Of a stretch of DNA of 64,000 nucleotides, positions 1 to 64,000 are shown piece after piece. Made by a program: the position numbers and the translations under genes. How positions within the stretch are numbered: the first letter of the stretch is position 1; the number at the start of each line of letters is the position of its first letter. Below the pieces are notes generated by a model that was given only the letters and a program-made list of their open reading frames with translations, was not told the origin of the DNA and ran no database searches. This stretch comes from Brasilonema angustatum HA4187-MV1 (GTDB lineage Bacteria; Cyanobacteriota; Cyanobacteriia; Cyanobacteriales; Nostocaceae): assembly GCA_019359695.1 (NCBI GenBank), contig JAHHGV010000031.1, positions 1 to 64,000 on the forward strand, read 5' to 3'.

Positions 1-29
1 TAAATAGCAATTGTTTCATTTAACATAGA

Positions 30-62
30 CCCCTCCAATTTTTTACCTGGAGGGGATTTTAT
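30..62 (+). terminator. Rho-independent terminator of a gene left of the window
   Basis: An 8-bp GC-rich stem (CCCCTCCA at 30-37 with TGGAGGGG at 48-55) is followed by a T-rich stretch. It would end a plus-strand transcript whose gene lies outside the window. Confidence 0.6.
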
Positions 63-377
63 TGCTTAAGTGACCATACGCGATACCCCTGCGCGCAGCG
101 CAGGGAGGTAACTAGCAACTTGGGTTATTAATACCGACTTACTATGCTCGATAGTAAAGATAAAGACGCCGTATTCCTAAAATTAAGCGCTCTTCTTTAC
201 CTTTTTAATCCAGAGCATTCTCACGGCGGATGTGACCTTGATAACTCCAAAGCAAGAACGCTGGGGTGAAAATAGTTTTCGGTCTGAGTACCACAAACTG
301 GTAGACTAATTTAACAGCCTATGATTAATGAGTATAAGGGTTTATAACTCAGCGTTAACTGTTAACTACTGAAACTT
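63..377. other. Intergenic region
   Basis: No convincing gene. One tight GC hairpin is visible at 87-105 (CCCTGCGC, 3-nt loop, GCGCAGGG). Nothing else stands out. Confidence 0.5.
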
Positions 378-1022
378 TTAATACATATCATCATATTCTT
401 GTGCTTCAACTCGTCTTTCGGTACGAGGGGGGAGAAATTCAGCGCGACGTACAGGGGCAAGGGGTGGAGTGGGACCGTTATAGGGATGAATAACTTGTAC
501 GGTACGAGTGGGACGCTCTTTTGGTGAGAACAAAGCCAAGACACCAGCGACCACAATACCACCACCTATCGTGAGAGTTATGCCTCCTACTGCCCAAACA
601 GCAGGAGAAGACCACCAGCGATTTTCAGACTGGTGCTGTAACTGGGCTGCATTTTGTTGTTGGTTTTGTTGATTTAATTGGACTTGGTAGTTATAAACTT
701 GTTGGATTTGGGACTGGAGTTGTTGAACTTGGGTTTTGAGACCATTGTTTTCATTCTTGAGTCCTTCATTTTCCATCTTCAGTCGTTCCGTCTGTACACG
801 CATTTCTTCGTTGTTTGGATTGACTGGCACTGGATTAGGATATGGCTGCCCAGCATAAGTTGCAGTTGGCGGTATGACTGTTGAAGGTGCTACCACAGCT
901 GGTGGTAGTTGTGAGCCAACTGTGTAGTTAGGTAGAGGGTTTCCTCCTGCTCCCTTTAATAACACGAGAGCCGCTAGCCCAGCGACGGCGACTCCGCCGA
1001 TAAATGCCATGCTCTCACTCAT
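378..1022 (-). CDS. Hypothetical two-helix membrane protein with coiled coil
   Basis: A 214-residue protein of unknown function. It has an N-terminal hydrophobic segment (about residues 6-25, small residues and leucine), a proline-rich linker, a coiled coil rich in E, K, N and Q (about 73-130), a second hydrophobic segment (about 140-165, glycine-rich), and an Arg/Pro-rich tail ending in acidic residues. The layout suggests a membrane-anchored scaffold with a coiled coil between two membrane segments. No catalytic motif is seen. It stands alone, with long non-coding stretches on both sides. Family not recognised. Confidence 0.65.
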   Translation of the reverse strand: MSESMAFIGGVAVAGLAALVLLKGAGGNPLPNYTVGSQLPPAVVAPSTVIPPTATYAGQPYPNPVPVNPNNEEMRVQTERLKMENEGLKNENNGLKTQVQQLQSQIQQVYNYQVQLNQQNQQQNAAQLQHQSENRWWSSPAVWAVGGITLTIGGGIVVAGVLALFSPKERPTRTVQVIHPYNGPTPPLAPVRRAEFLPPRTERRVEAQEYDDMY

Positions 1023-1893
1023 CGCCTTTTCCTCTAGACTGCCACGAAACTACAATAATTAATACCTGACACTCTCTCACACTCATCATAAAACTTTTAC
1101 CCTACTGGTTACATCATACATACCCAAATTATCAGTCATGGAATAGAATCGTTTTTTACCATCTGACCACTCGATATCTGCTTTATATATTCAAGACGAT
1201 ATCGATGAAATTGTCTACCAAGGAAAGTAACAAAACCCCCTTGTTAAACTTTTTTAATCTACTTCGCTTAACTTAACCAGGTTTAACTTATTAAGCATAT
1301 ATCAAGTTGTTGTTATCCCTGCTTTGAGACAAATTATTGGTGGTGATGTATTGTAATGATTCTGAGGCTGTAACTGAGCAGGTTATGCGTCGCCAGTATC
1401 ATTCCTATACAGGACTACCAAATTATTTTGTCCGCAACGGCGCACCGCCCGTTATGAATAAAAGAAACACCCTTTCCCTTCTTCAGTGTTAAGCGTTAAG
1501 CCTTAAGCGTGTTTCTTAGGAGCAGGGGCACTGGCGGCGCGCCACCCGCTACGAATGAAAGAAACACCTTTTTCACGCCAGATACCTACGGAGGGAGACC
1601 CTCATCAAGTACTGGCTCCCCTATACTCTTACACCCCCGTGTTTCTTAAAAGCGACCCACAGGCAGCGTAGCACTCATTATGGATGAAAGAAACACTCTT
1701 TCTCTTACATCCCTACACCCTGTGTTTATCGAGAGCAACTTGAACCCACAGGATCGAAAGCTTAAGTCTGGCGACTTGAGAAGGGGGCTGCGCTTAATAT
1801 TTTCTGTTCAAAACGGTCACACAGCAACTGAGATAGTTGTGATTAGGAGCTACTGCGCCAATAGTAGCTCCTAATGAAGGACAAAGAACAAAT
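1023..1893. other. Long intergenic region with tandem repeat copies
   Basis: Between the membrane-protein gene and the DUF3007 gene, which are both on the minus strand. The part from about 1438 to 1730 holds three consecutive copies of a dispersed repeat (separate entry). Short open frames here run through the repeats and are not credible. The rest is AT-rich without recognisable genes. Confidence 0.6.
1439..1730 (+). repeat. Three tandem copies of a dispersed GAAAGAAACAC...GTGTTTCTT repeat
   Basis: Copies span about 1439-1518, 1536-1648 and 1662-1730. Each has a GC-rich start (GGCgGCGc.cCACCCG type), then a form of TACGAATGAAAGAAACACC, a variable middle and the inverse end GTGTTTCTTA (GTGTTTATC in the third), so the ends can form a stem (AAGAAACAC with GTGTTTCTT). 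A fourth copy lies at 21445-21517. This is a dispersed intergenic repeat family able to form a hairpin. Confidence 0.65.
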
Positions 1894-2202
1894 TTACACC
1901 TGGGATTGTTCCTGTTCTATTTCGGCTTGAATTTTTGCGAGTTCTTCGGGAGTAAGTTCTTCCAAGCGCTTCTGCAAATAGGCTTCTTCATATTGTTCCC
2001 GTTGTTTGTGGTAGGTCATTTTTTTTCCCACCGCACGGAAACCATAGCTCAACAACCAGGCAATCAAACCAACAAATAATAAGACTTGGCTCCAAATACC
2101 AGCTTTCGAGCTATCTATGCCTATTAGTTTCAGTAAGACATATGCCAAGCCGCCTGCAACAAAAATGCCAAAGCCAATTCCGATAGCATCAATGCGTCGC
2201 AT
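1894..2202 (-). CDS. DUF3007 family membrane protein
   Basis: 102 residues. Two N-terminal membrane segments (about 7-27 and 36-53) are followed by a charged helical tail containing KRLEELTPEELAKIQAEIE. This matches the cyanobacterial DUF3007 family as I remember it. It lies 24 bp downstream of ndhL on the same strand, an arrangement common in cyanobacteria, so the two are likely co-transcribed. A role tied to the NDH-1 complex or thylakoid membrane can be guessed only from the linkage. Confidence 0.75.
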   Translation of the reverse strand: MRRIDAIGIGFGIFVAGGLAYVLLKLIGIDSSKAGIWSQVLLFVGLIAWLLSYGFRAVGKKMTYHKQREQYEEAYLQKRLEELTPEELAKIQAEIEQEQSQV

Positions 2203-2226
2203 GAGAGTTATGACCTACCAATTTCG

Positions 2227-2439
2227 TTAAACTTCAATTTGTCGCGGTCGGGGTCGCAAGTTTACAAACGGCGACAGGAGCAACAAACCTGGAAAGAAGA
2301 AGAATACTAAAAAGTACATGAAGGCACGTTCCACAGAGCTAACCACATACCACCGTAAGTTTAAGTAAAACAGGACAGCGGCTGGTACGACCAAAAGATA
2401 AGCTCCAGCTAAAATCAGATACAGTAGCGCTACAACCAT
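2227..2439 (-). CDS. ndhL: NAD(P)H-quinone oxidoreductase subunit L
   Basis: NdhL is a small membrane subunit of the cyanobacterial/chloroplast NDH-1 complex, which works in cyclic electron flow, respiration and CO2 uptake at the thylakoid. The 70-residue product has two hydrophobic stretches and the family's typical [20 protein letters not shown] core, ending in RPRPRQIEV. The frame is open for 57 more codons upstream, but that extension has no NdhL similarity and would make the protein too long. The ATG at 2437-2439 gives the usual family length. A DUF3007 gene follows directly. Confidence 0.92.
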
Positions 2440-2912
2440 AATTTCTTGGCTCTCAGTAGAAAAGACCTGTTGGTGGATCTGTTTTCCATGATAGGCTGAA
2501 TGCCTTGGCTGTTGGAAGTATTGTTGCCCTAGTGGAGGAATTAAGATTGAATAATAAAGATTTAAAAAATTACTTCCATCTTTACTTTTATTTTTTGATC
2601 TATTTTCCAAAAATTATGCTAAAGTAAACAACCAGTGCTGTACAACGCACACGAGAAATGCTTGAGCAAACATCTGTAATGCTAAGCGCGCTACTTTGAG
2701 GGTAACTCGAAGGTCGGCGACTAGCGAACCCAAAAGGTGCGGCAACGAAAGTAAGAGCCAAGTTAGAATAACCTAAAAGCTCGATTTCGACTCAAGAATC
2801 TCAAATTTTCCAGTGTAAAAGTGCAAAATTGGACAAATAACACATTTAATGCTGGAATAGATGAGGAGGTTCTTTATTACCTCCACAAAACAACTGACTC
2901 CCAAACATGTCA
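2440..2912. other. Intergenic region upstream of ndhL and trnL
   Basis: Non-coding region shared by divergent ndhL (minus) and the tRNA-Leu gene (plus), so both promoters should lie here. No clear operator or RNA was recognised. Confidence 0.5.
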
Positions 2913-3297
2913 GGGGGTGTGGCGGAATGGTAGACGCTACGGACTTAGATAACTGAGCCTTGATGGAGAAATCCAACAAGTGACTGCTCTCAAATTCAGG
3001 GAAACCTAAATCTGATAACAGATATGGCAATCCTGAGCCAAGCCAAATTTGTCTTTTTTCTTTCGTTTTTAGTTAATTGTTACTAGCAAATGACTAAGGA
3101 CAAATGATTAATGACCAATGCGGAAGGTGCAGAGACTCGACGGGAGCTACCCTAACGTAAAGTCGAGGGTAAAGGGAGAGTCCAATTCTCAAAGCCTTAT
3201 CGGGTTATTGAACCAACTAGGCAGTAGTGAAAGCTGCGAGAGAATGAAAATCCGTTGACCCTAAACGGTCGTGTGGGTTCAAGTCCCTCCACCCCCA
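2913..3297 (+). tRNA. trnL-UAA: tRNA-Leu(UAA), split by a group I intron
   Basis: Exon 1 (2913-2946) begins GGGGGTG and exon 2 (3247-3297) ends CACCCCC plus A, giving a perfect 7-bp acceptor stem. Joining the exons makes the anticodon arm ACGGA-CTTAAAA-TCCGT with anticodon TAA, a long variable arm (GACC/GGTC) and a TTCAAGT T-loop. The T stem has one T-T mismatch (GTGGG against CCCTC). No CCA is encoded. The intron sits between anticodon bases U34 and A35, the conserved position for cyanobacteria and chloroplasts. Confidence 0.95.
2947..3246 (+). ncRNA. Group I intron in tRNA-Leu(UAA)
   Basis: A 300-nt insert starting AGATAACTGAGCC and ending in G (3246), with core elements such as GACGGGAGCTACCCTAACG and AGTCGAGGGTAAAGGGAGAG. 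These are hallmarks of the cyanobacterial trnL self-splicing intron. The middle part (about 3010-3120) is AT-rich and low-complexity, which fits the variable peripheral loop of this family. No homing endonuclease frame is present. Confidence 0.93.
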
Positions 3298-3460
3298 TTC
3301 AAAATTCAAAATTCCAAGTTCAGAATTCCAAGTTCAGAATTCAGAATACTCCTTAGGGATAGGCTAGGCATAGTTTGTAGCTTATCTCTAGGGAGATCTG
3401 AGATTCAGAATAAAAAAATAATCCAAGAATAAAATGGTGCTGGCTCCTCAAAACTGAGGA

Positions 3461-4375
3461 CTATAAGAGGCGTTCGTCGATCCAAGATAAGCCAGCACCA
3501 GCAGTTTCAGCGAAAATACTCACCAGACGATACAAACCAGTTGCGCTTAGAACTACGGCAGTTGGAAAATGTTGTTGCAAGAGTGCGATCGCTGTGGCTT
3601 CAAATACCCCTAAGCCACCAGGTGCTCCTGGAACCACTAACCCTAGTAACCACGCAAAACTAAAAGCACCAACTAATAAAGGAATTTGACTAAAGTTTAA
3701 AGGACTCAAGGCAAATAAAGTTAATATAAACCCTGCGCTGCGTAGTCCCAAAAAGCCTAATTCTCCTATCAAAGGTCGTAGGGGATATCGTTCTAGACTC
3801 CAGCTAACTCCTTGCTGGGTGTTGGAAGCAGATTTTTTTACCTTTATACGCTGCAAGAGGTGAGTCGCTCTATTCAAAAATTTGGGATGTAAAACACAAA
3901 GCACTCCTAACAAACCCAGTAGTTGTAGGATGAGTTGAATGATGGTAGTTTTTTCGGTTAGAAATTGGCTAGTGAGTAGAACAACAATTAAAGCTGCTGC
4001 TGCCATCAGTAGAGGTTCTAGCAATACACTAAGAGTTGCTGCACCTGGAGAAACATTTGCATTTTTTGCTGCTATAATTCTTCCGTAGTAATGCCAGATA
4101 TTACCTGGTATGTACTTGGCAAGATTTGTTTTGAGGTAAACTTGAATAAACTCGAAAGAGTGGACTGGTTGATTTAACTCTCGAAGAACCCAAGTCCATA
4201 CCCAACCAGCCCAAGTGTGTGCTACCAATGTGATACCTGTGGCGATCGCCAGGATTGCCCATCCCACTGCGTCAATATGGATGGTAGCGACTTCTTGCCA
4301 GTTATCTTTAAAGGCTTTTACCAGAAAAAATAAGGTTCCACCTAAAATTAGCCAGCGTAAAGTTTGCTTGATCAT
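3461..4375 (-). CDS. LPG-synthase-type (UPF0104/YbhN-like) integral membrane protein
   Basis: 304 residues with about eight hydrophobic segments. It carries family signatures such as LKTNLAKYIPGNIWHYYGR in the middle and VPGAPGGLGVFEATAIALL near the C terminus, typical of the lysylphosphatidylglycerol-synthase transmembrane domain superfamily. There is no soluble aminoacyl-transferase domain, so it is not a full MprF. A lipid-flipping or lipid-handling role is inference from the superfamily. It is a single gene, with the trnL gene to its left and a long AT-rich region to its right. Confidence 0.8.
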   Translation of the reverse strand: MIKQTLRWLILGGTLFFLVKAFKDNWQEVATIHIDAVGWAILAIATGITLVAHTWAGWVWTWVLRELNQPVHSFEFIQVYLKTNLAKYIPGNIWHYYGRIIAAKNANVSPGAATLSVLLEPLLMAAAALIVVLLTSQFLTEKTTIIQLILQLLGLLGVLCVLHPKFLNRATHLLQRIKVKKSASNTQQGVSWSLERYPLRPLIGELGFLGLRSAGFILTLFALSPLNFSQIPLLVGAFSFAWLLGLVVPGAPGGLGVFEATAIALLQQHFPTAVVLSATGLYRLVSIFAETAGAGLSWIDERLL

Positions 4376-5344
4376 TTTGGTAATTTACTTTATGTAGCAG
4401 GGAACGCTTAACGCTTAACGCTTAACAGGCGTGTGATTGTCTGCTGGTGTCAGTATTTTTTCATTAGTTCATGTCCTAATCTACCTGACTACTCTTATAA
4501 CTTTGCTCACAGACTGACTACATAAAATCATATGGTATCTTAGCTATGTGTACCAGTATTTCCCGCACAACTTGTGAAAGCTTTTGTTGAGATATTTAGC
4601 TTTTTTGACTAAAATTTATATAAGAAAAAATAAGTTATTTTTTACTTTTAAGTTTTTCACTGTTTTATTTGTCTAATTAGATAAAAACTATATTATCTGA
4701 TGATATCGCAGCTATTTTAGCTTCTTAAACTTAGCTGATTTTAATATAAAAAGCATTAATTAATTTGCAAATCAAAGCATCTTATTTTTTATCTCATTTA
4801 GCATAATTTGGTAACTAAATATTCATACATTCATAAAATGAGACAAAATTAACACCTGCAAATCAGATGCTAATTATGATAACTGATATACCTCTAAAGT
4901 TAGACAAAGACAGTAATAAAATGTGACTTTTGCTAGAGGCATTGTTTGTTTTTCTCTTTGTAATCTTATGAAGAAATCGTTGCTCAAATATTAAGAAAGT
5001 ATTTTTCTTGTTTGTAGTTGACGGGAGGAATAGGTGAATAGTTTAACTTAATTTTATAAAAAAACTGCGGCTGCGCCAGATTGTGATAGTGTTTTTAGCT
5101 GGGCTGTTATTGATCTGACTTTTCACCTGAAGTTCTCAAACTACCAAACAGCGTAGTTTTTTTCACAACATTATTGCTAATAGTGTTTGATTAATGAGAA
5201 TAAGTGACGGAAAAATCAGGTTTTAGAAAGCGCCCAAAATAACCTTTTCCACATGTCGTGAAAAGTCACGTTGTTGATAAGCTAATACGCAGTTAGTTCT
5301 TGGTTAATGTTAAACTTTGTCATACAAGCAAAAGGAGTCGCACT
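4376..5344. other. Long AT-rich intergenic region
   Basis: Almost 1 kb with no credible gene. Just past the membrane-protein start there is a tandem CGCTTAA-type heptamer (about 4406-4425). A hairpin with a T tract (5138-5163) could end a short plus-strand transcript. The last 100 bp carry the promoter and RBS of the lipoprotein gene. An sRNA or a long 5' leader is possible but unproven. Confidence 0.5.
5138..5163 (+). terminator. Candidate intrinsic terminator inside the intergenic region
   Basis: AAACTAC (5138-5144), 8-nt loop, GTAGTTT (5153-5159), followed by T residues to 5163. No gene precedes it on the plus strand, so it may end an untranslated RNA or be chance. Confidence 0.35.
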
Positions 5345-6037
5345 GTGAAAAAAATCGTTGCACTGTTCAAAAACATTCGCCCAATCAAACTTATAACAGT
5401 TTTTGTGGCGGGAATGATACTGTTTATTACACAAGCTTGTAGTTCTGTAGCTGCAACAGCGCCTCGTCAAACTGTAGGAGACCAATCTGCACCTCCTAAT
5501 TCTGAAACATATGTTCCAAAAGGAGCCAATGTAAATTCTGGCTCTGAAGGCGGGATGAATAACTTTAGCGATCTTGATCCCAGAACCAGTGAAGGTAAAT
5601 TCAAAGCTGAAGCTGAGGCTCTCAAAAAAAATGCGGAAAAAAACATCCAGAACAGCTCGAGTGATGCAGGAGAAAATATTCGCCGCGTAGGTGAAGATGC
5701 AGGAAAAGTAGGCAAAAATATTCAGAAAGAAACTGGAAAGATCACAGAAAAAGTTCAGAGTGGGGCTGAGAACTTTGCTGAAGGAACCAAGCGAGGTATT
5801 GAAAATATCAAAGAAAACGCCAGCGATGCTGCTCAGGGTACAGCAAAAACTGCTCAACGTTCTGCTGAAAACACAAAGATAAGTGCTCAGCGTGCCGCAG
5901 AAGATGCTGGCAATGCAGTGGACAAAAAGTTAACAGATGCCAAGACCACTGCTGATGATAAAACTCAAGAGGCGGCCAAAAACACTGGTAACATCTTGGA
6001 AAAGGCTGGTAATGCCATCAAAGATGCTGTTAATTAA
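5345..6037 (+). CDS. Secreted lipoprotein with LEA/apolipoprotein-like amphipathic helix repeats
   Basis: 230 residues from the GTG at 5345, preceded by a good AAAGGAG ribosome site; the ATG frame at 5300 lacks one. The N terminus is a lipoprotein signal: basic KKIVALFKNIRPIK, a hydrophobic core and a lipobox ending ITQAC. The mature part is low in hydrophobic residues, rich in A, K, E, N and G, and built from repeating helical units (NIKENASDAAQGTAKTAQRS type) like LEA or stress-associated proteins. A role in envelope or desiccation stress is an inference. It is monocistronic, with a strong terminator 58 bp downstream. An antisense open frame of similar length exists but looks like a shadow. 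Confidence 0.75.
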   Translation: MKKIVALFKNIRPIKLITVFVAGMILFITQACSSVAATAPRQTVGDQSAPPNSETYVPKGANVNSGSEGGMNNFSDLDPRTSEGKFKAEAEALKKNAEKNIQNSSSDAGENIRRVGEDAGKVGKNIQKETGKITEKVQSGAENFAEGTKRGIENIKENASDAAQGTAKTAQRSAENTKISAQRAAEDAGNAVDKKLTDAKTTADDKTQEAAKNTGNILEKAGNAIKDAVN

Positions 6038-6094
6038 TTAGCTAATAGCCTGTTGTTATTTGCTCATAACTTTCAGTCTGTGAGCAGATGAACC

Positions 6095-6118
6095 AAGCCC
6101 GCATAGGCGGGCTTTTTT
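6095..6118 (+). terminator. Rho-independent terminator after the LEA-like lipoprotein gene
   Basis: AAGCCCGC, 4-nt loop, GCGGGCTT followed by TTTT. It sits between the plus-strand lipoprotein gene and the convergent larC gene. Confidence 0.85.
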
Positions 6119-6136
6119 GCTGTCGTGTTAAACAGA

Positions 6137-7498
6137 CTAGAGAAATTCACCGCCAATAGCTGTTGCTGTTTGCGCGTACCAATTCTGTAGCCCTAGCCGC
6201 TGAATTTCTCGCCAAGGAATATTGTGTTTTCGCGCAAGTTCTGCACAGTCTTCATATTCTGGTTGGACGTTAGTTATCGCTTTTTTGTTTGCTTGTCCTG
6301 TCCATGCTACCTTGACGCGCACAACACCGTATTCAGTTTCCACTTGTTGAATTTCTCGTTGGAGAGTGGTGCGTTGCTGAGTTGAGCGACGAATTCCTAA
6401 AGTGGTGGTTTCGCGAAACAAAACAGCTTCACAGTTGTGTAGATTTTCTGGATGACAAATCACACTCAGCAAAATTCCTGGGCGAGATTTTTTCATGCCT
6501 AAAGACTGGGTAAAGACATCTAAAGCACCTGCGGCAAATAATGCCTCAAACACATAACCTATAGCCTGTGGACTTAAGTCATCAATTTGGGTTTCTAAAA
6601 CACAGACAGTTTCCAAAGCTGGACTAGCATCACTGGCAATGAATTTTGTTGCGGATGAATTATCTGTGAAACCCACAGTTAATTTATCTGTGACATTCGT
6701 TGCCCCATTTATTGCTAAATTTGTTGCTTCACCTAACCATAGGCGTAGAATATTAGCAATAGGTAAATGAATTGAACCAGCACCCAGTCCTACTTGTTTG
6801 ATGGTCATTGGAGGTGGAGAACCAAAGTCTACAGCAAGAGTTGTTGCGATCGCAGCTCCTGTTGGTGTGACCATTTCCCGTTCGATAGCGTTACTATAAA
6901 CTGGACAGCCGCGCATTTCCCATAACTTCAAGACTGCTGGTACTGGTACAGCCATTTGCCCGTGCGCAGCTCGAACTGTTCCCCCACCAGTAGGTAGCGG
7001 CGAGCAGAATAATAAAGGTAATCCTTGATCATTGCTCTCGATACCCAACCAATCTAAACCCAAACAAGTGCCAACAATATCGACAATGGCATCAACAGCA
7101 CCCACTTCATGAAAATGAACTTTTTCTGGCGCAATACCGTGTACTGCCCCTTCTGCGACTGCTAGCTGTTGGAATACTGCCAAACTCCAAGCTTCTGCTC
7201 GTGATGGTAACCCAGCTTTTTGAATCATCCGCTCAATTTCTGGCAAGTGGCGTCCGTGATGGTGATTGTGTTCATGATGGTGGTGATGATGGTGGTCTAC
7301 TAAATCCACATGAACTTTGGTAGCCTGTTGAGTATTACGGTGAACAAATTCTGCTCTCAATTGATACTCATGCTCAATCCCTAACCCGTTGAGCTTTTCG
7401 GTTAAATACTCTAAAGGAACACCCAAACTAACCACAGATCCCAGGCACATATCACCGGAAATTCCTGTGGGACATTGAAGATACGCAATTTTAGTCAT
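6137..7498 (-). CDS. larC: Nickel pincer cofactor biosynthesis protein LarC
   Basis: LarC inserts nickel into the pyridinium dithiodicarboxylate precursor to finish the nickel pincer nucleotide used by lactate racemase-type enzymes. The 453-residue protein begins with PTGISGDMCLG, typical of the family (formerly DUF111), and has a histidine run near residues 68-84 (seven His, then HEHNHHHGRH) suited to nickel binding. HFHEVGAVDAIVDIVG follows, and the C-terminal half includes ETQIDDLSPQAIGYVFE. No larB, larE or larA lies nearby, so its client enzyme is unknown here. The start ATG is immediately followed by family sequence. Confidence 0.9.
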   Translation of the reverse strand: MTKIAYLQCPTGISGDMCLGSVVSLGVPLEYLTEKLNGLGIEHEYQLRAEFVHRNTQQATKVHVDLVDHHHHHHHEHNHHHGRHLPEIERMIQKAGLPSRAEAWSLAVFQQLAVAEGAVHGIAPEKVHFHEVGAVDAIVDIVGTCLGLDWLGIESNDQGLPLLFCSPLPTGGGTVRAAHGQMAVPVPAVLKLWEMRGCPVYSNAIEREMVTPTGAAIATTLAVDFGSPPPMTIKQVGLGAGSIHLPIANILRLWLGEATNLAINGATNVTDKLTVGFTDNSSATKFIASDASPALETVCVLETQIDDLSPQAIGYVFEALFAAGALDVFTQSLGMKKSRPGILLSVICHPENLHNCEAVLFRETTTLGIRRSTQQRTTLQREIQQVETEYGVVRVKVAWTGQANKKAITNVQPEYEDCAELARKHNIPWREIQRLGLQNWYAQTATAIGGEFL

Positions 7499-7732
7499 AA
7501 TGAGTCAAACAATTTTGGATTAGGAATTTTGGATTTTGGATAAAATAATTGATTCCACGAACCGATGTGGGGGCTTGTACCCAACATTCAATTCTGTAGA
7601 CTGCAAGGCCGCAGCCCGTTCTGCGTTCTAAGTGCTTTTTTCCGTCATTAATTATTAATTGTTTGTTAGTTGCGAGTTGTTAAGTGCTAAAAATACCACT
7701 AACGATTAACTACTGGTCTTTTTTTTATTTCT

Positions 7733-8395
7733 ATGGCAAAAATTTTTCAAGTTCATCCTGATAATCCCCAAGTCCGGCGTATAGAGGAAATACAAGCACA
7801 ACTGCAACGTGGCGCAGTGATGCTTTATCCTACGGATACAGTTTATGCTATTGGTTGTGATTTAAATGCTAAATCAGCAGTGGAGCGAGTAAGACAAATA
7901 AAACAGTTGGCAAATGATAAACCACTGACATTTTTATGTCCCTCGCTTTCTAATGTTGCCACTTATGCTTATGTAAGCGATAATGCTTATCGGATGATGA
8001 AAAGCTTAATTCCAGGACCGTATACGTTTTTGTTACCTGCAACAAAGTTGGTGCCACGACTGGTACAAAATCCGAAGCGGAAGACCACTGGAATTAGAGT
8101 GCCAAATCATACTATGTGTATAGCTTTATTGTCAGCGCTGGCAAACCCAATTATTTCGACTTCAGCACATTTACCACCTAATGATGATATAGATGATGAG
8201 TATAATGACAAACAAGCACAAGCTTACCTAACCCGAATAGAATTATTTGACCGTTTGGACAAATTGGTAGATGTGATTGTGGACACTGGGGAGGAACCCA
8301 AATATGAAGTTTCTACTATATTAGATATGACAGGAGAAATACCAACGATAGTGCGGCAAGGTTTAGGCTGGGAAAAAGTCGCTGCATGGGTATAA
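7733..8395 (+). CDS. L-threonylcarbamoyladenylate synthase family protein (YrdC/Sua5/YciO)
   Basis: 220 residues with the YrdC-fold signatures LYPTDTVYAIGCD (about 31-43), PGPYTFLLPA (about 94-103), TGIRVPNH and ISTSAHLPP. Members make threonylcarbamoyl-AMP for the t6A37 modification of ANN-decoding tRNAs; YciO-type members have a less certain role. The length (about 210-220) without the Sua5 C-terminal domain fits the short YrdC/YciO type. Cyanobacteria often have more than one copy, so I do not assign tsaC. Confidence 0.82.
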   Translation: MAKIFQVHPDNPQVRRIEEIQAQLQRGAVMLYPTDTVYAIGCDLNAKSAVERVRQIKQLANDKPLTFLCPSLSNVATYAYVSDNAYRMMKSLIPGPYTFLLPATKLVPRLVQNPKRKTTGIRVPNHTMCIALLSALANPIISTSAHLPPNDDIDDEYNDKQAQAYLTRIELFDRLDKLVDVIVDTGEEPKYEVSTILDMTGEIPTIVRQGLGWEKVAAWV

Positions 8396-8779
8396 AAGTA
8401 TAAATATTTAACTTCACGCCCCCAGTTGTCAATTCCATAAAACAGAGTAGAAATGACTCCAGTTTTTAGATTGTCATACCTACAAGATTGGGATTAGGTA
8501 TGATTTGAAGTGTGAAAAATCTTGGTGCAGTAAGGGTTTGGGGTACTTGGGAATCATGACGGATATCCATGTATCTGTCGCTTTTTAGTGGTTTGTAAAA
8601 AAACCGACACACCGCTAATACTGTAACTTTTTCGGTTGTTTTACAGTCATATTGTGTGAACAATTCTGACGGCGACTCTTGATGGATAAAAACCATGAAA
8701 GAGATTTGCTTACTGGGGCGTGCCTTGGTAGTGCTGTCTAAGTATTGTTGTACGGTGCAATACCAATTCTAGAAAAGTC
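8396..8779. other. Intergenic region upstream of the hetZ-family gene
   Basis: Contains only a 76-codon minus-strand open frame (8466-8696) with no recognisable features, which I do not accept as a gene. It must hold the promoter of the hetZ-family gene. No clear -10 element or DIF-like motif was recognised. Confidence 0.45.
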
Positions 8780-9997
8780 ATGAAACCAAATCTTCCCAAC
8801 CTACCCATATCCACACCTTCTTTAAACCACCACGTTTCGACGGAACAATTGCAAGTTTGTAATAGTGATGCTTTGGTGCAACTGCTGTGCAACGAAATGC
8901 AATCTCAGGTGAAAACAACACCTACGTCGGTGCAAGCTATAGCAAAGCGCATAGCAAAAGAAGTGGAACGCATCTGCAGCAAAAGTTCGCGCATCCAAAC
9001 ATCAGGACAAATTAAGTCTTGGCTGTTAAACTTGGCAAGGCATCGTTCGCAAAAATGCCTGCGTTACTACCAATTGGGTTCAAAAAAAGGTCGTGTAGAA
9101 TTACATAGCCAATTGGGGGCGATGGTTTACCGGCACATTATCATATCAAGTTCTGATTTAGGGTTTGAAGCTCGTTACAACTTGATTGAAGATTTCCTAC
9201 AAGCATTTTATCTGGAAGCTATCAAAGCTTTCCGGCGTGAAAACGAACTTCCGGAAGATTATACCCCACGTACTCAACTAGAACTCGCAGAATATATGGC
9301 GTTTACAGAACAATATGCCAAACGTCGCATCAATCTGCCTGGCGGTAATCAACAGTTGGTTATATTACGTGCTCAAAGTTTTGCTCGTCGTTTACCTCAA
9401 GAAACTACTGTAGATATTGAACAAGCTGTTGAGTCGGCTAAGAGCGAAGAAGCAGAATCTTATCAGCGCACGAGCGCGGTTCAACAAGTTCGCTCTCAGA
9501 TGACAGCACAATCTCAGTTTGATCCTGCTGAAGATTCCGAGCGCGATCGCGTCATCTCAGAATTAGTAAAATATTTAGAAGCTCACGGTCAAACTGACTG
9601 CATAGATTATCTATCTTTAAAACTGCAGGATCTCTCAGCACCAGAAATTGACCAAATTCTCGGTTTAACCACCCGCCAGCGCGATTATCTACAACAGCGT
9701 TTTAAGTATCATGTAGAAAAGTTTGCTAAGCAACACCAGTGGCAGTTGGTACATCAATGGTTAGGCGCAGGGCTAGAACAGAAATTGGGTTTATCCTCCC
9801 AACAGTGGGAAGTATTTGTCAGTCAACTTTCGGAACAGCAACAGCAAATTTTGCAGCTCAAAACTGCAAAACACAGTGATCAAGCGATCGCCAGAACAAT
9901 CAAATGTACTCCCAAACAGCTACAAAAGCGCTGGACTCAAATGTTAGAAATTGCATGGACTATCCGCAACGGTAGTACAGGAATGCAGGCAGGCTAA
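8780..9997 (+). CDS. HetZ-family heterocyst differentiation protein
   Basis: 405 residues. The sequence follows the HetZ family over its whole length as I recall it: AKRIAKEVERICSKSSRIQ, LARHRSQKCLRYYQLGSKKGRVELHS, YNLIEDFLQAFYLEAIKAFRRENEL, LELAEYMAFTEQYAKRRI, and the C-terminal LGLTTRQRDYLQQRFKYHVEKFA with a helix-turn-helix-like end (DQAIARTIKCTPKQLQKRW). HetZ is an early DNA-binding regulator of heterocyst formation downstream of HetR. In Nostoc/Anabaena hetZ is followed by patU genes. None follows here, so this may be HetZ itself in a different setting or one of the HetZ-related paralogues. Hence no gene symbol. Confidence 0.8.
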   Translation: MKPNLPNLPISTPSLNHHVSTEQLQVCNSDALVQLLCNEMQSQVKTTPTSVQAIAKRIAKEVERICSKSSRIQTSGQIKSWLLNLARHRSQKCLRYYQLGSKKGRVELHSQLGAMVYRHIIISSSDLGFEARYNLIEDFLQAFYLEAIKAFRRENELPEDYTPRTQLELAEYMAFTEQYAKRRINLPGGNQQLVILRAQSFARRLPQETTVDIEQAVESAKSEEAESYQRTSAVQQVRSQMTAQSQFDPAEDSERDRVISELVKYLEAHGQTDCIDYLSLKLQDLSAPEIDQILGLTTRQRDYLQQRFKYHVEKFAKQHQWQLVHQWLGAGLEQKLGLSSQQWEVFVSQLSEQQQQILQLKTAKHSDQAIARTIKCTPKQLQKRWTQMLEIAWTIRNGSTGMQAG

Positions 9998-10129
9998 AGT
10001 TGTAGTGAATTGTATCAACCAAGAAGCTAGTCTTATTCAATTTTCTAGAGTTTATCCTATTTGTTTAATGTTAAACATAGATAATCTATTCGTTGTTCTA
10101 ACTCAAAAATCTGCTGTTCACCTTTCCTT

Positions 10130-10158
10130 CTCTATTTCCGATCTATTGGGAAATAGAG
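10130..10158. other. Perfect 10-bp hairpin downstream of the hetZ-family gene
   Basis: CTCTATTTCC (10130-10139) and GGAAATAGAG (10149-10158) with a 9-nt loop. There is no U tract, so it is a doubtful terminator. Confidence 0.35.
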
Positions 10159-10289
10159 GAGGGTAATGGGGGACAAAGGAAGAGTTGCAGAGTTCAATAA
10201 TTCTCAAATGTTGCCGCCAAAAGTAAATTATTCTTAAAATCAAAGCTATAATTTATAGTCAGCTTTTTCTTTTCAATATTTGGAGAGCA

Positions 10290-10772
10290 ATGACTCAAGG
10301 TGGCAGAGCAAATCAGTCTGGCAACGTCTTGGAAAAAACTGTAGAAGGAACTTTGTTAGGGCATGGGTATGAGTTAGTCGGTTCTAATCTCGTAAAGAAG
10401 AAGCGTTTGGGATATCTTATAAGCTGCACAAGTCTTCCAAAACGATACGCAAGACAGGTTTACATTGGATCAGGAATTTATGGTACTGATATTTCTGTAG
10501 ACTTTTACATCATTGGTTCAGCAACAACTCCTTCTGGTTTAATCATTGAATGTAAATGGCAGCAAATTAATGGCTCAGTTGATGAAAAACTTCCTTACGT
10601 TAATTTGAACATCCAGAATTGCTACCCTGCACCAGCTATTGTTTTGATTGACGGTGGAGGAATGAAACCAGGCTCAATTAACTGGTTAAAAAACCAAGTA
10701 GCTCATAATCAAAATTTATTAGCAGTTCATAATTTAAGTAGTTTTGTTGCTTGGACTAACAATAACCTTTAA
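10290..10772 (+). CDS. PD-(D/E)XK nuclease, probable restriction endonuclease
   Basis: 160 residues with a PD-(D/E)XK-type active site: a GTDISVDFYII strand with D71, then LIIECKWQQ with E87 and K89, followed by GSVDEKLPY (95-103), a motif seen in small nucleases of this superfamily. It faces a Dam-type methyltransferase gene tail to tail with 7 bp between stop codons. That pairing suggests a compact type II restriction-modification system, with this protein as the cutting partner. Recognition of GATC is inferred only from the methyltransferase type. The gene starts ATGACTCAAGG after a GGAGAG ribosome site. Confidence 0.7.
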   Translation: MTQGGRANQSGNVLEKTVEGTLLGHGYELVGSNLVKKKRLGYLISCTSLPKRYARQVYIGSGIYGTDISVDFYIIGSATTPSGLIIECKWQQINGSVDEKLPYVNLNIQNCYPAPAIVLIDGGGMKPGSINWLKNQVAHNQNLLAVHNLSSFVAWTNNNL

Positions 10773-10779
10773 TACATCT

Positions 10780-11613
10780 TTAATACGAAGTAATTAACAA
10801 TTCGTTAATGACGCCACGTTTTTTTGCATTAGAATTAATTGATCTCCCAGCTAACACAGTATGTATATGAAAATCTTTGTAAAGCTCGCGAATAAATGAA
10901 GTGTCTGAATTAGATAGCATCACTTTGACGCCACGTTTTGCGAGTTCTCCAAAGACTTCTCTTAGTTTATTTTGCTCTTTTTCATGAAAACTATAACGAC
11001 TATATGATGTAAAATTACTGGTGGTACTGACTGGATAATACGGTGGATCAAAGTAGATAAAATCATCTTCATTGCTAGCATCATCTAGCACTTCTTCAAA
11101 ACCTCTGACTTTTATCTCTGCTGATTGCAAAGCAAGTGATGCTGAACGTAAGCTAGATGAATCACAAATATTAGGTTTTTTGTATCTGCCCATTGGTACA
11201 TTAAATTTGCCTTTGGAGTTTTCTCTGTAAAGACCGTTAAAACAAGTTTTGTTCAAATATATTAAACGAGCTGCTTTTTTTACTTCACTATCCTCAACAG
11301 TAGTTCGCATTTGATAGTAATAATCTTTATTATGTTGCTTTTCATGATATTGGAGAATATTAATTAATTCATCTAGATGATTTTTGACGCAATCATAAGT
11401 ATTAATGAGTTCTGAATTAATATCAGTTAAAATCGCTTGCTTAGGCCTAGTATACAAATAGAAAAAAACTGCTCCACCTCCTAGAAATGGCTCATAGTAA
11501 TTTTGGAATTCATTAGGAAAATAGGTATCATATCTTGGAATTAGTCTGCTTTTTCCACCTGCCCATTTTAAAAATGGACGCGGAAAATCTTTTTTATCAA
11601 CTTGACTCAACAT
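10780..11613 (-). CDS. Dam-type DNA adenine-N6 methyltransferase
   Basis: 277 residues, D12 class (alpha order) adenine methyltransferase. FLKWAGGKSRLIP is at 14-26, the AdoMet motif EPFLGGGAV at 41-49, the catalytic motif IV DPPY at 189-192, and Dam-like KTCFNGLYRENSKGKFNVP in between. Family members methylate the adenine of GATC or related sites. It could protect against the adjacent convergent PD-(D/E)XK nuclease. An orphan Dam-like enzyme is also common in cyanobacteria, where HIP1 (GCGATCGC) contains GATC, so the pairing needs testing. Confidence 0.85.
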   Translation of the reverse strand: MLSQVDKKDFPRPFLKWAGGKSRLIPRYDTYFPNEFQNYYEPFLGGGAVFFYLYTRPKQAILTDINSELINTYDCVKNHLDELINILQYHEKQHNKDYYYQMRTTVEDSEVKKAARLIYLNKTCFNGLYRENSKGKFNVPMGRYKKPNICDSSSLRSASLALQSAEIKVRGFEEVLDDASNEDDFIYFDPPYYPVSTTSNFTSYSRYSFHEKEQNKLREVFGELAKRGVKVMLSNSDTSFIRELYKDFHIHTVLAGRSINSNAKKRGVINELLITSY

Positions 11614-11988
11614 TTAAAAATTAATTAATATAGTTATTTAATTAGTGTCAATAATTATATTATATACCAATTATATTTACGATTGTAACATTAATTTAAA
11701 CCAACCACAAAAACGCGAAGTTCGCTAAGACAAGAAAGGAAAAGAGAATATCATGCATGAATTATTTAGAAATGCGATATCTTTAGATTAATTTAAGTAG
11801 CTCAAGATTTCAAAATAATGTACAAGAGAGTATTTGCGATTACTTCGTTAACATAGTTCCGCTTGCAGCGGACATTTTATGTTTCCTTAAGTTGAGCAAC
11901 TTAGTAATTCTCTCATGTCAGATTACAATGAGAAGAAATAAACTTATCAAAAAAACGTGTCGTCTATAACAAGGTAGTCTAAATCTAG
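11614..11988. other. Intergenic region between the dam-type gene and ycf33
   Basis: AT-rich, holding the divergent promoters of the methyltransferase (minus) and the ycf33-rbfA genes (plus). A small hairpin, TCCGCTTGCAGCGGA, lies near 11857-11871. No gene seen. Confidence 0.5.
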
Positions 11989-12195
11989 ATGTTTGACGGA
12001 TTCTGGAAAAATATTTCTCGCTACGCTAGCTATTTCATTACAACACTTTTGGGTGTGCTCTTGAATGCTTATGCGCCTTTGATACCTCTTTTTAAACGCC
12101 CAGTCACCTTAATACCTATTTTGGGCTTGTTTTTAGGCGCTCTGGTTTTTCTTACTCTCACGCTGCGTGCGATGCTTGGTTTGAGTACAATTTAG
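11989..12195 (+). CDS. ycf33: Ycf33 / DUF751 family small membrane protein
   Basis: 68 residues with two membrane segments (about 14-32 and 42-62) and the family pattern FWKNISRYASYFITTLLGVLLNAYAPL. It is conserved in cyanobacteria and plastids (Ycf33) with no proven function; a thylakoid location is likely. It lies 86 bp upstream of rbfA on the same strand. Confidence 0.85.
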   Translation: MFDGFWKNISRYASYFITTLLGVLLNAYAPLIPLFKRPVTLIPILGLFLGALVFLTLTLRAMLGLSTI

Positions 12196-12281
12196 ACTAT
12201 GACTTTGGTGGGAGGTTCACTCCCCTAACAAAGTCGTATTTATGTAATGTGTAGTAGATCCTCTGTGAGGAGACGAATTTT

Positions 12282-12683
12282 ATGGCTACAGATCGCCGCG
12301 TTTCCCGCGTTGCTGAGTTGATTAAACGGGAAGTTAGCCAAATGTTACTCAACGGTATCAAGGATGATCGTGTGGGGACAGGAATGGTGAGTGTGACTGA
12401 CGTTGATGTATCTGGAGATTTGCAACATGCAAAAATCTACGTCAGTATTTATGGCACAGAGGAAGCCAAAGCAGAAACAATGGCTGGATTAAAGTCAGCG
12501 ACAGGTTACGTCCGCAGTGAACTGGGTGCACGAGTGCGTCTGCGTCGCACACCAGAGGTGGTGTTTCTTGAAGATCGATCTATAGAACGTGGTACAAAGG
12601 TGTTGTCGCTTTTAAACAAGCTTCAGCTAGAACGTCAACTAGAAAATCCGGCAGAAGAAAATAAAGATAACTTCGTTGAATAA
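12282..12683 (+). CDS. rbfA: 30S ribosome-binding factor RbfA
   Basis: 133 residues. RbfA binds the 30S subunit and helps 16S rRNA 5'-end maturation. The KH-like fold signatures are clear: [14 protein letters not shown] at the start, [47 protein letters not shown]. The ATG has a TGAGGAG ribosome site upstream. The order ycf33-rbfA-GH3 hydrolase is common in cyanobacteria as I recall. Confidence 0.95.
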
Positions 12684-12749
12684 TAAAGATTTATGTCCGG
12701 AGGATTAAGTAACGTAAACAACAATTAATTAAAGTACGTCAGCTAAACA

Positions 12750-12781
12750 TTAAACAGACACGACTAGTCGTGTCTGTTTAA
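12750..12781. terminator. Perfect 32-nt palindrome downstream of rbfA, possible terminator
   Basis: Two fully complementary arms (TTAAACAGACACGACT and AGTCGTGTCTGTTTAA) meet without a loop. A transcript would form a 12-14 bp hairpin. The following bases (AATTTGC) are only weakly T-rich, so termination is likely but not certain. Confidence 0.55.
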
Positions 12782-12846
12782 ATTTGCTTAATGCAAAGCT
12801 CACTGAGAGGGCAGTTACAACAATTTACAGGTTACAGACTACGTTT

Positions 12847-12995
12847 GAGTGAGGGAGTAAGGCAAGGAATGAGGGAATGTTAGAGCAGCGAGCCGTAGGC
12901 TGGGAATGAGGGAGTGAGGGAGTGAGGGAATGAGGGAATGAGGGAGTTATTTTTCTCCCTGTTCACTGTTCACTGTTCACTGTTCACTGTTCACT
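12847..12995. repeat. Short tandem repeats (GAGGGART octamers, then GTTCACT heptamers)
   Basis: A run of GAGGGAGT/GAGGGAAT units (12847-12946) is followed by five perfect GTTCACT heptamers (12961-12995). These are STRR-type low-complexity repeats known from heterocystous cyanobacteria. Confidence 0.8.
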
Positions 12996-13166
12996 GTTAA
13001 GAGTTTGTGCTTATTTTAAAAGGCAGAGTAGTTTACAAAACTAAAGACCAGCCAGTTAACAGAGGGTTAATTGTGGGGTTTCGGGTATGGTGCAAATTCT
13101 TTTCCCTACATCTAACATAGGGACAATATCTTTCGTCTGATCCAATCGGACTGTTAAACGTCTATT

Positions 13167-13250
13167 TTTGCTTAGCAAACTCTAAAATGAGATTTTGACT
13201 TGACATGCCATGTCTAAAGAAAAAAGCCATTGATATTTGCTTAGCAAACT
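13167..13250. promoter_or_regulatory. Two identical palindromic sites upstream of the GH3 gene, candidate operators
   Basis: TTTGCTTAGCAAACT occurs at 13167-13181 and 13236-13250, 69 bp apart. Each contains TTTGCT-T-AGCAAA, a 13-bp palindrome. The second lies 74 bp before the start codon at 13324. Repeated palindromes here suggest a dimeric regulator, but none is identified. Confidence 0.4.
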
Positions 13251-13323
13251 ATAAGATAGCTGTGCGTACTCCTGCTTTTTGTGTTGGGTTTTCTCTTTTT
13301 GAATTTTGTAATTGTAACTGCCT

Positions 13324-14919
13324 ATGCTGCCCGATATAGACAAACTCTCCCTGGCTGAACAGGTGGCTCAGATGATCGTTGTTCGTGCCTCGGGCTTTTT
13401 ATTCGATCACCAAATTCAGTATCCTGTCTGGGAACCACCAGCAGCAAAACTCCAACACTGGGTGCAAGACTTAGGGGTTGGTGGAGTGATTTTACTGGGG
13501 GGAAGTGCTGGGGAATTAGCTATCAGGACACAACAATTACAAAAATGGGCGAAAACTCCTTTACTGATTGCTGCTGATATTGAAGAAGGTGTCGGACAGC
13601 GCTTTAGTGGATCAACTTGGTTTCCGCCACCAATGGCATTAGCCTCTATCTTCCGCAAGGATCAAAAGTTGGGTTTGGATTATGCCCAAAAAATGGGAGC
13701 CGTCACTGCACAAGAAGCTTTAGCCATTGGGATTAACTGGGTATTAGCTCCTGTGGTGGATGTGAACAATAATCCTGATAATCCTGTGATTAATGTTCGC
13801 GCTTTTGGCGAAACGCCTGATGAGGTTAGTCAGTTGGCTTGCGCCTTTATTCGTGGTGCAAAAAGTTATTCTGTCCTGACAACGGCGAAGCATTTCCCAG
13901 GGCATGGCGATACGGCTGTTGATTCTCATCTGGATTTACCAGTGATCCCGCACTCTTTAGAGCGACTGGCACAAGTGGAATTACCACCTTTTGCAGCGGC
14001 GATCGCCTCGGGTGTAGATACAGTCATGAGCGCTCACCTATTAATACCCAGTTTAGATCCAGAACTACCAGCGACCTTGTCACACAAAATATTAACAGGG
14101 CAGTTGCGGCAAAAATTAGGCTTTGAAGGCTTGATCACCACAGATGCTTTGGTTATGGGTGCTATTACCAACCGCTATGGAGCTTCGGTTGCTCCTGTGA
14201 TGGCTGTGGAGGCTGGTGCTGATATTTTACTCATGCCTGTTGATCCCGAAGAGGCTATTAGTGCTGTATGTAGCGCTGTTGAAAGTGGTCGGATTTCGCG
14301 ATCGCGCATTCGCGACTCTGTTGAGCGTATTTGGCAAGCGAAGAGCAAAATCTCTTCTGAACCAGTCACTACTACAGGTTTTATCGAGCGCACGGCTCAA
14401 AAGGATTCTCTTGAGATTGTTGGTGAGATTTTGCAGCAAAGCCAAATCATTCATGGCTCCGCGTTAGCATTAGAGCAAGTTATAAATGTCATAAAACTTA
14501 ATAATAAGCAAAAAGTGAATTTATACAATATAATCGTTGTTGATGAGAGCTTAAATTGTAGCTTTTTAGACAAATTTTCGCCAGTAATTACACGTACGAA
14601 GAAGATGGGATATAAAATTCAAATTGTTGATTATCAGACTCAAAATACCAGCAACTTGGAGGAAAATCATCCGACTTTACTACAGGTCTTTATTAGAGGA
14701 AATCCATTTCGTGGGAGTGCAGGACTTACTAAGGCAGCAGAAGGCTTACTTAAGAAATTGTTAACAACCAAGGACTTACAAGCTTTTGTCTTATACGGTA
14801 GTCCATATGTATGGCAACAATTTATACCTTTACTTCCGAAGGATGTTCCTGGTGTATTTTCTTATGGGCAAATGTCAGCAGCACAAGAGTGCGCTCTACG
14901 CACCCTCTTTGGTATGTAG
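13324..14919 (+). CDS. Glycoside hydrolase family 3 beta-N-acetylhexosaminidase
   Basis: 531 residues. The N-terminal two thirds form a GH3 barrel: LAEQVAQMIVVRASG, LIAADIEEGVGQRF, the KHFPGHGDTAVDSH signature (K189 onward) that marks NagZ-type N-acetylglucosaminidases, and LITTDALVMG with the likely nucleophile D274. NagZ-like enzymes remove GlcNAc from recycled peptidoglycan fragments. The protein is longer than NagZ (about 340-400). The extra C-terminal part (from about residue 360) resembles the second, less conserved GH3 domain. No signal peptide, so cytoplasmic peptidoglycan recycling is likely. Confidence 0.87.
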   Translation: MLPDIDKLSLAEQVAQMIVVRASGFLFDHQIQYPVWEPPAAKLQHWVQDLGVGGVILLGGSAGELAIRTQQLQKWAKTPLLIAADIEEGVGQRFSGSTWFPPPMALASIFRKDQKLGLDYAQKMGAVTAQEALAIGINWVLAPVVDVNNNPDNPVINVRAFGETPDEVSQLACAFIRGAKSYSVLTTAKHFPGHGDTAVDSHLDLPVIPHSLERLAQVELPPFAAAIASGVDTVMSAHLLIPSLDPELPATLSHKILTGQLRQKLGFEGLITTDALVMGAITNRYGASVAPVMAVEAGADILLMPVDPEEAISAVCSAVESGRISRSRIRDSVERIWQAKSKISSEPVTTTGFIERTAQKDSLEIVGEILQQSQIIHGSALALEQVINVIKLNNKQKVNLYNIIVVDESLNCSFLDKFSPVITRTKKMGYKIQIVDYQTQNTSNLEENHPTLLQVFIRGNPFRGSAGLTKAAEGLLKKLLTTKDLQAFVLYGSPYVWQQFIPLLPKDVPGVFSYGQMSAAQECALRTLFGM

Positions 14920-15231
14920 AGAATCTATCTGGAAAAACATTTTCTCTTGCCAGACCGTGCTTTTTAGCAGCCACTAAAACAGCCTTAACAACGTCAGCAA
15001 GATCAATCAACTCTCTTAATGTGTTAGCGTGCAATACAATTTAAGCAAATGTCAGGACTCGTTGATTTTCGTAACATTTCTTCATATAATTTTAGGATGT
15101 ATAGCGTCAAAATGAAAATAGTTCCGTATATAAAACTACAAAACCCCGACGACTAGCTTTCCATATCTATCAACGTTTGTTCCTAAGGGATTTTGGGAAA
15201 TCAATTAAGTGTTAAATTGTGAGCAAAAACC
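14920..15231. other. Intergenic region with a possible antisense gene remnant
   Basis: Between the GH3 gene and the DUF4327 gene. On the minus strand, from a TTG at 15034, about 40 codons read as a plausible protein start (LRELIDLADVVKAVLVAAKK), then run into the antisense of the GH3 3' end. This could be the remnant of a truncated gene, but I cannot identify it. Confidence 0.35.
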
Positions 15232-15468
15232 ATGAGTGTGAATACGGTGCCTTCTATCAGTTACTATTCTCTAGATGTGATACAAGATGAAGCACGCCGA
15301 CTGGTGCAAAAGGGCTTGGTCAGCAGACAGCAGCCGATTTATACCTTGTGCCAATACATCCCGGCTAGAGAGTGGGTATGTATTGAATGTGAGCTAGAAA
15401 AGTGTGATTTCTTGCTGCGCGATCGCATTGCCGATCTGATCGGTCGGGAACAGTGGGAAAACGACTAA
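15232..15468 (+). CDS. DUF4327 family protein
   Basis: 78 residues, matching the small cyanobacterial DUF4327 family as remembered (YSLDVIQDEARRLVQKG, RQQPIYTLCQYIPAREWVC, RDRIADLIG). Cysteines occur in QYIPAREWVCIECELEKCD, a possible metal or redox site. Function unknown, cytoplasmic. Single gene. Confidence 0.85.
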   Translation: MSVNTVPSISYYSLDVIQDEARRLVQKGLVSRQQPIYTLCQYIPAREWVCIECELEKCDFLLRDRIADLIGREQWEND

Positions 15469-15802
15469 TCAGTTTTTCATTTTTGATTGTGGAATGGGAT
15501 ATAGAAATTGATAAAAAGGGATTTAACCCTCAAATTGAAATGTAATCTCTGCTTTTTATGAACCTTTTCCAGTCCAAAATCTTAAATATCCCATCTTCCC
15601 TCGATACAAAAGTGTTTTCTGGAGATTCTTAATCTACATTCGCCTTGCAACCACCCGTCAAAGTAGCCCTAGAAGTGTTGCTGAACATTGGGTATAGAGA
15701 TTTTAGGGTGTTAATGCCACATTTAGATATGTGAATTCCGGAGCAGTTCAATTTCAGCAAGTGCTCCGGAAGTTTTGTATATCTGACAATATACAGGTTA
15801 AG
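15469..15802. other. Intergenic region between convergent genes
   Basis: Between the DUF4327 gene (plus) and the 116-residue hypothetical gene (minus). Its only clear feature is the hairpin at 15736-15771. Confidence 0.5.
15736..15771. terminator. Hairpin between convergent genes, candidate terminator
   Basis: TTCCGGAGCA (15736-15745) pairs perfectly with TGCTCCGGAA (15762-15771) over a 16-nt loop, followed by GTTTTG on the plus strand. It lies where transcripts from both sides should end. Confidence 0.5.
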
Positions 15803-16153
15803 TTACCCGACTTGTTCGAGATACTGGTTGATGTCTTCTATGACGCGCGTCAGTTCGGCTTCTGTTGTCAAGCGAATAGTCGCATCGCGGACAGTTAGCA
15901 ATACTTTGGCTGCAAACGGAGTAGACCAAATATTGGGATTACAAAAAATTTCTAAAAATACCTCTCCTGTGTAACGATATTCCATTGGACGCTGGGGACT
16001 GGGTTTACCACCAGGGGTGGTTTTAGCAGCAACAGCTTTGAGGCTTTGCATCAACTCATCCAGTGCTGCTTTAAATTCTCGTGCGGCTTGAGGTGAAAAA
16101 CTAAAAGAGACGGAACCTTCTACTAAGTTCAGTGTCAGACGATTTTCGGACAT
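15803..16153 (-). CDS. Conserved hypothetical protein
   Basis: 116 residues, not recognised. It starts [31 protein letters not shown], contains a helical middle, a basic Pro/Gly-rich linker ([10 protein letters not shown]), and a beta-rich C-terminal half ([29 protein letters not shown]) ending in an acidic helix. No membrane segments. The good codon pattern and compact fold-like alternation suggest a real gene. It lies just left of the satellite CRISPR array but has no Cas-like motif. Confidence 0.6.
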
Positions 16154-16244
16154 GAGCTACTGATAAAAACTTCTATAGCAATCGTAAATGATTCGTGAAC
16201 ACTCATTTGGGGAGATCAGGGAGGAGTTCGTGCTTGAACAAACA

Positions 16245-16374
16245 AAGTGAACCTGATACGGATAGCATGCAATTTGATTTTCTGTGCGCCTGCTGTTTTG
16301 GTAAAGTTGAACGTATCGGCGGCGAACAACCTCGCGATGACACGATTTTCTTTGCCGAATGCGCGGATGGGTAG
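16245..16374 (+). pseudogene. 3' fragment of cas2 (duplicated with the CRISPR leader)
   Basis: The frame ending at the TAG 16372-16374 reads PDTDSMQFDFLCACCFGKVE, then RIGGEQPRDDTIFFAECADG. This is the last 40 residues of the intact Cas2 encoded at 52266-52553, with a few changes (SIKFYF to SMQFDF, EPPRDE to EQPRDD). Similarity stops at about 16245, and no start codon or N-terminal half is present. It is a non-functional remnant carried along with the adjacent leader and array. Confidence 0.9.
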
Positions 16375-16585
16375 GTGTAGAAAAAGAGGTTTGAAAAAAA
16401 ATGGCTGGATTGCTTACAGGACAGGAATTTCAGACAAAAATCTTTTACAACCATCCGCGCCCCCTGCCCAGACTGGATTCCAGCCATTTGCTGTCAAGCA
16501 ATTTACTTTTTCTAGTGCTATCATTACATCATCCGCGATTTAGAACCTTGAAAAGTTTATATAGTGCAGCTTTCTAACTGCCGCA
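16375..16585 (+). promoter_or_regulatory. CRISPR leader of array 1 (copy of the array 2 leader)
   Basis: 211 bp between the cas2 remnant stop and the first repeat, exactly the same length as the leader at 52055-52265. The first 48 bases are identical, as is the final TGCCGCA before the repeat; the middle has diverged by substitutions. It contains AATGGCTGG (16400-16408), CCATCCGCGC (16451-16460), CCAGCCATT (16480-16488) and CATCCGCG (16530-16537), all kept in the other leader. It should drive pre-crRNA transcription and guide spacer integration. Confidence 0.85.
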
Positions 16586-17989
16586 GTTGAAATTTCTCTT
16601 ACTCCCTATTAGGGATTGAAACCACAACAACCACATCTCCTTTTGTAGGCATCCAAGTTGAAATTTCTCTTACTCCCTATTAGGGATTGAAACAGGAAAA
16701 GCTTTTGCATATATAGCGACTAATATTGTTGAAATTTCTCTTACTCCCTATTAGGGATTGAAACATGAACCATCGCCATTTCTTGAGGAACATTCCCAGG
16801 TTGAAATTTCTCTTACTCCCTATTAGGGATTGAAACATTCTCTCCCAACCTTGCAAACCACCTATGAGGTTGAAATTTCTCTTACTCCCTATTAGGGATT
16901 GAAACTATAGTCAATCTCTGTATAACTGAATTTTTATCTGTTGAAATTTCTCTTACTCCCTATTAGGGATTGAAACCTGAATTAATAGTTGGTACTTTTA
17001 CTTGCCCAGATCCGTTGAAATTTCTCTTACTCCCTATTAGGGATTGAAACGTTAACAGTAACAGTTGTAGTAGCCCACAAAAATTGTTGAAATTTCTCTT
17101 ACTCCCTATTAGGGATTGAAACCAAAAATAGCAACAGGACAAATTGCGATCGCAGTTGAAATTTCTCTTACTCCCTATTAGGGATTGAAACTAAAGTGTA
17201 TTCTGTCCCATCTGCTAGGTAAGTTGAAATTTCTCTTACTCCCTATTAGGGATTGAAACTCTAGTTCACTGTCATCATCAGTATTGGCTTTGGTCGTTGA
17301 AATTTCTCTTACTCCCTATTAGGGATTGAAACTCCATAATTGCACCTCAAACCAAAGGAATTGAACGTTGAAATTTCTCTTACTCCCTATTAGGGATTGA
17401 AACGTTACAGGAATTGAGCGTTACGACTATCAACAGAAGTTGAAATTTCTCTTACTCCCTATTAGGGATTGAAACGGTTTGCGTTGGGTAATGTCGAAGC
17501 AGATTGTTGGTTGAAATTTCTCTTACTCCCTATTAGGGATTGAAACTTCCAAGTAACTTTAACTATAATCGCATGATTATTTAGGTTGAAATTTCTCTTA
17601 CTCCCTATTAGGGATTGAAACGTCGGCTTTCAGCTTTAAGTCTTGGATACCATAAGGTTGAAATTTCTCTTACTCCCTATTAGGGATTGAAACTTTAATA
17701 TCTTGGTCAACTACAGCGCAAGGGCTGCAAGTGGTTGAAATTTCTCTTACTCCCTATTAGGGATTGAAACGAATGTTTCCTATCAGTCTATTATTGTCAT
17801 TGTTAGTTGAAATTTCTCTTACTCCCTATTAGGGATTGAAACTAATTTGGGATGATGCAGCCATCCAACAAATTAAAGTTGAAATTTCTCTTACTCCCTA
17901 TTAGGGATTGAAACGGAAGAAGAGGTGAACGCTCGTTTTGAACTACGAGTAGGTTGAAATTTCTCTTACTCCCTATTAGGGATTGAACC
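16586..17989 (+). CRISPR. CRISPR array 1, 20 repeats and 19 spacers, remote from cas genes
   Basis: The 37-bp repeat begins GTTGAAATTTCTCTTACTCC and ends CTATTAGGGATTGAAAC, with a small internal palindrome (TCCCTA/TAGGGA). Repeats start at 16586, 16657, 16728, 16800, 16869, 16940, 17014, 17086, 17155, 17223, 17296, 17367, 17439, 17510, 17585, 17657, 17734, 17806, 17878 and 17953. Spacers are about 31-40 nt. The last repeat is degenerate at its end (GATTGAACC), which marks the old, leader-distal side and sets transcription to the plus strand. The repeat is identical to that of array 2, so the I-D Cas6 encoded at 54 kb should process it. Confidence 0.98.
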
Positions 17990-18209
17990 GATTGAAAAAC
18001 TTTTAATGATAAAAAATATAATTACATCAAAAAGCTATAGCTAATGTTCAAAGAAATTGACGAAAAATTAGCTAAAAATATTCCCAACAAAACCCAATTA
18101 TTCGTTCCTTTAACAATAAAGTAAATCCTTATCATGTAAGACTTTGAAAGATTTTTGACACTTTGCGATCTAAACTTAGATTTATCTAAGCTGATAAAAA
18201 AAAGACTTT

Positions 18210-19100
18210 ATGACTCAAGATAACCGCGCAAAAGTGCGAAAGGTTTTAATTATTACCTTAGTGCTGAATATCTTTGTCATGGTGTTAAAAGCTGTCGTAG
18301 GAAACTTGACAGGTTCTCTGAGTTTGACTGCTGATGCTTTACATAGTGTGACTGATAGCGCCAACAATATATTAGGATTGATTGCCAGTCGGTTTTCTTC
18401 CCCAAAACCAGATCGGGATCATCCATACGGGCATTTAAAATTTGAAGCAGTAGGGGCGTTGGGAATTTCTGCTTTTTTAGGTATAGCTTGTTTTGAAATT
18501 CTCCAGGGGGCGGTTGAACGAATCATCAATGGTGGTGGTAAGCCCATCACAATATCACCACCAGAGTTAGGGTTATTACTGGTTGTCTTGGGTGTAAATA
18601 TTTTCGTGGCGTTTTACGAACGTCGTATAGGACAACGGGTGAGAAGCCCAATTTTGATTGCTGACGCCAAACACACTATGAGTGACATCTGGGTAACAAT
18701 CTCTGTGATTGCTGGTTTGATTGGTGTGTGGCTAGGTTTTGAGTGGCTAGATTTGGCTTTGGCTTTTCCTGTGGCTTTGTTAGTCTTTTGGAGTGGCTGG
18801 ACTGTTTTAAAAGAAAATTTACCTTGGCTTGTTGATAGGATGGCGATCGCCCCAGAAGTGATTCATGCGATCGCACTTTCTGTTCCTGGAGTCGTTAACT
18901 GTCATGATATTGCTTCTCGTGGTGTGATCGGTCGTCAAGTCTTCATCGAAATGCATTTAATAGTCGATGCACCTGAGGTAGAAACTGCCCACCGTATCAC
19001 CGAGGAAGTTGAAAAGCGACTAGAAGAACGTTTCAGTCCAGTTAGAATTTTGATTCACGTCGAACCACCTGCTTACCAGTCGAACCATGTTTCCTTCTAG
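18210..19100 (+). CDS. Cation diffusion facilitator family transporter
   Basis: 296 residues with about six membrane helices and a cytoplasmic C-terminal domain. Metal-site motifs of CDF proteins are present: SLTADALHSVTDSANN (helix 2) and ADAKHTMSDIW (helix 5), plus DRDHPYGHLKFE after helix 2. The C-terminal ferredoxin-like domain (GVVNCHDIASR, VFIEMHLIVD, RILIHVEP) is typical. These proteins export Zn2+, Fe2+, Co2+ or Mn2+ in exchange for protons; the ion cannot be decided here. The ATG lies soon after the end of array 1 with no cas gene between. It is convergent with guaA. Confidence 0.92.
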   Translation: MTQDNRAKVRKVLIITLVLNIFVMVLKAVVGNLTGSLSLTADALHSVTDSANNILGLIASRFSSPKPDRDHPYGHLKFEAVGALGISAFLGIACFEILQGAVERIINGGGKPITISPPELGLLLVVLGVNIFVAFYERRIGQRVRSPILIADAKHTMSDIWVTISVIAGLIGVWLGFEWLDLALAFPVALLVFWSGWTVLKENLPWLVDRMAIAPEVIHAIALSVPGVVNCHDIASRGVIGRQVFIEMHLIVDAPEVETAHRITEEVEKRLEERFSPVRILIHVEPPAYQSNHVSF

Positions 19101-19125
19101 CCCTGACTACTGCGTAAAAATTTTT

Positions 19126-19163
19126 CCCTCTCCTTAACAAGGAGAGGGATGCCCGATAGGGCA
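19126..19163. terminator. Double hairpin between convergent CDF and guaA genes
   Basis: CCCTCTCCTT (19126-19135), 3-nt loop, AAGGAGAGGG (19139-19148), followed directly by TGCCC..GGGCA. On the minus strand the stem is followed by AAAAATTTTT. Likely a bidirectional terminator or a dispersed hairpin element serving as one. Confidence 0.5.
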
Positions 19164-19225
19164 GGGTGAGGTTTTACACTTGGCTACTTGCTGGTGCAAA
19201 AAACAAATCAGGTGGGCATTTGAAA

Positions 19226-20848
19226 TTACTCCCACTCAATAGTTCCAGGCGGCTTGGAGGTGATATCGTAAACCACTCGGTTAACACCTTTGACTTCATT
19301 CACAATCCGGTTAGAAATCACTTCTAAGACATCATAAGGCACACGCGCCCAGTCAGCAGTCATACCATCTTCACTGGTGACAATCCGCAAAACGATGGGG
19401 AAAGCATAAGTACGTTGGTCGCCCATAACACCTACACTGCGAATTGGTAGTAAAACAGCAAATGCTTGCCAGTAATCGTGATACAAATCACGTTTGTTAA
19501 TTTCTTGACGCACAATTAAGTCTGCATCACGTAAAATATTTAACCTTTCGGCAGTAATTTCGCCTATAATGCGAATCGCTAAACCCGGTCCAGGAAAAGG
19601 ATGCCGTTGGACAATTTCTTCTGGTAAACCAATAGCACGTCCTACTTTACGGACTTCATCTTTGAACAGTTTCCGTAACGGTTCCACCAGTTTGAATCGC
19701 AAGTCTTTGGGCAATCCACCAACGTTGTGATGGCTTTTGATTTTCACCGCCACCCGTTCTCCAGTTTGTGGATCAACGTTGGTATTAGCAGATTCAATAA
19801 CGTCTGGATAAAGCGTGCCTTGAGCTAGATAATCAAAAGGTCCGAGGCGTCTGGATGTTTCCTCAAAAGCACTGATAAATCCATGCCCAATTATACGACG
19901 TTTTTCTTCGGGGTCAGTAATGCCGGACAGTGAAGAAAGGAAGCGTTCCCTAGCGTTGACATATTCTACCGGAATGTGAAATTGTTCTTGGAACAGTTTT
20001 ATCAGTCGTTCTGGCTCATATTTTCGCATAAAGCCTTGGTCGATAAAAACACAAGTCAACTGATCCCCAATAGCTTTATGCAGCAAGAATGCCAAGGTTG
20101 AAGAATCGACTCCTCCAGAAAGCGCCAACAGCACACGTTTCTCGCCAACTCTGGCGCGGATTTCTCGAATAGCTTCTTCGACAAAAGCGATAGTTGTCCA
20201 AGTCGGTTCACACTCGCAGATATGGTATACAAAGTTACGGATTAAAGCTATACCACCAACAGAATGCACTACTTCTGGATGGAATTGGACGCCGTAAAGT
20301 TTCTTGTCGTGATGAGCAATAGCTGCACACGGAGTATTTTCCGTATGTGCCAGTAATTCAAATTGTTCTGGCATCTGAGTGATAGAGTCTGCGTGGCTCA
20401 TCCACATCGTCGTACCATCTTCAACATTAGTGAGCAAATCTGTGGGATCATCTATATAGAGTGATGCTTTACCATACTCACCTCGATCAGCTCTTGCCAC
20501 TTCCCCGCCCAGCTGTTGCACCATCAGTTGCATACCGTAGCACACACCTAAAATCGGAAGTCTCATATTCCAAATTTCTGGGTCACACCGGGGAGCACCA
20601 TTGTCATAAACTGAATTGGGACCTCCAGAAAGGATAATCCCCTTAGGATTGAGTTGACGTAGTTGTTCAGCTGTGGTGCGATAAGAAAGGACTTCAGAAT
20701 ATACTTGGGTTTCACGAATTCGGCGGGCAATCAGTTCAGAATACTGAGAACCGAAATCGAGAATAACAATCATTTGGCGATTAAGCGGCCTTAAAGATTC
20801 AACTTTTTCAGGCGCTTGTTCTGTTGGTAGAGTCACCGCAGTGTTCAT
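19226..20848 (-). CDS. guaA: GMP synthase (glutamine-hydrolysing)
   Basis: 540 residues. Amidates XMP to GMP with glutamine and ATP, the last step of guanine nucleotide synthesis. N-terminal class I glutamine amidotransferase domain with [18 protein letters not shown] and the nucleophile in [14 protein letters not shown]-pyrophosphatase domain with the P-loop [14 protein letters not shown]-terminal dimerisation domain ending [20 protein letters not shown], the invariant family end. Full length; single gene. Confidence 0.97.
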
Positions 20849-21098
20849 GGCAGGGAAGATGTGAGTGTAAGAAGAAATTGTCGCTTATCAGGTTAAAAAC
20901 AATACCATTTCTCTGCGTTGTCAGGCTGTGATGGTAGTAGAAACCCTCTGCACACGCGACTTTGAGTGCGTCTGCTTAGCCGATAGTTATGTGTAAATGG
21001 TATTAAGAAGAAAAACTTACCCTAGATTGGTAAAATATTATAGCCTGATTGGTGAATCTTAAGATTATTTATAATAAATTAACATAATTTTGCTATTA

Positions 21099-21398
21099 TC
21101 AAACTCCCATTTGTGACAACAGGACTTGCATATTGTCCCAAGAAAGTCCTTGTTGAATGTAGCGGGGTGCTTCCGGATTATAAGGACTGGCTACGCGGTC
21201 AATTTTGATAATTTTTGCTTCATCTTGCAGCACAGGAACATCGGGGTCAAAGGCAGTTGGGCGCGTTAAAGAACTGGAAAAGCCTTTAAAAATGGCAATT
21301 TGGTCTTCCTCACCCGCAATTTCCACACTGACAAGCAGGACTTCTTGGGGACGTTTGACGGTATATTGTTCTAGACGCTTGCTGATAGAATTGTTCAT
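21099..21398 (-). CDS. Conserved cyanobacterial protein (DUF7734-like)
   Basis: 99 residues from the ATG at 21396-21398 (MNNSISKRLEQYTVK). The frame stays open 27 codons further upstream, but that part runs into a dispersed repeat (21445-21517) and is not protein-like. The product is a small, soluble, mixed alpha/beta protein (EVLLVSVEIAGEEDQIAIFKGFSS, YIQQGLSWDNMQ). I recall such a family in cyanobacteria and plastids (DUF7734) but the name is uncertain. Function unknown. Confidence 0.7.
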   Translation of the reverse strand: MNNSISKRLEQYTVKRPQEVLLVSVEIAGEEDQIAIFKGFSSSLTRPTAFDPDVPVLQDEAKIIKIDRVASPYNPEAPRYIQQGLSWDNMQVLLSQMGV

Positions 21399-21444
21399 TT
21401 TAAAAATGACGTGTCTATTAATGTTTCTGAAGAGTAGCCCTATA

Positions 21445-21517
21445 GGCAGCGCAGCACCCGCTACGAATGAAAGAAACACCTTTTTCCCGTGATCCCCCTA
21501 CACCCCTGTGTTTACTC
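21445..21517 (+). repeat. Fourth copy of the GAAAGAAACAC repeat family
   Basis: GGCAGCGCAGCACCCGCTAC, then GAATGAAAGAAACACC, a short middle, and CCCCTGTGTTTACT. It closely matches the copies at 1536-1648 and lies between two minus-strand genes. Confidence 0.65.
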
Positions 21518-21521
21518 AGAA

Positions 21522-22118
21522 CTACTGCGGTGTTGCTGAGCGTCCCTGCTTACCTAGTTTAACGACAACGAAGTAACTTAAGTAAAGCACATAAATAATT
21601 AAACCAACGATACCCAGAAAGCCGAGAAAGCCAGGTTTGGAGTTGGGATGGAAATAATCTTTAAATAGTAATGGAGCTTCAAGCCAAACGCGACAATAAG
21701 GAGTTGCCATCGCGCTTGAGGAAAAAGCACAACCCACAAAAGGTATAAAGGCAATTGCGCTCAAAATACAATACACCGTCGTAGCCCAGCGCCAGGAGGT
21801 AAAAAGCAGCTTTAAAGGTCCATTTGACAGATATTCAATTTCATCGTTGAGATCCACCCAGAACCACAGAGAAATAGGAATCAGAATCAGACCCATCAGC
21901 CCTGAGATAAAACTCACTCCAAAGCCAGCAATCATTAAGTAGATGGTGATTGCCAATAAACTCGCGACTCGCCAGTAAATCGTGAGCAAACGTTGTATCG
22001 CTTCGGCTTTTTCTACATATGCCCAAATTAGCAGAATAATGGGGATAATTACCGCGAATAATACTGCTAATCGGTAGTCCATCCAGACAAACGGACGAAA
22101 CCAGAGTTCATTATTCAT
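21522..22118 (-). CDS. DUF3177 family membrane protein
   Basis: 198 residues from the ATG at 22116-22118 (MNNELWFRPFVWMDYRLAVLF); eight more in-frame codons exist upstream but are not family-like. At least five membrane helices, with the family pattern VEKAEAIQRLLTIYWRVASLLAITIYLMI. I recognise it as cyanobacterial DUF3177 from memory; function unknown, probably thylakoid or plasma membrane. It lies upstream of the 99-residue gene with a dispersed repeat between them, so co-transcription is uncertain. Confidence 0.78.
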   Translation of the reverse strand: MNNELWFRPFVWMDYRLAVLFAVIIPIILLIWAYVEKAEAIQRLLTIYWRVASLLAITIYLMIAGFGVSFISGLMGLILIPISLWFWVDLNDEIEYLSNGPLKLLFTSWRWATTVYCILSAIAFIPFVGCAFSSSAMATPYCRVWLEAPLLFKDYFHPNSKPGFLGFLGIVGLIIYVLYLSYFVVVKLGKQGRSATPQ

Positions 22119-22250
22119 AATTTTTTTATGAGAAATCAACAATTATAGTGAATAGTCAATAAGTATATGATATTACTCATTAGCCTTGTACTTTTTTCTT
22201 TAGAAAGAAACAGCCATTCCCAACCCTTTATCTAGATGAGGGATAAAAAG

Positions 22251-22318
22251 AAAATCTCACCCCCTACGCACATTTCCAATTTTCTACAGAAAATGGAATG
22301 GGTTTGAAGTGAGATTTT
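22251..22318 (-). terminator. Long hairpin downstream of cp12, probable terminator
   Basis: AAAATCTCAC (22251-22260) pairs with GTGAGATTTT (22309-22318), with an inner stem formed by TTTCCA..TTTTCT and its complement. Read on the minus strand the hairpin is followed by CTTTTTAT, so it would end the cp12 transcript. Confidence 0.65.
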
Positions 22319-22411
22319 GTACAACGAGGTATTTAAAATGCAAGATAGCCAGTAAACTGATTCTGATTACTTGCAAACGTACCATAAATAAAGTGCTGGA
22401 CGAATCAGTTT

Positions 22412-22636
22412 TTAATCATCGTAAATTCTGCACTCATCTGCATCTGGATTATCATCACAGTACCTTTCAAGAGAGTTTTTGGTTTTTTGATTAGACTTTT
22501 GGTGGGCAGCTTCGGCTTGTAGTTCTTCTACTGCATCCCAAGCGGCAGCGCACTCAGCAGAGTTACTACCTGAGGTATCGCAGGTAGCACGAGCTTGTTC
22601 ACGTTCTTGTTCGATTGTCTCTTGTATGTTGCTCAT
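22412..22636 (-). CDS. cp12: Calvin cycle regulatory protein CP12
   Basis: 74 residues. CP12 is a redox-sensitive, largely disordered linker that ties phosphoribulokinase and GAPDH into an inactive complex in the dark. Both cysteine pairs are present (C19/C29 and C60/C69), with the core AECAAAWDAVEELQAEAAHQ and the end DNPDADECRIYDD, which inserts into GAPDH. Single gene with its own hairpin terminator; upstream lies the divergent FIST-domain gene. Confidence 0.95.
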   Translation of the reverse strand: MSNIQETIEQEREQARATCDTSGSNSAECAAAWDAVEELQAEAAHQKSNQKTKNSLERYCDDNPDADECRIYDD

Positions 22637-23000
22637 GTTCCTAGTCTTGTTGTGTTTTCAATACAAGTATAGAAAAAATTCAAAAATGACAGTTTTTGCA
22701 CTATGCTTCCCATTTTACTGTTGTTGACCAAAAGTTGTCTCACCAGTAAGTGAGGGAATGTACTCCATAACTATTACAGTAAACCGTATTAATGGTTTTT
22801 TATTCGTCTTTATCTTTTAAGATTTTGGATTTTGGCTATAAAGATAAATTATACAATTTATTTTGGTCGGCAGTTCACCACATCGCCTAAGCTATGGCTC
22901 GTGCGAAGCACTACTATGAGTCTAGCAGGAGTCTTCTCGTCGGTTCTTGATAGGATAAAAATAAAAACCGATTAGCCTCAAAAAAAAGAATGGAAAACTC
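22637..23000. other. Divergent promoter region of cp12 and the FIST gene
   Basis: Contains the upstream regions of both genes. No clear operator was recognised and no gene is seen. Confidence 0.45.
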
Positions 23001-24227
23001 ATGGCAGACCAAATACAGTGGGCAAACGCTTTATCAACCCGTCCTTCTTTGGAAGCAGCTGTTGCAGATGTGGTACAACAAGCTGTCTCGTCGTTAACAG
23101 CACCTGCTGATTTAGGGCTGGTATTCATTTCGTCTGCTTTTACAAGTGAGTATTCTCGGCTTTTACCCTTACTTGCTGAGCGACTTTCTGTACCTGTGCT
23201 TATTGGTTGTAGCGGTGGTGGTGTTATTGGGACAACTGGGCGCGGACAAACCGAAGAGTTGGAAGCAGAACCTGCCCTCAGTTTGACCTTAGCGCATCTG
23301 CCCGAAGTAAGTGTAAAAGGTTTTCATATTGTTCCTGAAGAATTACCTGATTTAGATAGCCCGCCAGATGATTGGATTGATTTGATCGGTATGCCATCAA
23401 CACCAGCGCCACAGTTTATATTGCTGTCTGGCTCGTTCTCATCTGGAATTAACGATTTACTACAAGGGATAGACTTTGCTTATCCTGGGTCGGTGACAGT
23501 GGGAGGACAAGCAAGTGGAGCCGGTTTGGGAGGTCGTATCGCCTTATTTTACAATGACAAAGTGTATACTGAAGGGACAATTGGCGTCGCTTTGAGTGGT
23601 AATATTGTCTTGGAAACTATTGTGGCACAAGGATGCCGACCGATTGGGAAACTGCACCAAGTTACAAAAAGCGATCGCAATATCATCCTGGAACTGGATG
23701 AACGAATACCACTGCTTATCTTGCGAGATCTGATTGCCAACTTAAGTGAAGAAGACCGAATCCTGGCACAACATTCTTTATTTGTTGGGTTGGCGATGGA
23801 TGGATTCAAGCAAGATTTGCACCAGGGAGACTTTTTGATTCGTAGCATCCTCGGAGTCGATCCAACAGCCGGGGCAATTGCGATCGCAGACTATATTCGA
23901 CCAGGACAACGCCTACAATTTCACCTACGCGACGCTCAAACTTCTGCTGAAGACTTGGAATTTCTCTTAGAAAGTTATTACACAAAACAAGTTGCACAAC
24001 CGTCTGCAGTTGGTGCCCTGATGTTTTCCTGTGTGGGACGTGGTGAAGGACTCTACCAAAAACCTAATTTTGATTCTGAGCTTTTTAGGCGTTATCTCAA
24101 AGATATTCCAATAGCCGGCTTCTTTTGTGGCGGTGAAATCGGTCCTGTGGGTGGCAGTACTTTGCTACACAATTATACCTCTGTTTTTGGAATTTGCCGT
24201 GCGATCAAAGACTCAGGAATAAGTTAG
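23001..24227 (+). CDS. FIST-domain signal/sensor protein
   Basis: 408 residues with a FIST_N domain (about 35-225: LGLVFISSAFTSEYSRLLPLLAERL, VLIGCSGGGVIGTTG, GSVTVGGQASGAGLGG) and a FIST_C domain (about 226-390: GCRPIGKLHQVTKSDRN, FSCVGRGEGLYQKPNFDSEL, GFFCGGEIGPVGGSTLLHNYTSVFG). FIST domains are thought to bind small ligands such as amino acids in sensory proteins. No kinase, cyclase or membrane segment is attached, so it would act through a partner. It ends 17 bp from the convergent phosphoesterase gene. Confidence 0.88.
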   Translation: MADQIQWANALSTRPSLEAAVADVVQQAVSSLTAPADLGLVFISSAFTSEYSRLLPLLAERLSVPVLIGCSGGGVIGTTGRGQTEELEAEPALSLTLAHLPEVSVKGFHIVPEELPDLDSPPDDWIDLIGMPSTPAPQFILLSGSFSSGINDLLQGIDFAYPGSVTVGGQASGAGLGGRIALFYNDKVYTEGTIGVALSGNIVLETIVAQGCRPIGKLHQVTKSDRNIILELDERIPLLILRDLIANLSEEDRILAQHSLFVGLAMDGFKQDLHQGDFLIRSILGVDPTAGAIAIADYIRPGQRLQFHLRDAQTSAEDLEFLLESYYTKQVAQPSAVGALMFSCVGRGEGLYQKPNFDSELFRRYLKDIPIAGFFCGGEIGPVGGSTLLHNYTSVFGICRAIKDSGIS

Positions 24228-24244
24228 AGATTTTTCCTTGTCCA

Positions 24245-25345
24245 CTAAAGTAACAATGTAGTGTTGTTATCAATAAAGGATGGGGTTCCGCTAGGGGCTA
24301 CAGCACCATATTTCTCAAAGTAGCGACGCAGTTCTGGTGGAAAGTTGGGATAATCAAACACAGCATCTCCATTCGCCATATCTGCCCAAAACTCGCGTAA
24401 GCTGGGAGCTAATTCTGTTGCCTGGGACATTGGCAGGTTTAAGGGAGGCAGAGTGAGGAACTTGACGAGAAAGGGAAAACTGCGATCGCCCATCCACTTC
24501 TTAGATGTCTGTTGCAAGTTCGGGAAATCAGGAACTGATTGTACTCTATGCGATAAAATTTGCAACCATGCATTACCGTAATTATCCTGGTGGCACTCTA
24601 ATATCCGGTAAGGATGAGGATAGCTGACTAAAGAACCTGTTGTTATATCGTATACACCATCCTCATAAGCAACATCTTGAACGTGCAAGTGTCCTGTGAA
24701 CACCAGCCGAACGCCGTACCGCTTTAGGATTTGTAATAGTTCTGTTGCATTTCCTAACATATAGCGATTTGCCATTGGGTGGCGTGATTGATTAGGCAGG
24801 TGTTCAACAACATTGTGATGCACCATGACTAAGACAAATTCATCACCAGTCCCAGCTAAAACTTCTTCTAACCACTGTAGCTGTTGAGTATCTAACCGTC
24901 CTATCTGCTGTCCTTCGTCGTCAAAACAGTTAGAATTCAAACCGATAAGCCTAACACCTGGCAGTAACTGACAAGTGTAGTAAAGTTGGTCAGTATCCTC
25001 GTAGCCAAACTTGCGGTAATAGTGCGGAAAATCTGAGATCGCAATGGATTGCTCATTCGCCTTTACAACAGGAACATCATGATTACCAGGAACAACATAA
25101 CTAGGAAAGGGAAGCTGTGCTAAGCGTTCTTGCAACCAAGCATGATTTTCTGGTTCGCCGTGCTGGGTTAAATCTCCTGGAAGCAAAAGAAAATCTATAT
25201 TAAGTTGTGTTAAATGTTCTAGTACACTTTCAAAGGCGGGGATGCTAACTTCCACCAAATGAAAACGACTGGGATGATTCCAGATTGTATGGGGAAGCGC
25301 AAGGTGTAAGTCGCTAACTACAGCAAAGCGAAAATTTGAAATCAT
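24245..25345 (-). CDS. Calcineurin-like metallophosphoesterase (CpdA-like)
   Basis: 366 residues. All metal-binding blocks of the family are visible: VVSDLHL (about 9-15), LPGDLTQHG, PGNHDVP, VMVHHNVVEH and TGHLHVQD. The layout is closest to class III cyclic-nucleotide phosphodiesterases (CpdA type), but the substrate cannot be read from sequence. A C-terminal extension of about 100 residues ends in an Asn/Thr/Leu-rich tail. Cytoplasmic, single gene. Confidence 0.85.
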   Translation of the reverse strand: MISNFRFAVVSDLHLALPHTIWNHPSRFHLVEVSIPAFESVLEHLTQLNIDFLLLPGDLTQHGEPENHAWLQERLAQLPFPSYVVPGNHDVPVVKANEQSIAISDFPHYYRKFGYEDTDQLYYTCQLLPGVRLIGLNSNCFDDEGQQIGRLDTQQLQWLEEVLAGTGDEFVLVMVHHNVVEHLPNQSRHPMANRYMLGNATELLQILKRYGVRLVFTGHLHVQDVAYEDGVYDITTGSLVSYPHPYRILECHQDNYGNAWLQILSHRVQSVPDFPNLQQTSKKWMGDRSFPFLVKFLTLPPLNLPMSQATELAPSLREFWADMANGDAVFDYPNFPPELRRYFEKYGAVAPSGTPSFIDNNTTLLL

Positions 25346-25466
25346 TGATTTTATGACAATCTCAAAAGTAGGGTGTAAAAAACTCTTTTTAGAAAGAGTA
25401 TAACCCTTGCTTTGCCACGCTGCTTGCCAGTGATCTCGCTTAACATTTGTACATAAAATCTGTCAA

Positions 25467-25489
25467 TTTTTCTTGTTGATCAAGAAAAA
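25467..25489. promoter_or_regulatory. 9-bp inverted repeat between divergent phosphoesterase and padR genes
   Basis: TTTTTCTTG-TTGAT-CAAGAAAAA, a perfect 9-bp inverted repeat in the shared upstream region. Because neither gene ends here, it is more likely a binding site than a terminator. Confidence 0.35.
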
Positions 25490-25571
25490 GGCAGAATTTG
25501 AGCGAAATATTGGCGATTTTTCTGGTTTGTCTAACTAATTTTGTTGCAGCTAACCAACATACTTGACGTTA

Positions 25572-25587
25572 GCGATATATCGCGATA
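25572..25587. promoter_or_regulatory. Overlapping palindromes, candidate PadR operator
   Basis: GCGATATATCGC (25572-25583) overlaps TATCGCGATA (25578-25587), both perfect palindromes, starting 26 bp before the padR start codon. Such TATATCGCGATA-like sites close to the start of a PadR-family gene suggest autorepression. Confidence 0.55.
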
Positions 25588-25597
25588 CAAATAAGAT

Positions 25598-26332
25598 ATG
25601 TTGAACAAAAAAGAAAATTATCCTATGCATGACCGAATAAGATTACATGAGCCACAGGGCGAACATGATGAGCACAGACACGGACACCATCCTCACAGAG
25701 GAGAAGGTGGACGCAGAGGCAGAGGAGGACCTCCCAATCCAGAGGGCGAACATGATGAGCACAGACACGGACACCATCCTCACAGAGGAGAAGGCGGACG
25801 CAGAGGCAGAGGAGGACCTCCCAGAAGAGGAGAGGGCAAAGTCCGGCGTGGTGAGGCGCGTTACCTACTTCTTGACGCACTGCGCGACGAACCCAAACAC
25901 GGGTATGAGATTATCAAAGCGCTGGAAGAGCGATCGTCTGGACAGTACGCCCCTAGCCCTGGCACAGTCTATCCAACCCTGCAATATCTAGAAGATATGG
26001 GGCTGGTGCGTGCCGATCAAGAAGCCGCGCGGCGCGTCTATCATCTAACCGATACTGGTCGAACCGAGTTGGAGGTTCACGCGCAGGAAGTGGAAGCTTT
26101 TTGGGCGCGATTTACTGAACCTAAGACATCTGACGCCATTCGAGCCGAAATCGGTTTTCTGGAGGACGAATTAGAACACTTGATGCGGACAGTATGGGGC
26201 GGCTTACGAAATGCCCTGAACCGAGATGATCAAAAGACAGTCCGTCGTGTCCGCGAAGTGATTGAACACTCCCAAAATGAGGTGCGGCGCATCCTTACAG
26301 AACCCGACAGCTTAAGAGACAATCAGGAATAA
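25598..26332 (+). CDS. PadR-family regulator with duplicated His-rich N-terminus (YqjI/NfeR-like)
   Basis: 244 residues. The N-terminal 75 residues hold two near-identical 29-residue units (GEHDEHRHGHHPHRGEGGRR, then GRGGPP) rich in His, Gly and Arg. A PadR winged-helix domain follows (ARYLLLDALRDEPKHGYEIIKAL, YAPSPGTVYPTLQYLEDMGLV, RRVYHLTDTGR), then a C-terminal dimer helix. E. coli YqjI (NfeR) has the same plan: a His-rich metal-binding extension on a PadR domain, derepressed by nickel. A metal-responsive repressor is therefore a reasonable inference. A second in-frame ATG at 25625 could be the true start. The gene is followed by trmB 62 bp later. Confidence 0.85.
   Translation: MLNKKENYPMHDRIRLHEPQGEHDEHRHGHHPHRGEGGRRGRGGPPNPEGEHDEHRHGHHPHRGEGGRRGRGGPPRRGEGKVRRGEARYLLLDALRDEPKHGYEIIKALEERSSGQYAPSPGTVYPTLQYLEDMGLVRADQEAARRVYHLTDTGRTELEVHAQEVEAFWARFTEPKTSDAIRAEIGFLEDELEHLMRTVWGGLRNALNRDDQKTVRRVREVIEHSQNEVRRILTEPDSLRDNQE
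25656..25824 (+). repeat. Tandem 87-bp in-frame duplication inside the padR gene
   Basis: Units begin AGGGCGAACATGATGAGCAC at 25656 and 25743. They differ at one base in the visible core (AAGGTGG against AAGGCGG). Near identity points to a recent duplication of the metal-binding segment. Confidence 0.85.
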
Positions 26333-26394
26333 CCGTATTTTTTTGATTGTTTTTGATTGACAGATATTGGGTTTGGTGAAAAGGAGAGTCAATT

Positions 26395-27033
26395 TTGGCA
26401 TTTGTTAGAGTCCGTCAACACGTTAATCCGCTTGCGCAAAAGTATCAAACACTGATCAATCCCCTAGACTGGGAAAAAGTTTACGCCAAGCCAAAAGCAC
26501 CGCTACATCTGGATATTGGATCTGCACGAGGGCGCTTTTTGTTAAGTATGGCGAAAATTGAACCAGACTGGAATTTTCTAGGTTTAGAAATTCGGGAACC
26601 TTTGGTAGTGGAAGCGAATAAGTGGCGGGATGAGTTGGGACTGACAAATCTCCATTATGTGTTTTGCAATGTGAATAACTCATTGCGATCGCTTTTCTCT
26701 TCCTTACCTAAAGAAAGTCTACAACGCGTCACAATTCAATTTCCCGACCCCTGGTTTAAAAACCGCCATGCAAAACGGCGAGTCGTCCAACCAGAATTAG
26801 TTGCAGAACTGGCAGAATTTATAGTACCTGGGGGTATTGTATTTTTGCAATCGGATATTGAGTTTGTGGCGATGGAGATGTGCGATCGCTTTACAAATCA
26901 TCCCGCTATTCAAAGACTTGGTACAGGAGAATGGCTAGCCCAAAATCCGCTACCAGTTTCCACAGAACGAGAGATAGGGACAATCAACAAGGGTGAACCT
27001 GTTTATCGTGCTTTGTTTGAAAAAGTGAGATGA
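26395..27033 (+). CDS. trmB: tRNA (guanine-N7-)-methyltransferase
   Basis: 212 residues. Methylates G46 of tRNA using AdoMet. Motifs: [15 protein letters not shown] (AdoMet site), [11 protein letters not shown], and [22 protein letters not shown], the family hallmark. The start is a TTG at 26395, preceded by AAGGAGAG at 26381-26388; no ATG is placed better. Full length for the family. Confidence 0.93.
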
Positions 27034-27730
27034 ACGGGGAGAAGTTCTTGATTTGGTAATACGTCTCACTTAGGGTGCACAGATGGTTTTGACTTGCCCA
27101 CTGATTAACTCGAAATTGCGGTAGTGTGTAGCGCCACCGCAATTTTAGAGTGCTTGGATAAGCCGAACGCTTGACGCTACGCACATCGCCTGAATCAGTG
27201 GTTGCTTTTGACCCAGAATTTGATCATCCCCAATTTGGGTGTAAAGAAATTGTATTTAATTTTCATAGAACCTTGCGGTAGGTGGGAAACTCAGAGTCTT
27301 TAGACCTGAGAGGAAAACGACACGAGCGACTTTAGTCGCCTTGTTCCATTACCGCCTTGGGGTTACTTAAATTGGTGTGCTTTTGTAATACACTTTCAAT
27401 GGGACAGTTACCATTCCAATTTGTTCGCCCTGTACGCATAACGGTTTTGCTCCGTAGAGCCTTCCCTTGCGGGAGTAAAGTTAGCTTCGACAATGTTAAC
27501 GGTCGGTACTTTCTGAAAGACACTGACTTAACCCAATAAATCTGTTTAATCCTTCAGTTCTAGAGCAAGGAACTAGCTTCGCATCCCTTGGTAGGTCTTT
27601 AACTCTTGCCGTTAACGTAGTTCAATTAAAAACTTAGTCTGGTCAACTGTAGTCAAAGTCTTAGGCTAGAAGCCCAGTGTCTTTAGACCTGGGTTGTTGA
27701 CTAATCTTACAATTCCTCCCCAGAGGCTGA
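27034..27730. other. Intergenic region holding an IS200/IS605-derived fragment
   Basis: No intact gene. Its right two thirds (27285-27700) is the IS-derived element described separately. The left part, next to trmB, shows nothing. Confidence 0.55.
27285..27700 (-). mobile_element. Non-autonomous IS200/IS605-type element without transposase gene
   Basis: Both ends carry a hairpin with the same core: CTCAG-a-GTCTTTAGAC-CTGAG at 27290-27310 and CCCAG-t-GTCTTTAGAC-CTGGG at 27673-27693, in the same orientation. IS200/IS605 ends are subterminal hairpins, not inverted repeats. The inner about 360 bp has no tnpA or tnpB frame, but read on the minus strand it resembles the structured region found at tnpB 3' ends (omega RNA) in cyanobacteria as I recall. 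Boundaries are approximate. Confidence 0.5.
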
Positions 27731-28705
27731 CTAATTTGGAGAAAGACCTTTTGATTCTAACCATTCATGGTTGAAGATGCGTGACTGGTAACGGGAACCG
27801 CTGTCACATAAGATAGTAACAATAGTGTGTCCTGGTCCCATTTGTTTTGCTAAAGCAACAGCTGCTGCGACATTTATACCTGTAGAACCACCCATGAATA
27901 AGCCATCTTTCCGTAGTAACTGATAAACAACCTTTATAGCTTCGTTGTCATCAATCTGGACAGCGTCATCACTAGGCGCGCCTTCCATATTGGCGGTGAT
28001 ACGACTATTGCCAATGCCTTCAGTAATAGAATTACCTTCAATATTGATTTCGCCTGTTTTAATGTAGCTGTAAAGTCCGCTGCCTTTTGGGTCAGCTACA
28101 ACACACTTAATTGCTGGATTTTTTTCTTTCAAATACATTGCTACACCAGCAAAAGTTCCACCAGTGCCTGTTGAAGCGACCCAAGCGTCAACTTTACCAT
28201 CTGTTTGTGCCCAAATTTCTGGCCCTGTGGTTTCGTAATGGGCGTGGCGGTTTGCTAAGTTATCAAACTGATTTGCCCAAATAGCATTTTCCATTTCGCC
28301 AGCTACTCTACCAGAGAGTTTGACATAATTGTTGGGGTCTTTATAGGGTACAGCTGACACAGGGCGAACTTCTGCACCTAATGCCCTCAAAGCATCCATT
28401 TTCTCTTGGGATTGAGTGTCAGGAATTATAATCAGGCATTTATAACCTTTGGCGTTGCATATATGTGCCAATCCAATGCCGGTATTACCAGCTGTTCCTT
28501 CTACGACTGTGCCACCAGGTTTTAGTAAACCTTTTTCTTCGGCATCTTGAATAATATAAAGTGCTGCCCTATCTTTCACGGAACCACCAGGGTTGAGAAA
28601 TTCTGCTTTACCAAGAATTTCACACCCAGTTTCGTCACTAAAGCTGTTTAAACGAATAAGTGGTGTTTGACCTACAGTATCTACAAAGCCGTTTCTGATA
28701 TCCAT
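27731..28705 (-). CDS. cysK: Cysteine synthase A (O-acetylserine sulfhydrylase)
   Basis: 324 residues. Makes cysteine from O-acetylserine and sulfide with PLP. The PLP lysine is K44 in NPGGSVKDRAA, the substrate loop is EGTAGNTGIG, the phosphate cup is STGTGGTFAGV, and GGSTGINVAAAVALA follows. No CBS domain. Paralogues are common in cyanobacteria. An IS-derived fragment begins 30 bp beyond its stop codon. Confidence 0.92.
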   Translation of the reverse strand: MDIRNGFVDTVGQTPLIRLNSFSDETGCEILGKAEFLNPGGSVKDRAALYIIQDAEEKGLLKPGGTVVEGTAGNTGIGLAHICNAKGYKCLIIIPDTQSQEKMDALRALGAEVRPVSAVPYKDPNNYVKLSGRVAGEMENAIWANQFDNLANRHAHYETTGPEIWAQTDGKVDAWVASTGTGGTFAGVAMYLKEKNPAIKCVVADPKGSGLYSYIKTGEINIEGNSITEGIGNSRITANMEGAPSDDAVQIDDNEAIKVVYQLLRKDGLFMGGSTGINVAAAVALAKQMGPGHTIVTILCDSGSRYQSRIFNHEWLESKGLSPN

Positions 28706-29129
28706 GTTTAAACTTCTTGGTGGAGACTATACTTTTGGTCATCAGGCGTGAGACCTTGTTGACCCTATACTGATTTTAGAGAGGTCTTTGTTCTAAGATT
28801 CAGACTTTAGCCCTACACATTCAAAAATTTTCAAACGTCAATCAGTCACTGCAGTCTACTGTTAATCCTAAGCTAAAGTACAGCAGCTGTACCATGCTGA
28901 AATTTTTATAAACATTCTTCTCACGTTTTTTTACATTTGTCACAATTTAGGAGACAAGAGGGCAGTTATTATACGTGTAAGTACTGGTAAAAAAATTGTT
29001 GATATCTTCAATCTTAGCCCATATTTATGGATATCTTACAGGAGATGATATAAAAGGGGGTGATACCTCGCTAGTCAACGAAAATTTACATTTAAGTTTC
29101 TAAGCTAAGTCTTGTAGATAGCAAATATC
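28706..29129. other. Divergent intergenic region of cysK and the hybrid kinase
   Basis: AT-rich, 424 bp, with no recognisable gene, riboswitch or repeat. It must contain both promoters. Confidence 0.45.
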
Positions 29130-31406
29130 ATGCTTCGCATACTCCTAATCGATAACAAGTTTGATGTGCACTTGTCGATAACACAGCAACTCAAGCAAGA
29201 GTTTTCTTCCATAGAAGTTACCTCAATTATTCATGCTAAGAGTTTTGAGGAAGCGCTAGCAGTAGGTGATTTTGATATTGCAATTACTGACTACTCTCTA
29301 CAGTGGACTAATGGCTTAGAGGTTTTAAAAACCATTAAAACTAAATATCCAAACTGTCCTGTGATTATGTACACTGATAGCGGCAACGAAGAAATTGCTG
29401 TCTTAGGGATAAAGTCTGGGCTAAGTGATTATGTCTTAAAGGGAAAGCCAGATCTGCTTGTGATTGCAATTAGGGAAAGTTTAGAAAAGCAGACATCACT
29501 TGACGAGTATGCTGTTGCTGTTGAGCAATTACGAATCAGTGAAGAGCGTTTAGACCTGGCAATGGAAGCTGCTCATCTGGGCACTTGGGACTGGAACGTA
29601 CCAACAAATCAAGTAATTTGGTCTAAAAATCATGAAAAATTATTTGGTTTACCATCAGGAAGCTTTCTAGGAAGTTATGAAGGATTTCTTTCCTGCGTTC
29701 ATCCAGAAGACAGAGAACAAGTTTCTGAAGCTGTTACTTCTGCCATGAATGCAAAAACAGACTACAAGAATGAATTTCGCGTTCTTTGGTCTGATGGAAG
29801 CGTTCATTGGATCTTAGGTAAAGGTAATTTTTTTTATGATAATACAGGTCAGCTTATGCGCATGATTGGAGTGGTGTTGGACATCACTGAGCGCAAGCAG
29901 CGGGAAGAAGAACTGGAGCGAGCAAATCGCTTAAAAGATGAATTTCTTGCGATTGTTTCCCACGAACTTCGCACTCCTTTAAACGCAATTTTAGGTTGGG
30001 CACAGTTATTACGTAGCCGCAACTTTGATGAAGCAACTAGAAATCATAGTTTAGAAATTATTGAACGCAGTGCCCTTCAACAGAACCAGTTAATTGATGA
30101 TATTCTTGATACTTCTCGCTTAATGCGAGGGCAAATGCAGCTATCTATATCTCCTATCAATTTAGTCAGTGTGATTGAGAACGCGCTCAATACTATAAAG
30201 TTATCAGCAGAAGAAAAATCCATTACTTTGGAATCCGTACAAGAGTGCTCAGTCGCGGTAGTGATGGGAGATGAAAATCGCTTGTATCAAATTGTTTGGA
30301 ATTTACTTTCCAATGCAATAAAGTTCACCCCAGTGGAAGGACGAGTGAAAGTGAGGCTGTCAATTAGCGCTGAGTCAAACTCTTGTGACTCACCACTCAA
30401 AACTCAACAACAAGAATCCTATGCCACTTACGACAACCGAGAGCTTGAGGCTTCCGACGAAGGAGGCAGCCTAGATGAATTCCGCGACTTGAACCGACTA
30501 AAGTTGGAGTTAAAAGACTTGGGGCTTTCCATTCCTAAGGGTTGGGGGGCTTCGGGGTGCTTGCTTCCAAGCTCCCTTGGGATTTCCTCCAAATACCCTA
30601 CGCGAACACAGTCCCCTAGGGCGGAATATCCACCTGCAGGGCTGCTTCACTCCAACACAGTGGCTGCTCAAGGCTCAGAACCTTCCGAGGTTCTGAGCGG
30701 AGTAAACTTCGGCTCAAACAACTCTTGGCAACACACTGGCTTCTGGGCAGTCATTCAAGTCAGCGATACTGGTGAGGGCATCAATTCTGAGTTTCTACCT
30801 TATGTGTTTGAACACTTTCGTCAAGCTGATAGCACAATGACACGTTCCAATAATGGACTTGGTTTGGGATTAGCGATTGTTCGGCATCTCGTGGAATTGC
30901 ACGGGGGTAGAGTTACAGCAGAAAGTCAAGGAAAAGCAAAAGGAGCAACCTTTACTGTCAAGCTGCCACTTGTAGAAGTGAATACACAACAGCGAAAAGT
31001 CACTCGTGAAATAACTTCTGATCACTCACACCTAAATGACGTACAAATCCTTCTGGTCGATGATGATACTGATAATTTGGAACTACTCGAAGAAATTTTG
31101 CAAGGTGCAGGCGCAAAGGTGGTCGCTGTTCCATCCGCCAATGCAGCTTTACAAGTTATGAAAGACTTCAAATTTGATGTACTCATTAGTGACATTGGAA
31201 TGCCACAAACGAGTGGTCATGCTTTGATTCGTCAAGTCAGGCTCAAGGAGGTGGGGCAAACCCAGAGAATTCCCGCTGTTGCACTCACTGCTTATAGCAG
31301 AGAAGAAGACAAACTTGAAGCACTGGAGGCAGGATTTCACATTTTCTTGCCCAAGCCAGTTAACCCTGTAGATTTAATGGGTGCAATATCTAGTCTTTTG
31401 GAATAA
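29130..31406 (+). CDS. Hybrid histidine kinase: REC-PAS-HisKA-HATPase-REC
   Basis: 758 residues with no membrane segments. Domains: N-terminal receiver (2-120, phospho-acceptor D54 in ITDYSL), PAS (about 136-255, LGTWDWNVPTN..WSKNHEKLFGL), HisKA with H278 in IVSHELRTPLNAILGW, HATPase (N box NLLSNAIKFTP at 391-401; G1 box DTGEGI from D546; GLGLGLAIVRHLVELHGG), and C-terminal receiver with D688 in LISDIGMP. The N box and G1 box are about 155 residues apart instead of about 35-40. The extra stretch (about 415-535) is low-complexity and Ser/Gly/Leu-rich, and at the DNA level contains palindromes, so it looks like an in-frame repeat insertion. The kinase may still fold if this is a loop. Confidence 0.88.
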   Translation: MLRILLIDNKFDVHLSITQQLKQEFSSIEVTSIIHAKSFEEALAVGDFDIAITDYSLQWTNGLEVLKTIKTKYPNCPVIMYTDSGNEEIAVLGIKSGLSDYVLKGKPDLLVIAIRESLEKQTSLDEYAVAVEQLRISEERLDLAMEAAHLGTWDWNVPTNQVIWSKNHEKLFGLPSGSFLGSYEGFLSCVHPEDREQVSEAVTSAMNAKTDYKNEFRVLWSDGSVHWILGKGNFFYDNTGQLMRMIGVVLDITERKQREEELERANRLKDEFLAIVSHELRTPLNAILGWAQLLRSRNFDEATRNHSLEIIERSALQQNQLIDDILDTSRLMRGQMQLSISPINLVSVIENALNTIKLSAEEKSITLESVQECSVAVVMGDENRLYQIVWNLLSNAIKFTPVEGRVKVRLSISAESNSCDSPLKTQQQESYATYDNRELEASDEGGSLDEFRDLNRLKLELKDLGLSIPKGWGASGCLLPSSLGISSKYPTRTQSPRAEYPPAGLLHSNTVAAQGSEPSEVLSGVNFGSNNSWQHTGFWAVIQVSDTGEGINSEFLPYVFEHFRQADSTMTRSNNGLGLGLAIVRHLVELHGGRVTAESQGKAKGATFTVKLPLVEVNTQQRKVTREITSDHSHLNDVQILLVDDDTDNLELLEEILQGAGAKVVAVPSANAALQVMKDFKFDVLISDIGMPQTSGHALIRQVRLKEVGQTQRIPAVALTAYSREEDKLEALEAGFHIFLPKPVNPVDLMGAISSLLE
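30370..30735 (+). repeat. Repeat-derived in-frame insertion inside the kinase ATPase domain
   Basis: The region codes for non-conserved Ser/Gly/Leu-rich sequence between the N and G1 boxes. It contains a perfect 11-bp hairpin at 30673-30698 (GCTCAGAACCT, 4-nt loop, AGGTTCTGAGC) and other short palindromic pieces. Both the composition and the structure differ from the rest of the gene and resemble intergenic palindromic repeats. Confidence 0.6.
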
Positions 31407-31906
31407 GAAGAGAAAACTCAACAACTCCACAGTAATTTGCATGCACGAAGCCAACCCAACGCCTAACGAGAATCCAGTTGAGGAGAGCGGGAAACGTCGG
31501 TGTAGAGTTGCATCTATCCCGGACGGGTTCGGCAGTTGCTAAGAAAGCGGGAAGCCCTCCGGGGATGACCTTCGGTCACGCTGCGATAGCCGTAAGGCGT
31601 GGCGGAACGCCATAGAGCGGGGGTTCGCAATCGACGGGAAGCGGAGCCACTGCGTTGGACGGGTTTCCCGGCTTGAAGCAAGTGGCGTCCAAGACTGCGA
31701 CCCCCTCATCGCCTCCGGCGTCTACAAGTCGGGAAACCCGACGGCACATGCTTCAAGTCGGCATAGCCGCCCAACGCACTGCCTCCCCAACGCACTGCCT
31801 CACAGCAACGCAGCCTGGTACACCACTTGCTACAAGGACGGAGCCGATACTACTCACCTACGGAGGGTTTCCTTGTGGAGCTTACGCTCCCCAAGGCAGT
31901 GGCTCC
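31407..31906. repeat. GC-rich intergenic repeat cluster
   Basis: 500 bp between the kinase and dedA genes, packed with inverted and direct repeats. CGGGTTTCCCGGCTTG (31660-31675) is inverted at 31725-31740 with one mismatch. CCAACGCACTGCCTC is repeated directly at 31771-31785 and 31787-31801. Small hairpins such as GACCTTCGGTC also occur. A 107-codon open frame across it (from 31655) reads only repeats and is rejected. Confidence 0.7.
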
Positions 31907-32539
31907 TCATCTCCCTATCTCCTCACCTTCCTTTTGCCGCGACTCCAACCATATGGGCACAGCAATCACAGCAGCTAGAATCAGCAATGCTAAAATTGCA
32001 AATTGACTAACCCAAGTAACTAATTGTTCCAGGGAAATGATTCTTCCAGCAAAGAAAGCAAGTGTCACCATAACACTAGCCCAGGCGATCGATCCTGCGA
32101 GGTTGTATATCATGAATTTGCCAAAGGACATCTCAACAATTCCAGCAAGTGGTGCGGCAAAAATTCGCAGCAAAGCTAGAAAACGTCCAAAAAACACTGC
32201 TTTAGAAGCATTCTCGCTAAATTGTTCTCTTATAATCAAAAGTCTAGCTTCAGAAACCCTAAACAATCTACCTAGGCGCACAAGCAAAGACCAGCCGCCA
32301 GTTCTACCAATCCAATAACCACAGATACCTCCCATAACAGCACCTGAAATGGCGTCACCCAGAACTAGCCAGTAACTAAGTTCCTTACTGCCAGCAAGAA
32401 AGCCCCCAACCAAAGTGACGGTTTCACCTGGAAGAGGAATCCCTAAATTCTCCAACAATATTCCCAAAAAAATTGCCCAATATCCATATTCATGAGCAAC
32501 TTTCTGGATGTTTTCTAGTGATATAAATTCAAGAGACAT
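31907..32539 (-). CDS. DedA family (VTT domain) membrane protein
   Basis: 210 residues with four to five membrane segments. Signatures include ENLGIPLPGETVTLVGGFLAG near the N terminus and FFGRFLALLRIFAAPLAGIVEMS in the middle, typical of DedA/SNARE-associated proteins, some of which scramble or flip lipid carriers such as undecaprenyl phosphate. The C-terminal tail is charged (ESRQKEGEEIGR). Single gene. Confidence 0.9.
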   Translation of the reverse strand: MSLEFISLENIQKVAHEYGYWAIFLGILLENLGIPLPGETVTLVGGFLAGSKELSYWLVLGDAISGAVMGGICGYWIGRTGGWSLLVRLGRLFRVSEARLLIIREQFSENASKAVFFGRFLALLRIFAAPLAGIVEMSFGKFMIYNLAGSIAWASVMVTLAFFAGRIISLEQLVTWVSQFAILALLILAAVIAVPIWLESRQKEGEEIGR

Positions 32540-32995
32540 CCAGCTCCGTTATCTTTACAAATTTTTACTTTTATTCTATGTTGACTCTTTTGTGGGCTAG
32601 GTGTCAATTGCGTCGTTCTACAAAATTCCGAATCCAGAGTCAAAAATTAATAGTTGCTATTGATTTTTGACTCTTGCTGCTTAAAATACCACATCCGTAC
32701 ACTTACTAGCCTTAAACAATTTCTTTTTATATAAAATTTATATTTTCATGAGGAAATTGTAAAAATTTGGTAAAAGATACGGTTGTTACCGAAATTATCA
32801 TATGGTTATGCCTATATTGGGTAAAGTCAGGACAAATTATACGGCATAAATACTGAAATTCTCTGTCTTAACCCAATCGCTGCGAGTTTCCAGGAAACTG
32901 AATTAAGCAGCATTTTTTACGGTTAAGAGAAGATCAGCAGTTGTGTCTGTTTTCTGCATTTTTTGTAACAATGTTTCAACTACCCAGTAAGATTC
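32540..32995. other. Intergenic region upstream of dedA and the STAS gene
   Basis: Divergent promoter region. It contains one 12-bp inverted repeat (AGAGTCAAAAAT at 32636-32647 and ATTTTTGACTCT at 32663-32674). No gene seen. Confidence 0.5.
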
Positions 32996-33349
32996 ATGAC
33001 TATCACATCAAATTGTCAAGTTGTTTTGTTTAAACCCGAAGGACGTATAGACTTACAGGGTGGTATCGCTCTTAGCGAAAAAATGTCCGCCATAGTTCCT
33101 CAGCGTAATCAACTCTGGGTTATTGACCTAGTCAAAGTTGATTTCATGGATAGTTCTGGCTTAGTTTCCCTAGTCAAAAGCTTAAAGTTGGCACGTCAAA
33201 GTGGTTGTCGCTTCGTTCTTTGCAATGTTCAAGATCCCGTTAGGTTAGTTTTGGAACTGACTCAGCTAGATTCAGTATTTGAAATCTTTCACAATTACGA
33301 AGACATTTTCACCGTTATTCAAGAAAAAAGTTTAGTTACAGTCGCTTGA
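32996..33349 (+). CDS. STAS-domain protein (anti-sigma factor antagonist type)
   Basis: 117 residues, a single STAS domain: VVLFKPEGRIDLQGGIALSEKM, WVIDLVKVDFMDSSGLVSLVKSLKLA with the usual phosphorylatable Ser in DSSG, and CNVQDPVRLVLELTQLDSVFEIF. SpoIIAA-like proteins of this size bind anti-sigma or switch kinases and are controlled by serine phosphorylation. No partner kinase or phosphatase is nearby. The stop region overlaps the convergent downstream gene by 14 bp. Confidence 0.9.
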   Translation: MTITSNCQVVLFKPEGRIDLQGGIALSEKMSAIVPQRNQLWVIDLVKVDFMDSSGLVSLVKSLKLARQSGCRFVLCNVQDPVRLVLELTQLDSVFEIFHNYEDIFTVIQEKSLVTVA

Positions 33350-34103
33350 AACCAGATTGGGCGATGGGAATGATATTCAAGTCGAGTAGCGGCTTGGCTG
33401 TAAGGCAATACCAATGGCAGGTGAATAAATCTGGCTTTTGAACACCAACGCTACTCAAAGCAGGTGCAGTGGGAAATGGCCAAAGACGGTCAAAATAAAT
33501 TTCACTTTTTTTCAGTCCAAACTGTATCAAATATGTAGCCGGTGGTGCTAATAAAAATTGCAGGAGATTATGTGCCATGTAATACAAGCTTTGACGCAAC
33601 ACATCTGATAAATGTAGAGGTTGGTAATAAGTTAAGTCAGACGCCAGTAAATTATCTGGTAATTTTTCTCCATTGAATTCCTCTGCTAAAGTAATAGCCT
33701 CACCATACAGAGGTCCATAAGCCGTCAGAACCACTGGCAACCAATAACTACCATCGCCAATGGCTACTTGCATGTGTTGTGCTAATTTGTGACGTAACCC
33801 AGGAATATCCCGACAAGCTTTAATAATTCCTTCAAACGGCACTACCAGATTTTCAGGCAAACAGAGGGTTAAAGGGCAATAAATAATCTCCTGCAATTCG
33901 GAAGACGTTTGTAAATCCCAGGGCTGGAATCCCAGTCGTTGGTCAATAGAAGTCAGATTATTCACCGCAACCACTTGTACGGAGGTTGCTTGCGTCCCGT
34001 CTTCAGCAATCGCCATCTCTATTGCAGATAACATCCTGCTTACGGTGGGAGATTGTATGATTTCTCTCCCATCGGATTCGATTACTACTAAGACTTTACG
34101 CAT
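33336..34103 (-). CDS. Conserved hypothetical protein
   Basis: 255 residues, family not recognised. It starts with a beta strand and a charged region (MRKVLVVIESDGREIIQSPTVSRML) and contains TSVQVVAVNNL, a cysteine/proline-rich stretch (IYCPLTLCLPENLVVPFEGIIKACRD) and hydrophobic helices (LSDVLRQSLYYMAHNLLQFLL). No clear membrane span or catalytic motif. It overlaps the upstream coiled-coil gene by 8 bp, so the two are translationally coupled and probably act together. Confidence 0.7.
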   Translation of the reverse strand: MRKVLVVIESDGREIIQSPTVSRMLSAIEMAIAEDGTQATSVQVVAVNNLTSIDQRLGFQPWDLQTSSELQEIIYCPLTLCLPENLVVPFEGIIKACRDIPGLRHKLAQHMQVAIGDGSYWLPVVLTAYGPLYGEAITLAEEFNGEKLPDNLLASDLTYYQPLHLSDVLRQSLYYMAHNLLQFLLAPPATYLIQFGLKKSEIYFDRLWPFPTAPALSSVGVQKPDLFTCHWYCLTAKPLLDLNIIPIAQSGFKRL

Positions 34104-34650
34104 TGCTTGTAGAGATATTATTTTGAGGGGAGGCTACCCGAGGAAAATTTGGCAAATCTATCCCACCGTGAGAATCGGTACGGGTTTTCAGCGCCAGACG
34201 GTAACTTACACTCTGAAGTTCTGCCTGGAGTTGGCGATTCTCGCGTTGTAGAATTGCTACTTTTTCTCTAACAGGAGTCATGCGCTCCTCAAATTTACGA
34301 CGATAGATTTGAGGCAACTCTTGTACAACTTGCTCAAGCATCCGACTGCGATCGCTCAATTCTTGCACGGACTGCCGCAGTTGATAAATCTCAGCGTCAC
34401 GCGCTGAGATTTGCTCTTGATAAAAACTCACTTGCTGCTCTACAGCTTGTAATTGTTCTCGTAATTCTTGCAGCTGAGTTTGATCACGCTCAGACATTTC
34501 GCTTTGGGGCATAAAGTTAGTGTTGCCCTTAACCAGTCGGAAGAGTTCTTGAGACAGTTGTTGTACTAGCTGATCCCGAAACTGCAATTCTTGGCGTAGG
34601 TTCGAGGCTTCTGCATACAGGTCTTGAATAGAGGTATCATTTTGACTCAC
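34096..34650 (-). CDS. Coiled-coil hypothetical protein
   Basis: 184 residues, mainly one long coiled coil (about 8-150): LYAEASNLRQELQFRDQLVQQL, QLQELREQLQAVEQQVSFYQEQISARDAEIYQLR, ERMTPVREKVAILQRENRQLQAELQS. It ends in a short polar tail. No enzymatic motif. It is the first gene of a two-gene unit whose second gene starts inside its last codons. A structural or adaptor role is all that can be inferred. Confidence 0.72.
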   Translation of the reverse strand: MSQNDTSIQDLYAEASNLRQELQFRDQLVQQLSQELFRLVKGNTNFMPQSEMSERDQTQLQELREQLQAVEQQVSFYQEQISARDAEIYQLRQSVQELSDRSRMLEQVVQELPQIYRRKFEERMTPVREKVAILQRENRQLQAELQSVSYRLALKTRTDSHGGIDLPNFPRVASPQNNISTSNA

Positions 34651-34946
34651 AGTGGCTTACAGCTCCCATTCAGAACTTTTCGTTTTTCATCTACTACTGC
34701 GGCAATTAGACATTTGTCAATTGACATATTTTTATAAGTAAAATTAGCGAGATTTTTTTGTAAAATCTGCTTCATCTGATTTGTCTATACGGTAGCTTGA
34801 GGCGCTAACTATTATACCATTAGTTTGAAGATTGTGTAAAAAAATCCTAGATACCTGAAATACACTGACGCGGCTCATTTCCTCTGGCTTGAGCACCAAA
34901 CTTGAGGGCAACAGAGCCGCGTGAAGAATTAATGAATCAAAAGCTT
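34651..34946. other. Intergenic region between rpsF and the coiled-coil gene
   Basis: About 300 bp downstream of rpsF. It holds a 9-bp stem with a long loop, ACGCGGCTC (34868-34876) and GAGCCGCGT (34914-34922), which may help to end or stabilise the rpsF transcript. No U tract follows it. Confidence 0.45.
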
Positions 34947-35273
34947 CTAAGCAGCGGGGATTGTTGCTTGAGCTTGTACCTCTTTGACCTCTTGCTTGAT
35001 AGTCAGGTAGCGAATCACTTCTTCGCTCAGACGCATAGAGCGCTCCATAATAGCAATCACATTGCCAGGTCCAGTGTAATTCATTTGTATGTAGATGCCA
35101 TCTCTTTGCCTATTAATTTCATAAGCAAGACGACGTTTACCTCGATTTTGAATCTGGAAATTGTCTGCTCCGTGTTCCCGCAGCAAGTTCTCATATTTAG
35201 CGATCGCCTGCTCTACCTGTTCATCAGTCAGATCAGGACGGAGGATGTACATTGTTTCGTAAACGATTTGCAT
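34947..35273 (-). CDS. rpsF: 30S ribosomal protein S6
   Basis: 108 residues from the ATG at 35271-35273, preceded by a GAGGAG ribosome site. The frame continues 29 codons upstream but that extension is not S6-like. Signatures: [70 protein letters not shown]6 binds the central domain of 16S rRNA with S18. The short basic/acidic tail is typical of cyanobacteria. No ssb or rpsR follows, so it stands alone here. Confidence 0.96.
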
Positions 35274-35795
35274 GGTTTTTATCTCCTCATGGACTACATG
35301 GCTGCCGATAGTTAACTTGTATTGATAGTCGCGATTGACGATACCAACACCAATCAACATTACAAAGCAGCAAGGAACTTTTTGACGTTCTCTCGTGCAA
35401 TGGGGTTGCCGGGATACTTGCTCACTTTTAGGAATTGTTTATCCTTTTTCCGAGCGAGCTATACGGATTGCTTGGGGGAGGGCGTCTCCCAACTACTATA
35501 TCTTTGTCTTTGGTAAAAGATATGGTTTTTGTACTTTCCGTTCCATTTTTACTAACATTTGAAGAGCAAAAACTTCCTGCTTCAACCGAGACTGTCGGCA
35601 GCACCTCGTCCACAGGCACACACGACAGAACTCGCCGCGTATTTCAATATATTTATTGCCGCGTTCAAATCGCGGTCAATCTCTAAGCCCTTCAGGTTTT
35701 ATAATCTTACCAGCTTTTCATTTTTATGCGGAGCTTAATCGCTCATTGAAATATTACACACTGGCGGTTTGATTCCACAAAAGGATACTAATCTA
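35274..35795. other. Intergenic region with a tnpB remnant
   Basis: Between divergent rpsF and the FAH-family gene. It contains the degenerate end of an IS200/IS605 tnpB (35582-35698, minus) and a GC-rich stretch near 35470-35490 (GGGGGAGGGCGTCTCCC) that could be part of its right end. Confidence 0.6.
35582..35698 (-). pseudogene. C-terminal remnant of a TnpB (IS200/IS605 family)
   Basis: Read on the minus strand, 38 codons end at a TGA (35582-35584) and contain GLEIDRDLNAAINILKYAAS, the conserved end of TnpB with the RuvC-III aspartate, followed by VVCACGRGAADSLG. The upstream zinc ribbon and the rest of the gene are missing, and a stop codon bounds the fragment. It is a decayed transposon scar. 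Confidence 0.8.
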
Positions 35796-36581
35796 ATGGT
35801 TATGGCGCAGCGGTATGTGCGAGTTCAAAATCTAGAAGGGCAAGTATACTATGGCTTGCTACAACTGTCTTTTAAGGTACAGGTGCTAGATGCTGCACCT
35901 TGGCTACAAGGGCAACTCACCGATTTAATTTTGGAACCAGAAAGTTATCAAATCTTGGCTCCCTGCGCTCCTTCTAAAATTGTAGCGGTAGGTAAAAACT
36001 ATGCAGAGCATGCGGCAGAAATGGGAACAGAAGTACCCACCGAGCCTTTGCTCTTTCTCAAGCCGCCTACATCTATCATCGCTTCACTGGAAGAAATTCA
36101 GTATCCACCGCACTCGCAGCGAGTGGACTATGAAGGAGAACTAGCCCTAGTGATTGGCGATCGCACTATCAAGTGTACACCTGAGGAGGCTCAAACAAAG
36201 ATTTGGGGTTACACCATTGCTAATGACGTGACAGCGCGGGATTTACAAAAACGGGACAGTCAATGGACGCGAGCCAAAGGTTTCGATACGTTCTGCCCTT
36301 TGGGACCGTGGATTGTCCGAGAAATCAACCCCGGAGCTAGATTGCAGACTTTTTTGAATCAGGAGGCAACTCCTGTACAATCTGCCTGTATTGACCAGAT
36401 GGTGTTTCCCCCAGATTTTCTCGTCTCCTACATCTCTCAGGTAATGACGCTACTTCCGGGGGACGTTGTACTAACAGGTACACCATTAGGGGTAGGACCA
36501 TTAAATCCTGGCGATCGCCTTCGTGTGGAAATTGAAGGTATTGGTCGCTTAGAAAATACTGTCAGAGCTAGTATTGAATAG
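35796..36581 (+). CDS. Fumarylacetoacetate hydrolase (FAH) family protein
   Basis: 261 residues from the ATG at 35796 with AAAAGGAT about 10 bases upstream; an in-frame TTG at 35769 is a poorer start. FAH fold motifs: AVGKNYAEHAAEMG, DYEGELALVIGD with metal-binding acidic residues, GYTIANDVTARDLQ, KGFDTFCPLGPWI, and LLPGDVVLTGTPLGVGPLNPGD. Members are hydrolases or decarboxylases of 2-keto acids (acylpyruvate, 2-hydroxyhepta-2,4-diene-1,7-dioate, oxaloacetate). The exact substrate is not clear. Confidence 0.9.
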   Translation: MVMAQRYVRVQNLEGQVYYGLLQLSFKVQVLDAAPWLQGQLTDLILEPESYQILAPCAPSKIVAVGKNYAEHAAEMGTEVPTEPLLFLKPPTSIIASLEEIQYPPHSQRVDYEGELALVIGDRTIKCTPEEAQTKIWGYTIANDVTARDLQKRDSQWTRAKGFDTFCPLGPWIVREINPGARLQTFLNQEATPVQSACIDQMVFPPDFLVSYISQVMTLLPGDVVLTGTPLGVGPLNPGDRLRVEIEGIGRLENTVRASIE

Positions 36582-36928
36582 CTCGTTTTCTAATTGGTAC
36601 GATTACTACTGGACACGTAAATCCAGCTTTACCTATTGCTCAAAAGCTTGTATAACGTGCTCACTAAGTTTGATGGTAATCACTCAATGAATTATATATG
36701 TGCCAATTAGAATATGAGGTGTGTCAGTAGCTTCAATTTTACCCTTAAACCCCCTGGTTCATGAGACTTTACATTGAACGGGTTTTTGGTTTAAGTACTG
36801 CCTGCAAAGGATAGATAGTTTTAAGGCGCGTCTGAGAAACAGGAATCTCCCTGCCTTTAGGCGGGAGAGACGTCAACTCCTGACCTTAGTGGGATGACCT
36901 CAAATGTGGAACACCTATTATGGTAACT
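36582..36928. other. Intergenic region with an IS-end-like hairpin
   Basis: No gene. A hairpin CTCCCTGCCTTTAGGCGGGAG (stems CTCCCTGCC and GGCGGGAG) lies at about 36848-36868 and is followed by AGACGTCAA, a pattern I associate with right ends of cyanobacterial IS200/IS605-type elements. Both flanking genes end here (convergent), so it could also act as a terminator. Confidence 0.4.
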
Positions 36929-37603
36929 TTATGTCACGACTAAGCCATCTCTGACATGAATTGTGCGTTTGGTTTGAGCAGCAACATCAGGTTCGTGAGT
37001 TACGATGACTATGGTGATGCCTTGGTTATTTAAATCAGTGAGTAAATCCATGACATCTTGAGATGTTTTGGTGTCTAGAGCTCCTGTGGGTTCGTCTGCG
37101 AGTACAAGAGCAGGATTATTGACAAGAGCACGGGCGATCGCAACTCGCTGTTGTTGTCCCCCTGAAAGTTGGCTAGGACGGTTATGCAAGCGCTCTGCTA
37201 GTCCTACCCTAGTCAAAGCTTGAATTGCCCGTTGGCGTCGTTTCGGTTTTGGCACATTGGCATAAACCATTGGCAGCATAACATTCTCAAGCGCGGTGGA
37301 ACGTGCCAACAAATTGAACTGTTGAAACACAAAGCCGATGCGCCGATTACGAATATAAGCGAGTTCATCATTAGCCAATGTGCTTAAATTGCGCCCCTCC
37401 AGAATATAGTATCCAGCGGTTGGACGATCAAGGCAACCAATAATGTTCATCAACGTGGACTTCCCAGAACCAGACATCCCCATAATGGCGACGTATTCTC
37501 CTTCTTCAATGGATAAGTCAATTCCCTTGAGAATCGGAAGTTCCATCTCATCTAAACGGTAACTTTTCGTAATCGATTCCATCCAAATCATAGTTGCAGC
37601 CAT
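36929..37603 (-). CDS. MacB/LolD-type ABC transporter ATP-binding protein
   Basis: 224 residues from the ATG at 37601-37603, with ACGGAG upstream; seven more codons from a TTG are possible. Walker [11 protein letters not shown] loop FVFQQFNLL, signature [15 protein letters not shown], Walker [14 protein letters not shown] loop THEPD. It belongs to the MacB/LolD/DevA group, which pairs with an FtsX-like permease and usually a membrane-fusion protein. In heterocystous cyanobacteria such ATPases include DevA of the glycolipid exporter. No permease gene is adjacent, so the partner must be elsewhere. Confidence 0.88.
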
Positions 37604-37990
37604 TTTAGTCACTCCGTAATTCAATTTTGGATTTTAGATTTTGCGAAAAGTTTGAGCGGTGAGTCCAGCCCCCGTCTTGGCGGTTTCCGTCACGATCGGG
37701 GACTGGCGAACCCGGAGGGAGGTTTCCTCCGCTCAAACTTTTCAAGACGGATTTTGGATTGATCTCACGGATGAATCCGGAGGCTTGAGAATTTTAGATT
37801 TTATAGGACTTACGCACGAGTTACGAAAGAACAAGACTATAAGATTGCTTCCGGACGTCGCAATTACACAACTACATTTCCCTTGCGTAAGTCCTGTTTT
37901 GGATTGCTTCCACAGATCTGACTTTTCACGGCATGTGGAATAGTCAGCAAAGCTAACCCTAATTAAGATTAGCTTTGAAATTTACTCGGT
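37604..37990. repeat. Intergenic region with two palindromic elements
   Basis: Holds a 97-bp hairpin element with arms AAAAGTTTGAGCGG (37646-37659) and CCGCTCAAACTTTT (37729-37742), and a 91-bp MITE-like element (37805-37895, separate entry). No gene. Confidence 0.7.
37805..37895. mobile_element. MITE-like element, copy A (AGGACTTACGCA ends)
   Basis: 91 bp bounded by the perfect 12-bp inverted repeats AGGACTTACGCA (37805-37816) and TGCGTAAGTCCT (37884-37895). A second element with the same ends is at 48179-48279. No coding capacity, so it must be mobilised in trans, if at all. Confidence 0.7.
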
Positions 37991-38389
37991 TCATGAATTA
38001 GGCTTGTTGCCATCGCCCGGAGGACGAGGTGGAATTCCCAAAGCCTCAGTCAACTGTTGTTCTGTCACACCCAGCTTTGTGGCTGCACCTTTAATATCAA
38101 GACGGCGACGAGGACGACTCTCACCTGAATTACTCGGCGGTTGGGCTGGCACTCCTAGAGCTTCTTTCAACTGTGCTTCAGTCACTCCCAATTTCTGGGC
38201 TGCTGCTGCAAAATTTGGGCGGGGTCGATTTCCCCTCGGTCGCTTTTGTTCCCCATTCGGTTGCGATGAATCTTGTGCCAGTAAATCCGGCTGACTGGCT
38301 GTTGTATGATCTGCTTTAGCCAAACCACAAGCTCCAATCAGAAGAGGAATAGCTGATACTGCTAACAACTGATGAATTTTCATAAACAA
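37991..38389 (-). CDS. Small lipoprotein with two KLGVTE repeats
   Basis: 132 residues. Lipoprotein signal with a hydrophobic segment and lipobox LLIGAC (C at about 21). The mature part is Pro/Arg/Asn/Gln-rich, with two copies of a helical motif: AAQKLGVTEAQLKEALGVP (about 63-81) and AATKLGVTEQQLTEALGIP (about 101-119). The motif recalls short helices in periplasmic metal-binding or chaperone proteins, but I do not recognise the family. It is divergent from the OmpR-type regulator gene, which may control it. Confidence 0.72.
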   Translation of the reverse strand: MFMKIHQLLAVSAIPLLIGACGLAKADHTTASQPDLLAQDSSQPNGEQKRPRGNRPRPNFAAAAQKLGVTEAQLKEALGVPAQPPSNSGESRPRRRLDIKGAATKLGVTEQQLTEALGIPPRPPGDGNKPNS

Positions 38390-38714
38390 TAAACCTCTTC
38401 ATCTTGGAGGTATCGAGATGTCTATAGTTCCAATAACATCAATCCAAGATGACAGCTTGCCCCTTGTCTGAATTACAATTTTGTAATCGATATAAATACA
38501 GCTATTGTGGCTTTGGCAAAAATCTTATACCAATTTGAAAAAAGAATGCGACAGATGGAATGTTACAAGCAATTACCAGTAAGTCTTTTACAATCACGCC
38601 AGTTCGCTCAAGTCGGGAGACTTGCCCACGCGACTGGCTCCAAAATCTAAAATCCAAAATCCAAAATGGTATTAGTCTTTATTTGCTTTATAGATAGTTC
38701 AAAACATCAAAGTT
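38390..38714. other. Divergent intergenic region of the lipoprotein and response regulator
   Basis: Includes a nested hairpin (GCCAGT at 38598-38603 with ACTGGC at 38633-38638, enclosing CAAGTC-GGGA-GACTTG). The shared promoter region may hold the regulator's site, but no direct repeats typical of OmpR binding are evident. Confidence 0.45.
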
Positions 38715-39413
38715 TTGGATGACCATCAAAAAACCATGCATATCCTGTTCGTCGAAGATGAATCAAGAATAGCAAACTTCGTCCGAGCCGGACTGAAGGA
38801 ACAGGGGATTGTCGTTGATTATTGCGACAACGGTGATGATGGATATATCAGAGCAATGGAAAATGAGTATGATGTAATCGTGCTCGACATCATGGTTCCA
38901 GGCAAGGATGGGCTATTTATCCTCAAACACCTACGACGAGAAGGGCGTAATGTACCGGTGATTTTGTTGACTGCTCGCAATGAACTGGATGATCGACTTG
39001 AAGGTTTGAATCTTGGGGCGGACGACTATATCGCCAAACCATTTTTTGTAGAGGAGTTGGTTGCCCGCATTCATGCTGTAGTGCGTCGGAGTATGGGCGA
39101 TCGCCAAAATTTGTTGTGTGTCGGATCGCTCAAATTAGATCGTATCACGCGCGAAGTTACCTGTAATCAACAGATAGTAGAACTCACTACCCGCGAGTTT
39201 AATCTCCTGGAATATCTGATGCGTTCTCCCGGACGAGTCTTTACCCGTATGCAAATCCTGGAACATGTCTGGGGTTATGATTTCAACCCCAATACCAACG
39301 TCGTTGATGTATGTATCCAAAGGATTCGCAAAAAGATTGACCCGATTAGTGGAACGGTTTGGATTGAGAGTGTACGGGGAGTTGGGTATCGTTTCTCTAA
39401 GCCAGAGTCTTGA
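38715..39413 (+). CDS. OmpR/PhoB-family response regulator
   Basis: 232 residues (225 if the internal ATG at 38736, MHILFVEDES, is the start, which looks more natural). Receiver domain with acceptor Asp in VIVLDIMVPGKDG, the T/K pair LLTARN and DYIAKPF, then a winged helix (LTTREFNLLEYLMRSPGRVFTRMQILEHVWG, NTNVVDVCIQRIRKKID, GVGYRFSKPE). The sequence style is close to the CopR/CusR metal-responsive subgroup. No histidine kinase follows, so it is an orphan in this window. The divergent lipoprotein gene is a candidate target. Confidence 0.9.
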   Translation: MDDHQKTMHILFVEDESRIANFVRAGLKEQGIVVDYCDNGDDGYIRAMENEYDVIVLDIMVPGKDGLFILKHLRREGRNVPVILLTARNELDDRLEGLNLGADDYIAKPFFVEELVARIHAVVRRSMGDRQNLLCVGSLKLDRITREVTCNQQIVELTTREFNLLEYLMRSPGRVFTRMQILEHVWGYDFNPNTNVVDVCIQRIRKKIDPISGTVWIESVRGVGYRFSKPES

Positions 39414-39425
39414 TTCTTGACAACT

Positions 39426-39905
39426 CTAGTCACGAGTTCCGCTATAAGCAGCTTGGGAGATCAGGGGAATTTCAGCGTAGAGTCCTCTTACGGCTTGAAC
39501 AATACTATATATTGATGCACCGACAACTGCCAGGAAAATCAAGGTAAACATCACACTTTGAAACAAAGGTACTGATATTGAGGCACCCTGTTGCACAATA
39601 CCTATAAGTTCTAAAACTGCCCCGCACAAATAAGCAAATATAGACAGCAAAAGAGCTTGCAAGGTATGGAACCGGACAAAGTGTTGAATTTTTTCGTTTC
39701 TCACAACCAGAAGGTATAAAGCAAAGAAAATGATGAGGCTAGCAAATGGTATTCCATAATACAGTTGAATCAGAGGAATAAAAGGTATGTAGAGCGATCG
39801 CAACAAAGGCAGCTGAGCAAAATTACTAACTTCAATAAAAGGTAAAAGATAAGGCAAGCAAGACAAAAGGCGATCTTGAACTGTGCTACCTCCGCGCCAA
39901 GCCAT
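39426..39905 (-). CDS. Tic20 family membrane protein
   Basis: 159 residues with four membrane helices. Recognised from DRLLSCLPYLLPFIEVS, FIPLIQLYYGIPFASLIIFFALYLLVVRNEKIQHFVRFHTLQALLL and the last helix. Cyanobacterial relatives of the plastid import component Tic20; function in cyanobacteria unsettled. It ends 12 bp from the convergent response-regulator gene. Confidence 0.88.
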   Translation of the reverse strand: MAWRGGSTVQDRLLSCLPYLLPFIEVSNFAQLPLLRSLYIPFIPLIQLYYGIPFASLIIFFALYLLVVRNEKIQHFVRFHTLQALLLSIFAYLCGAVLELIGIVQQGASISVPLFQSVMFTLIFLAVVGASIYSIVQAVRGLYAEIPLISQAAYSGTRD

Positions 39906-40005
39906 CTTGATTTCTCCTGTGGTTAAATGTTGATGTTACTATGCCAAGGATAACGCAGTTAATTAGGTAGAGGATAAAGTCTCTACCATTAAGCATAGTT
40001 GTTGG

Positions 40006-40203
40006 TCATTCAATATTAGCAACTCGAAAACCCATGACACACTCATACTGGTCTGGTTGCTGTTCAGTCAGTTTGCGAATAGCTTGACCACAATGGAGTT
40101 TACCTTTACGCCACCGGGGTTGACCACTTCCGTCAGCAAGTAAACAAGATTGGCATACTTGTTGAGGAGCGAAAATTTGGTTATCCATGAGAATTACTAG
40201 CAT
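40006..40203 (-). CDS. Small four-cysteine conserved protein
   Basis: 65 residues from the ATG at 40201-40203, with AGGAG upstream; the open frame extends further but without family-like sequence. Starting at MDNQIFAPQQ it contains CQSCLLADGSGQPRW and LHCGQAI, then YECVMGFRVANI. The CxxC and later cysteines suggest a small zinc-binding fold. I remember similar short proteins in cyanobacteria but no name. Function unknown. Confidence 0.65.
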   Translation of the reverse strand: MLVILMDNQIFAPQQVCQSCLLADGSGQPRWRKGKLHCGQAIRKLTEQQPDQYECVMGFRVANIE

Positions 40204-40635
40204 CCTATTTCTCCTATCAATCCTGAGGATGACCCACATGTACCCAGGGGGAGAAAACTGGTAAGGATGGCAATAAATGCTGTAGCGGATGGTTCGTCCG
40301 TTATGCTGGACGTTGTTACATCTGTTACATTTTTGTCTGTCTTTGCCCAACCTCCCATGCTCACTTTGGAAGAATGTGGATCATGACAATCTGATCAAAA
40401 TTTATATGTTGAGTTTAGTTTATTGTACGTTGTTTTTTTTGGGTTTGTAGTTAAAAGTAATACATAAATTAATTTATAAATTCTTTGACCTTGGATGAAT
40501 ATCTTGATGAAGAAGAATTGACACTTTCGGTGCCAAAAAGACAGGGAATTCTTGCTAAGCCCTAGCCTACCCCGATTTTAGGTCACTACACTGCTCTATA
40601 CTTGTTGATAAAAATTATTATTGACAGTCATAACC
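40204..40635. other. Divergent region upstream of the AraC-type regulator
   Basis: No gene. It contains a T-rich run near 40430 and, next to the regulator start, a Fur-box-like site (40608-40626). Confidence 0.5.
40608..40626 (+). promoter_or_regulatory. Candidate Fur box upstream of the AraC-type regulator
   Basis: GATAAAAATTATTATTGAC matches 13 of 19 positions of the classical Fur box (GATAATGATAATCATTATC). Its place, 9 bp before the ATG at 40636 and upstream of an iron-uptake locus, makes iron control plausible. Confidence 0.4.
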
Positions 40636-41637
40636 ATGACTATTAGCCTGACGCAAAAAGATAATTTGGAACTGTGGGTGGAAGCTGCCAAAAATCGTGT
40701 ACCCAAACGTGCGCGAGAGCCATTTGAATCGTTATTTGAAATGCCTAAAATAAGGGGCAAGGGCTATGCGCGAAGTATTGAGGTACATCCCAAACTGGTG
40801 ATTTCGATTTCGGATTACGAAAATCACGAGGATGCGCTGGTTAAGATTCCGACCTGGGATCATCCCGTTCAGTTTGGTGTACTTCTTTCAGGCACGGTAG
40901 GAGATTCCCAGGGGCAGTACTTTGGGGAAAGATACATGCTCATTTCTGGTAGCGGTGTACAACGGGGATGGACGGCAGAGTATCGCAGAGGCGAGCGGAT
41001 TTTAGGGGTCAATATCGAAATGCCTCCTGAGATGTTGGCAACGTTTTTCTTTGGAGAGGATGGACACATCCCCTCAGAGTTGGGTTTTTTGGCCAAAGGT
41101 AATGACTGGCAAACGCTGCTTTATCTGGAAACCAATCTAGCAACTCAGACAGTAGCACGACAAATCATACACTGTCCCTACAAAGGGATAATGAAACGAA
41201 TATATTTACAGACGAAAGCTCTGGAAATGATCACGTTGCAGCTTACCCCGATTTTGGCAGACCAAGGTAGTCTGCAATCATCATCTAGACTAAAAACTTC
41301 AAGCATTACCCGGATTCATTATGCAAGGGAGATTTTGCAATCTCGTCTAGAAAATCCGCCATCATTGCCAGAGTTAGGGCAGATGGTGGGGGCGAGCGAT
41401 CGCACTCTTCAACGCGGATTCCGGCAGCTGTTTGGCATGACTGTATTTGGCTATCTGACAGATAAGCGCATGGAACGGGCAGAGCAAATATTTCGACAAG
41501 GTGATGTTACCGTTGCGGAGGTTGCTAACCAAGTTGGCTATTCTCATTTAGGACACTTTGCGATCGCCTTTAAACGCAAATTCGGCATCACCCCCAGCGA
41601 ATGTTTAGCAGGACAAAAGTCGCTTTCGGGACTATAA
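40636..41637 (+). CDS. AraC-family regulator (PchR-like)
   Basis: 333 residues from the ATG at 40636; an in-frame TTG at 40621 overlaps the putative Fur box. The C-terminal double HTH is clear (IHYAREILQSRLENPPSLPELGQMVGASDRTLQRGFRQLFG and VTVAEVANQVGYSHLGHFAIAFKRKFGITPSEC). The N-terminal part resembles PchR-type siderophore-sensing regulators. It is followed after 283 bp by a TonB-dependent siderophore receptor on the same strand, the usual pairing in cyanobacteria, so it likely activates that receptor when ferric siderophore is sensed. Confidence 0.88.
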   Translation: MTISLTQKDNLELWVEAAKNRVPKRAREPFESLFEMPKIRGKGYARSIEVHPKLVISISDYENHEDALVKIPTWDHPVQFGVLLSGTVGDSQGQYFGERYMLISGSGVQRGWTAEYRRGERILGVNIEMPPEMLATFFFGEDGHIPSELGFLAKGNDWQTLLYLETNLATQTVARQIIHCPYKGIMKRIYLQTKALEMITLQLTPILADQGSLQSSSRLKTSSITRIHYAREILQSRLENPPSLPELGQMVGASDRTLQRGFRQLFGMTVFGYLTDKRMERAEQIFRQGDVTVAEVANQVGYSHLGHFAIAFKRKFGITPSECLAGQKSLSGL

Positions 41638-41810
41638 GACGTTTTTGGGATAGACTCAACTGCTAGCAATTCTCTATACTCAGCTTTATTGAATTAGATA
41701 CTACTTGCAAGAAGCCGGATTTTGTCCGAAATCCTGGACTTACCCCACTCTAACCCTCTCCAATGCTTTGGCGAGGGAACTATGTATTTTTGTCCTTTGA
41801 TGGAGAACCA

Positions 41811-41844
41811 GTGCAACAACGCGTTTAACCCGCTGTTGTTGCAC
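41811..41844. other. 10-bp hairpin upstream of the siderophore receptor gene
   Basis: GTGCAACAAC (41811-41820) and GTTGTTGCAC (41835-41844), perfect, with a 14-nt loop, 76 bp before the start codon. It could be an RNA hairpin in the 5' UTR or a protein-binding site. No downstream U tract. Confidence 0.4.
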
Positions 41845-41920
41845 GAAAAGCGCCTGGGACTATAGGGGGTATTGCAAAGCCATTTAACTATTTGTGGCGT
41901 GAGGAAGTCAGAGGAAAACT

Positions 41921-44653
41921 ATGAAATTTAACAAGCTTCTTCCCAGTCTATTACTGAGTGGGGCAATATTGGGGTTGTCCACAACTCCTGGATTAAGTCA
42001 AGAAAAATCAACAATTGCAGTTGACAAAAGTATAGCATCTACGAAAACTAGTGCAAACTCGACTCAACAACAACGTTTAGTAAGCAATTCCCGAACCGTA
42101 AAACCCATAACAGAGATTCGCTCACTCTCTGAGATAGAGCGTCCGATCACCAGCGCCAGAATGCTAGTACAGTCGCCAACACCACAAGCAACACCGACCT
42201 CAGGAGTCGTGGAGGTAACCGGAGTAAAAGCGAACCCCACCGCTAAAGGTGTAGAGATCATTTTACAGACAAACAAAGGGCAGGCGTTACAATTAGTCAA
42301 TCGCAGTGCTGGTAATAACTTTATCGTAGATATTCCAAATGCTCAACTGCGGCTACCTTCGGGCGATGGATTTAGATTTGGCAGTACGAAACCAGTTGCG
42401 GGAATTACCCAAATAACAGTTACGAACTTTGATGCTAAGACCATCCGAGTCACAGTAACAGGTGAGGCGAATGCACCAATTGTCGAGTTGTTTGATAGTC
42501 CAAATGAGGGTCTTATCTTCAGTGTTGCCAGTAGTGCACAAAGCCCGCAACAGGGGCAACCTCAAACGCAACAACCACCTGCCCTTAAGCCAGAAAATCA
42601 GACACAACCAACTCAACCGTCGGCACAAGGTGATCAGCCAATTGAGTTACTAGTGACGGGTGAACAAGATTCGTATCGCGTACCCAAAGCCTTCAGTGTG
42701 ACTAAAACTCCTGACACGCCCATCCTCAACGTTCCCTCCTCAATTCAAGTCATCCCCCGTCAAGTCCTCGAAGATCAAAAAATTACGCGGGTGCAGGACG
42801 CGGTGAAGAACGTCAGTGGGGTGACTCCCGGAGGCTATGGTTCTCAATCTTATGTCGGTGACAGTTTTATTCTTCGAGGATTTGACAACGGCAGAAGTGG
42901 TTCTACGTTTATCAACGGATTCAAGCGTTACATCGGCGCTGGGTACAATGAAACCTTGGATGTTGCCAATGTCGAACAAATCGAAATTCTCAAAGGGCCA
43001 GCATCCGTTCTTTACGGTCAGGGAGAACCGGGAGGGATTGTCAACATCACTACCAAGCAACCCCTGTCAACGCCTTACTACAACTTTGAAGGCACCATTG
43101 GCAACTTTGATTTCTACCGCCCAACACTCGACATTTCAGGTCCTGTTAACACCGACAAAACGATTCGCTATCGGTTGAATGCGGCCTATCAAAACTTGGG
43201 TAGCTTTGTTGACTTTGTGAACACAGAATCAGAATTTGTCGCGCCCGTCATCAGTTTTGATATTGGTAAGAATACTAACCTGACTCTGGAAGGTCAATAT
43301 TCCAATCTCAGCAAAGTGAGTTTCTTGGGCCTTCCGGCATCGGGTACTCTTGTTGACAACCCCCTGGGAAAACTCCCCCGCTCCCGGTTTTTAGGTGACC
43401 CAAACTTGAAAGCATTCGATGAGTGGACTGGAATTGGCTATCGCTTGCAACACAAATTTAGCGACAACTGGTCTATCCGCAATGGGTTCACAGCGACGTT
43501 TAATAATAATGATCGGGGGTTTACCTTTGGTTTAGGGCTGGAACCAGACAATCGGACATTCAATCGTTCTGGTTCTTCGCTAAAGACCGACACACAGAGC
43601 TACTTTTTGCAAACAGATGTCCTGGGGAAAATCCAAACCGGCAGCATCAAGCAAGATTTACTCTTCGGCGTGGAGCTCGGTTGGACTAGTTACAACCTCA
43701 AGAGCTTCACAGCATCGGCTGGCGTACCAGCTATCGATATATTTGACCCAGTCTATCAACCGATTCGATATGATACGTTCAGAAATAGTGAGTCTGCTTC
43801 TAATAATTTGGTCGGGGTTTACGGCCAGGATCTGATCTCAATTGGAGACCAGCTCAAAATTTTGCTGGGTGGACGCTTTGATTTTGCCGCAACCAACTAC
43901 GAAAACTCGATAGGTAGTGTTTCAACTGATCGGGAAGATACTGCCTTCAGTCCGCGTGTGGGAGTCGTTTATCAACCCGTACCGCCGGTTTCTTTATATG
44001 CTAGTTGGAGTCGCTCATTCCAACCTTCTGATGCGACCTCCAGAAACCCAAATAACGAAACGTTTAAGCCAACCGAGGGTGAACAGTTTGAAGTCGGGGT
44101 AAAGGCGGAATTTCTTGATGGCAAACTTTTCGCCACTCTAGCAGCTTACCAAATTACCAAAGAAAACCTGGCAACAGCCGATCCGAATAATCCAACATTC
44201 AGCATCCAGATTGGTGAACAACGCTCTCGTGGCATTGAGTTTGATCTGGCAGGACAAGTTTTACCGGGGTTAAACATTATTGCTAGCTATTCCTACATCG
44301 ATGCAGAAATTACTAAAGACAATAGCGGTAATCAAGGAAATCAACCCGACAACGTACCCCGACACAGTGGTAGTTTATGGGCAACCTACGAAATTCAACA
44401 AGGTGATTTCAAAGGTTTGGGATTTGGCGGCGGTGTCTTTTTTGTCGGTGACAGAAAGGGAGACTTAGCTAATACCCTAAGCGTACCCAGTTACTTGCGG
44501 ACGGATGCCGCCATATTTTACCGTCGGGATAACTGGCGGGCTGCGTTGAATTTCAAGAATTTGTTTGATGTTAACTATATTGAAAGTTCCTATTATGGCG
44601 TGTATTACGGCGCACCATTTACAGTGCAGGGTACGGTATCAGTGCAGTTTTGA
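41921..44653 (+). CDS. TonB-dependent siderophore receptor with N-terminal AMIN domain
   Basis: 910 residues. Signal peptide (LLPSLLLSGAILGLSTTPGLSQ), AMIN domain (about 96-195, VVEVTGVKANPTAKGVEIIL..), a Q/P-rich linker, plug (from about 245: PIELLVTGEQDSYRVPKAFS, SIQVIPRQVLEDQKITRVQDAVKNVSGV, VEQIEILKGPASVLYGQGEPGGIVNITTK) and a 22-strand barrel ending GTVSVQF, with the C-terminal Phe. It imports ferric siderophores (ferrichrome/hydroxamate type is likely) across the outer membrane. The AMIN domain, which binds peptidoglycan or envelope parts, is frequent in cyanobacterial receptors. No siderophore synthesis genes nearby. Confidence 0.95.
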   Translation: MKFNKLLPSLLLSGAILGLSTTPGLSQEKSTIAVDKSIASTKTSANSTQQQRLVSNSRTVKPITEIRSLSEIERPITSARMLVQSPTPQATPTSGVVEVTGVKANPTAKGVEIILQTNKGQALQLVNRSAGNNFIVDIPNAQLRLPSGDGFRFGSTKPVAGITQITVTNFDAKTIRVTVTGEANAPIVELFDSPNEGLIFSVASSAQSPQQGQPQTQQPPALKPENQTQPTQPSAQGDQPIELLVTGEQDSYRVPKAFSVTKTPDTPILNVPSSIQVIPRQVLEDQKITRVQDAVKNVSGVTPGGYGSQSYVGDSFILRGFDNGRSGSTFINGFKRYIGAGYNETLDVANVEQIEILKGPASVLYGQGEPGGIVNITTKQPLSTPYYNFEGTIGNFDFYRPTLDISGPVNTDKTIRYRLNAAYQNLGSFVDFVNTESEFVAPVISFDIGKNTNLTLEGQYSNLSKVSFLGLPASGTLVDNPLGKLPRSRFLGDPNLKAFDEWTGIGYRLQHKFSDNWSIRNGFTATFNNNDRGFTFGLGLEPDNRTFNRSGSSLKTDTQSYFLQTDVLGKIQTGSIKQDLLFGVELGWTSYNLKSFTASAGVPAIDIFDPVYQPIRYDTFRNSESASNNLVGVYGQDLISIGDQLKILLGGRFDFAATNYENSIGSVSTDREDTAFSPRVGVVYQPVPPVSLYASWSRSFQPSDATSRNPNNETFKPTEGEQFEVGVKAEFLDGKLFATLAAYQITKENLATADPNNPTFSIQIGEQRSRGIEFDLAGQVLPGLNIIASYSYIDAEITKDNSGNQGNQPDNVPRHSGSLWATYEIQQGDFKGLGFGGGVFFVGDRKGDLANTLSVPSYLRTDAAIFYRRDNWRAALNFKNLFDVNYIESSYYGVYYGAPFTVQGTVSVQF

Positions 44654-44930
44654 TTTTGGTTTTGCGTTTTCGTCTATGCTGTGTCCGTTTTTGAACATTT
44701 GCACTCACACAAAGGTTTTCAGCTTAAATTGACACCAATGAGCAATGAGTATGCACCCGCCCAGAACTTCAAAATTTTGCATAACCATTTATTGGACAGG
44801 CGATAATTGAGTAAGTCGGGATAAATCAATGTCATGAGTTATGAGTCATTAGTCAAGAACTCTTAGACTACAAACTCATGCCTCTAGACAGTTACCGACT
44901 ATTGTGCAAATTTCCATAAGGATGATTTAA

Positions 44931-46214
44931 GTGACTTTGACTAACTCAGATTTTCTTGCTTCCTCTGATCCTGCGGTGGCGGAGTTAATCAACCAAGAAC
45001 TACAGCGTCAACGCGATCACTTGGAGTTGATTGCAAGTGAAAACTTTACCTCGGCTGCTGTCCTAGCGGCTCAAGGTTCCGTACTGACAAACAAGTACGC
45101 AGAGGGATTGCCTGGTAAACGTTACTATGGTGGTTGTGAGTTCATAGACAAAATTGAACAACTGGCAATTGACCGTGCTAAACAGTTATTTGGTGCTGCT
45201 CATGCCAACGTACAACCCCATTCTGGCGCACAGGCAAATTTTGCAGTGTTTTTGACGCTGCTGGAACCAGGTGATAAATTCATGGGCATGGATTTATCTC
45301 ACGGCGGACATCTGACGCACGGTTCACCTGTCAACGTATCTGGTAAGTGGTTCCAAGTTTGCCACTACGGTGTTAATCAGCAAACAGAAGAACTAGACTA
45401 TGACCAAATTCGGGAGCTGGCGCTTAGGGAGCGTCCAAAGCTCTTGATTTGTGGTTATTCTGCATATCCTCGCATCATTGATTTTGAAAAGTTCCGTAGT
45501 ATTGCTGATGAAGTAGGTGCGTACTTACTGGCAGATATTGCCCACATTGCCGGATTGGTTGCTACAGGTCTTCATCCTGACCCAATTCCCTATTGTGATG
45601 TTGTAACTACAACGACACACAAAACTTTACGTGGTCCAAGGGGTGGCTTAATTTTAACCCGCGATCCCGAACTGGGTAAAAAGCTTGATAAATCCGTTTT
45701 CCCTGGTAATCAGGGTGGACCACTCGAACATGTAATTGCAGCAAAAGCAGTTGCTTTCGCTGAAGCCCTCAAGCTAGAGTTTAAAGCATATTCTGCTCAG
45801 GTGATTGATAATGCTCGTGCTTTGGCTACCCAACTTCAAAACCGAGGTTTAAAGTTGGTGTCAAATGGAACTGACAATCATCTCATACTAGTAGATCTAC
45901 GGTCTATTGGTATGACAGGTAAGCTAGCGGACCAGTTGGTTAGTGGTGTGAAGATTACTGCCAACAAGAATACAGTACCGTTTGACCCAGAGTCACCATT
46001 TGTGACTAGTGGTTTGAGGTTAGGTTCTCCAGCAATGACAACACGTGGTTTGGGAGTTGAAGAGTTTACGGAGATTGGCAATATTATTGCAGATCGCTTA
46101 TTAAATCCAGATTCAGCAGATATTGCTGAAGATTGTCGGCGACGAGTCAAAGCGTTGTGCGATCGCTTCCCCTTGTATTCTCACATCATGATTCCTGTTC
46201 CAGCGTTAGCATGA
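44931..46214 (+). CDS. glyA: Serine hydroxymethyltransferase
   Basis: 427 residues from a GTG start, with AAGGA upstream. Interconverts serine and glycine with tetrahydrofolate; in cyanobacteria it also serves photorespiration. Signatures: [37 protein letters not shown], and the PLP lysine in [14 protein letters not shown]. Full length. It is followed by a strong terminator. Confidence 0.96.
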
Positions 46215-46272
46215 TGTTAAGCTCAGGTTAAGATACTTGAGTTCACAATTCATTTGGAATTGTTATATTTAT

Positions 46273-46326
46273 AAGTTATGAGTTAGGAGTTATTAATTTA
46301 TAATCCCTAACTCATAACTTTTTTTG
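46273..46326 (+). terminator. Strong Rho-independent terminator of glyA
   Basis: Perfect 15-bp stem, AAGTTATGAGTTAGG (46273-46287) with CCTAACTCATAACTT (46306-46320), followed by six further T residues. Confidence 0.85.
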
Positions 46327-46441
46327 TCTCTATTTAGCAATGATTTTTTGATGTCTTTTAGCCAATATGAGACTATAATGCAGTAAAAAAGCTACAAACG
46401 TTTTTCACAAAACAGTAACAATTAATTACAGGAGTTATCCA

Positions 46442-46882
46442 GTGTCTATCCCAGAAATAACTCAAGCGCTTTTGGCTGCAAAAAAAGAAAAAGAACTTAC
46501 TTTTGCTGATTTAGAAAAGATTTTGGGACGTGACGAAGTGTGGATTGCATCTGTTTTCTACCGTCAAGCCAGTGCTTCTGACGAAGAGGCGAAGTTATTG
46601 GTTGAAGCATTAGGGCTTGATACGATTTATCTTAAGGAATTAACTGAATACCCTGTCAAAGGTTTGGGACCTGTTGTTCCTACAGATCCCCTCATTTATC
46701 GTTTCTACGAAATTATGCAGGTTTATGGAATGCCGATGAAAGAGGTGATTCACGAGAAATTTGGGGATGGAATTATGAGCGCGATAGACTTTACTTTGAA
46801 TATTGAAAAAGAAGAAGATTCTAAAGGCGATCGCGTGAAAGTCATCATGTCTGGGAAATTTCTGCCATACAAAAAGTGGTGA
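46442..46882 (+). CDS. cynS: Cyanate hydratase (cyanase)
   Basis: 146 residues from a GTG preceded by AGGAG. Decomposes cyanate with bicarbonate to ammonia and CO2. An N-terminal HTH-like domain is followed by the catalytic domain: [23 protein letters not shown] (catalytic Arg and Glu in YRFYE) and [11 protein letters not shown] (catalytic Ser), ending GKFLPYKKW. Here it is not next to cynABD transport genes or ntcA-type regulators. Confidence 0.96.
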
Positions 46883-46984
46883 TGTTTCATCTGCGGAAGT
46901 TCACATCCTTGTAAACGTGCAGAAAATTTTCAACCAATCTTTCTATAAGTCTGCTTACGCCCTAATTGAATAACGTTCTAACTC

Positions 46985-47893
46985 TTGACACAAGAACAGC
47001 AAACATCACAAAAAACATTAGATTTTACACCTTACTACTCTCAAAAAAATGGAGCAATATATTTAGGTGAAAGCCTCAAATTACTTACATATCTTAAGGA
47101 TAGCAGTGTTAACTTAATCTTGACCTCACCTCCATTTGCACTCACACGTAAAAAAGAATACGGTAACGAAAGTGCAGAAAAATATATAGAATGGTTTCTC
47201 CCTTTTGCCTACGAATTTAAAAGAGTTTTAGCAGATGATGGCTCTTTTATTTTAGATTTGGGTGGTGCTTATCTGCCTGGTTATCCAGTCAGGAGTATTT
47301 ACCAATATGAACTTTTAGTGAGATTGTGTAAGGAAGTTGGCTTTTTTCTTGCTCAAGAATTCTATCACTATAACCCAGCACGACTACCAACTCCTGCTGA
47401 GTGGGTCACAATCAGACGAATTCGTGTAAAAGATTCAGTGAATGTGGTTTGGTGGTTATCTAAAACGCCTCACCCCAAAGCTGATAATAGAAAAGTTCTA
47501 AAGCCTTATAGTCAAAGTATGAAACAATTACTGAAAAATGGCTATAAAGCAAAAATCCGCCCTAGCGGTCATGATATTTCTGACAAATTTCAAAAGGATA
47601 ATAAGGGTGCTATTCCACCAAATTTACTAGAAATTGCCAATACAGAATCTAATAGTGCTTATCTGCGGCGTTGTAAAGCAGGAGGAATTAAACCTCATCC
47701 AGCACGTTTTCCTCAAAGTTTTGCAGAATTTTTCATCAAGTTTTTGACTGATGAAGGTGATTTTGTTTTAGATTCATTTGCGGGTTCCAACACAACGGGT
47801 TTTGTTGCAGAAATTTTACAACGCCGATGGATTTCTTTTGAAATCAATGAAGATTATATTATCGGTAGTCGATACAGATTTGAAGATTTGTAA
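46985..47893 (+). CDS. Orphan DNA methyltransferase, N4-cytosine type
   Basis: 302 residues, apparently from a TTG start (46985); the exact start is uncertain. Catalytic motif TSPPF (47-51) comes before the AdoMet motif DSFAGSNTTG (263-272), which is the beta order. The Ser-Pro-Pro-Phe type fits N4-cytosine methylation, although adenine cannot be excluded. There is no restriction enzyme gene beside it, so it is probably an orphan that marks the chromosome. The target site is not readable from sequence. Confidence 0.85.
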   Translation: MTQEQQTSQKTLDFTPYYSQKNGAIYLGESLKLLTYLKDSSVNLILTSPPFALTRKKEYGNESAEKYIEWFLPFAYEFKRVLADDGSFILDLGGAYLPGYPVRSIYQYELLVRLCKEVGFFLAQEFYHYNPARLPTPAEWVTIRRIRVKDSVNVVWWLSKTPHPKADNRKVLKPYSQSMKQLLKNGYKAKIRPSGHDISDKFQKDNKGAIPPNLLEIANTESNSAYLRRCKAGGIKPHPARFPQSFAEFFIKFLTDEGDFVLDSFAGSNTTGFVAEILQRRWISFEINEDYIIGSRYRFEDL

Positions 47894-47909
47894 CTAGGGG
47901 TATAGGGCA

Positions 47910-48073
47910 ATACAGTTCAGTTAAGGAAATTAATCTGTTGAGGCAGGCAGGGGGGCAGAGGAGCAGAGGAGCAGAGGAGCAGAGGAGCAGAGGCGAAAGA
48001 ACTAATGGTAATGGACGTTAACTCTTCATCTCCCCTGCTGTCTCAACGAATAAATGTCTTAACTGAACCGTAT
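47910..48073. mobile_element. MITE-like element with CTTAACTGAAC ends and internal octamer repeats
   Basis: 164 bp with 16-bp terminal inverted repeats, ATACAGTTCAGTTAAG (47910-47925) and CTTAACTGAACCGTAT (48058-48073), one mismatch. Further in, CTGTTGAG and CCTGC-rich arms are also partly complementary. The centre has nearly five GCAGAGGA octamers (47955-47993). No coding capacity. Confidence 0.65.
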
Positions 48074-48178
48074 AGGGGTGTAGGGGTGTAAGGGTGTAGG
48101 GAGATGCTTTTGACTTACTCGGCAGGGGTACTAGCCCCTAAGTAACCATATTTAATAATGTGGGCAGTTTTCAAGAAC

Positions 48179-48279
48179 AGGACTTACGCAAAAAAACCCG
48201 GTTTCTACCAAAAATCGTCTGTTTCGCAACCAAAGACGAACGAAGAAACCGGGTTTCTAGCAGATGGTGCGTAAGTCCT
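48179..48279. mobile_element. MITE-like element, copy B (AGGACTTACGCA ends)
   Basis: 101 bp with the same 12-bp ends as copy A: AGGACTTACGCA (48179-48190) and TGCGTAAGTCCT (48268-48279). The inside has an additional perfect 13-bp inverted repeat, AAACCCGGTTTCT (48195-48207) and AGAAACCGGGTTT (48244-48256). The inner sequence is unlike copy A, so only the ends are conserved. Confidence 0.75.
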
Positions 48280-48424
48280 AAAGAAAAATGAAAACTGCTA
48301 AAAGCAATATGGAAAAATTTTGAAGAGATGGTAAATATCATCTCGAAACGCTTTACAGAAATATGTATATCAATGAAGAATAATGAAACGGTGAGCTAAA
48401 AAATTTTCTGAATTCAACAAGTTA

Positions 48425-49441
48425 ATGCTGTCAGTGAGAAAAAGCGGTGCGGGGATGAAAAACGTAAAGACGAGAAATCTTTGTCTGTTGACAGTAGGTC
48501 TGTTGACAGGATTGATAATACCAGCATTAACTCTTGTACATCTGTCCAATATCTATTCAGAAAATAGCAGAGTCGTTTTGAACTTAAAATATGTTTCCAA
48601 CCAAAATATTACCAGGAAAGTATTCTCTAGTGCCGGAATAAATCCACCAGAATTGAGTCACTTATGGTTGACAAAGCGTATAGAATCTTATAGCAATCCA
48701 AAAACTCAAGTAGCTGACTACAAAATTAGATCTGGAAAACAACTTTACTATGCAAGATTAGCCGCACTGAAAACTGGTCATATTTATCCAAGTTTACCTA
48801 AAGACGGGACAGAGTTATCATTGATATCTACGAGGAAGACTCAACTCACCTATGAGGATTGGAAAAGTTTATTGGCGATGGAAGCCAAAGCAATGACTCA
48901 GAGTCAAGGTGACAATCGTTTGGGAATTTTAGTGGGTGATTCTTTAAGTTTGTGGTTTCCTCAAGAAAAATTGCCTGTAGATAAATTGTGGCTGAATCAG
49001 GGAATATCTGGAGATACTTGCGCTGGTGTTTTAAGAAGGGTATCTGTTTTTAGTGAAACCAGACCAGATTTCATTTATATCATGGTTGGAATTAATGACT
49101 TGCGAAAGGGTACCACAGATGAAATTATCTTACACAATCACCGCGAAATTGTTCGCAAGTTGCGACAGACTCACCCAAAAACTAAAATTTTTCTTCAATC
49201 TATTTTACCAACTCGTTTATCTGCAATTTCCAATACCCACATTCGTCATCTTAATGAGCAACTCTCCCTGATTGCAAGACAAGAAGGAGTTTATTATTTA
49301 AATCTTTATGATTGGTTTGCAGATTTTCAGGGTAACTTGCGTTTAGAACTGACTACAGACGGGCTTCATTTGAGCACACAAGCTTATGATGTCTGGCGAT
49401 CGGCAATAGATGAAGCTGAATACAAGGGTTTTAATTCTTAA
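48425..49441 (+). CDS. SGNH/GDSL-type hydrolase with N-terminal membrane anchor
   Basis: 338 residues (328 if starting at the ATG 48455). One N-terminal membrane segment (NLCLLTVGLLTGLIIPALTLVHL) and an extracytoplasmic SGNH domain: block I LVGDSLSLWF (catalytic Ser), block II NQGISGDTC (Gly), block III VGINDLRKG (Asn), block V TTDGLHLS (Asp/His). The about 100-residue stretch between anchor and domain is unassigned. Such enzymes often deacetylate or esterify polysaccharides; the substrate is unknown. Confidence 0.87.
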   Translation: MLSVRKSGAGMKNVKTRNLCLLTVGLLTGLIIPALTLVHLSNIYSENSRVVLNLKYVSNQNITRKVFSSAGINPPELSHLWLTKRIESYSNPKTQVADYKIRSGKQLYYARLAALKTGHIYPSLPKDGTELSLISTRKTQLTYEDWKSLLAMEAKAMTQSQGDNRLGILVGDSLSLWFPQEKLPVDKLWLNQGISGDTCAGVLRRVSVFSETRPDFIYIMVGINDLRKGTTDEIILHNHREIVRKLRQTHPKTKIFLQSILPTRLSAISNTHIRHLNEQLSLIARQEGVYYLNLYDWFADFQGNLRLELTTDGLHLSTQAYDVWRSAIDEAEYKGFNS

Positions 49442-49725
49442 TCGGGGGAAGGAGAAATTTCAACTTATTTTTACCTTGATCCATCTTGCTTTTACTCTTT
49501 ACTTAAATAATGGCGTTGCTGAATTTGGGAATCAATTATGATAGCACGCTCTTCAATTTCCTGTTAATCCGATAGAAACGTTACATGCAGCGTCTGTCCA
49601 TCAATGTAAATTTTGAAATTCATATCTTGATTCATTCACAGCCAAAAATTAACCCAACATTTTTTGCTGAGGCATTGTTGATATGAATTGTGCTCATCTG
49701 GTGTGCACTAGATCAAAATGCTTTC

Positions 49726-49974
49726 CTAAGGTGACACTTGTGCGAGTAGTCGTCCTTGAACTTGCTCGTACTTATCTTCAAGTAGCCAGAGCTTTGCTTC
49801 AGAATAGGTGTCACTCTTAAACACTAACTGATAGTTCTGACTTGGATCATAGATCCAGCTTAAACCAGAACTGTCGCCTACAAGAATAAGGACGTAGGGA
49901 GGTGAGGCAGTTGGATCTACCCATAGTTCTGTAAACTCCCAGTTGTCAGCTAGATTTGGTACGGGGGATGACAT
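49726..49974 (-). CDS. Small conserved hypothetical protein
   Basis: 82 residues. Beta-rich and acidic (NWEFTELWVDPTASPPYVLILVGDSSGLSWIYDPSQNYQLVFKS), ending in a charged helix (YSEAKLWLLEDKYEQVQGRLL). No signal peptide and no motif recognised. Composition and length fit a real small cyanobacterial protein. It lies just left of the distal end of CRISPR array 2. Confidence 0.6.
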   Translation of the reverse strand: MSSPVPNLADNWEFTELWVDPTASPPYVLILVGDSSGLSWIYDPSQNYQLVFKSDTYSEAKLWLLEDKYEQVQGRLLAQVSP

Positions 49975-50198
49975 GGTATTTGTTTCCCTTTACTTTGTCG
50001 ATTCGCTCAGCTTGATGTTTCATACTAAGTTGCGTTCAAAGAGATAATTTCATAAACGAACCACGTTAGCGTTTGCGCAGCGCCCCCTTAGGGGCTAGCG
50101 TGTCCGTTCGGCCTCAAGCCGTGCCCGAAGGGCTCAGGACATAGACGCGAAGAGCGCTAAGGAAGAAAAAAGAAGATTACCTGTATGAATGCAACTTG

Positions 50199-52054
50199 GT
50201 ATCAATCCTTAATAGGGAGTAAGAGAAATTTCAACTCTGGATAGAAGTACTTTGAGAAGTCTGCTACAACAACTAGTTTCAATCCCTAATAGGGAGTAAG
50301 AGAAATTTCAACCGTTATGTGTGATACGCATGATTTCAACGTTTCTGTTTCAATCCCTAATAGGGAGTAAGAGAAATTTCAACCTTTTAAGGTATAAAGG
50401 ATTAACCGAGAATGAAAAGTTTCAATCCCTAATAGGGAGTAAGAGAAATTTCAACCTTCATGATGCCTTGCATCACAATAGGAGGAAGGTTTGAAACGTT
50501 TAAATCCCTAATAGGGAGTAAGAGAAATTTCAACAGATAGAATCATCCTTAGTAGTCGTTACCTTTGGGTTGGTTTCAATCCCTAATAGGGAGTAAGAGA
50601 AATTTCAACGTATATTTAAATCTTTATTTCTAATTTCTTCTCTTGTTTCAATCCCTAATAGGGAGTAAGAGAAATTTCAACGTTTATCAGCTGGGTTGAT
50701 GCGTCCACACAATCGTCAGTTTCAATCCCTAATAGGGAGTAAGAGAAATTTCAACAAGAGTTTTGGAAAGGAGCTTACTACAGCCACAAGTTTCAATCCC
50801 TAATAGGGAGTAAGAGAAATTTCAACCCACCCCTCAAACTAACTCGTCTAATCCGTTTCCCGTTTCAATCCCTAATAGGGAGTAAGAGAAATTTCAACAG
50901 ACATGACAACACGTACTCCTCTTCTGCGAAATGTTTCAATCCCTAATAGGGAGTAAGAGAAATTTCAACCGCACGCATCTGGGCGGAGAAATTTAATGTA
51001 TACGTTTCAATCCCTAATAGGGAGTAAGAGAAATTTCAACCCCGTCTGTTGTCAGCTTTTGGATTTTGAGTTTTTGTTTCAATCCCTAATAGGGAGTAAG
51101 AGAAATTTCAACCTTGACGTTCCTTTGGCTATATTGAACATTTGTTGGTTTCAATCCCTAATAGGGAGTAAGAGAAATTTCAACCATCAGCTGACACAGC
51201 AAAGTTCCCCTTCTTCTTTCGTTTCAATCCCTAATAGGGAGTAAGAGAAATTTCAACCTCAACAGGGTCAAGCGTCTCAAGCTGCACTCAATGTTTCAAT
51301 CCCTAATAGGGAGTAAGAGAAATTTCAACTAGTACAGTCAGACGTGCGATCGCTGCTCTAAAAAAAAATGGTTTCAATCCCTAATAGGGAGTAAGAGAAA
51401 TTTCAACTTTCCGGTTCCAGCACGATCGCAGCAAACGCCACGTTTCAATCCCTAATAGGGAGTAAGAGAAATTTCAACCGATATTTTATGGTTGTTGGCG
51501 ATCGCCTTTGATGTTTCAATCCCTAATAGGGAGTAAGAGAAATTTCAACCTATGTTTTTCGTAGCATGGATAGATTCAGTTCTGTTTCAATCCCTAATAG
51601 GGAGTAAGAGAAATTTCAACTTTTGGGGAAGGAGGAAGTATTGGAGAATTTCTTGTTTCAATCCCTAATAGGGAGTAAGAGAAATTTCAACCTTCATATT
51701 CTTTTTTTGGGTTGAACTTTCCACCGTTTCAATCCCTAATAGGGAGTAAGAGAAATTTCAACTATCTTGAAAAATCTTTTCTTCTTCATTCATAGGAAGT
51801 TTCAATCCCTAATAGGGAGTAAGAGAAATTTCAACAGACAGACACACCAGGAGCACAACCAAAACCAGTTGGTTTCAATCCCTAATAGGGAGTAAGAGAA
51901 ATTTCAACCTCAAAAACAATATGACGGGTTTACAGGCGTTTTTGTTTCAATCCCTAATAGGGAGTAAGAGAAATTTCAACCCTAAAGCAATACCTTGATG
52001 ATGAGATAGCCATCTTTGTTTCAATCCCTAATAGGGAGTAAGAGAAATTTCAAC
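50199..52054 (-). CRISPR. CRISPR array 2, 26 repeats and 25 spacers, next to the type I-D cas operon
   Basis: Same 37-bp repeat as array 1 on the minus strand. On the plus strand repeats start at 50199, 50276, 50347, 50419, 50498, 50573, 50645, 50719, 50790, 50862, 50933, 51004, 51076, 51148, 51221, 51293, 51371, 51442, 51513, 51584, 51655, 51726, 51799, 51872, 51944 and 52018. The leader is on the right, so the oldest repeats are on the left: the one at 50199 is degenerate (GTATCAATCCTTAA) and the one at 50498 has a substitution (GTTTAAATCCC). It is directly downstream of cas2. Confidence 0.98.
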
Positions 52055-52265
52055 TGCGGCACTCAGAAAACTGCACCATATAAAGTTTTCAAGGTTCCAA
52101 AGCGCGGATGGTCTGATCATAACATGAGAAAAACTAAATCAATTTACGCCAAATGGCTGAAATCCTGTCTAGGCAAGGAGCGCGGATGGTTATAAATAAA
52201 TTTTCCCCAAAATCCTCGTCCTGTAAGCAATCCAGCCATTTTTTTTCAAACCTCTTTTTCTACAC
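52055..52265 (-). promoter_or_regulatory. CRISPR leader of array 2
   Basis: 211 bp between the cas2 stop and the first repeat, AT-rich, equal in length to the leader at 16375-16585. It contains two copies of the GCGCGGATGG block (52102-52111, 52180-52189) inverse to the one at the cas2 3' end (52270-52279), and an AATGGCTG/CAGCCATT pair. These are shared with the other leader and are likely recognition elements for Cas1-Cas2 or a host factor. Confidence 0.85.
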
Positions 52266-52553
52266 CTACCCATCCGCGCATTCGGCAAAGAAAATCGTCT
52301 CATCACGGGGTGGTTCGCCACCGATACGTTCGACTTTACCAAAACAGCAAGCGCAGAGAAAATAAAACTTGATGCTATCGGTATCAGGTTTGATGAGTTT
52401 GTGTAGGCGCGATCGCAACTTCGCATATTGAGTATCAGTCAGCTGACACTCAAATACACTATACTGCACCCACTGTCCATAAGACTTGAGGACTTTGTGG
52501 ATTTTTGTGCGGCGCTTGTCTTCAGAAATATCGTAAGACACAACAACATTCAT
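52266..52553 (-). CDS. cas2: CRISPR-associated endoribonuclease/integrase subunit Cas2
   Basis: 95 residues. Ferredoxin-like Cas2: MNVVVSYDISEDKRRTKIHKVL with the metal-binding D8, YGQWVQYSVFECQLTDTQYAKL, and the C-terminal strand region IKFYFLCACCFGKVERIGGE. It forms the Cas1-Cas2 spacer integrase. It lies 21 bp after cas1. Its last 40 codons have a degraded copy at 16.2 kb. Confidence 0.96.
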   Translation of the reverse strand: MNVVVSYDISEDKRRTKIHKVLKSYGQWVQYSVFECQLTDTQYAKLRSRLHKLIKPDTDSIKFYFLCACCFGKVERIGGEPPRDETIFFAECADG

Positions 52554-52574
52554 TGCGACTTTTCATCTCCAGGC

Positions 52575-53579
52575 TTACTTCAAAACCAAGGGTGGATATT
52601 TCTCGATTTCGCCCATTAAGTATTTAGCTAGTAACCGGGCTTGAAGTTCAAAAGCTTCTTGGTAAGTACATTTGCGTCCTAAAACGGGATGCTTAAATTC
52701 GGATAATTTCTTTTGTCCGTACAGCCGCAGAAATGTTTTTCTTGGTTCGTTGGTGAGGGAAACAGCACCGCTTAAAGGTTCTGTGACAAAATCCTCAACC
52801 TTCAACAATTGCTTATTTAACGTAGACAACACAAGTGCATCTACCACGAGGGGACGGAATTCTTCCATTAAGTCTAATGCTAGTGATGGTCTACCATAGC
52901 GATCGCAATGTAAATATCCCAAATATGGATCAAACCCAACAATATTAACTGCACTTTGGACATCGTGACGCAATAAGGAATAACCAAAGCTGAGTAAGGA
53001 ATTCACTGGATCGGTTGGTGGACGACGAACGCGCTTGGGAAAAGTGAATTGTGTATTGCGAATCATTTCATTAAAGCAGCCAAAGTAAGCAGCGCTACCT
53101 GCACCTTCCAACCCGCGTAAAGAATCAATGTTTTGAGTTGCGTCGATGGGTGCAATGACATGATCTAAATGTTCAATAGCACCGGATAAATCTAGGTCGT
53201 TGGATTCACGTTGACGACGGACAAGAGTGTTACGGTAATTCTTGAGTTTACCACGTACAAAGCCTTGGACGAGATGAATTGCTTGGGGTGTATCACCTGC
53301 GGCTTGCCATTGCGCTTTACGGACAAAAATATTTTTGGTGACTTCTGGTTCTAAACGTCCTAAATAACCACCAGTTCCTGTCAGAAAAGTTAGGGGAATT
53401 TGACGTTCTAATAATTCATTGATAGCAGATGGTGAAATTGTCGCGCGTCCTAAGACTACGACACCATCGATTTTAAGAAGCGGGACATCTAATATTGTCT
53501 TTTTCTCGTATTTGACGTGTAGTCGTTCATCAATTCTGCCGATAAAAGCATCGTCTTGTGTAACGTAAAGTGTGCTCAT
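52575..53579 (-). CDS. cas1: CRISPR-associated integrase Cas1 (type I-D)
   Basis: 334 residues from the ATG at 53577-53579 (MSTLYVTQDDAFIGRIDERL); the upstream 25-codon extension overlaps a palindrome and is not Cas1-like. Catalytic residues appear in LRGLEGAGSAAYFGCF (Glu), YLGYLHCDRYGRPSLALDLMEEFRPL (His and Glu/Asp). It catalyses spacer integration at the leader-repeat junction with Cas2. Full length. Confidence 0.97.
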   Translation of the reverse strand: MSTLYVTQDDAFIGRIDERLHVKYEKKTILDVPLLKIDGVVVLGRATISPSAINELLERQIPLTFLTGTGGYLGRLEPEVTKNIFVRKAQWQAAGDTPQAIHLVQGFVRGKLKNYRNTLVRRQRESNDLDLSGAIEHLDHVIAPIDATQNIDSLRGLEGAGSAAYFGCFNEMIRNTQFTFPKRVRRPPTDPVNSLLSFGYSLLRHDVQSAVNIVGFDPYLGYLHCDRYGRPSLALDLMEEFRPLVVDALVLSTLNKQLLKVEDFVTEPLSGAVSLTNEPRKTFLRLYGQKKLSEFKHPVLGRKCTYQEAFELQARLLAKYLMGEIEKYPPLVLK

Positions 53580-53612
53580 AGTTAGTGTTAAGATTTGAGT
53601 TGAAATGTCGTC

Positions 53613-53636
53613 CGCCTCGGAATTAATTCCGAGGCG
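53613..53636. other. Perfect 24-nt palindrome between cas4 and cas1
   Basis: CGCCTCGGAATT followed by AATTCCGAGGCG with no spacer, in the 106-bp gap that separates cas4 from cas1 in the operon. As RNA it would form an 8-10 bp hairpin. It has no U tract, so it is more likely an attenuator, a processing or stability element, or a binding site than a full terminator. Confidence 0.55.
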
Positions 53637-53685
53637 ATCAATTACGAGGCTCATTAAAAGTGATGCAAAATATCAAAGTTCTCGT

Positions 53686-54279
53686 TTAGTAAACTTCTTG
53701 ATACCGTCCGACTTTATCCACAATTTCTGGCAAGCACCGTGTGTACAAACTGCATCCTGTACAGCGCTTTGTCTTAATAGCTTTTGGCATAATACCTGTC
53801 AAGAAAAGCATCTGAACAGCTTCAATTGTGGCGACTGTGCTTTGACGCAATTCTTCCGTAATTTCTACGACTTGACGTTGATGTGAGTGTGCGTAATAAA
53901 CATAAGCAGTCGTCACTATTTGTCCTGTGATTTCTTCTAGACATAAAGCTTGGGCACAAACTTGCAACTCATCGTTATCCCATTCACCCTTACGTCCTCG
54001 CTTGTATTCAACTGGATACAACTCACCGTTTTCTGATTCAATTAAATCAGATTTACCAATAAGTTTGTATTTATCTGATTTGAGCCAAATCGCTCGAACT
54101 TGCCAGGTTTCATCACGATGTCCTTCCCCTAATGTGTGGACGCGTTCGTGTAAACTTGTCCCTTCAATTGTGTATTGGTTATCAAGAAATTCTCCTGCAC
54201 AAAACATCCGCCAGCAGCGATGTGGGCAATAGGCATATTGATTTAAGGAAGCAATTGGAATATATTCTGTATCATTCAT
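53686..54279 (-). CDS. cas4: CRISPR-associated exonuclease Cas4
   Basis: 197 residues from the ATG at 54277-54279, which overlaps the cas6 stop by 8 bp (ATGAATGA). RecB-type nuclease: iron-sulfur cysteines in YAYCPHRCWR and CTGCSLYTRC, nuclease motifs GKSDLIESENGELYPVEYKRG (Asp, Glu, Lys). Cas4 trims prespacers and selects PAM for Cas1-Cas2. In I-D systems it normally sits directly before cas1. Confidence 0.95.
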   Translation of the reverse strand: MNDTEYIPIASLNQYAYCPHRCWRMFCAGEFLDNQYTIEGTSLHERVHTLGEGHRDETWQVRAIWLKSDKYKLIGKSDLIESENGELYPVEYKRGRKGEWDNDELQVCAQALCLEEITGQIVTTAYVYYAHSHQRQVVEITEELRQSTVATIEAVQMLFLTGIMPKAIKTKRCTGCSLYTRCLPEIVDKVGRYQEVY

Positions 54280-55153
54280 AATTTTCAACACTTGATGAGA
54301 GGCGACGTGTCATACCCATGCCCATTGTTGTTTTACGTCCAACTCCTGCATACAAAGCAAAGTCGGCAAGGGCATTTATTTGTTTGATTGCAATTAGTTC
54401 AACATCTCCTAAAATTCGATAGCTGATTTCGCCGACACAACCAATAAATTTGGTGTCATAGTTACGAATAACTTCCGTATGGATGTTGACAAAACTTGGA
54501 TAAATTGACTCGATTGGGACGTTGGTAAATTCAATCCCACTATATTTGTTCCAGCGACTGAGAAGACTGTTGAAGACACATTCTCGATTTGGCAGAATGG
54601 TATCGTATCCTCCTTGGCGGAAAGCTACGGGTGTGGCGAGGGTGAAGTTGAGAGGGTGATTTGGGCGATCGCTTCGCTGCTGCGCTCCGCGCAGATCGCT
54701 TGCTTGGTCGTACAATTGTGTATAGGTACAAGCATTTGCCCAAGGTTGTGTTGATTGGGGTGTACCAAAGATGCTAGTAATATACAAGTCTGCTGAACCC
54801 AAATGCCAAGGATGATTGGGGTTAAGATTTAGCCACAGTGGAGTCAGCTTGCTAAAGAGTGTGTCGTCTAATAGCGAGATGCGCCACCAACAGGGTGTAC
54901 CTGGGGGAATTGGGCGTTGATGGGAAAATTGCAAGCTGTGGTTTTTCTGTTGATGGGTTTTATGATTGCGTTGTATTTGTAAGGGGGAAAGGGTGAAGGG
55001 TTTCTCTGCGTTGGATGCGTGTAAATAGTCTGCTAAATCTTTATCGACTGAACTTATCAGGGTGAGGAATAGGGCGTGGTAGTGTCTACCTGTGAGGAAT
55101 TCGGGGTAGATGGGAGATTGGGGGATGAGGTTGAGGACGAGACTGTGGGGCAT
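54272..55153 (-). CDS. cas6: CRISPR pre-crRNA endoribonuclease Cas6
   Basis: 293 residues. RAMP protein with the C-terminal glycine-rich loop YAGVGRKTTMGMGM. The N-terminal region starts HSLVLNLIPQSPIYPEFLTGRHYHALFLTLI, and His residues there may be catalytic. It cuts pre-crRNA inside the repeat, leaving the 8-nt ATTGAAAC handle expected from this repeat. It lies 12 bp after cas3 and overlaps cas4. Confidence 0.93.
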   Translation of the reverse strand: MPHSLVLNLIPQSPIYPEFLTGRHYHALFLTLISSVDKDLADYLHASNAEKPFTLSPLQIQRNHKTHQQKNHSLQFSHQRPIPPGTPCWWRISLLDDTLFSKLTPLWLNLNPNHPWHLGSADLYITSIFGTPQSTQPWANACTYTQLYDQASDLRGAQQRSDRPNHPLNFTLATPVAFRQGGYDTILPNRECVFNSLLSRWNKYSGIEFTNVPIESIYPSFVNIHTEVIRNYDTKFIGCVGEISYRILGDVELIAIKQINALADFALYAGVGRKTTMGMGMTRRLSSSVENYE

Positions 55154-55165
55154 AATTGAGAGTTA

Positions 55166-57451
55166 TTAAACTATAAAGGGTTCATCATCTGGAAGACGCA
55201 ATTGTTTACCCTTAATTGTCATGGTTAAAATTCCTGCAATCCCAGGTAAAAATCTGTATTCTTTTTGAGCATTGCTACATTGAATGACAATTGGATATGA
55301 AACAATTCCTTCTCTTCGCATTTGGAAGATAATATACTGATTCTCTTTTTCAGCTATAATCATCCCTGGTATGAGATGTTTTTCTAGTAGTTGAATCAAG
55401 GGCGTGGGTCGTATTGCTCCTCCTACTCCTAAACGTCGTTCAATACGGCAATTTTTGAAAGCAGTCAATTTATTGAGTTCTGTATTAACAAATTCTTGCC
55501 AAGTGTCAGGATAACTCAGACGAAAAACCAGTTCATAATTTTCCTTTGCCCGACTAGTGACTTCTATAAGTTCCCCATTTGGAACAAATTCGTAGTGACG
55601 TAAAAGATGGATGGGATCGAGGCGTGTTTCTTCTGATTCATCTAAGAGATAACCATGAGGATCACGAATTGGGAGACTTTCAAATAAAGTATTTCTAAAA
55701 GAGAATAATGGCGCATAGCTGGTCATGAAAACAAGAGCAAATTCTTGTAAATATTTTGCCGCTTCTTCATCTTTTTTGAACAATTCTTCATAGTCCTCTA
55801 AACTCACACGTCCGGCTTGTAAGTCATCCCAATCTTCAGGGTATTTAGCTTTAATGTAAGTTTTCACAAAAGCTTGACCACCAGGAGTAAATTTCCATTT
55901 ATTTTGAACATCTTTGAGTGAGGCTTGACTAATGTTCTCAGCACCTCGTAAAACTTTCATTCTAAAGCGACAGTCATCCCAAGTACGGTTTCCTCCTAAA
56001 ATTGATTTTATTGTTTCAAAAAGCTGTGGTACTAATTCTGCACCTGCTATATTTTGAAAGACTTCTTCTAGTTCTAACAATGGACGAGCAATTTCTAAAA
56101 ACGCTTCAGAACGCCAATATGCAAGTAAGAATGGTTTCTCTAAACAAGGAAGATTTTTCAATATTTGCTCAAGTGCTATACGTCCTCCAGATATATCGAG
56201 AGAGGCTAAACCTTGTTCCCAAGCTATTGCTGGTAAATAAGCTATGGCTTCTGAGTCAATGTGAGTCTCAAATTTACCCAAAACACGTCCGACTCTACCA
56301 ATTCTTTGCCAAAATGCAGCACGATTATGGGCTGAAAAAATTAACCAGTCTAAATTTTGTCGTTTTGGTGTAGGATTTCTTTCAAAGTTAAATCCTACAT
56401 CTACAGTGCTAGTAGCCAAAATTATTTGACACTGCATTGCCCGTTGTCTATCTTTAAAAGGTGCAGGACCAGTCATGCGTCCGATATAATCAGTCAGTCC
56501 TTGCTGATTTAACAATTCTTTGAGACGATTAATACTATCTAGAGAATCCAGAATAACTGCACCGTTTTCCTTAGGTCTTTCGCGAAAACGTTGGACAACT
56601 TCAAACGCTAACTCTGCTAGCCACTCTTCCCTAGTATCAGGTTGTGGTCTTAATTCTAGATTGACTGTTGTTTGCGATGGTAAAAGTTTACCATTACCAG
56701 TCTCTCCATCTATTCTGGCGATTTTTACACCCTGCTTTTCTAAACTTTGCAATGCTAATTCACAAGCCTGTTCTGGTGTAGCTGTGAGTAAAACAACCCG
56801 TCTTCCATGCTTAAAAAAGCCAAAAAGATGGGAATAAGCGAGATAGAACAGCAACCCTACCAACTGCTTAGCATCATAAAGATGAAACTCATCAAAAATG
56901 ACTGTCCCAAACTTGGTGTAAAAACTACTAGCAATATTGCTTCTATCTAACTTGTTGTAGGCGAAGAAAGTAGCGTAGTAAAAAATATCAGGATTTGTCA
57001 CCAAAATAATTGGTTTATTTGCTCCTACTTCTGGAAAAATAGTTGCAGGATTTCGCAAGACGTTATACAGTTTTTCTCCTCGTCGCTTACCCACTTTATC
57101 ATCAGACCAACTTTGAATTTCTCTGGCTGAAGCAGATTTGACTACATGAGGTAAACCAGCTTCTTTTACAAACTTCTCTGCGGCTTCACGTTGCTGTTCT
57201 ACCAAAGCATTAGTTGGGGCAATGTAAACAGCACTTTTGGTAGGTTGGTGCAATAAAACTGTGAATCCCGCTTTTGTTTTACCTGTCCCTGTCGGTGCTA
57301 AGTCAAGGATAATATCAACATCGCGAGATTTTTCAAAAACCTCAACTTGATGTTGAAGTGCATTATTCATGAATGAAAGCTCATCGGGTAATGATGCACA
57401 AGCAAAAATACTACGAGGTTCAAGTTTAGTAACTAATCTTTGATTAACCAT
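55166..57451 (-). CDS. cas3: CRISPR-associated helicase Cas3 (Cas3' type, no HD domain)
   Basis: 761 residues from the ATG at 57449-57451, which overlaps the csc1 stop by 8 bp; a start 14 codons earlier is possible but would overlap by 50 bp. SF2 helicase motifs: LAPTGTGKTKAGF (Walker A), VIFDEFHLYD (DEFH box), LLTATPEQ (motif III), and QRIGRVGRV (motif VI). There is no N-terminal HD nuclease; in type I-D that domain is on Cas10d. The gene stands between csc1 and cas6, whereas in the Synechocystis I-D locus it comes first. Confidence 0.92.
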   Translation of the reverse strand: MVNQRLVTKLEPRSIFACASLPDELSFMNNALQHQVEVFEKSRDVDIILDLAPTGTGKTKAGFTVLLHQPTKSAVYIAPTNALVEQQREAAEKFVKEAGLPHVVKSASAREIQSWSDDKVGKRRGEKLYNVLRNPATIFPEVGANKPIILVTNPDIFYYATFFAYNKLDRSNIASSFYTKFGTVIFDEFHLYDAKQLVGLLFYLAYSHLFGFFKHGRRVVLLTATPEQACELALQSLEKQGVKIARIDGETGNGKLLPSQTTVNLELRPQPDTREEWLAELAFEVVQRFRERPKENGAVILDSLDSINRLKELLNQQGLTDYIGRMTGPAPFKDRQRAMQCQIILATSTVDVGFNFERNPTPKRQNLDWLIFSAHNRAAFWQRIGRVGRVLGKFETHIDSEAIAYLPAIAWEQGLASLDISGGRIALEQILKNLPCLEKPFLLAYWRSEAFLEIARPLLELEEVFQNIAGAELVPQLFETIKSILGGNRTWDDCRFRMKVLRGAENISQASLKDVQNKWKFTPGGQAFVKTYIKAKYPEDWDDLQAGRVSLEDYEELFKKDEEAAKYLQEFALVFMTSYAPLFSFRNTLFESLPIRDPHGYLLDESEETRLDPIHLLRHYEFVPNGELIEVTSRAKENYELVFRLSYPDTWQEFVNTELNKLTAFKNCRIERRLGVGGAIRPTPLIQLLEKHLIPGMIIAEKENQYIIFQMRREGIVSYPIVIQCSNAQKEYRFLPGIAGILTMTIKGKQLRLPDDEPFIV

Positions 57452-58211
57452 TGATTCTGCTTCCGCCACAAAATTGTAAATCTGCTGGTACAACTATTTC
57501 ACCAACTTGCCAAGCAGCACCCCGGAAATGAAGATTTTTAAGTATTGGTGCTGGAGGCATAGAAATTAAATCAAAAGACAAGATTTCAGTCTGTGGTGGT
57601 AAATCAGCAACGTTCAAGTAAGCCTTTGTTTGGTAATTTCCTTCTGGTAATGGAATGACATCAAATGTCTCTAGAATATTCACTTTAATTTTGCTTAAAA
57701 ATTTACCAACACGAATGTAGTCAGGTAATTGATAATTACCAAAAACGACAGTTTGGAATTTATTCCCACGTTCAATCATTCGGAACCGTCCTGTTTGAGG
57801 AAAATTACTTGCTCTAAATGAATTTGGTTTTTTACCTGTTCTCCTGAAAAATGGTAAATCTTCACGTGCTGTAGCGACTCTGTTATTAGTCATCGCATAC
57901 CAATAAGCATCAGAAAGAGCATTAAAACGTTCAAACCGGAAAGTCACTCGACCATGAGTAGGTGAGGCGGGTAATATGTAGAATGTTTGTGCGATCGCTT
58001 CAAAATCTTCTTTGTAGGTAGGTCGTCCTGTAGCCTGTCCTTGGAGACGATAAGCGGAATTAACCAAACCCAAAGCATAGGTTAGAGCATAATTCCCAAT
58101 TGTCCCCTCAGTGTAGTAGGTATCCGACAACTCCCTAGAGGCAAAAAAGACTGGTTCTAAACACACTAACTCCACAAACTTTGCCTGTTGAAAAGGAATT
58201 ATTGACATCAT
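57444..58211 (-). CDS. csc1: Type I-D Cascade subunit Csc1 (Cas5d-like)
   Basis: 255 residues (254 from the second Met). Recognised by FVELVCLEPVFFASRELSDTYYTEGTIGNYALTYALGLVN at the N terminus, typical of Csc1/Cas5 of type I-D. It caps the 5' handle of crRNA in the I-D effector. The ATGATG start follows immediately after the csc2 stop, and the stop overlaps the cas3 start, so translation is coupled on both sides. Confidence 0.93.
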   Translation of the reverse strand: MMSIIPFQQAKFVELVCLEPVFFASRELSDTYYTEGTIGNYALTYALGLVNSAYRLQGQATGRPTYKEDFEAIAQTFYILPASPTHGRVTFRFERFNALSDAYWYAMTNNRVATAREDLPFFRRTGKKPNSFRASNFPQTGRFRMIERGNKFQTVVFGNYQLPDYIRVGKFLSKIKVNILETFDVIPLPEGNYQTKAYLNVADLPPQTEILSFDLISMPPAPILKNLHFRGAAWQVGEIVVPADLQFCGGSRING

Positions 58212-59228
58212 CTAACTCTCTGCTTCAACTGTTGCTTTCTTACCTTTGCTTTTGCTTTTTTTAGACTCAGCAGGAACTTGACGGAAAGGTTCGTAAGATT
58301 GACTTAACCGCTTTAAGAAATTATCTCGTTCCGCTTCTGACCAATGATTATCAACATCAGTCATTACACTTGCTAATTCTTCATCAGAGAAATGCATAGA
58401 AACGCCTCGCTTATTCTTCCAAGTTGAAAGCATTTCTTTAGCTTTTTCTATCAGGCGCTTAGTATTCATGGGATGTTCTAAAGGTTTATCCAAACCATCA
58501 TAAACAGCTTGGACAAGTTGCAAAGAACTGGGAAGTTCAGCAATACTACCAAAGATGCCCAATATTGCATTTTCCATACGTCCAACACGACTGGAAACAG
58601 CACCATAGCGACTGGTGTAAAGAATATTGCCAATGATATAGCGTAACTCATCAGCAGTGACATCTTTGAGGGTTACGACATCAAGAAAATGAACTCCGGG
58701 TTTAATATATTCACTGGTATTTAGTGCGGTTGAAGCATTACCATTTTGGTCACGCATTGTGCCATTTTCATAGATAGCATTAATCGTTCTTTCTCCTAAA
58801 ACTTCAGTCGCAGGTAAAACACTAAAAGCATCTTCAGTCCAAATCCTACTTTTCTGTGCGCCTCCGCCACCAGCAGCAAAACCGTAGAGAAAACAGTCCA
58901 CACACATCTCGCAAGGAGAGTTTGTGTTCAAAGAACAAAGAGAACCATCTTTACTGTTATACAACAGTTCATGCGCTCTTAAATGTTCTCGTCCATAACG
59001 TCTTTCTGGTGCTACTTGTTTGCGTTTAGTCATAACTAAACGTTGGATAATAGTCTCATCGTTGATACCTGCTTGTACAAATTCGCTACATATAGGTTCA
59101 CCAGAACCTTCTGTACGAAAAATAGTTTCAGATTGAGTTTTTCTGAGAACAACGAAAGTGATAAACCGTCCTTTGGGAAAGTTTTCGTAGGTTTGAGCAA
59201 GAACTGAAGAAAGTTTTTTAATTGACAT
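58212..59228 (-). CDS. csc2: Type I-D Cascade backbone subunit Csc2 (Cas7d)
   Basis: 338 residues. RAMP-fold backbone protein that binds crRNA in multiple copies. Signatures: FITFVVLRKTQSETIFRTEG, RRYGREHLRAHELLY, a cysteine cluster CSLNTNSPCEMCVDCFLYGFAAGGGGAQ and TSRYGAVSSRVGRMENAILG. The lysine-rich C-terminal tail (SKKSKSKGKKATVEAES) is low-complexity. It has a strong AGGAGG ribosome site, suiting high expression of a multi-copy subunit. Confidence 0.94.
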   Translation of the reverse strand: MSIKKLSSVLAQTYENFPKGRFITFVVLRKTQSETIFRTEGSGEPICSEFVQAGINDETIIQRLVMTKRKQVAPERRYGREHLRAHELLYNSKDGSLCSLNTNSPCEMCVDCFLYGFAAGGGGAQKSRIWTEDAFSVLPATEVLGERTINAIYENGTMRDQNGNASTALNTSEYIKPGVHFLDVVTLKDVTADELRYIIGNILYTSRYGAVSSRVGRMENAILGIFGSIAELPSSLQLVQAVYDGLDKPLEHPMNTKRLIEKAKEMLSTWKNKRGVSMHFSDEELASVMTDVDNHWSEAERDNFLKRLSQSYEPFRQVPAESKKSKSKGKKATVEAES

Positions 59229-59241
59229 GATAACCTCCTAA

Positions 59242-61923
59242 TTAAATAGATGTAGTAACTTCAACCGAATTTTCTTCTAGTTTGCCTTTAAGCTGCTGTC
59301 GTGCTTCTTCAAGGAAGAATAGATAAGCAGCTTCCAATGTTTTTTGATCAGCTAATAACTTTTCAGGACGAGCTTGATAAACATCCTCATATAGTTTTCG
59401 TAAAATTTCGTAATATCGTGTAATTTGCTCATACTTTGTTTGACCAACGCCATGTTCTCGGATGCGATCTAAGCGAGTATGATATTGCTGAATTAAAGCA
59501 GCAAAAACAACATCTAAACCTAAATGAGGTTTTTGAGAGCGAATAGCTGCAAGAAAAGCTGTAAAAGGTTCAGCTTGTGCAGTTCTCTTAAAAGAACTTC
59601 CCCATATTTTCCCTTCAGCTGCGACTTGTGCCGCCTCTTTAAGATATTGAGTTAAGAGTGAGTTATCATTAGGCATAAGACTCTCCAGTAAAGTATTTAA
59701 TGGCTGACAAATTCGACTCCAAATGACACTGAAATTTGGTTCATCTTGTTCTCGCAAGAACCAACGTAGTAAGACATAGTAAAGTTCAAGTGGTCTTGCA
59801 CAAGCACGGGCTAAATCATATAGACAATCATCTACTTTCTGAATACTGGCGACGGATGTTGCAAGTTTTCCGAGACAACGCAAACGCTCAAGAATTTTTT
59901 CTGAATCTTCGCGTTTATATTGACCATTACCTAATAAAGGTTGTAATGAAGCAGGAATACCTTCTACTCGCCCGTAAATATCGTTAGATAACTCTACTTC
60001 CAGATTTTCACTTATAGTAAAAGGAAATCCAAACTCTAAAGATAAGGAAAGTTCCAAAGCTAGACGTAGTGATTTTAGTAAAGCTAAAGAAGCATTTGCA
60101 TCTCCCCAAACAAGAGGAATAATGAGCGTTGTATGAACAAAATCACGACGTTTTGGAAAAGCAAATCCTACAACTTTGTTAGGTTTAAAGTCTAGAGAAT
60201 TTTCTCGATACAGTTGTAATTCATCAACTGTAACCGTACCACCTTCAGCATTAGTAGCAGCAAGTCTTTCTAAGTATTCTCGCCACAGTCTTAACAGTTC
60301 AGAATTTGAACCTTTAGGTAATGCAAAGTGTAGATACAGTGGATCTTGTTTTTTAACAGCAGGAAAATTAGCTCCAACCGTCATCAATTGATATGCTAAA
60401 GCTGCAATTGAATCTGCTTGTCTTTTTGGTTCGGCGCTGATTCCACCTGGTAAGCGGTTAGAAAAAGCCTGTACTTTTGTACCAGGAGGCATAGTGTCAG
60501 AAATGAGTTCCTCAATCTCATTGGAAGTAGAACCAAGAGAACACCTTTGTTTAGGATTAGCTTCTATATAAGCATCTAATTCTTTTAGCCCATTCAACTT
60601 AGATGGAATAGGTAAATTTAACATTCGATTGATGACAGCAATCATTTCTTCTGATGCTTCTGTTGCTTGTGTACTTTCCATTCTTAATTGGAAAGATTCT
60701 CGCAACGCCTCTTTAATGCCTTCGATACCTTTCACTGCTGCCTTTGCTGCAAACAAAGGTCGTCCATATTGTCCGTCAAATGCTTCTAATACTGTACGTT
60801 GCTGTTCAGAAATTCCGACATGATGAGCAATTTTCTCCCAAACGTCTTTGGGGTTGAAGCCTACTTGTCGATAGCTGAGATATGCAGCCTTTAACCCTTC
60901 AGAAACTGCAAATTCTTCTGCATTGCTTACAGGTAGTAATTCCAAATTGACTGCATTCTTTACAGCCTCAGTACCAGCAGCATTGCTCCACTTTAATATA
61001 TCTTTTGCAACTTTGTCTGATTTGTAACCCGCTTTTTTCTTTTCTAATAGTGCTTCTACATTTACCAACACCTCTTCAAGATTTTGTTGAATCGCTTGGT
61101 GAGCAATCTTAATTCCATCTTTAGTAAGTCTGACAAGTCGTTCAATATTATTTCCAAATACTTCGTCAATCTTTCTTTGCAAAACATTAGCTATTTCTGT
61201 CACTAAATCTGCCTTTGGTATCGCTTCTCCCTCAAAAAGTTCGCCATCAGGAAAAATCGCTAAAGGTGTCAAGCCGTACCTTGTCAAAACTTCTTCACAA
61301 GCCCCCAGCAAAAGTGCAGTGATATAACCTCTATCCTCAGATAAGCGCACTCTGAAAAGATTGCTAGAACGGTTGAATGCAACTGTCAATTCGTTTTCAA
61401 CTTTGCGAAAACGCTCTGCATCGGGAATTCCTAAATCAAATAAGTCAGCAGCGGTTATCATCGCCGCCCACCGTTCAATAGTAGGATCTTCCGGTAAAAA
61501 TCTCGCGCCATCGGTGTTATGATGCCCAGAGTGGCGTTCAATAAGCCGTCTGGCTAACTCAAAATCTTCTTCACTTGAAACAAAACTCACTACACCTGCA
61601 AGTTCAAACTGTTCTCGTAAAAAGTTCTTATCTCTAGCTAAGGTTTTCACCTTACGTTCTAACGAGTCTAATTTATTTAAGTCGTGAACCGCAGTTGCTG
61701 CTAATAACACAGGTCGTTTATCTTCAGGGACTCCAGCTATCCGACTAACTGTCAACATGAACTGACACGCAGAGTCCAAGTGTTCTGCAAGAGTTGTTCC
61801 CTTCCTCACCCCATATTGATGATGAGTCCCCAAGCGTTCGTAGAATAGGGGGCGAATTTCACTAAAATAACGTTCCTCCAAAGTTTTCGGAGGACGATTC
61901 AAAAGCCGGGTGCGCTTCGACAT
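59242..61923 (-). CDS. cas10d: Type I-D large subunit Cas10d/Csc3 with HD nuclease domain
   Basis: 893 residues from the ATG at 61921-61923; a TTG five codons earlier is possible. The N-terminal HD domain is visible as AEHLDSACQFMLTVSRI and LLAATAVHDLNKLD (H80-D81), then LIERHSGHHNTDGARF. The rest corresponds to the Cas10-like palm and helical parts. No GGDD cyclase motif is seen, as expected for Cas10d. In I-D the HD domain supplies the DNA cleavage that Cas3 gives in other type I systems. First gene of the cas operon. Confidence 0.95.
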   Translation of the reverse strand: MSKRTRLLNRPPKTLEERYFSEIRPLFYERLGTHHQYGVRKGTTLAEHLDSACQFMLTVSRIAGVPEDKRPVLLAATAVHDLNKLDSLERKVKTLARDKNFLREQFELAGVVSFVSSEEDFELARRLIERHSGHHNTDGARFLPEDPTIERWAAMITAADLFDLGIPDAERFRKVENELTVAFNRSSNLFRVRLSEDRGYITALLLGACEEVLTRYGLTPLAIFPDGELFEGEAIPKADLVTEIANVLQRKIDEVFGNNIERLVRLTKDGIKIAHQAIQQNLEEVLVNVEALLEKKKAGYKSDKVAKDILKWSNAAGTEAVKNAVNLELLPVSNAEEFAVSEGLKAAYLSYRQVGFNPKDVWEKIAHHVGISEQQRTVLEAFDGQYGRPLFAAKAAVKGIEGIKEALRESFQLRMESTQATEASEEMIAVINRMLNLPIPSKLNGLKELDAYIEANPKQRCSLGSTSNEIEELISDTMPPGTKVQAFSNRLPGGISAEPKRQADSIAALAYQLMTVGANFPAVKKQDPLYLHFALPKGSNSELLRLWREYLERLAATNAEGGTVTVDELQLYRENSLDFKPNKVVGFAFPKRRDFVHTTLIIPLVWGDANASLALLKSLRLALELSLSLEFGFPFTISENLEVELSNDIYGRVEGIPASLQPLLGNGQYKREDSEKILERLRCLGKLATSVASIQKVDDCLYDLARACARPLELYYVLLRWFLREQDEPNFSVIWSRICQPLNTLLESLMPNDNSLLTQYLKEAAQVAAEGKIWGSSFKRTAQAEPFTAFLAAIRSQKPHLGLDVVFAALIQQYHTRLDRIREHGVGQTKYEQITRYYEILRKLYEDVYQARPEKLLADQKTLEAAYLFFLEEARQQLKGKLEENSVEVTTSI

Positions 61924-61938
61924 ATACAAATACTTCAA

Positions 61939-62202
61939 TTCAAAATTGAGTCTAGGTTACAAAGCAAATTCTTAAGATTGTCACTTACCTGACCTTTTGC
62001 TGTTATGAGAGTTTTATTCTGGCGTCTTATCACTGTTTTCCATGACTGACATACGCTCAGCACAAAGTTGTGAGTTAGGTATATCCGCAATAAAGAATAC
62101 TGTCTCAAGACGATGTCACTGCACTTACCTGCGAGCAGATAATTTATAATTACAATTACGACTATCGCACAATATTTTTTTAAGTGCAAGTACATTTAAG
62201 CA
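61939..62202. promoter_or_regulatory. Divergent promoter region of the cas operon and WYL regulator
   Basis: 264 bp between the two start regions. The decamer CACTTACCTG occurs twice in direct orientation, at 61982-61991 and 62122-62131. A TATAAT box at 62145-62150 could be the -10 of the WYL gene, with the second decamer near its -35. The repeat is a candidate operator for the WYL protein, acting on both sides. Confidence 0.5.
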
Positions 62203-63066
62203 ATGCCCAGAAAAAAAGACACGATTACACTGTCAATTCCACCGGGAACTAAGGAAAAGTTGGAGGAAATCGCCCGCAGCCTTGATATCCTATGGGGCAA
62301 AGAACCGAGTATCTCCGGCTTAATAGTAGCCATTGCTCAACAAACTCTGGAGCTTGGTAAGCCCTTTACTCTTGATTCCAACCAGGTTAATGCCTTGCAA
62401 CGGGCAATAAAAGCCTTGAATGATATAGGTCGTATCGGGGAAGCCCAAACTGTACTTGCACTTTTACTAGAGCGAGGTAATCTCGAACCGCCCTTGCGTC
62501 AGTCTCTCATGAAACAAATTAGCCAATCCACTCAAGGGTGGCGAATTCAAATTGAAGACTGGATGAAAAAGCAGCAGCCGTTTTACATCCTCTACCGGAA
62601 TTCTCAAGGTCAAGAACTGGAATACACAGTTCGTCATGCGGAACCTCGCTCTTTCGATAACCGCTTTTACCTCCTGATCTGGTGCGAAGAAACTCATGAT
62701 GTGGAAAATGATATTCCCGAATTACCAGAACTTTGGCACAACCGCTGTTTAACCTATAACAGCATTAAGTCAGCTGTACCTATTAATGGAAATTGGCGAG
62801 GGAAACTAGATTCTCTGGAAGTGCACCTACACTTTTATGGTTGGTTAAAAAAAGGCTATCAATCTAAAGACGATGACGTTAATGATGAGATCGTTGGAGA
62901 TGTACGTCAAGTGGTACGACGAGTTGTAAATCCTTTTTGGCTGATTAGAGAAGTAGCACGTTACTGGGATGAGTGCGTGATTGTGTCACCATTAAGTATG
63001 CGCGATCGCCTCAAGCATAAGCTCCGCCACCTGTGTCAGTTATATGATATCGAAACAAAGTATTGA
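62203..63066 (+). CDS. RHH-WYL domain transcriptional regulator of the type I-D locus
   Basis: 287 residues. The N-terminal about 45 residues look like a ribbon-helix-helix DNA-binding unit (DTITLSIPPGTKEKLEEIARSL). A WYL ligand-sensing domain follows (FYILYRNSQGQELEYTVRHAEPRSFDNRFYLLIWCEE) with a C-terminal extension (FWLIREVARYWDECVIVSP). In Synechocystis the WYL protein Sll7009 is reported to repress its type I-D operon. The divergent placement 280 bp from cas10d makes the same job likely here. Confidence 0.88.
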   Translation: MPRKKDTITLSIPPGTKEKLEEIARSLDILWGKEPSISGLIVAIAQQTLELGKPFTLDSNQVNALQRAIKALNDIGRIGEAQTVLALLLERGNLEPPLRQSLMKQISQSTQGWRIQIEDWMKKQQPFYILYRNSQGQELEYTVRHAEPRSFDNRFYLLIWCEETHDVENDIPELPELWHNRCLTYNSIKSAVPINGNWRGKLDSLEVHLHFYGWLKKGYQSKDDDVNDEIVGDVRQVVRRVVNPFWLIREVARYWDECVIVSPLSMRDRLKHKLRHLCQLYDIETKY

Positions 63067-63145
63067 CAGTATGGCTAAGCCATTACAAATGTCCTTTTAG
63101 GATCAAAATAATCTAGAATTCGTCTAACTTATTAATCAGCTTGCT

Positions 63146-63718
63146 ATGACTCATCAGAAAAGTGAAGCGAAAGAATCCTCTGCATCGTCGCGAGGATGGC
63201 GAACTTTACGGGAAAATCTCATCTTGATTGCGATCGCCTTATTCTTAGCACTCCTCATTCGGACTTTTGTTGCTGAACCCCGCTACATTCCCTCAGACTC
63301 GATGTTACCAACGTTACATAAGGGCGATCGCCTGGTTGTGGAAAAAATTTCTTCCTTGTTTCATCCTCCACAGTTTGGCGATATCGTTGTTTTTCAGCCA
63401 CCAGAAGAACTACAACATCGAGGATATCCCAAAGACCAGGCTTTCATTAAGCGTATTATTGGCACTCCTGGAAAGAAAATTCGTATCGCAGGTGGAAAGG
63501 TTTACATTAATGGGCAACCAATACAAGAAGATTATATAGCTGAGCCACCAATTTTACCCATGCAAGAGCGACAAGTTCCTGCTGACGAATTCTTTGTTAT
63601 GGGAGATAACCGCAACGATAGTAACGATTCTCGCTACTGGGGGTTTTTACCCAAAGAAAATATTATTGGTCGGGCAGTGTTCCGCTTTTGGCCTTTTGAT
63701 AGGATTGGCGTGATTTAA
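63146..63718 (+). CDS. lepB: Signal peptidase I
   Basis: 190 residues. One N-terminal membrane helix (LILIAIALFLALLIRTFV), catalytic Ser S52 in PSDSMLPTL, catalytic Lys K102 in AFIKRIIGTPG, and box E GDNRNDSNDSRYWG. Removes signal peptides of secreted and thylakoid-lumen proteins. Unrelated to the CRISPR locus beyond adjacency. Confidence 0.95.
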   Translation: MTHQKSEAKESSASSRGWRTLRENLILIAIALFLALLIRTFVAEPRYIPSDSMLPTLHKGDRLVVEKISSLFHPPQFGDIVVFQPPEELQHRGYPKDQAFIKRIIGTPGKKIRIAGGKVYINGQPIQEDYIAEPPILPMQERQVPADEFFVMGDNRNDSNDSRYWGFLPKENIIGRAVFRFWPFDRIGVI

Positions 63719-63860
63719 TTCTAAAGACGTAGCATCGCTACGTCTACATTATACCTCTTGCAAAAGTGAGATTTTACGAGGTTCTGTTAAGAGTTAAACG
63801 TTCAGAATTAAGAGTTCCCTGTTCCTTGTTTCCTGTTCCCTACAACTGCCACGAAGTCTA
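63719..63860. other. Intergenic region between convergent lepB and the partial gene
   Basis: Short tandem-like repeats of CCTGTTCC (about 63819-63840) and GTTAAGAGTTAAAC-type sequence. No clear terminator. Confidence 0.45.
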
Positions 63861-64000
63861 TTAAAATCGTAGGTAGTACATAAGCTGGGCAATGGTTTCA
63901 CCCGAAAGATTTAACCTTTGCTGAAAATCTGCTAAGTTAAGATAAGCTCCCGCTAAACTGCGATTTTCAACCACTGCTTGCGCCAGGGATAAATCAATAA
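63861..64000 (-). CDS. 3' end of an unidentified gene running off the window
   Basis: On the minus strand a frame is open from the window edge to the TAA at 63861-63863 and ends IDLSLAQAVVENRSLAGAYL, then NLADFQQRLNLSGETIAQLM, then YYLRF. The amphipathic helical pattern looks like a genuine C terminus. About 46 residues are visible, too few to name the family. Confidence 0.5.
   Translation of the reverse strand, partial: IDLSLAQAVVENRSLAGAYLNLADFQQRLNLSGETIAQLMYYLRF

Follow-up and report, generated by a model that had tools for sequence, protein, structure and literature searches.

A type I-D satellite CRISPR array copied together with the end of cas2, and a candidate outer anchor of its leader that overlaps the last cas2 codons

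Filamentous cyanobacteria reportedly carry many more CRISPR arrays than cas1 genes, as a 2019 survey is said to have found. The window analysed here (G000:C92:1–64000; 64,000 nt of an 8.5-Mb assembly of 98 contigs) contains a CRISPR array at 16 kb that is preceded by the 3′ part of cas2 and a leader, and it raises the questions of where such an array came from and why the end of cas2 stands before it. The array is a type I-D satellite that was copied together with the cas2 end, and a short element overlapping this end (M1) likely anchors the outer side of a rigid leader, probably for Cas1-Cas2(-Cas4).

The cas genes of the window are at 52–62 kb (Table 1), where cas2 shares an operon with Cas1, Cas4, Cas6, Cas3′, Cas5d/Csc1, Csc2 and Cas10d. 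The combination of Cas10d, Csc1/Cas5d, Csc2/Cas7d, Cas3′ and Cas6 with Cas4-Cas1-Cas2 identifies the operon as type I-D; assignments are from Pfam, with PADLOC used for Cas10d and Cas5d, and the Cas3′ call is based on helicase domains and place in the operon. The 16-kb array has the same repeat, a homologous leader and no cas genes alongside: none of the eight neighbouring ORFs tested between 7.7 and 20.8 kb matches a PADLOC Cas model, and they include a type II methyltransferase and an ORF that resembles QueC weakly (E 5e-4). An eroded lone CRISPR repeat (49416–49465) lies ~0.75 kb past the distal end of the cas-adjacent array. Elsewhere the window contains a HEARO RNA (27475–27701, leftwards) and a group I intron (2937–3204, rightwards), both exceeding the Rfam gathering score, and two 85-nt copies within one ORF (25652–25823; 98% identical, starts 87 nt apart).

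Table 1. Positions of the satellite array, its leader elements and flanking genes, and of the cas locus, in the 64,000-nt window.
Feature	Coordinates	Strand	Description	Basis or remark
Left flanking gene	15803..16153	-	116 aa, no Pfam match	Divergent neighbour of the efflux gene where relatives have no array
Copied cas2 3′ part	16226..16360	+	From about codon 48, non-coding	tblastn; start approximate, by eye from orthologous satellites
M1	16361..16377	+	GCGCGGATGGGTAGGTG; former last cas2 codons + TAG + GTG	Near-invariant in satellites; fixed distance to repeat
M2	16451..16460	-	Inverted copy of M1 core; CCATCCGCGC on + strand	
-10-like box	16516..16525	+	Extended, TGCTATCATT; probable pre-crRNA promoter	Coordinates by eye; promoter role predicted
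M3	16529..16537	-	Second inverted core copy; TCATCCGCG on + strand	
M4	16543..16554	+	GAACCTTGAAAA; repeat-proximal conserved box	Coordinates by eye
Satellite CRISPR array	16586..17989	+	20 repeats of 37 bp, 19 spacers	Final repeat with one mismatch
Right flanking gene	18210..19100	+	Cation efflux transporter	Pfam; adjacency in relatives
Cas-adjacent CRISPR array	50200..52054	-	26 repeats, 25 spacers	
Leader of cas-adjacent array	52055..52265	-	211 bp	M2 at 52180-52189, M3 at 52103-52111
M1 at cas locus	52263..52279	-		Overlaps cas2 3′ end and stop codon
Intact cas2	52266..52553	-	95 aa	Pfam PF09827, E 3.3e-28 (protein scanned minus last codon and stop)
Type I-D operon	52575..61938	-	cas1, cas4, cas6, cas3′, cas5d/csc1, csc2, cas10d	Pfam and PADLOC

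The two leaders lie within an ungapped inverted repeat (16228–16622 and 52018–52412; 395 nt, 85% complementary) with arms separated by 35.4 kb, and a local alignment of 16249/16250–16622 with the reverse strand of 52390–52018 spans the cas2 tail, the 211-bp leader and the first 37-bp repeat. The sequence-only reading of this locus had described just such an arrangement upstream of the satellite, mirrored at the cas locus, and the alignment bears it out, including the 211 bp from TAG to first repeat in both leaders. The match has an abrupt left end, as that reading had proposed, although protein-level similarity to Cas2 begins at 16228 (tblastn; residues 48–95 of 95, 79% identity) rather than at about 16245, giving a tail of 48 codons and not 40; one indel pair separates it from the intact cas2. 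The identical bases at the start of the two leaders number 49 by recount instead of 48. The 19 spacers claimed for the satellite were found, and none is shared with the cas-adjacent array by a 16-mer criterion.

The 3′-most part of the copied cas2 segment behaves differently from the rest. A 25-row alignment suggests that M1 is kept even where the remainder of cas2 is gone. When 59 genomes were searched with a leader query lacking M1 (which missed one known satellite in the genus-mate G005), 39 places in 16 genomes were recovered; M1 is present at 38 of these with 0–3 mismatches (29 exact), 260–262 nt from the repeat end, and at the 39th as an exact 15-mer at the expected position. M1 was taken as the best match lying no more than 30 nt from where it was expected, which favours it slightly. 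Twelve places are at an intact or shifted-stop cas2 and 27 are without intact cas2, with a Cas2 alignment of at most 49 codons (undetectable at E 0.01 in 16). M1 in these 27 satellites has seven mismatches in 459 positions, as against 283 in an equal window 60 nt upstream and 86–184 in leader windows 18–72 nt downstream, where orthologous and related satellites are counted singly, such that the counts overstate independent events. Of 217 family members with genomes examined, 103 contain the exact 15-mer M1 core, and the reversed pattern is absent from the tabulated rows. These comparisons demonstrate constraint on M1 at the level of sequence, and the tail upstream of it would be hitch-hiking debris. 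A copy without the cas2 end would lack part of the leader, since the outermost conserved site covers the last cas2 codons and the stop. The description of the cas2 tail as a fossil therefore holds for ~16226–16360, but not for the last 11 coding bases and stop, which are part of a 17–18-nt leader element kept by non-coding satellites.

The position of M1 relative to the cas2 stop codon is variable. With Cas2 protein similarity as the sole criterion, 80 loci were collected. M1 is present with up to three mismatches in 71 (exact in 23); five of the other nine have a version at the same position with four or five mismatches, and the last four lack anything similar. M1 starts before the first base of the stop codon by 11 nt in 26 of the 71 loci and by 7 nt in one, and after it in 44, by 20 nt in 23, 4 nt in 15, 7 nt in three, and 1, 12 and 74 nt in one locus each. 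Loci with the stop upstream of M1 often have TGG in place of the old TAG. The distance from M1 to the repeat end is 259–263 nt in 40 of these loci and 283–286 nt in 25, the other six comprising two without a measured repeat and distances of 171, 251, 254 and 359 nt. Because the stop can precede or follow M1 with little change in the M1–repeat distance, M1 is independent of coding and its overlap with cas2 is the state of some lineages.

A total of 130 distinct M1 sites were collected, one a truncated duplicate; 10 of the remaining 129 are without a detectable array and two without a readable repeat end. In the other 117 arrays the M1 15-mer lies 259–262 nt (96 arrays; class A) or 281–284 nt (15 arrays; class B) from the end of the first repeat, with six at other distances (112, 172, 264, 269, 344 and 435 nt). 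Among 97 class A leaders (including the 264-nt row), M4 is found in all, 79–84 nt from the repeat end (80 nt in 88); M2 is found in 82, invariably 88–90 nt from the M1 15-mer; and the -10-like box is found in 83, 153–155 nt from the M1 15-mer (each with up to two mismatches). M2 is present in 14 of the 15 class B leaders, 88–89 nt from the M1 15-mer in 13 and 109 nt in one, and all 14 class B leaders with M4 have it 80 nt from the repeat end. As the M1–M2 and M4–repeat distances are near constant, the M2–M3 interval accounts for the extra ~22 nt of class B in 13 of the 14 leaders where M2 is clear; this length is close to two DNA turns, so that the sites would still face the same way. The start of the leader in this family is not the cas2 stop: the outermost conserved site, M1, is at a fixed distance from the first repeat, as are its inverted copies M2 and M3.

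The inverted copies tend to change with M1. In leader L271, M1 is GCGCCAGGGG and M2 is its exact reverse complement, and in L249, M1 is GCGCGAGGGG, again with M2 as the exact reverse complement; M3 follows in both. L236 counts against covariation, having a changed M1 with the usual M2 and M3. Agreement of M1 and M2 over six positions averages 5.375 in 152 class A leaders against 5.139 when shuffled (sd 0.033; reached in 0 of 2000 shuffles) and, more weakly, 2.02 against 1.83 in 42 class B leaders (reached in 11 of 2000), in many of which M2 is anchored one base off; these statistics ignore kinship and include many rows collected by their M1. The genomes of L236, L246, L249, L256 and L271 (L305–L319) have several coexisting M1 versions, often matching their own M2 or M3. 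Since M1 versions differ among the leaders of one genome, a single protein of one fixed specificity is not a simple explanation.

Leader motifs are known from related systems. In the type I-D leader of Synechocystis, motifs I–III raise spacer uptake (Kieper et al. 2019, as summarised in the review PMC10212523); one motif is likened to an integrase anchoring site with a host bending factor suspected, and the text available from that review names three leader motifs and no bound partner. The window leader resembles it in general layout, with 211 bp (within a range of 202–220 bp), a promoter-like box and conserved boxes at fixed places. By eye, no M1-like site is seen at the cas2 end of Synechocystis pSYSA, unlike here, where the outer site overlaps or abuts cas2. 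The pSYSA leader shares GAACCTTGAAAA with M4 (also by eye), but at a different distance from the repeat, and the two boxes are not equated. In type I-F systems, Cas1-2/3 folds the leader together with IHF, and Cas2 contacts inverted leader motifs, according to the accessible text of PMC12259127. The inverted motifs at constrained spacing are what such a folded leader would have, although the subtype, integrase and sequences differ. No leader site inside cas2 turned up in the CRISPR literature searched, much of it available as partial text, which does not establish absence from print; three M1 stretches gave only one 13-mer match in full-text literature, in a shrimp feed paper.

By analogy with Cas2 on the inverted motifs of type I-F and with the uptake-raising I-D motifs, M1, M2 and M3 are most likely docking sites at which the leader would fold onto Cas1-Cas2(-Cas4), perhaps aided by a DNA-bending protein of the host. 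New spacers would enter the first repeat of any array with this leader, one cas operon serving in trans, and a working copy would have had to carry the cas2 end, with M1 as the outer leader anchor.

The main alternative, which we regard as unlikely, is that the same sites are operators for a regulator of array transcription, such as a WYL/WCX-type protein encoded beside cas10d. A gene at 62203–63063, divergent from the I-D operon, matches WCX (WYL-type) weakly, with E 1.9e-4 and 22.1 bits where the cutoff is 23.9, a WYL gene likewise borders the I-D operon of Synechocystis pSYSA, and M3 is located just downstream of the -10-like box. However, M1 is about 150 nt upstream of that box, exact CCATCCGCG occurs in the window in the two leaders only, and the stretch from the regulator gene to the cas operon has none even when one mismatch is allowed. 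Spacing alone cannot choose between operators and docking sites, because the distances are equally rigid to the -10-like box and to the repeat.

With perfect complementarity over 10 bp, M1 and M2 might form the arms of an RNA stem or of cruciform DNA, for example a processing or termination structure that ends the cas2 message. The exact compensatory changes of L249 and L271 are those expected of a stem, as is agreement within a leader but not across the leaders of one genome, and the RNA folding z-scores of four leaders of the window genome are -3.2, -2.4, -1.5 and -2.2. This role is nonetheless quite improbable: satellites have no cas2 message, the promoter-like box is downstream of both arms, M3 lies outside the stem but changes along with M1 and M2 in L249 and L271, and the GTAGGTG half of M1 is nearly as conserved although it has no partner in M2.

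Identity of M1 could also reflect nothing but recent copying or homogenising gene conversion, and conversion has probably affected this locus. Orthologous satellites are present in the genus-mates G005 and G006. The far part of the cas2 tail of the window satellite is nearest these orthologs (0.86 and 0.81, against 0.75 for its own cas2), and the near block (-65 to -16) is nearest the cas2 of G006 (47/49, 0.96) and G005 (46/49, 0.94). Just past M1, the satellite matches its own cas-adjacent leader at 50 of 53 positions and each orthologous satellite at 41 of 53. Since the orthologous satellites differ there, later gene conversion between the satellite and the cas-adjacent leader is probable, although the blocks compared are short; a leader tree with many weak branches, which groups the window satellite with satellites at a phycobilisome site (90/85) and apart from its positional orthologs, is taken only as support for this. 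The identical first 48–49 leader bases thus reflect constraint on M1 and, probably, later conversion. As a full account of M1, such a pure fossil is very improbable and is disfavoured: in the same alignments the rest of the leader differs far more than M1, M1 is still kept by the 16 of 27 satellites gathered without it that have no detectable cas2 tail, and it persists when the cas2 stop shifts.

The site of insertion can be recognised in relatives. The left flanking gene is matched in 55 of 59 genomes, and in 15 of 30 fetched loci the efflux gene is divergent and adjacent to it, with gaps of about 140–830 bp. M1 core and satellite repeat are absent from all 15 of these loci, of which one belongs to the same genus (G001) and two to other families (G051 and G054), and they leave no room for a cas operon. 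The remaining 15 loci consist of three satellite carriers (the window genome, G005 and G006) and 12 without an efflux gene in the fetched flank, among them those of the same-genus G003 and G004. The order of left gene, satellite and efflux gene in G006 is as in the window, and the G005 contig ends inside the array. Operon loss occurs in general, but that the array is the remnant of a second complete cas operon is hardly credible and was set aside, given the array-free adjacent flanks in 15 of 30 relatives, two of other families, and the cas2 pieces truncated at different lengths in satellites of the window genome.

A segment with the last 48 cas2 codons, the leader and at least one repeat was, as these comparisons demonstrate, inserted between two divergent genes before at least three genomes of this genus split, since the satellite occupies the same site between old neighbour genes in all three; it then gained its own spacers. 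This is the origin that the sequence-only reading had proposed, and the alignment, the orthologs and the array-free site in relatives support it, as they do its view that the copying is not recent; no second full cas operon was found at the 16-kb site in the relatives examined. Two further parts of that reading require revision. The copying need not have occurred between the two loci of the window, because G005 and G006 share the satellite, and it was not a one-off event, as three satellites on contigs C92 and C85 have different cas2 breakpoints and more occur in relatives.

The window genome has two further copies of cas2 tail, leader and array, one at G000:C85:98.6 kb and the other at G000:C92:111.8 kb; contig C30 has a fifth M1 site. 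Satellites follow what we take to be rnb in five of the genus's seven genomes and what is presumably a phycobilisome-linker gene in three, and nearby second satellite copies occur in G005 and G023. Their cas2 tails start at differing points, the shortest consisting of 31–43 aligned nt, so copying with a breakpoint inside cas2 appears to have happened repeatedly, unless shorter tails eroded. In G003 (L047) and G004 (L059), the gene next after the rnb-site satellite is the efflux gene that in the window stands to the right of the 16-kb array; this gene is interrupted in G003, and only its 3′ part is matched in G004. Satellite arrays may be points of flank exchange. On contig C85 (L013) the satellite directly follows the phycobilisome-linker gene, in surroundings that we take, from the look of the proteins, to be a phycoerythrin operon. 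An eight-repeat array of the same repeat family is located near a contig end (L015; G000:C47:1–760), where the leader search matched repeats only.

Spacers were compared among 14 arrays (five from the window genome, those of C30 not included, and nine from relatives, several of which are truncated where a contig or the fetched stretch ends), with a common 16-mer as the criterion. The only overlap, of 22 nt, is between two different spacers, spacer 10 in the 16-kb array and spacer 9 in the 111-kb one; both arrays apparently took a spacer from a single invader, in favour of independent uptake. No match was found for the 19 spacers of the 16-kb array in PLSDB plasmids, or for the 24-nt core of spacer 10, the one core searched, in viral contigs. 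The window leader itself matches six plasmid records, with 60–80% identity at the best places; two matches are on cas2 over nearly the whole query, and two cover 105–129 nt only, one of these on cas2. Those on Nostoc PCC 7524 and HK-01 plasmids have no annotated feature in the PLSDB feature table, which is incomplete.

Contig C30 (L224; G000:C30:13000–28000) is plasmid- or prophage-like and encodes a telomere resolvase (Pfam ResT-TelK_cat, E 6.8e-29), an actin-like partition protein and a terminase small subunit-like protein. It has a perfect 1465-bp gapless inverted palindrome, the pattern of a read-through hairpin telomere or an assembly artefact; in the linear element of Anabaena variabilis, terminal hairpins are reported absent in the text available of PMC4148955. 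The two CRISPR arrays of C30 differ in repeat type, and one has an M1 leader that abuts the other; none of six proteins scanned on the contig is a Cas protein. Nothing outside M1 seems to be needed there, since M1 directly abuts a degenerate repeat of the other array.

Arrays far from a Cas locus with the same repeat have been described, with duplication listed as one origin in the accessible part of PMC12814883. The window satellite is like these in having the repeat and leader of the cas-adjacent array with different spacers; its origin, unlike theirs as described there, is bounded by a cas2 breakpoint and an array-free site. The DR5 (I-D-like) array of Nostoc phage N-1, described in PMC4916379 as a cas-less array in a Nostoc genetic element, is similarly cas-less and of I-D-like type, but none of 50,697 phage records matches the window leader at E 1e-5.

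A more general picture can be put forward tentatively, as falling a little short of an even chance. The Nostocales I-D leader would be a rigid three-site platform whose outer anchor overlaps or abuts cas2, with an M2–M3 linker of two lengths about two helical turns apart. The integrase gene would share bases with the site that its product reads, with a stop codon that slides; the smallest working satellite would run from M1 to the first repeat, and it is in this form that satellites would spread, both within genomes and to a plasmid-like element.

Annotation that takes the cas2 stop as the leader boundary would yield truncated leaders in part of this family. The birth of an array can be read here from its breakpoint, array-free site, orthologs and probable later gene conversion, and it also suggests the required content of a new array. 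The fixed geometry and covarying sites predict where a type I-D integrase or bending protein would touch the leader.
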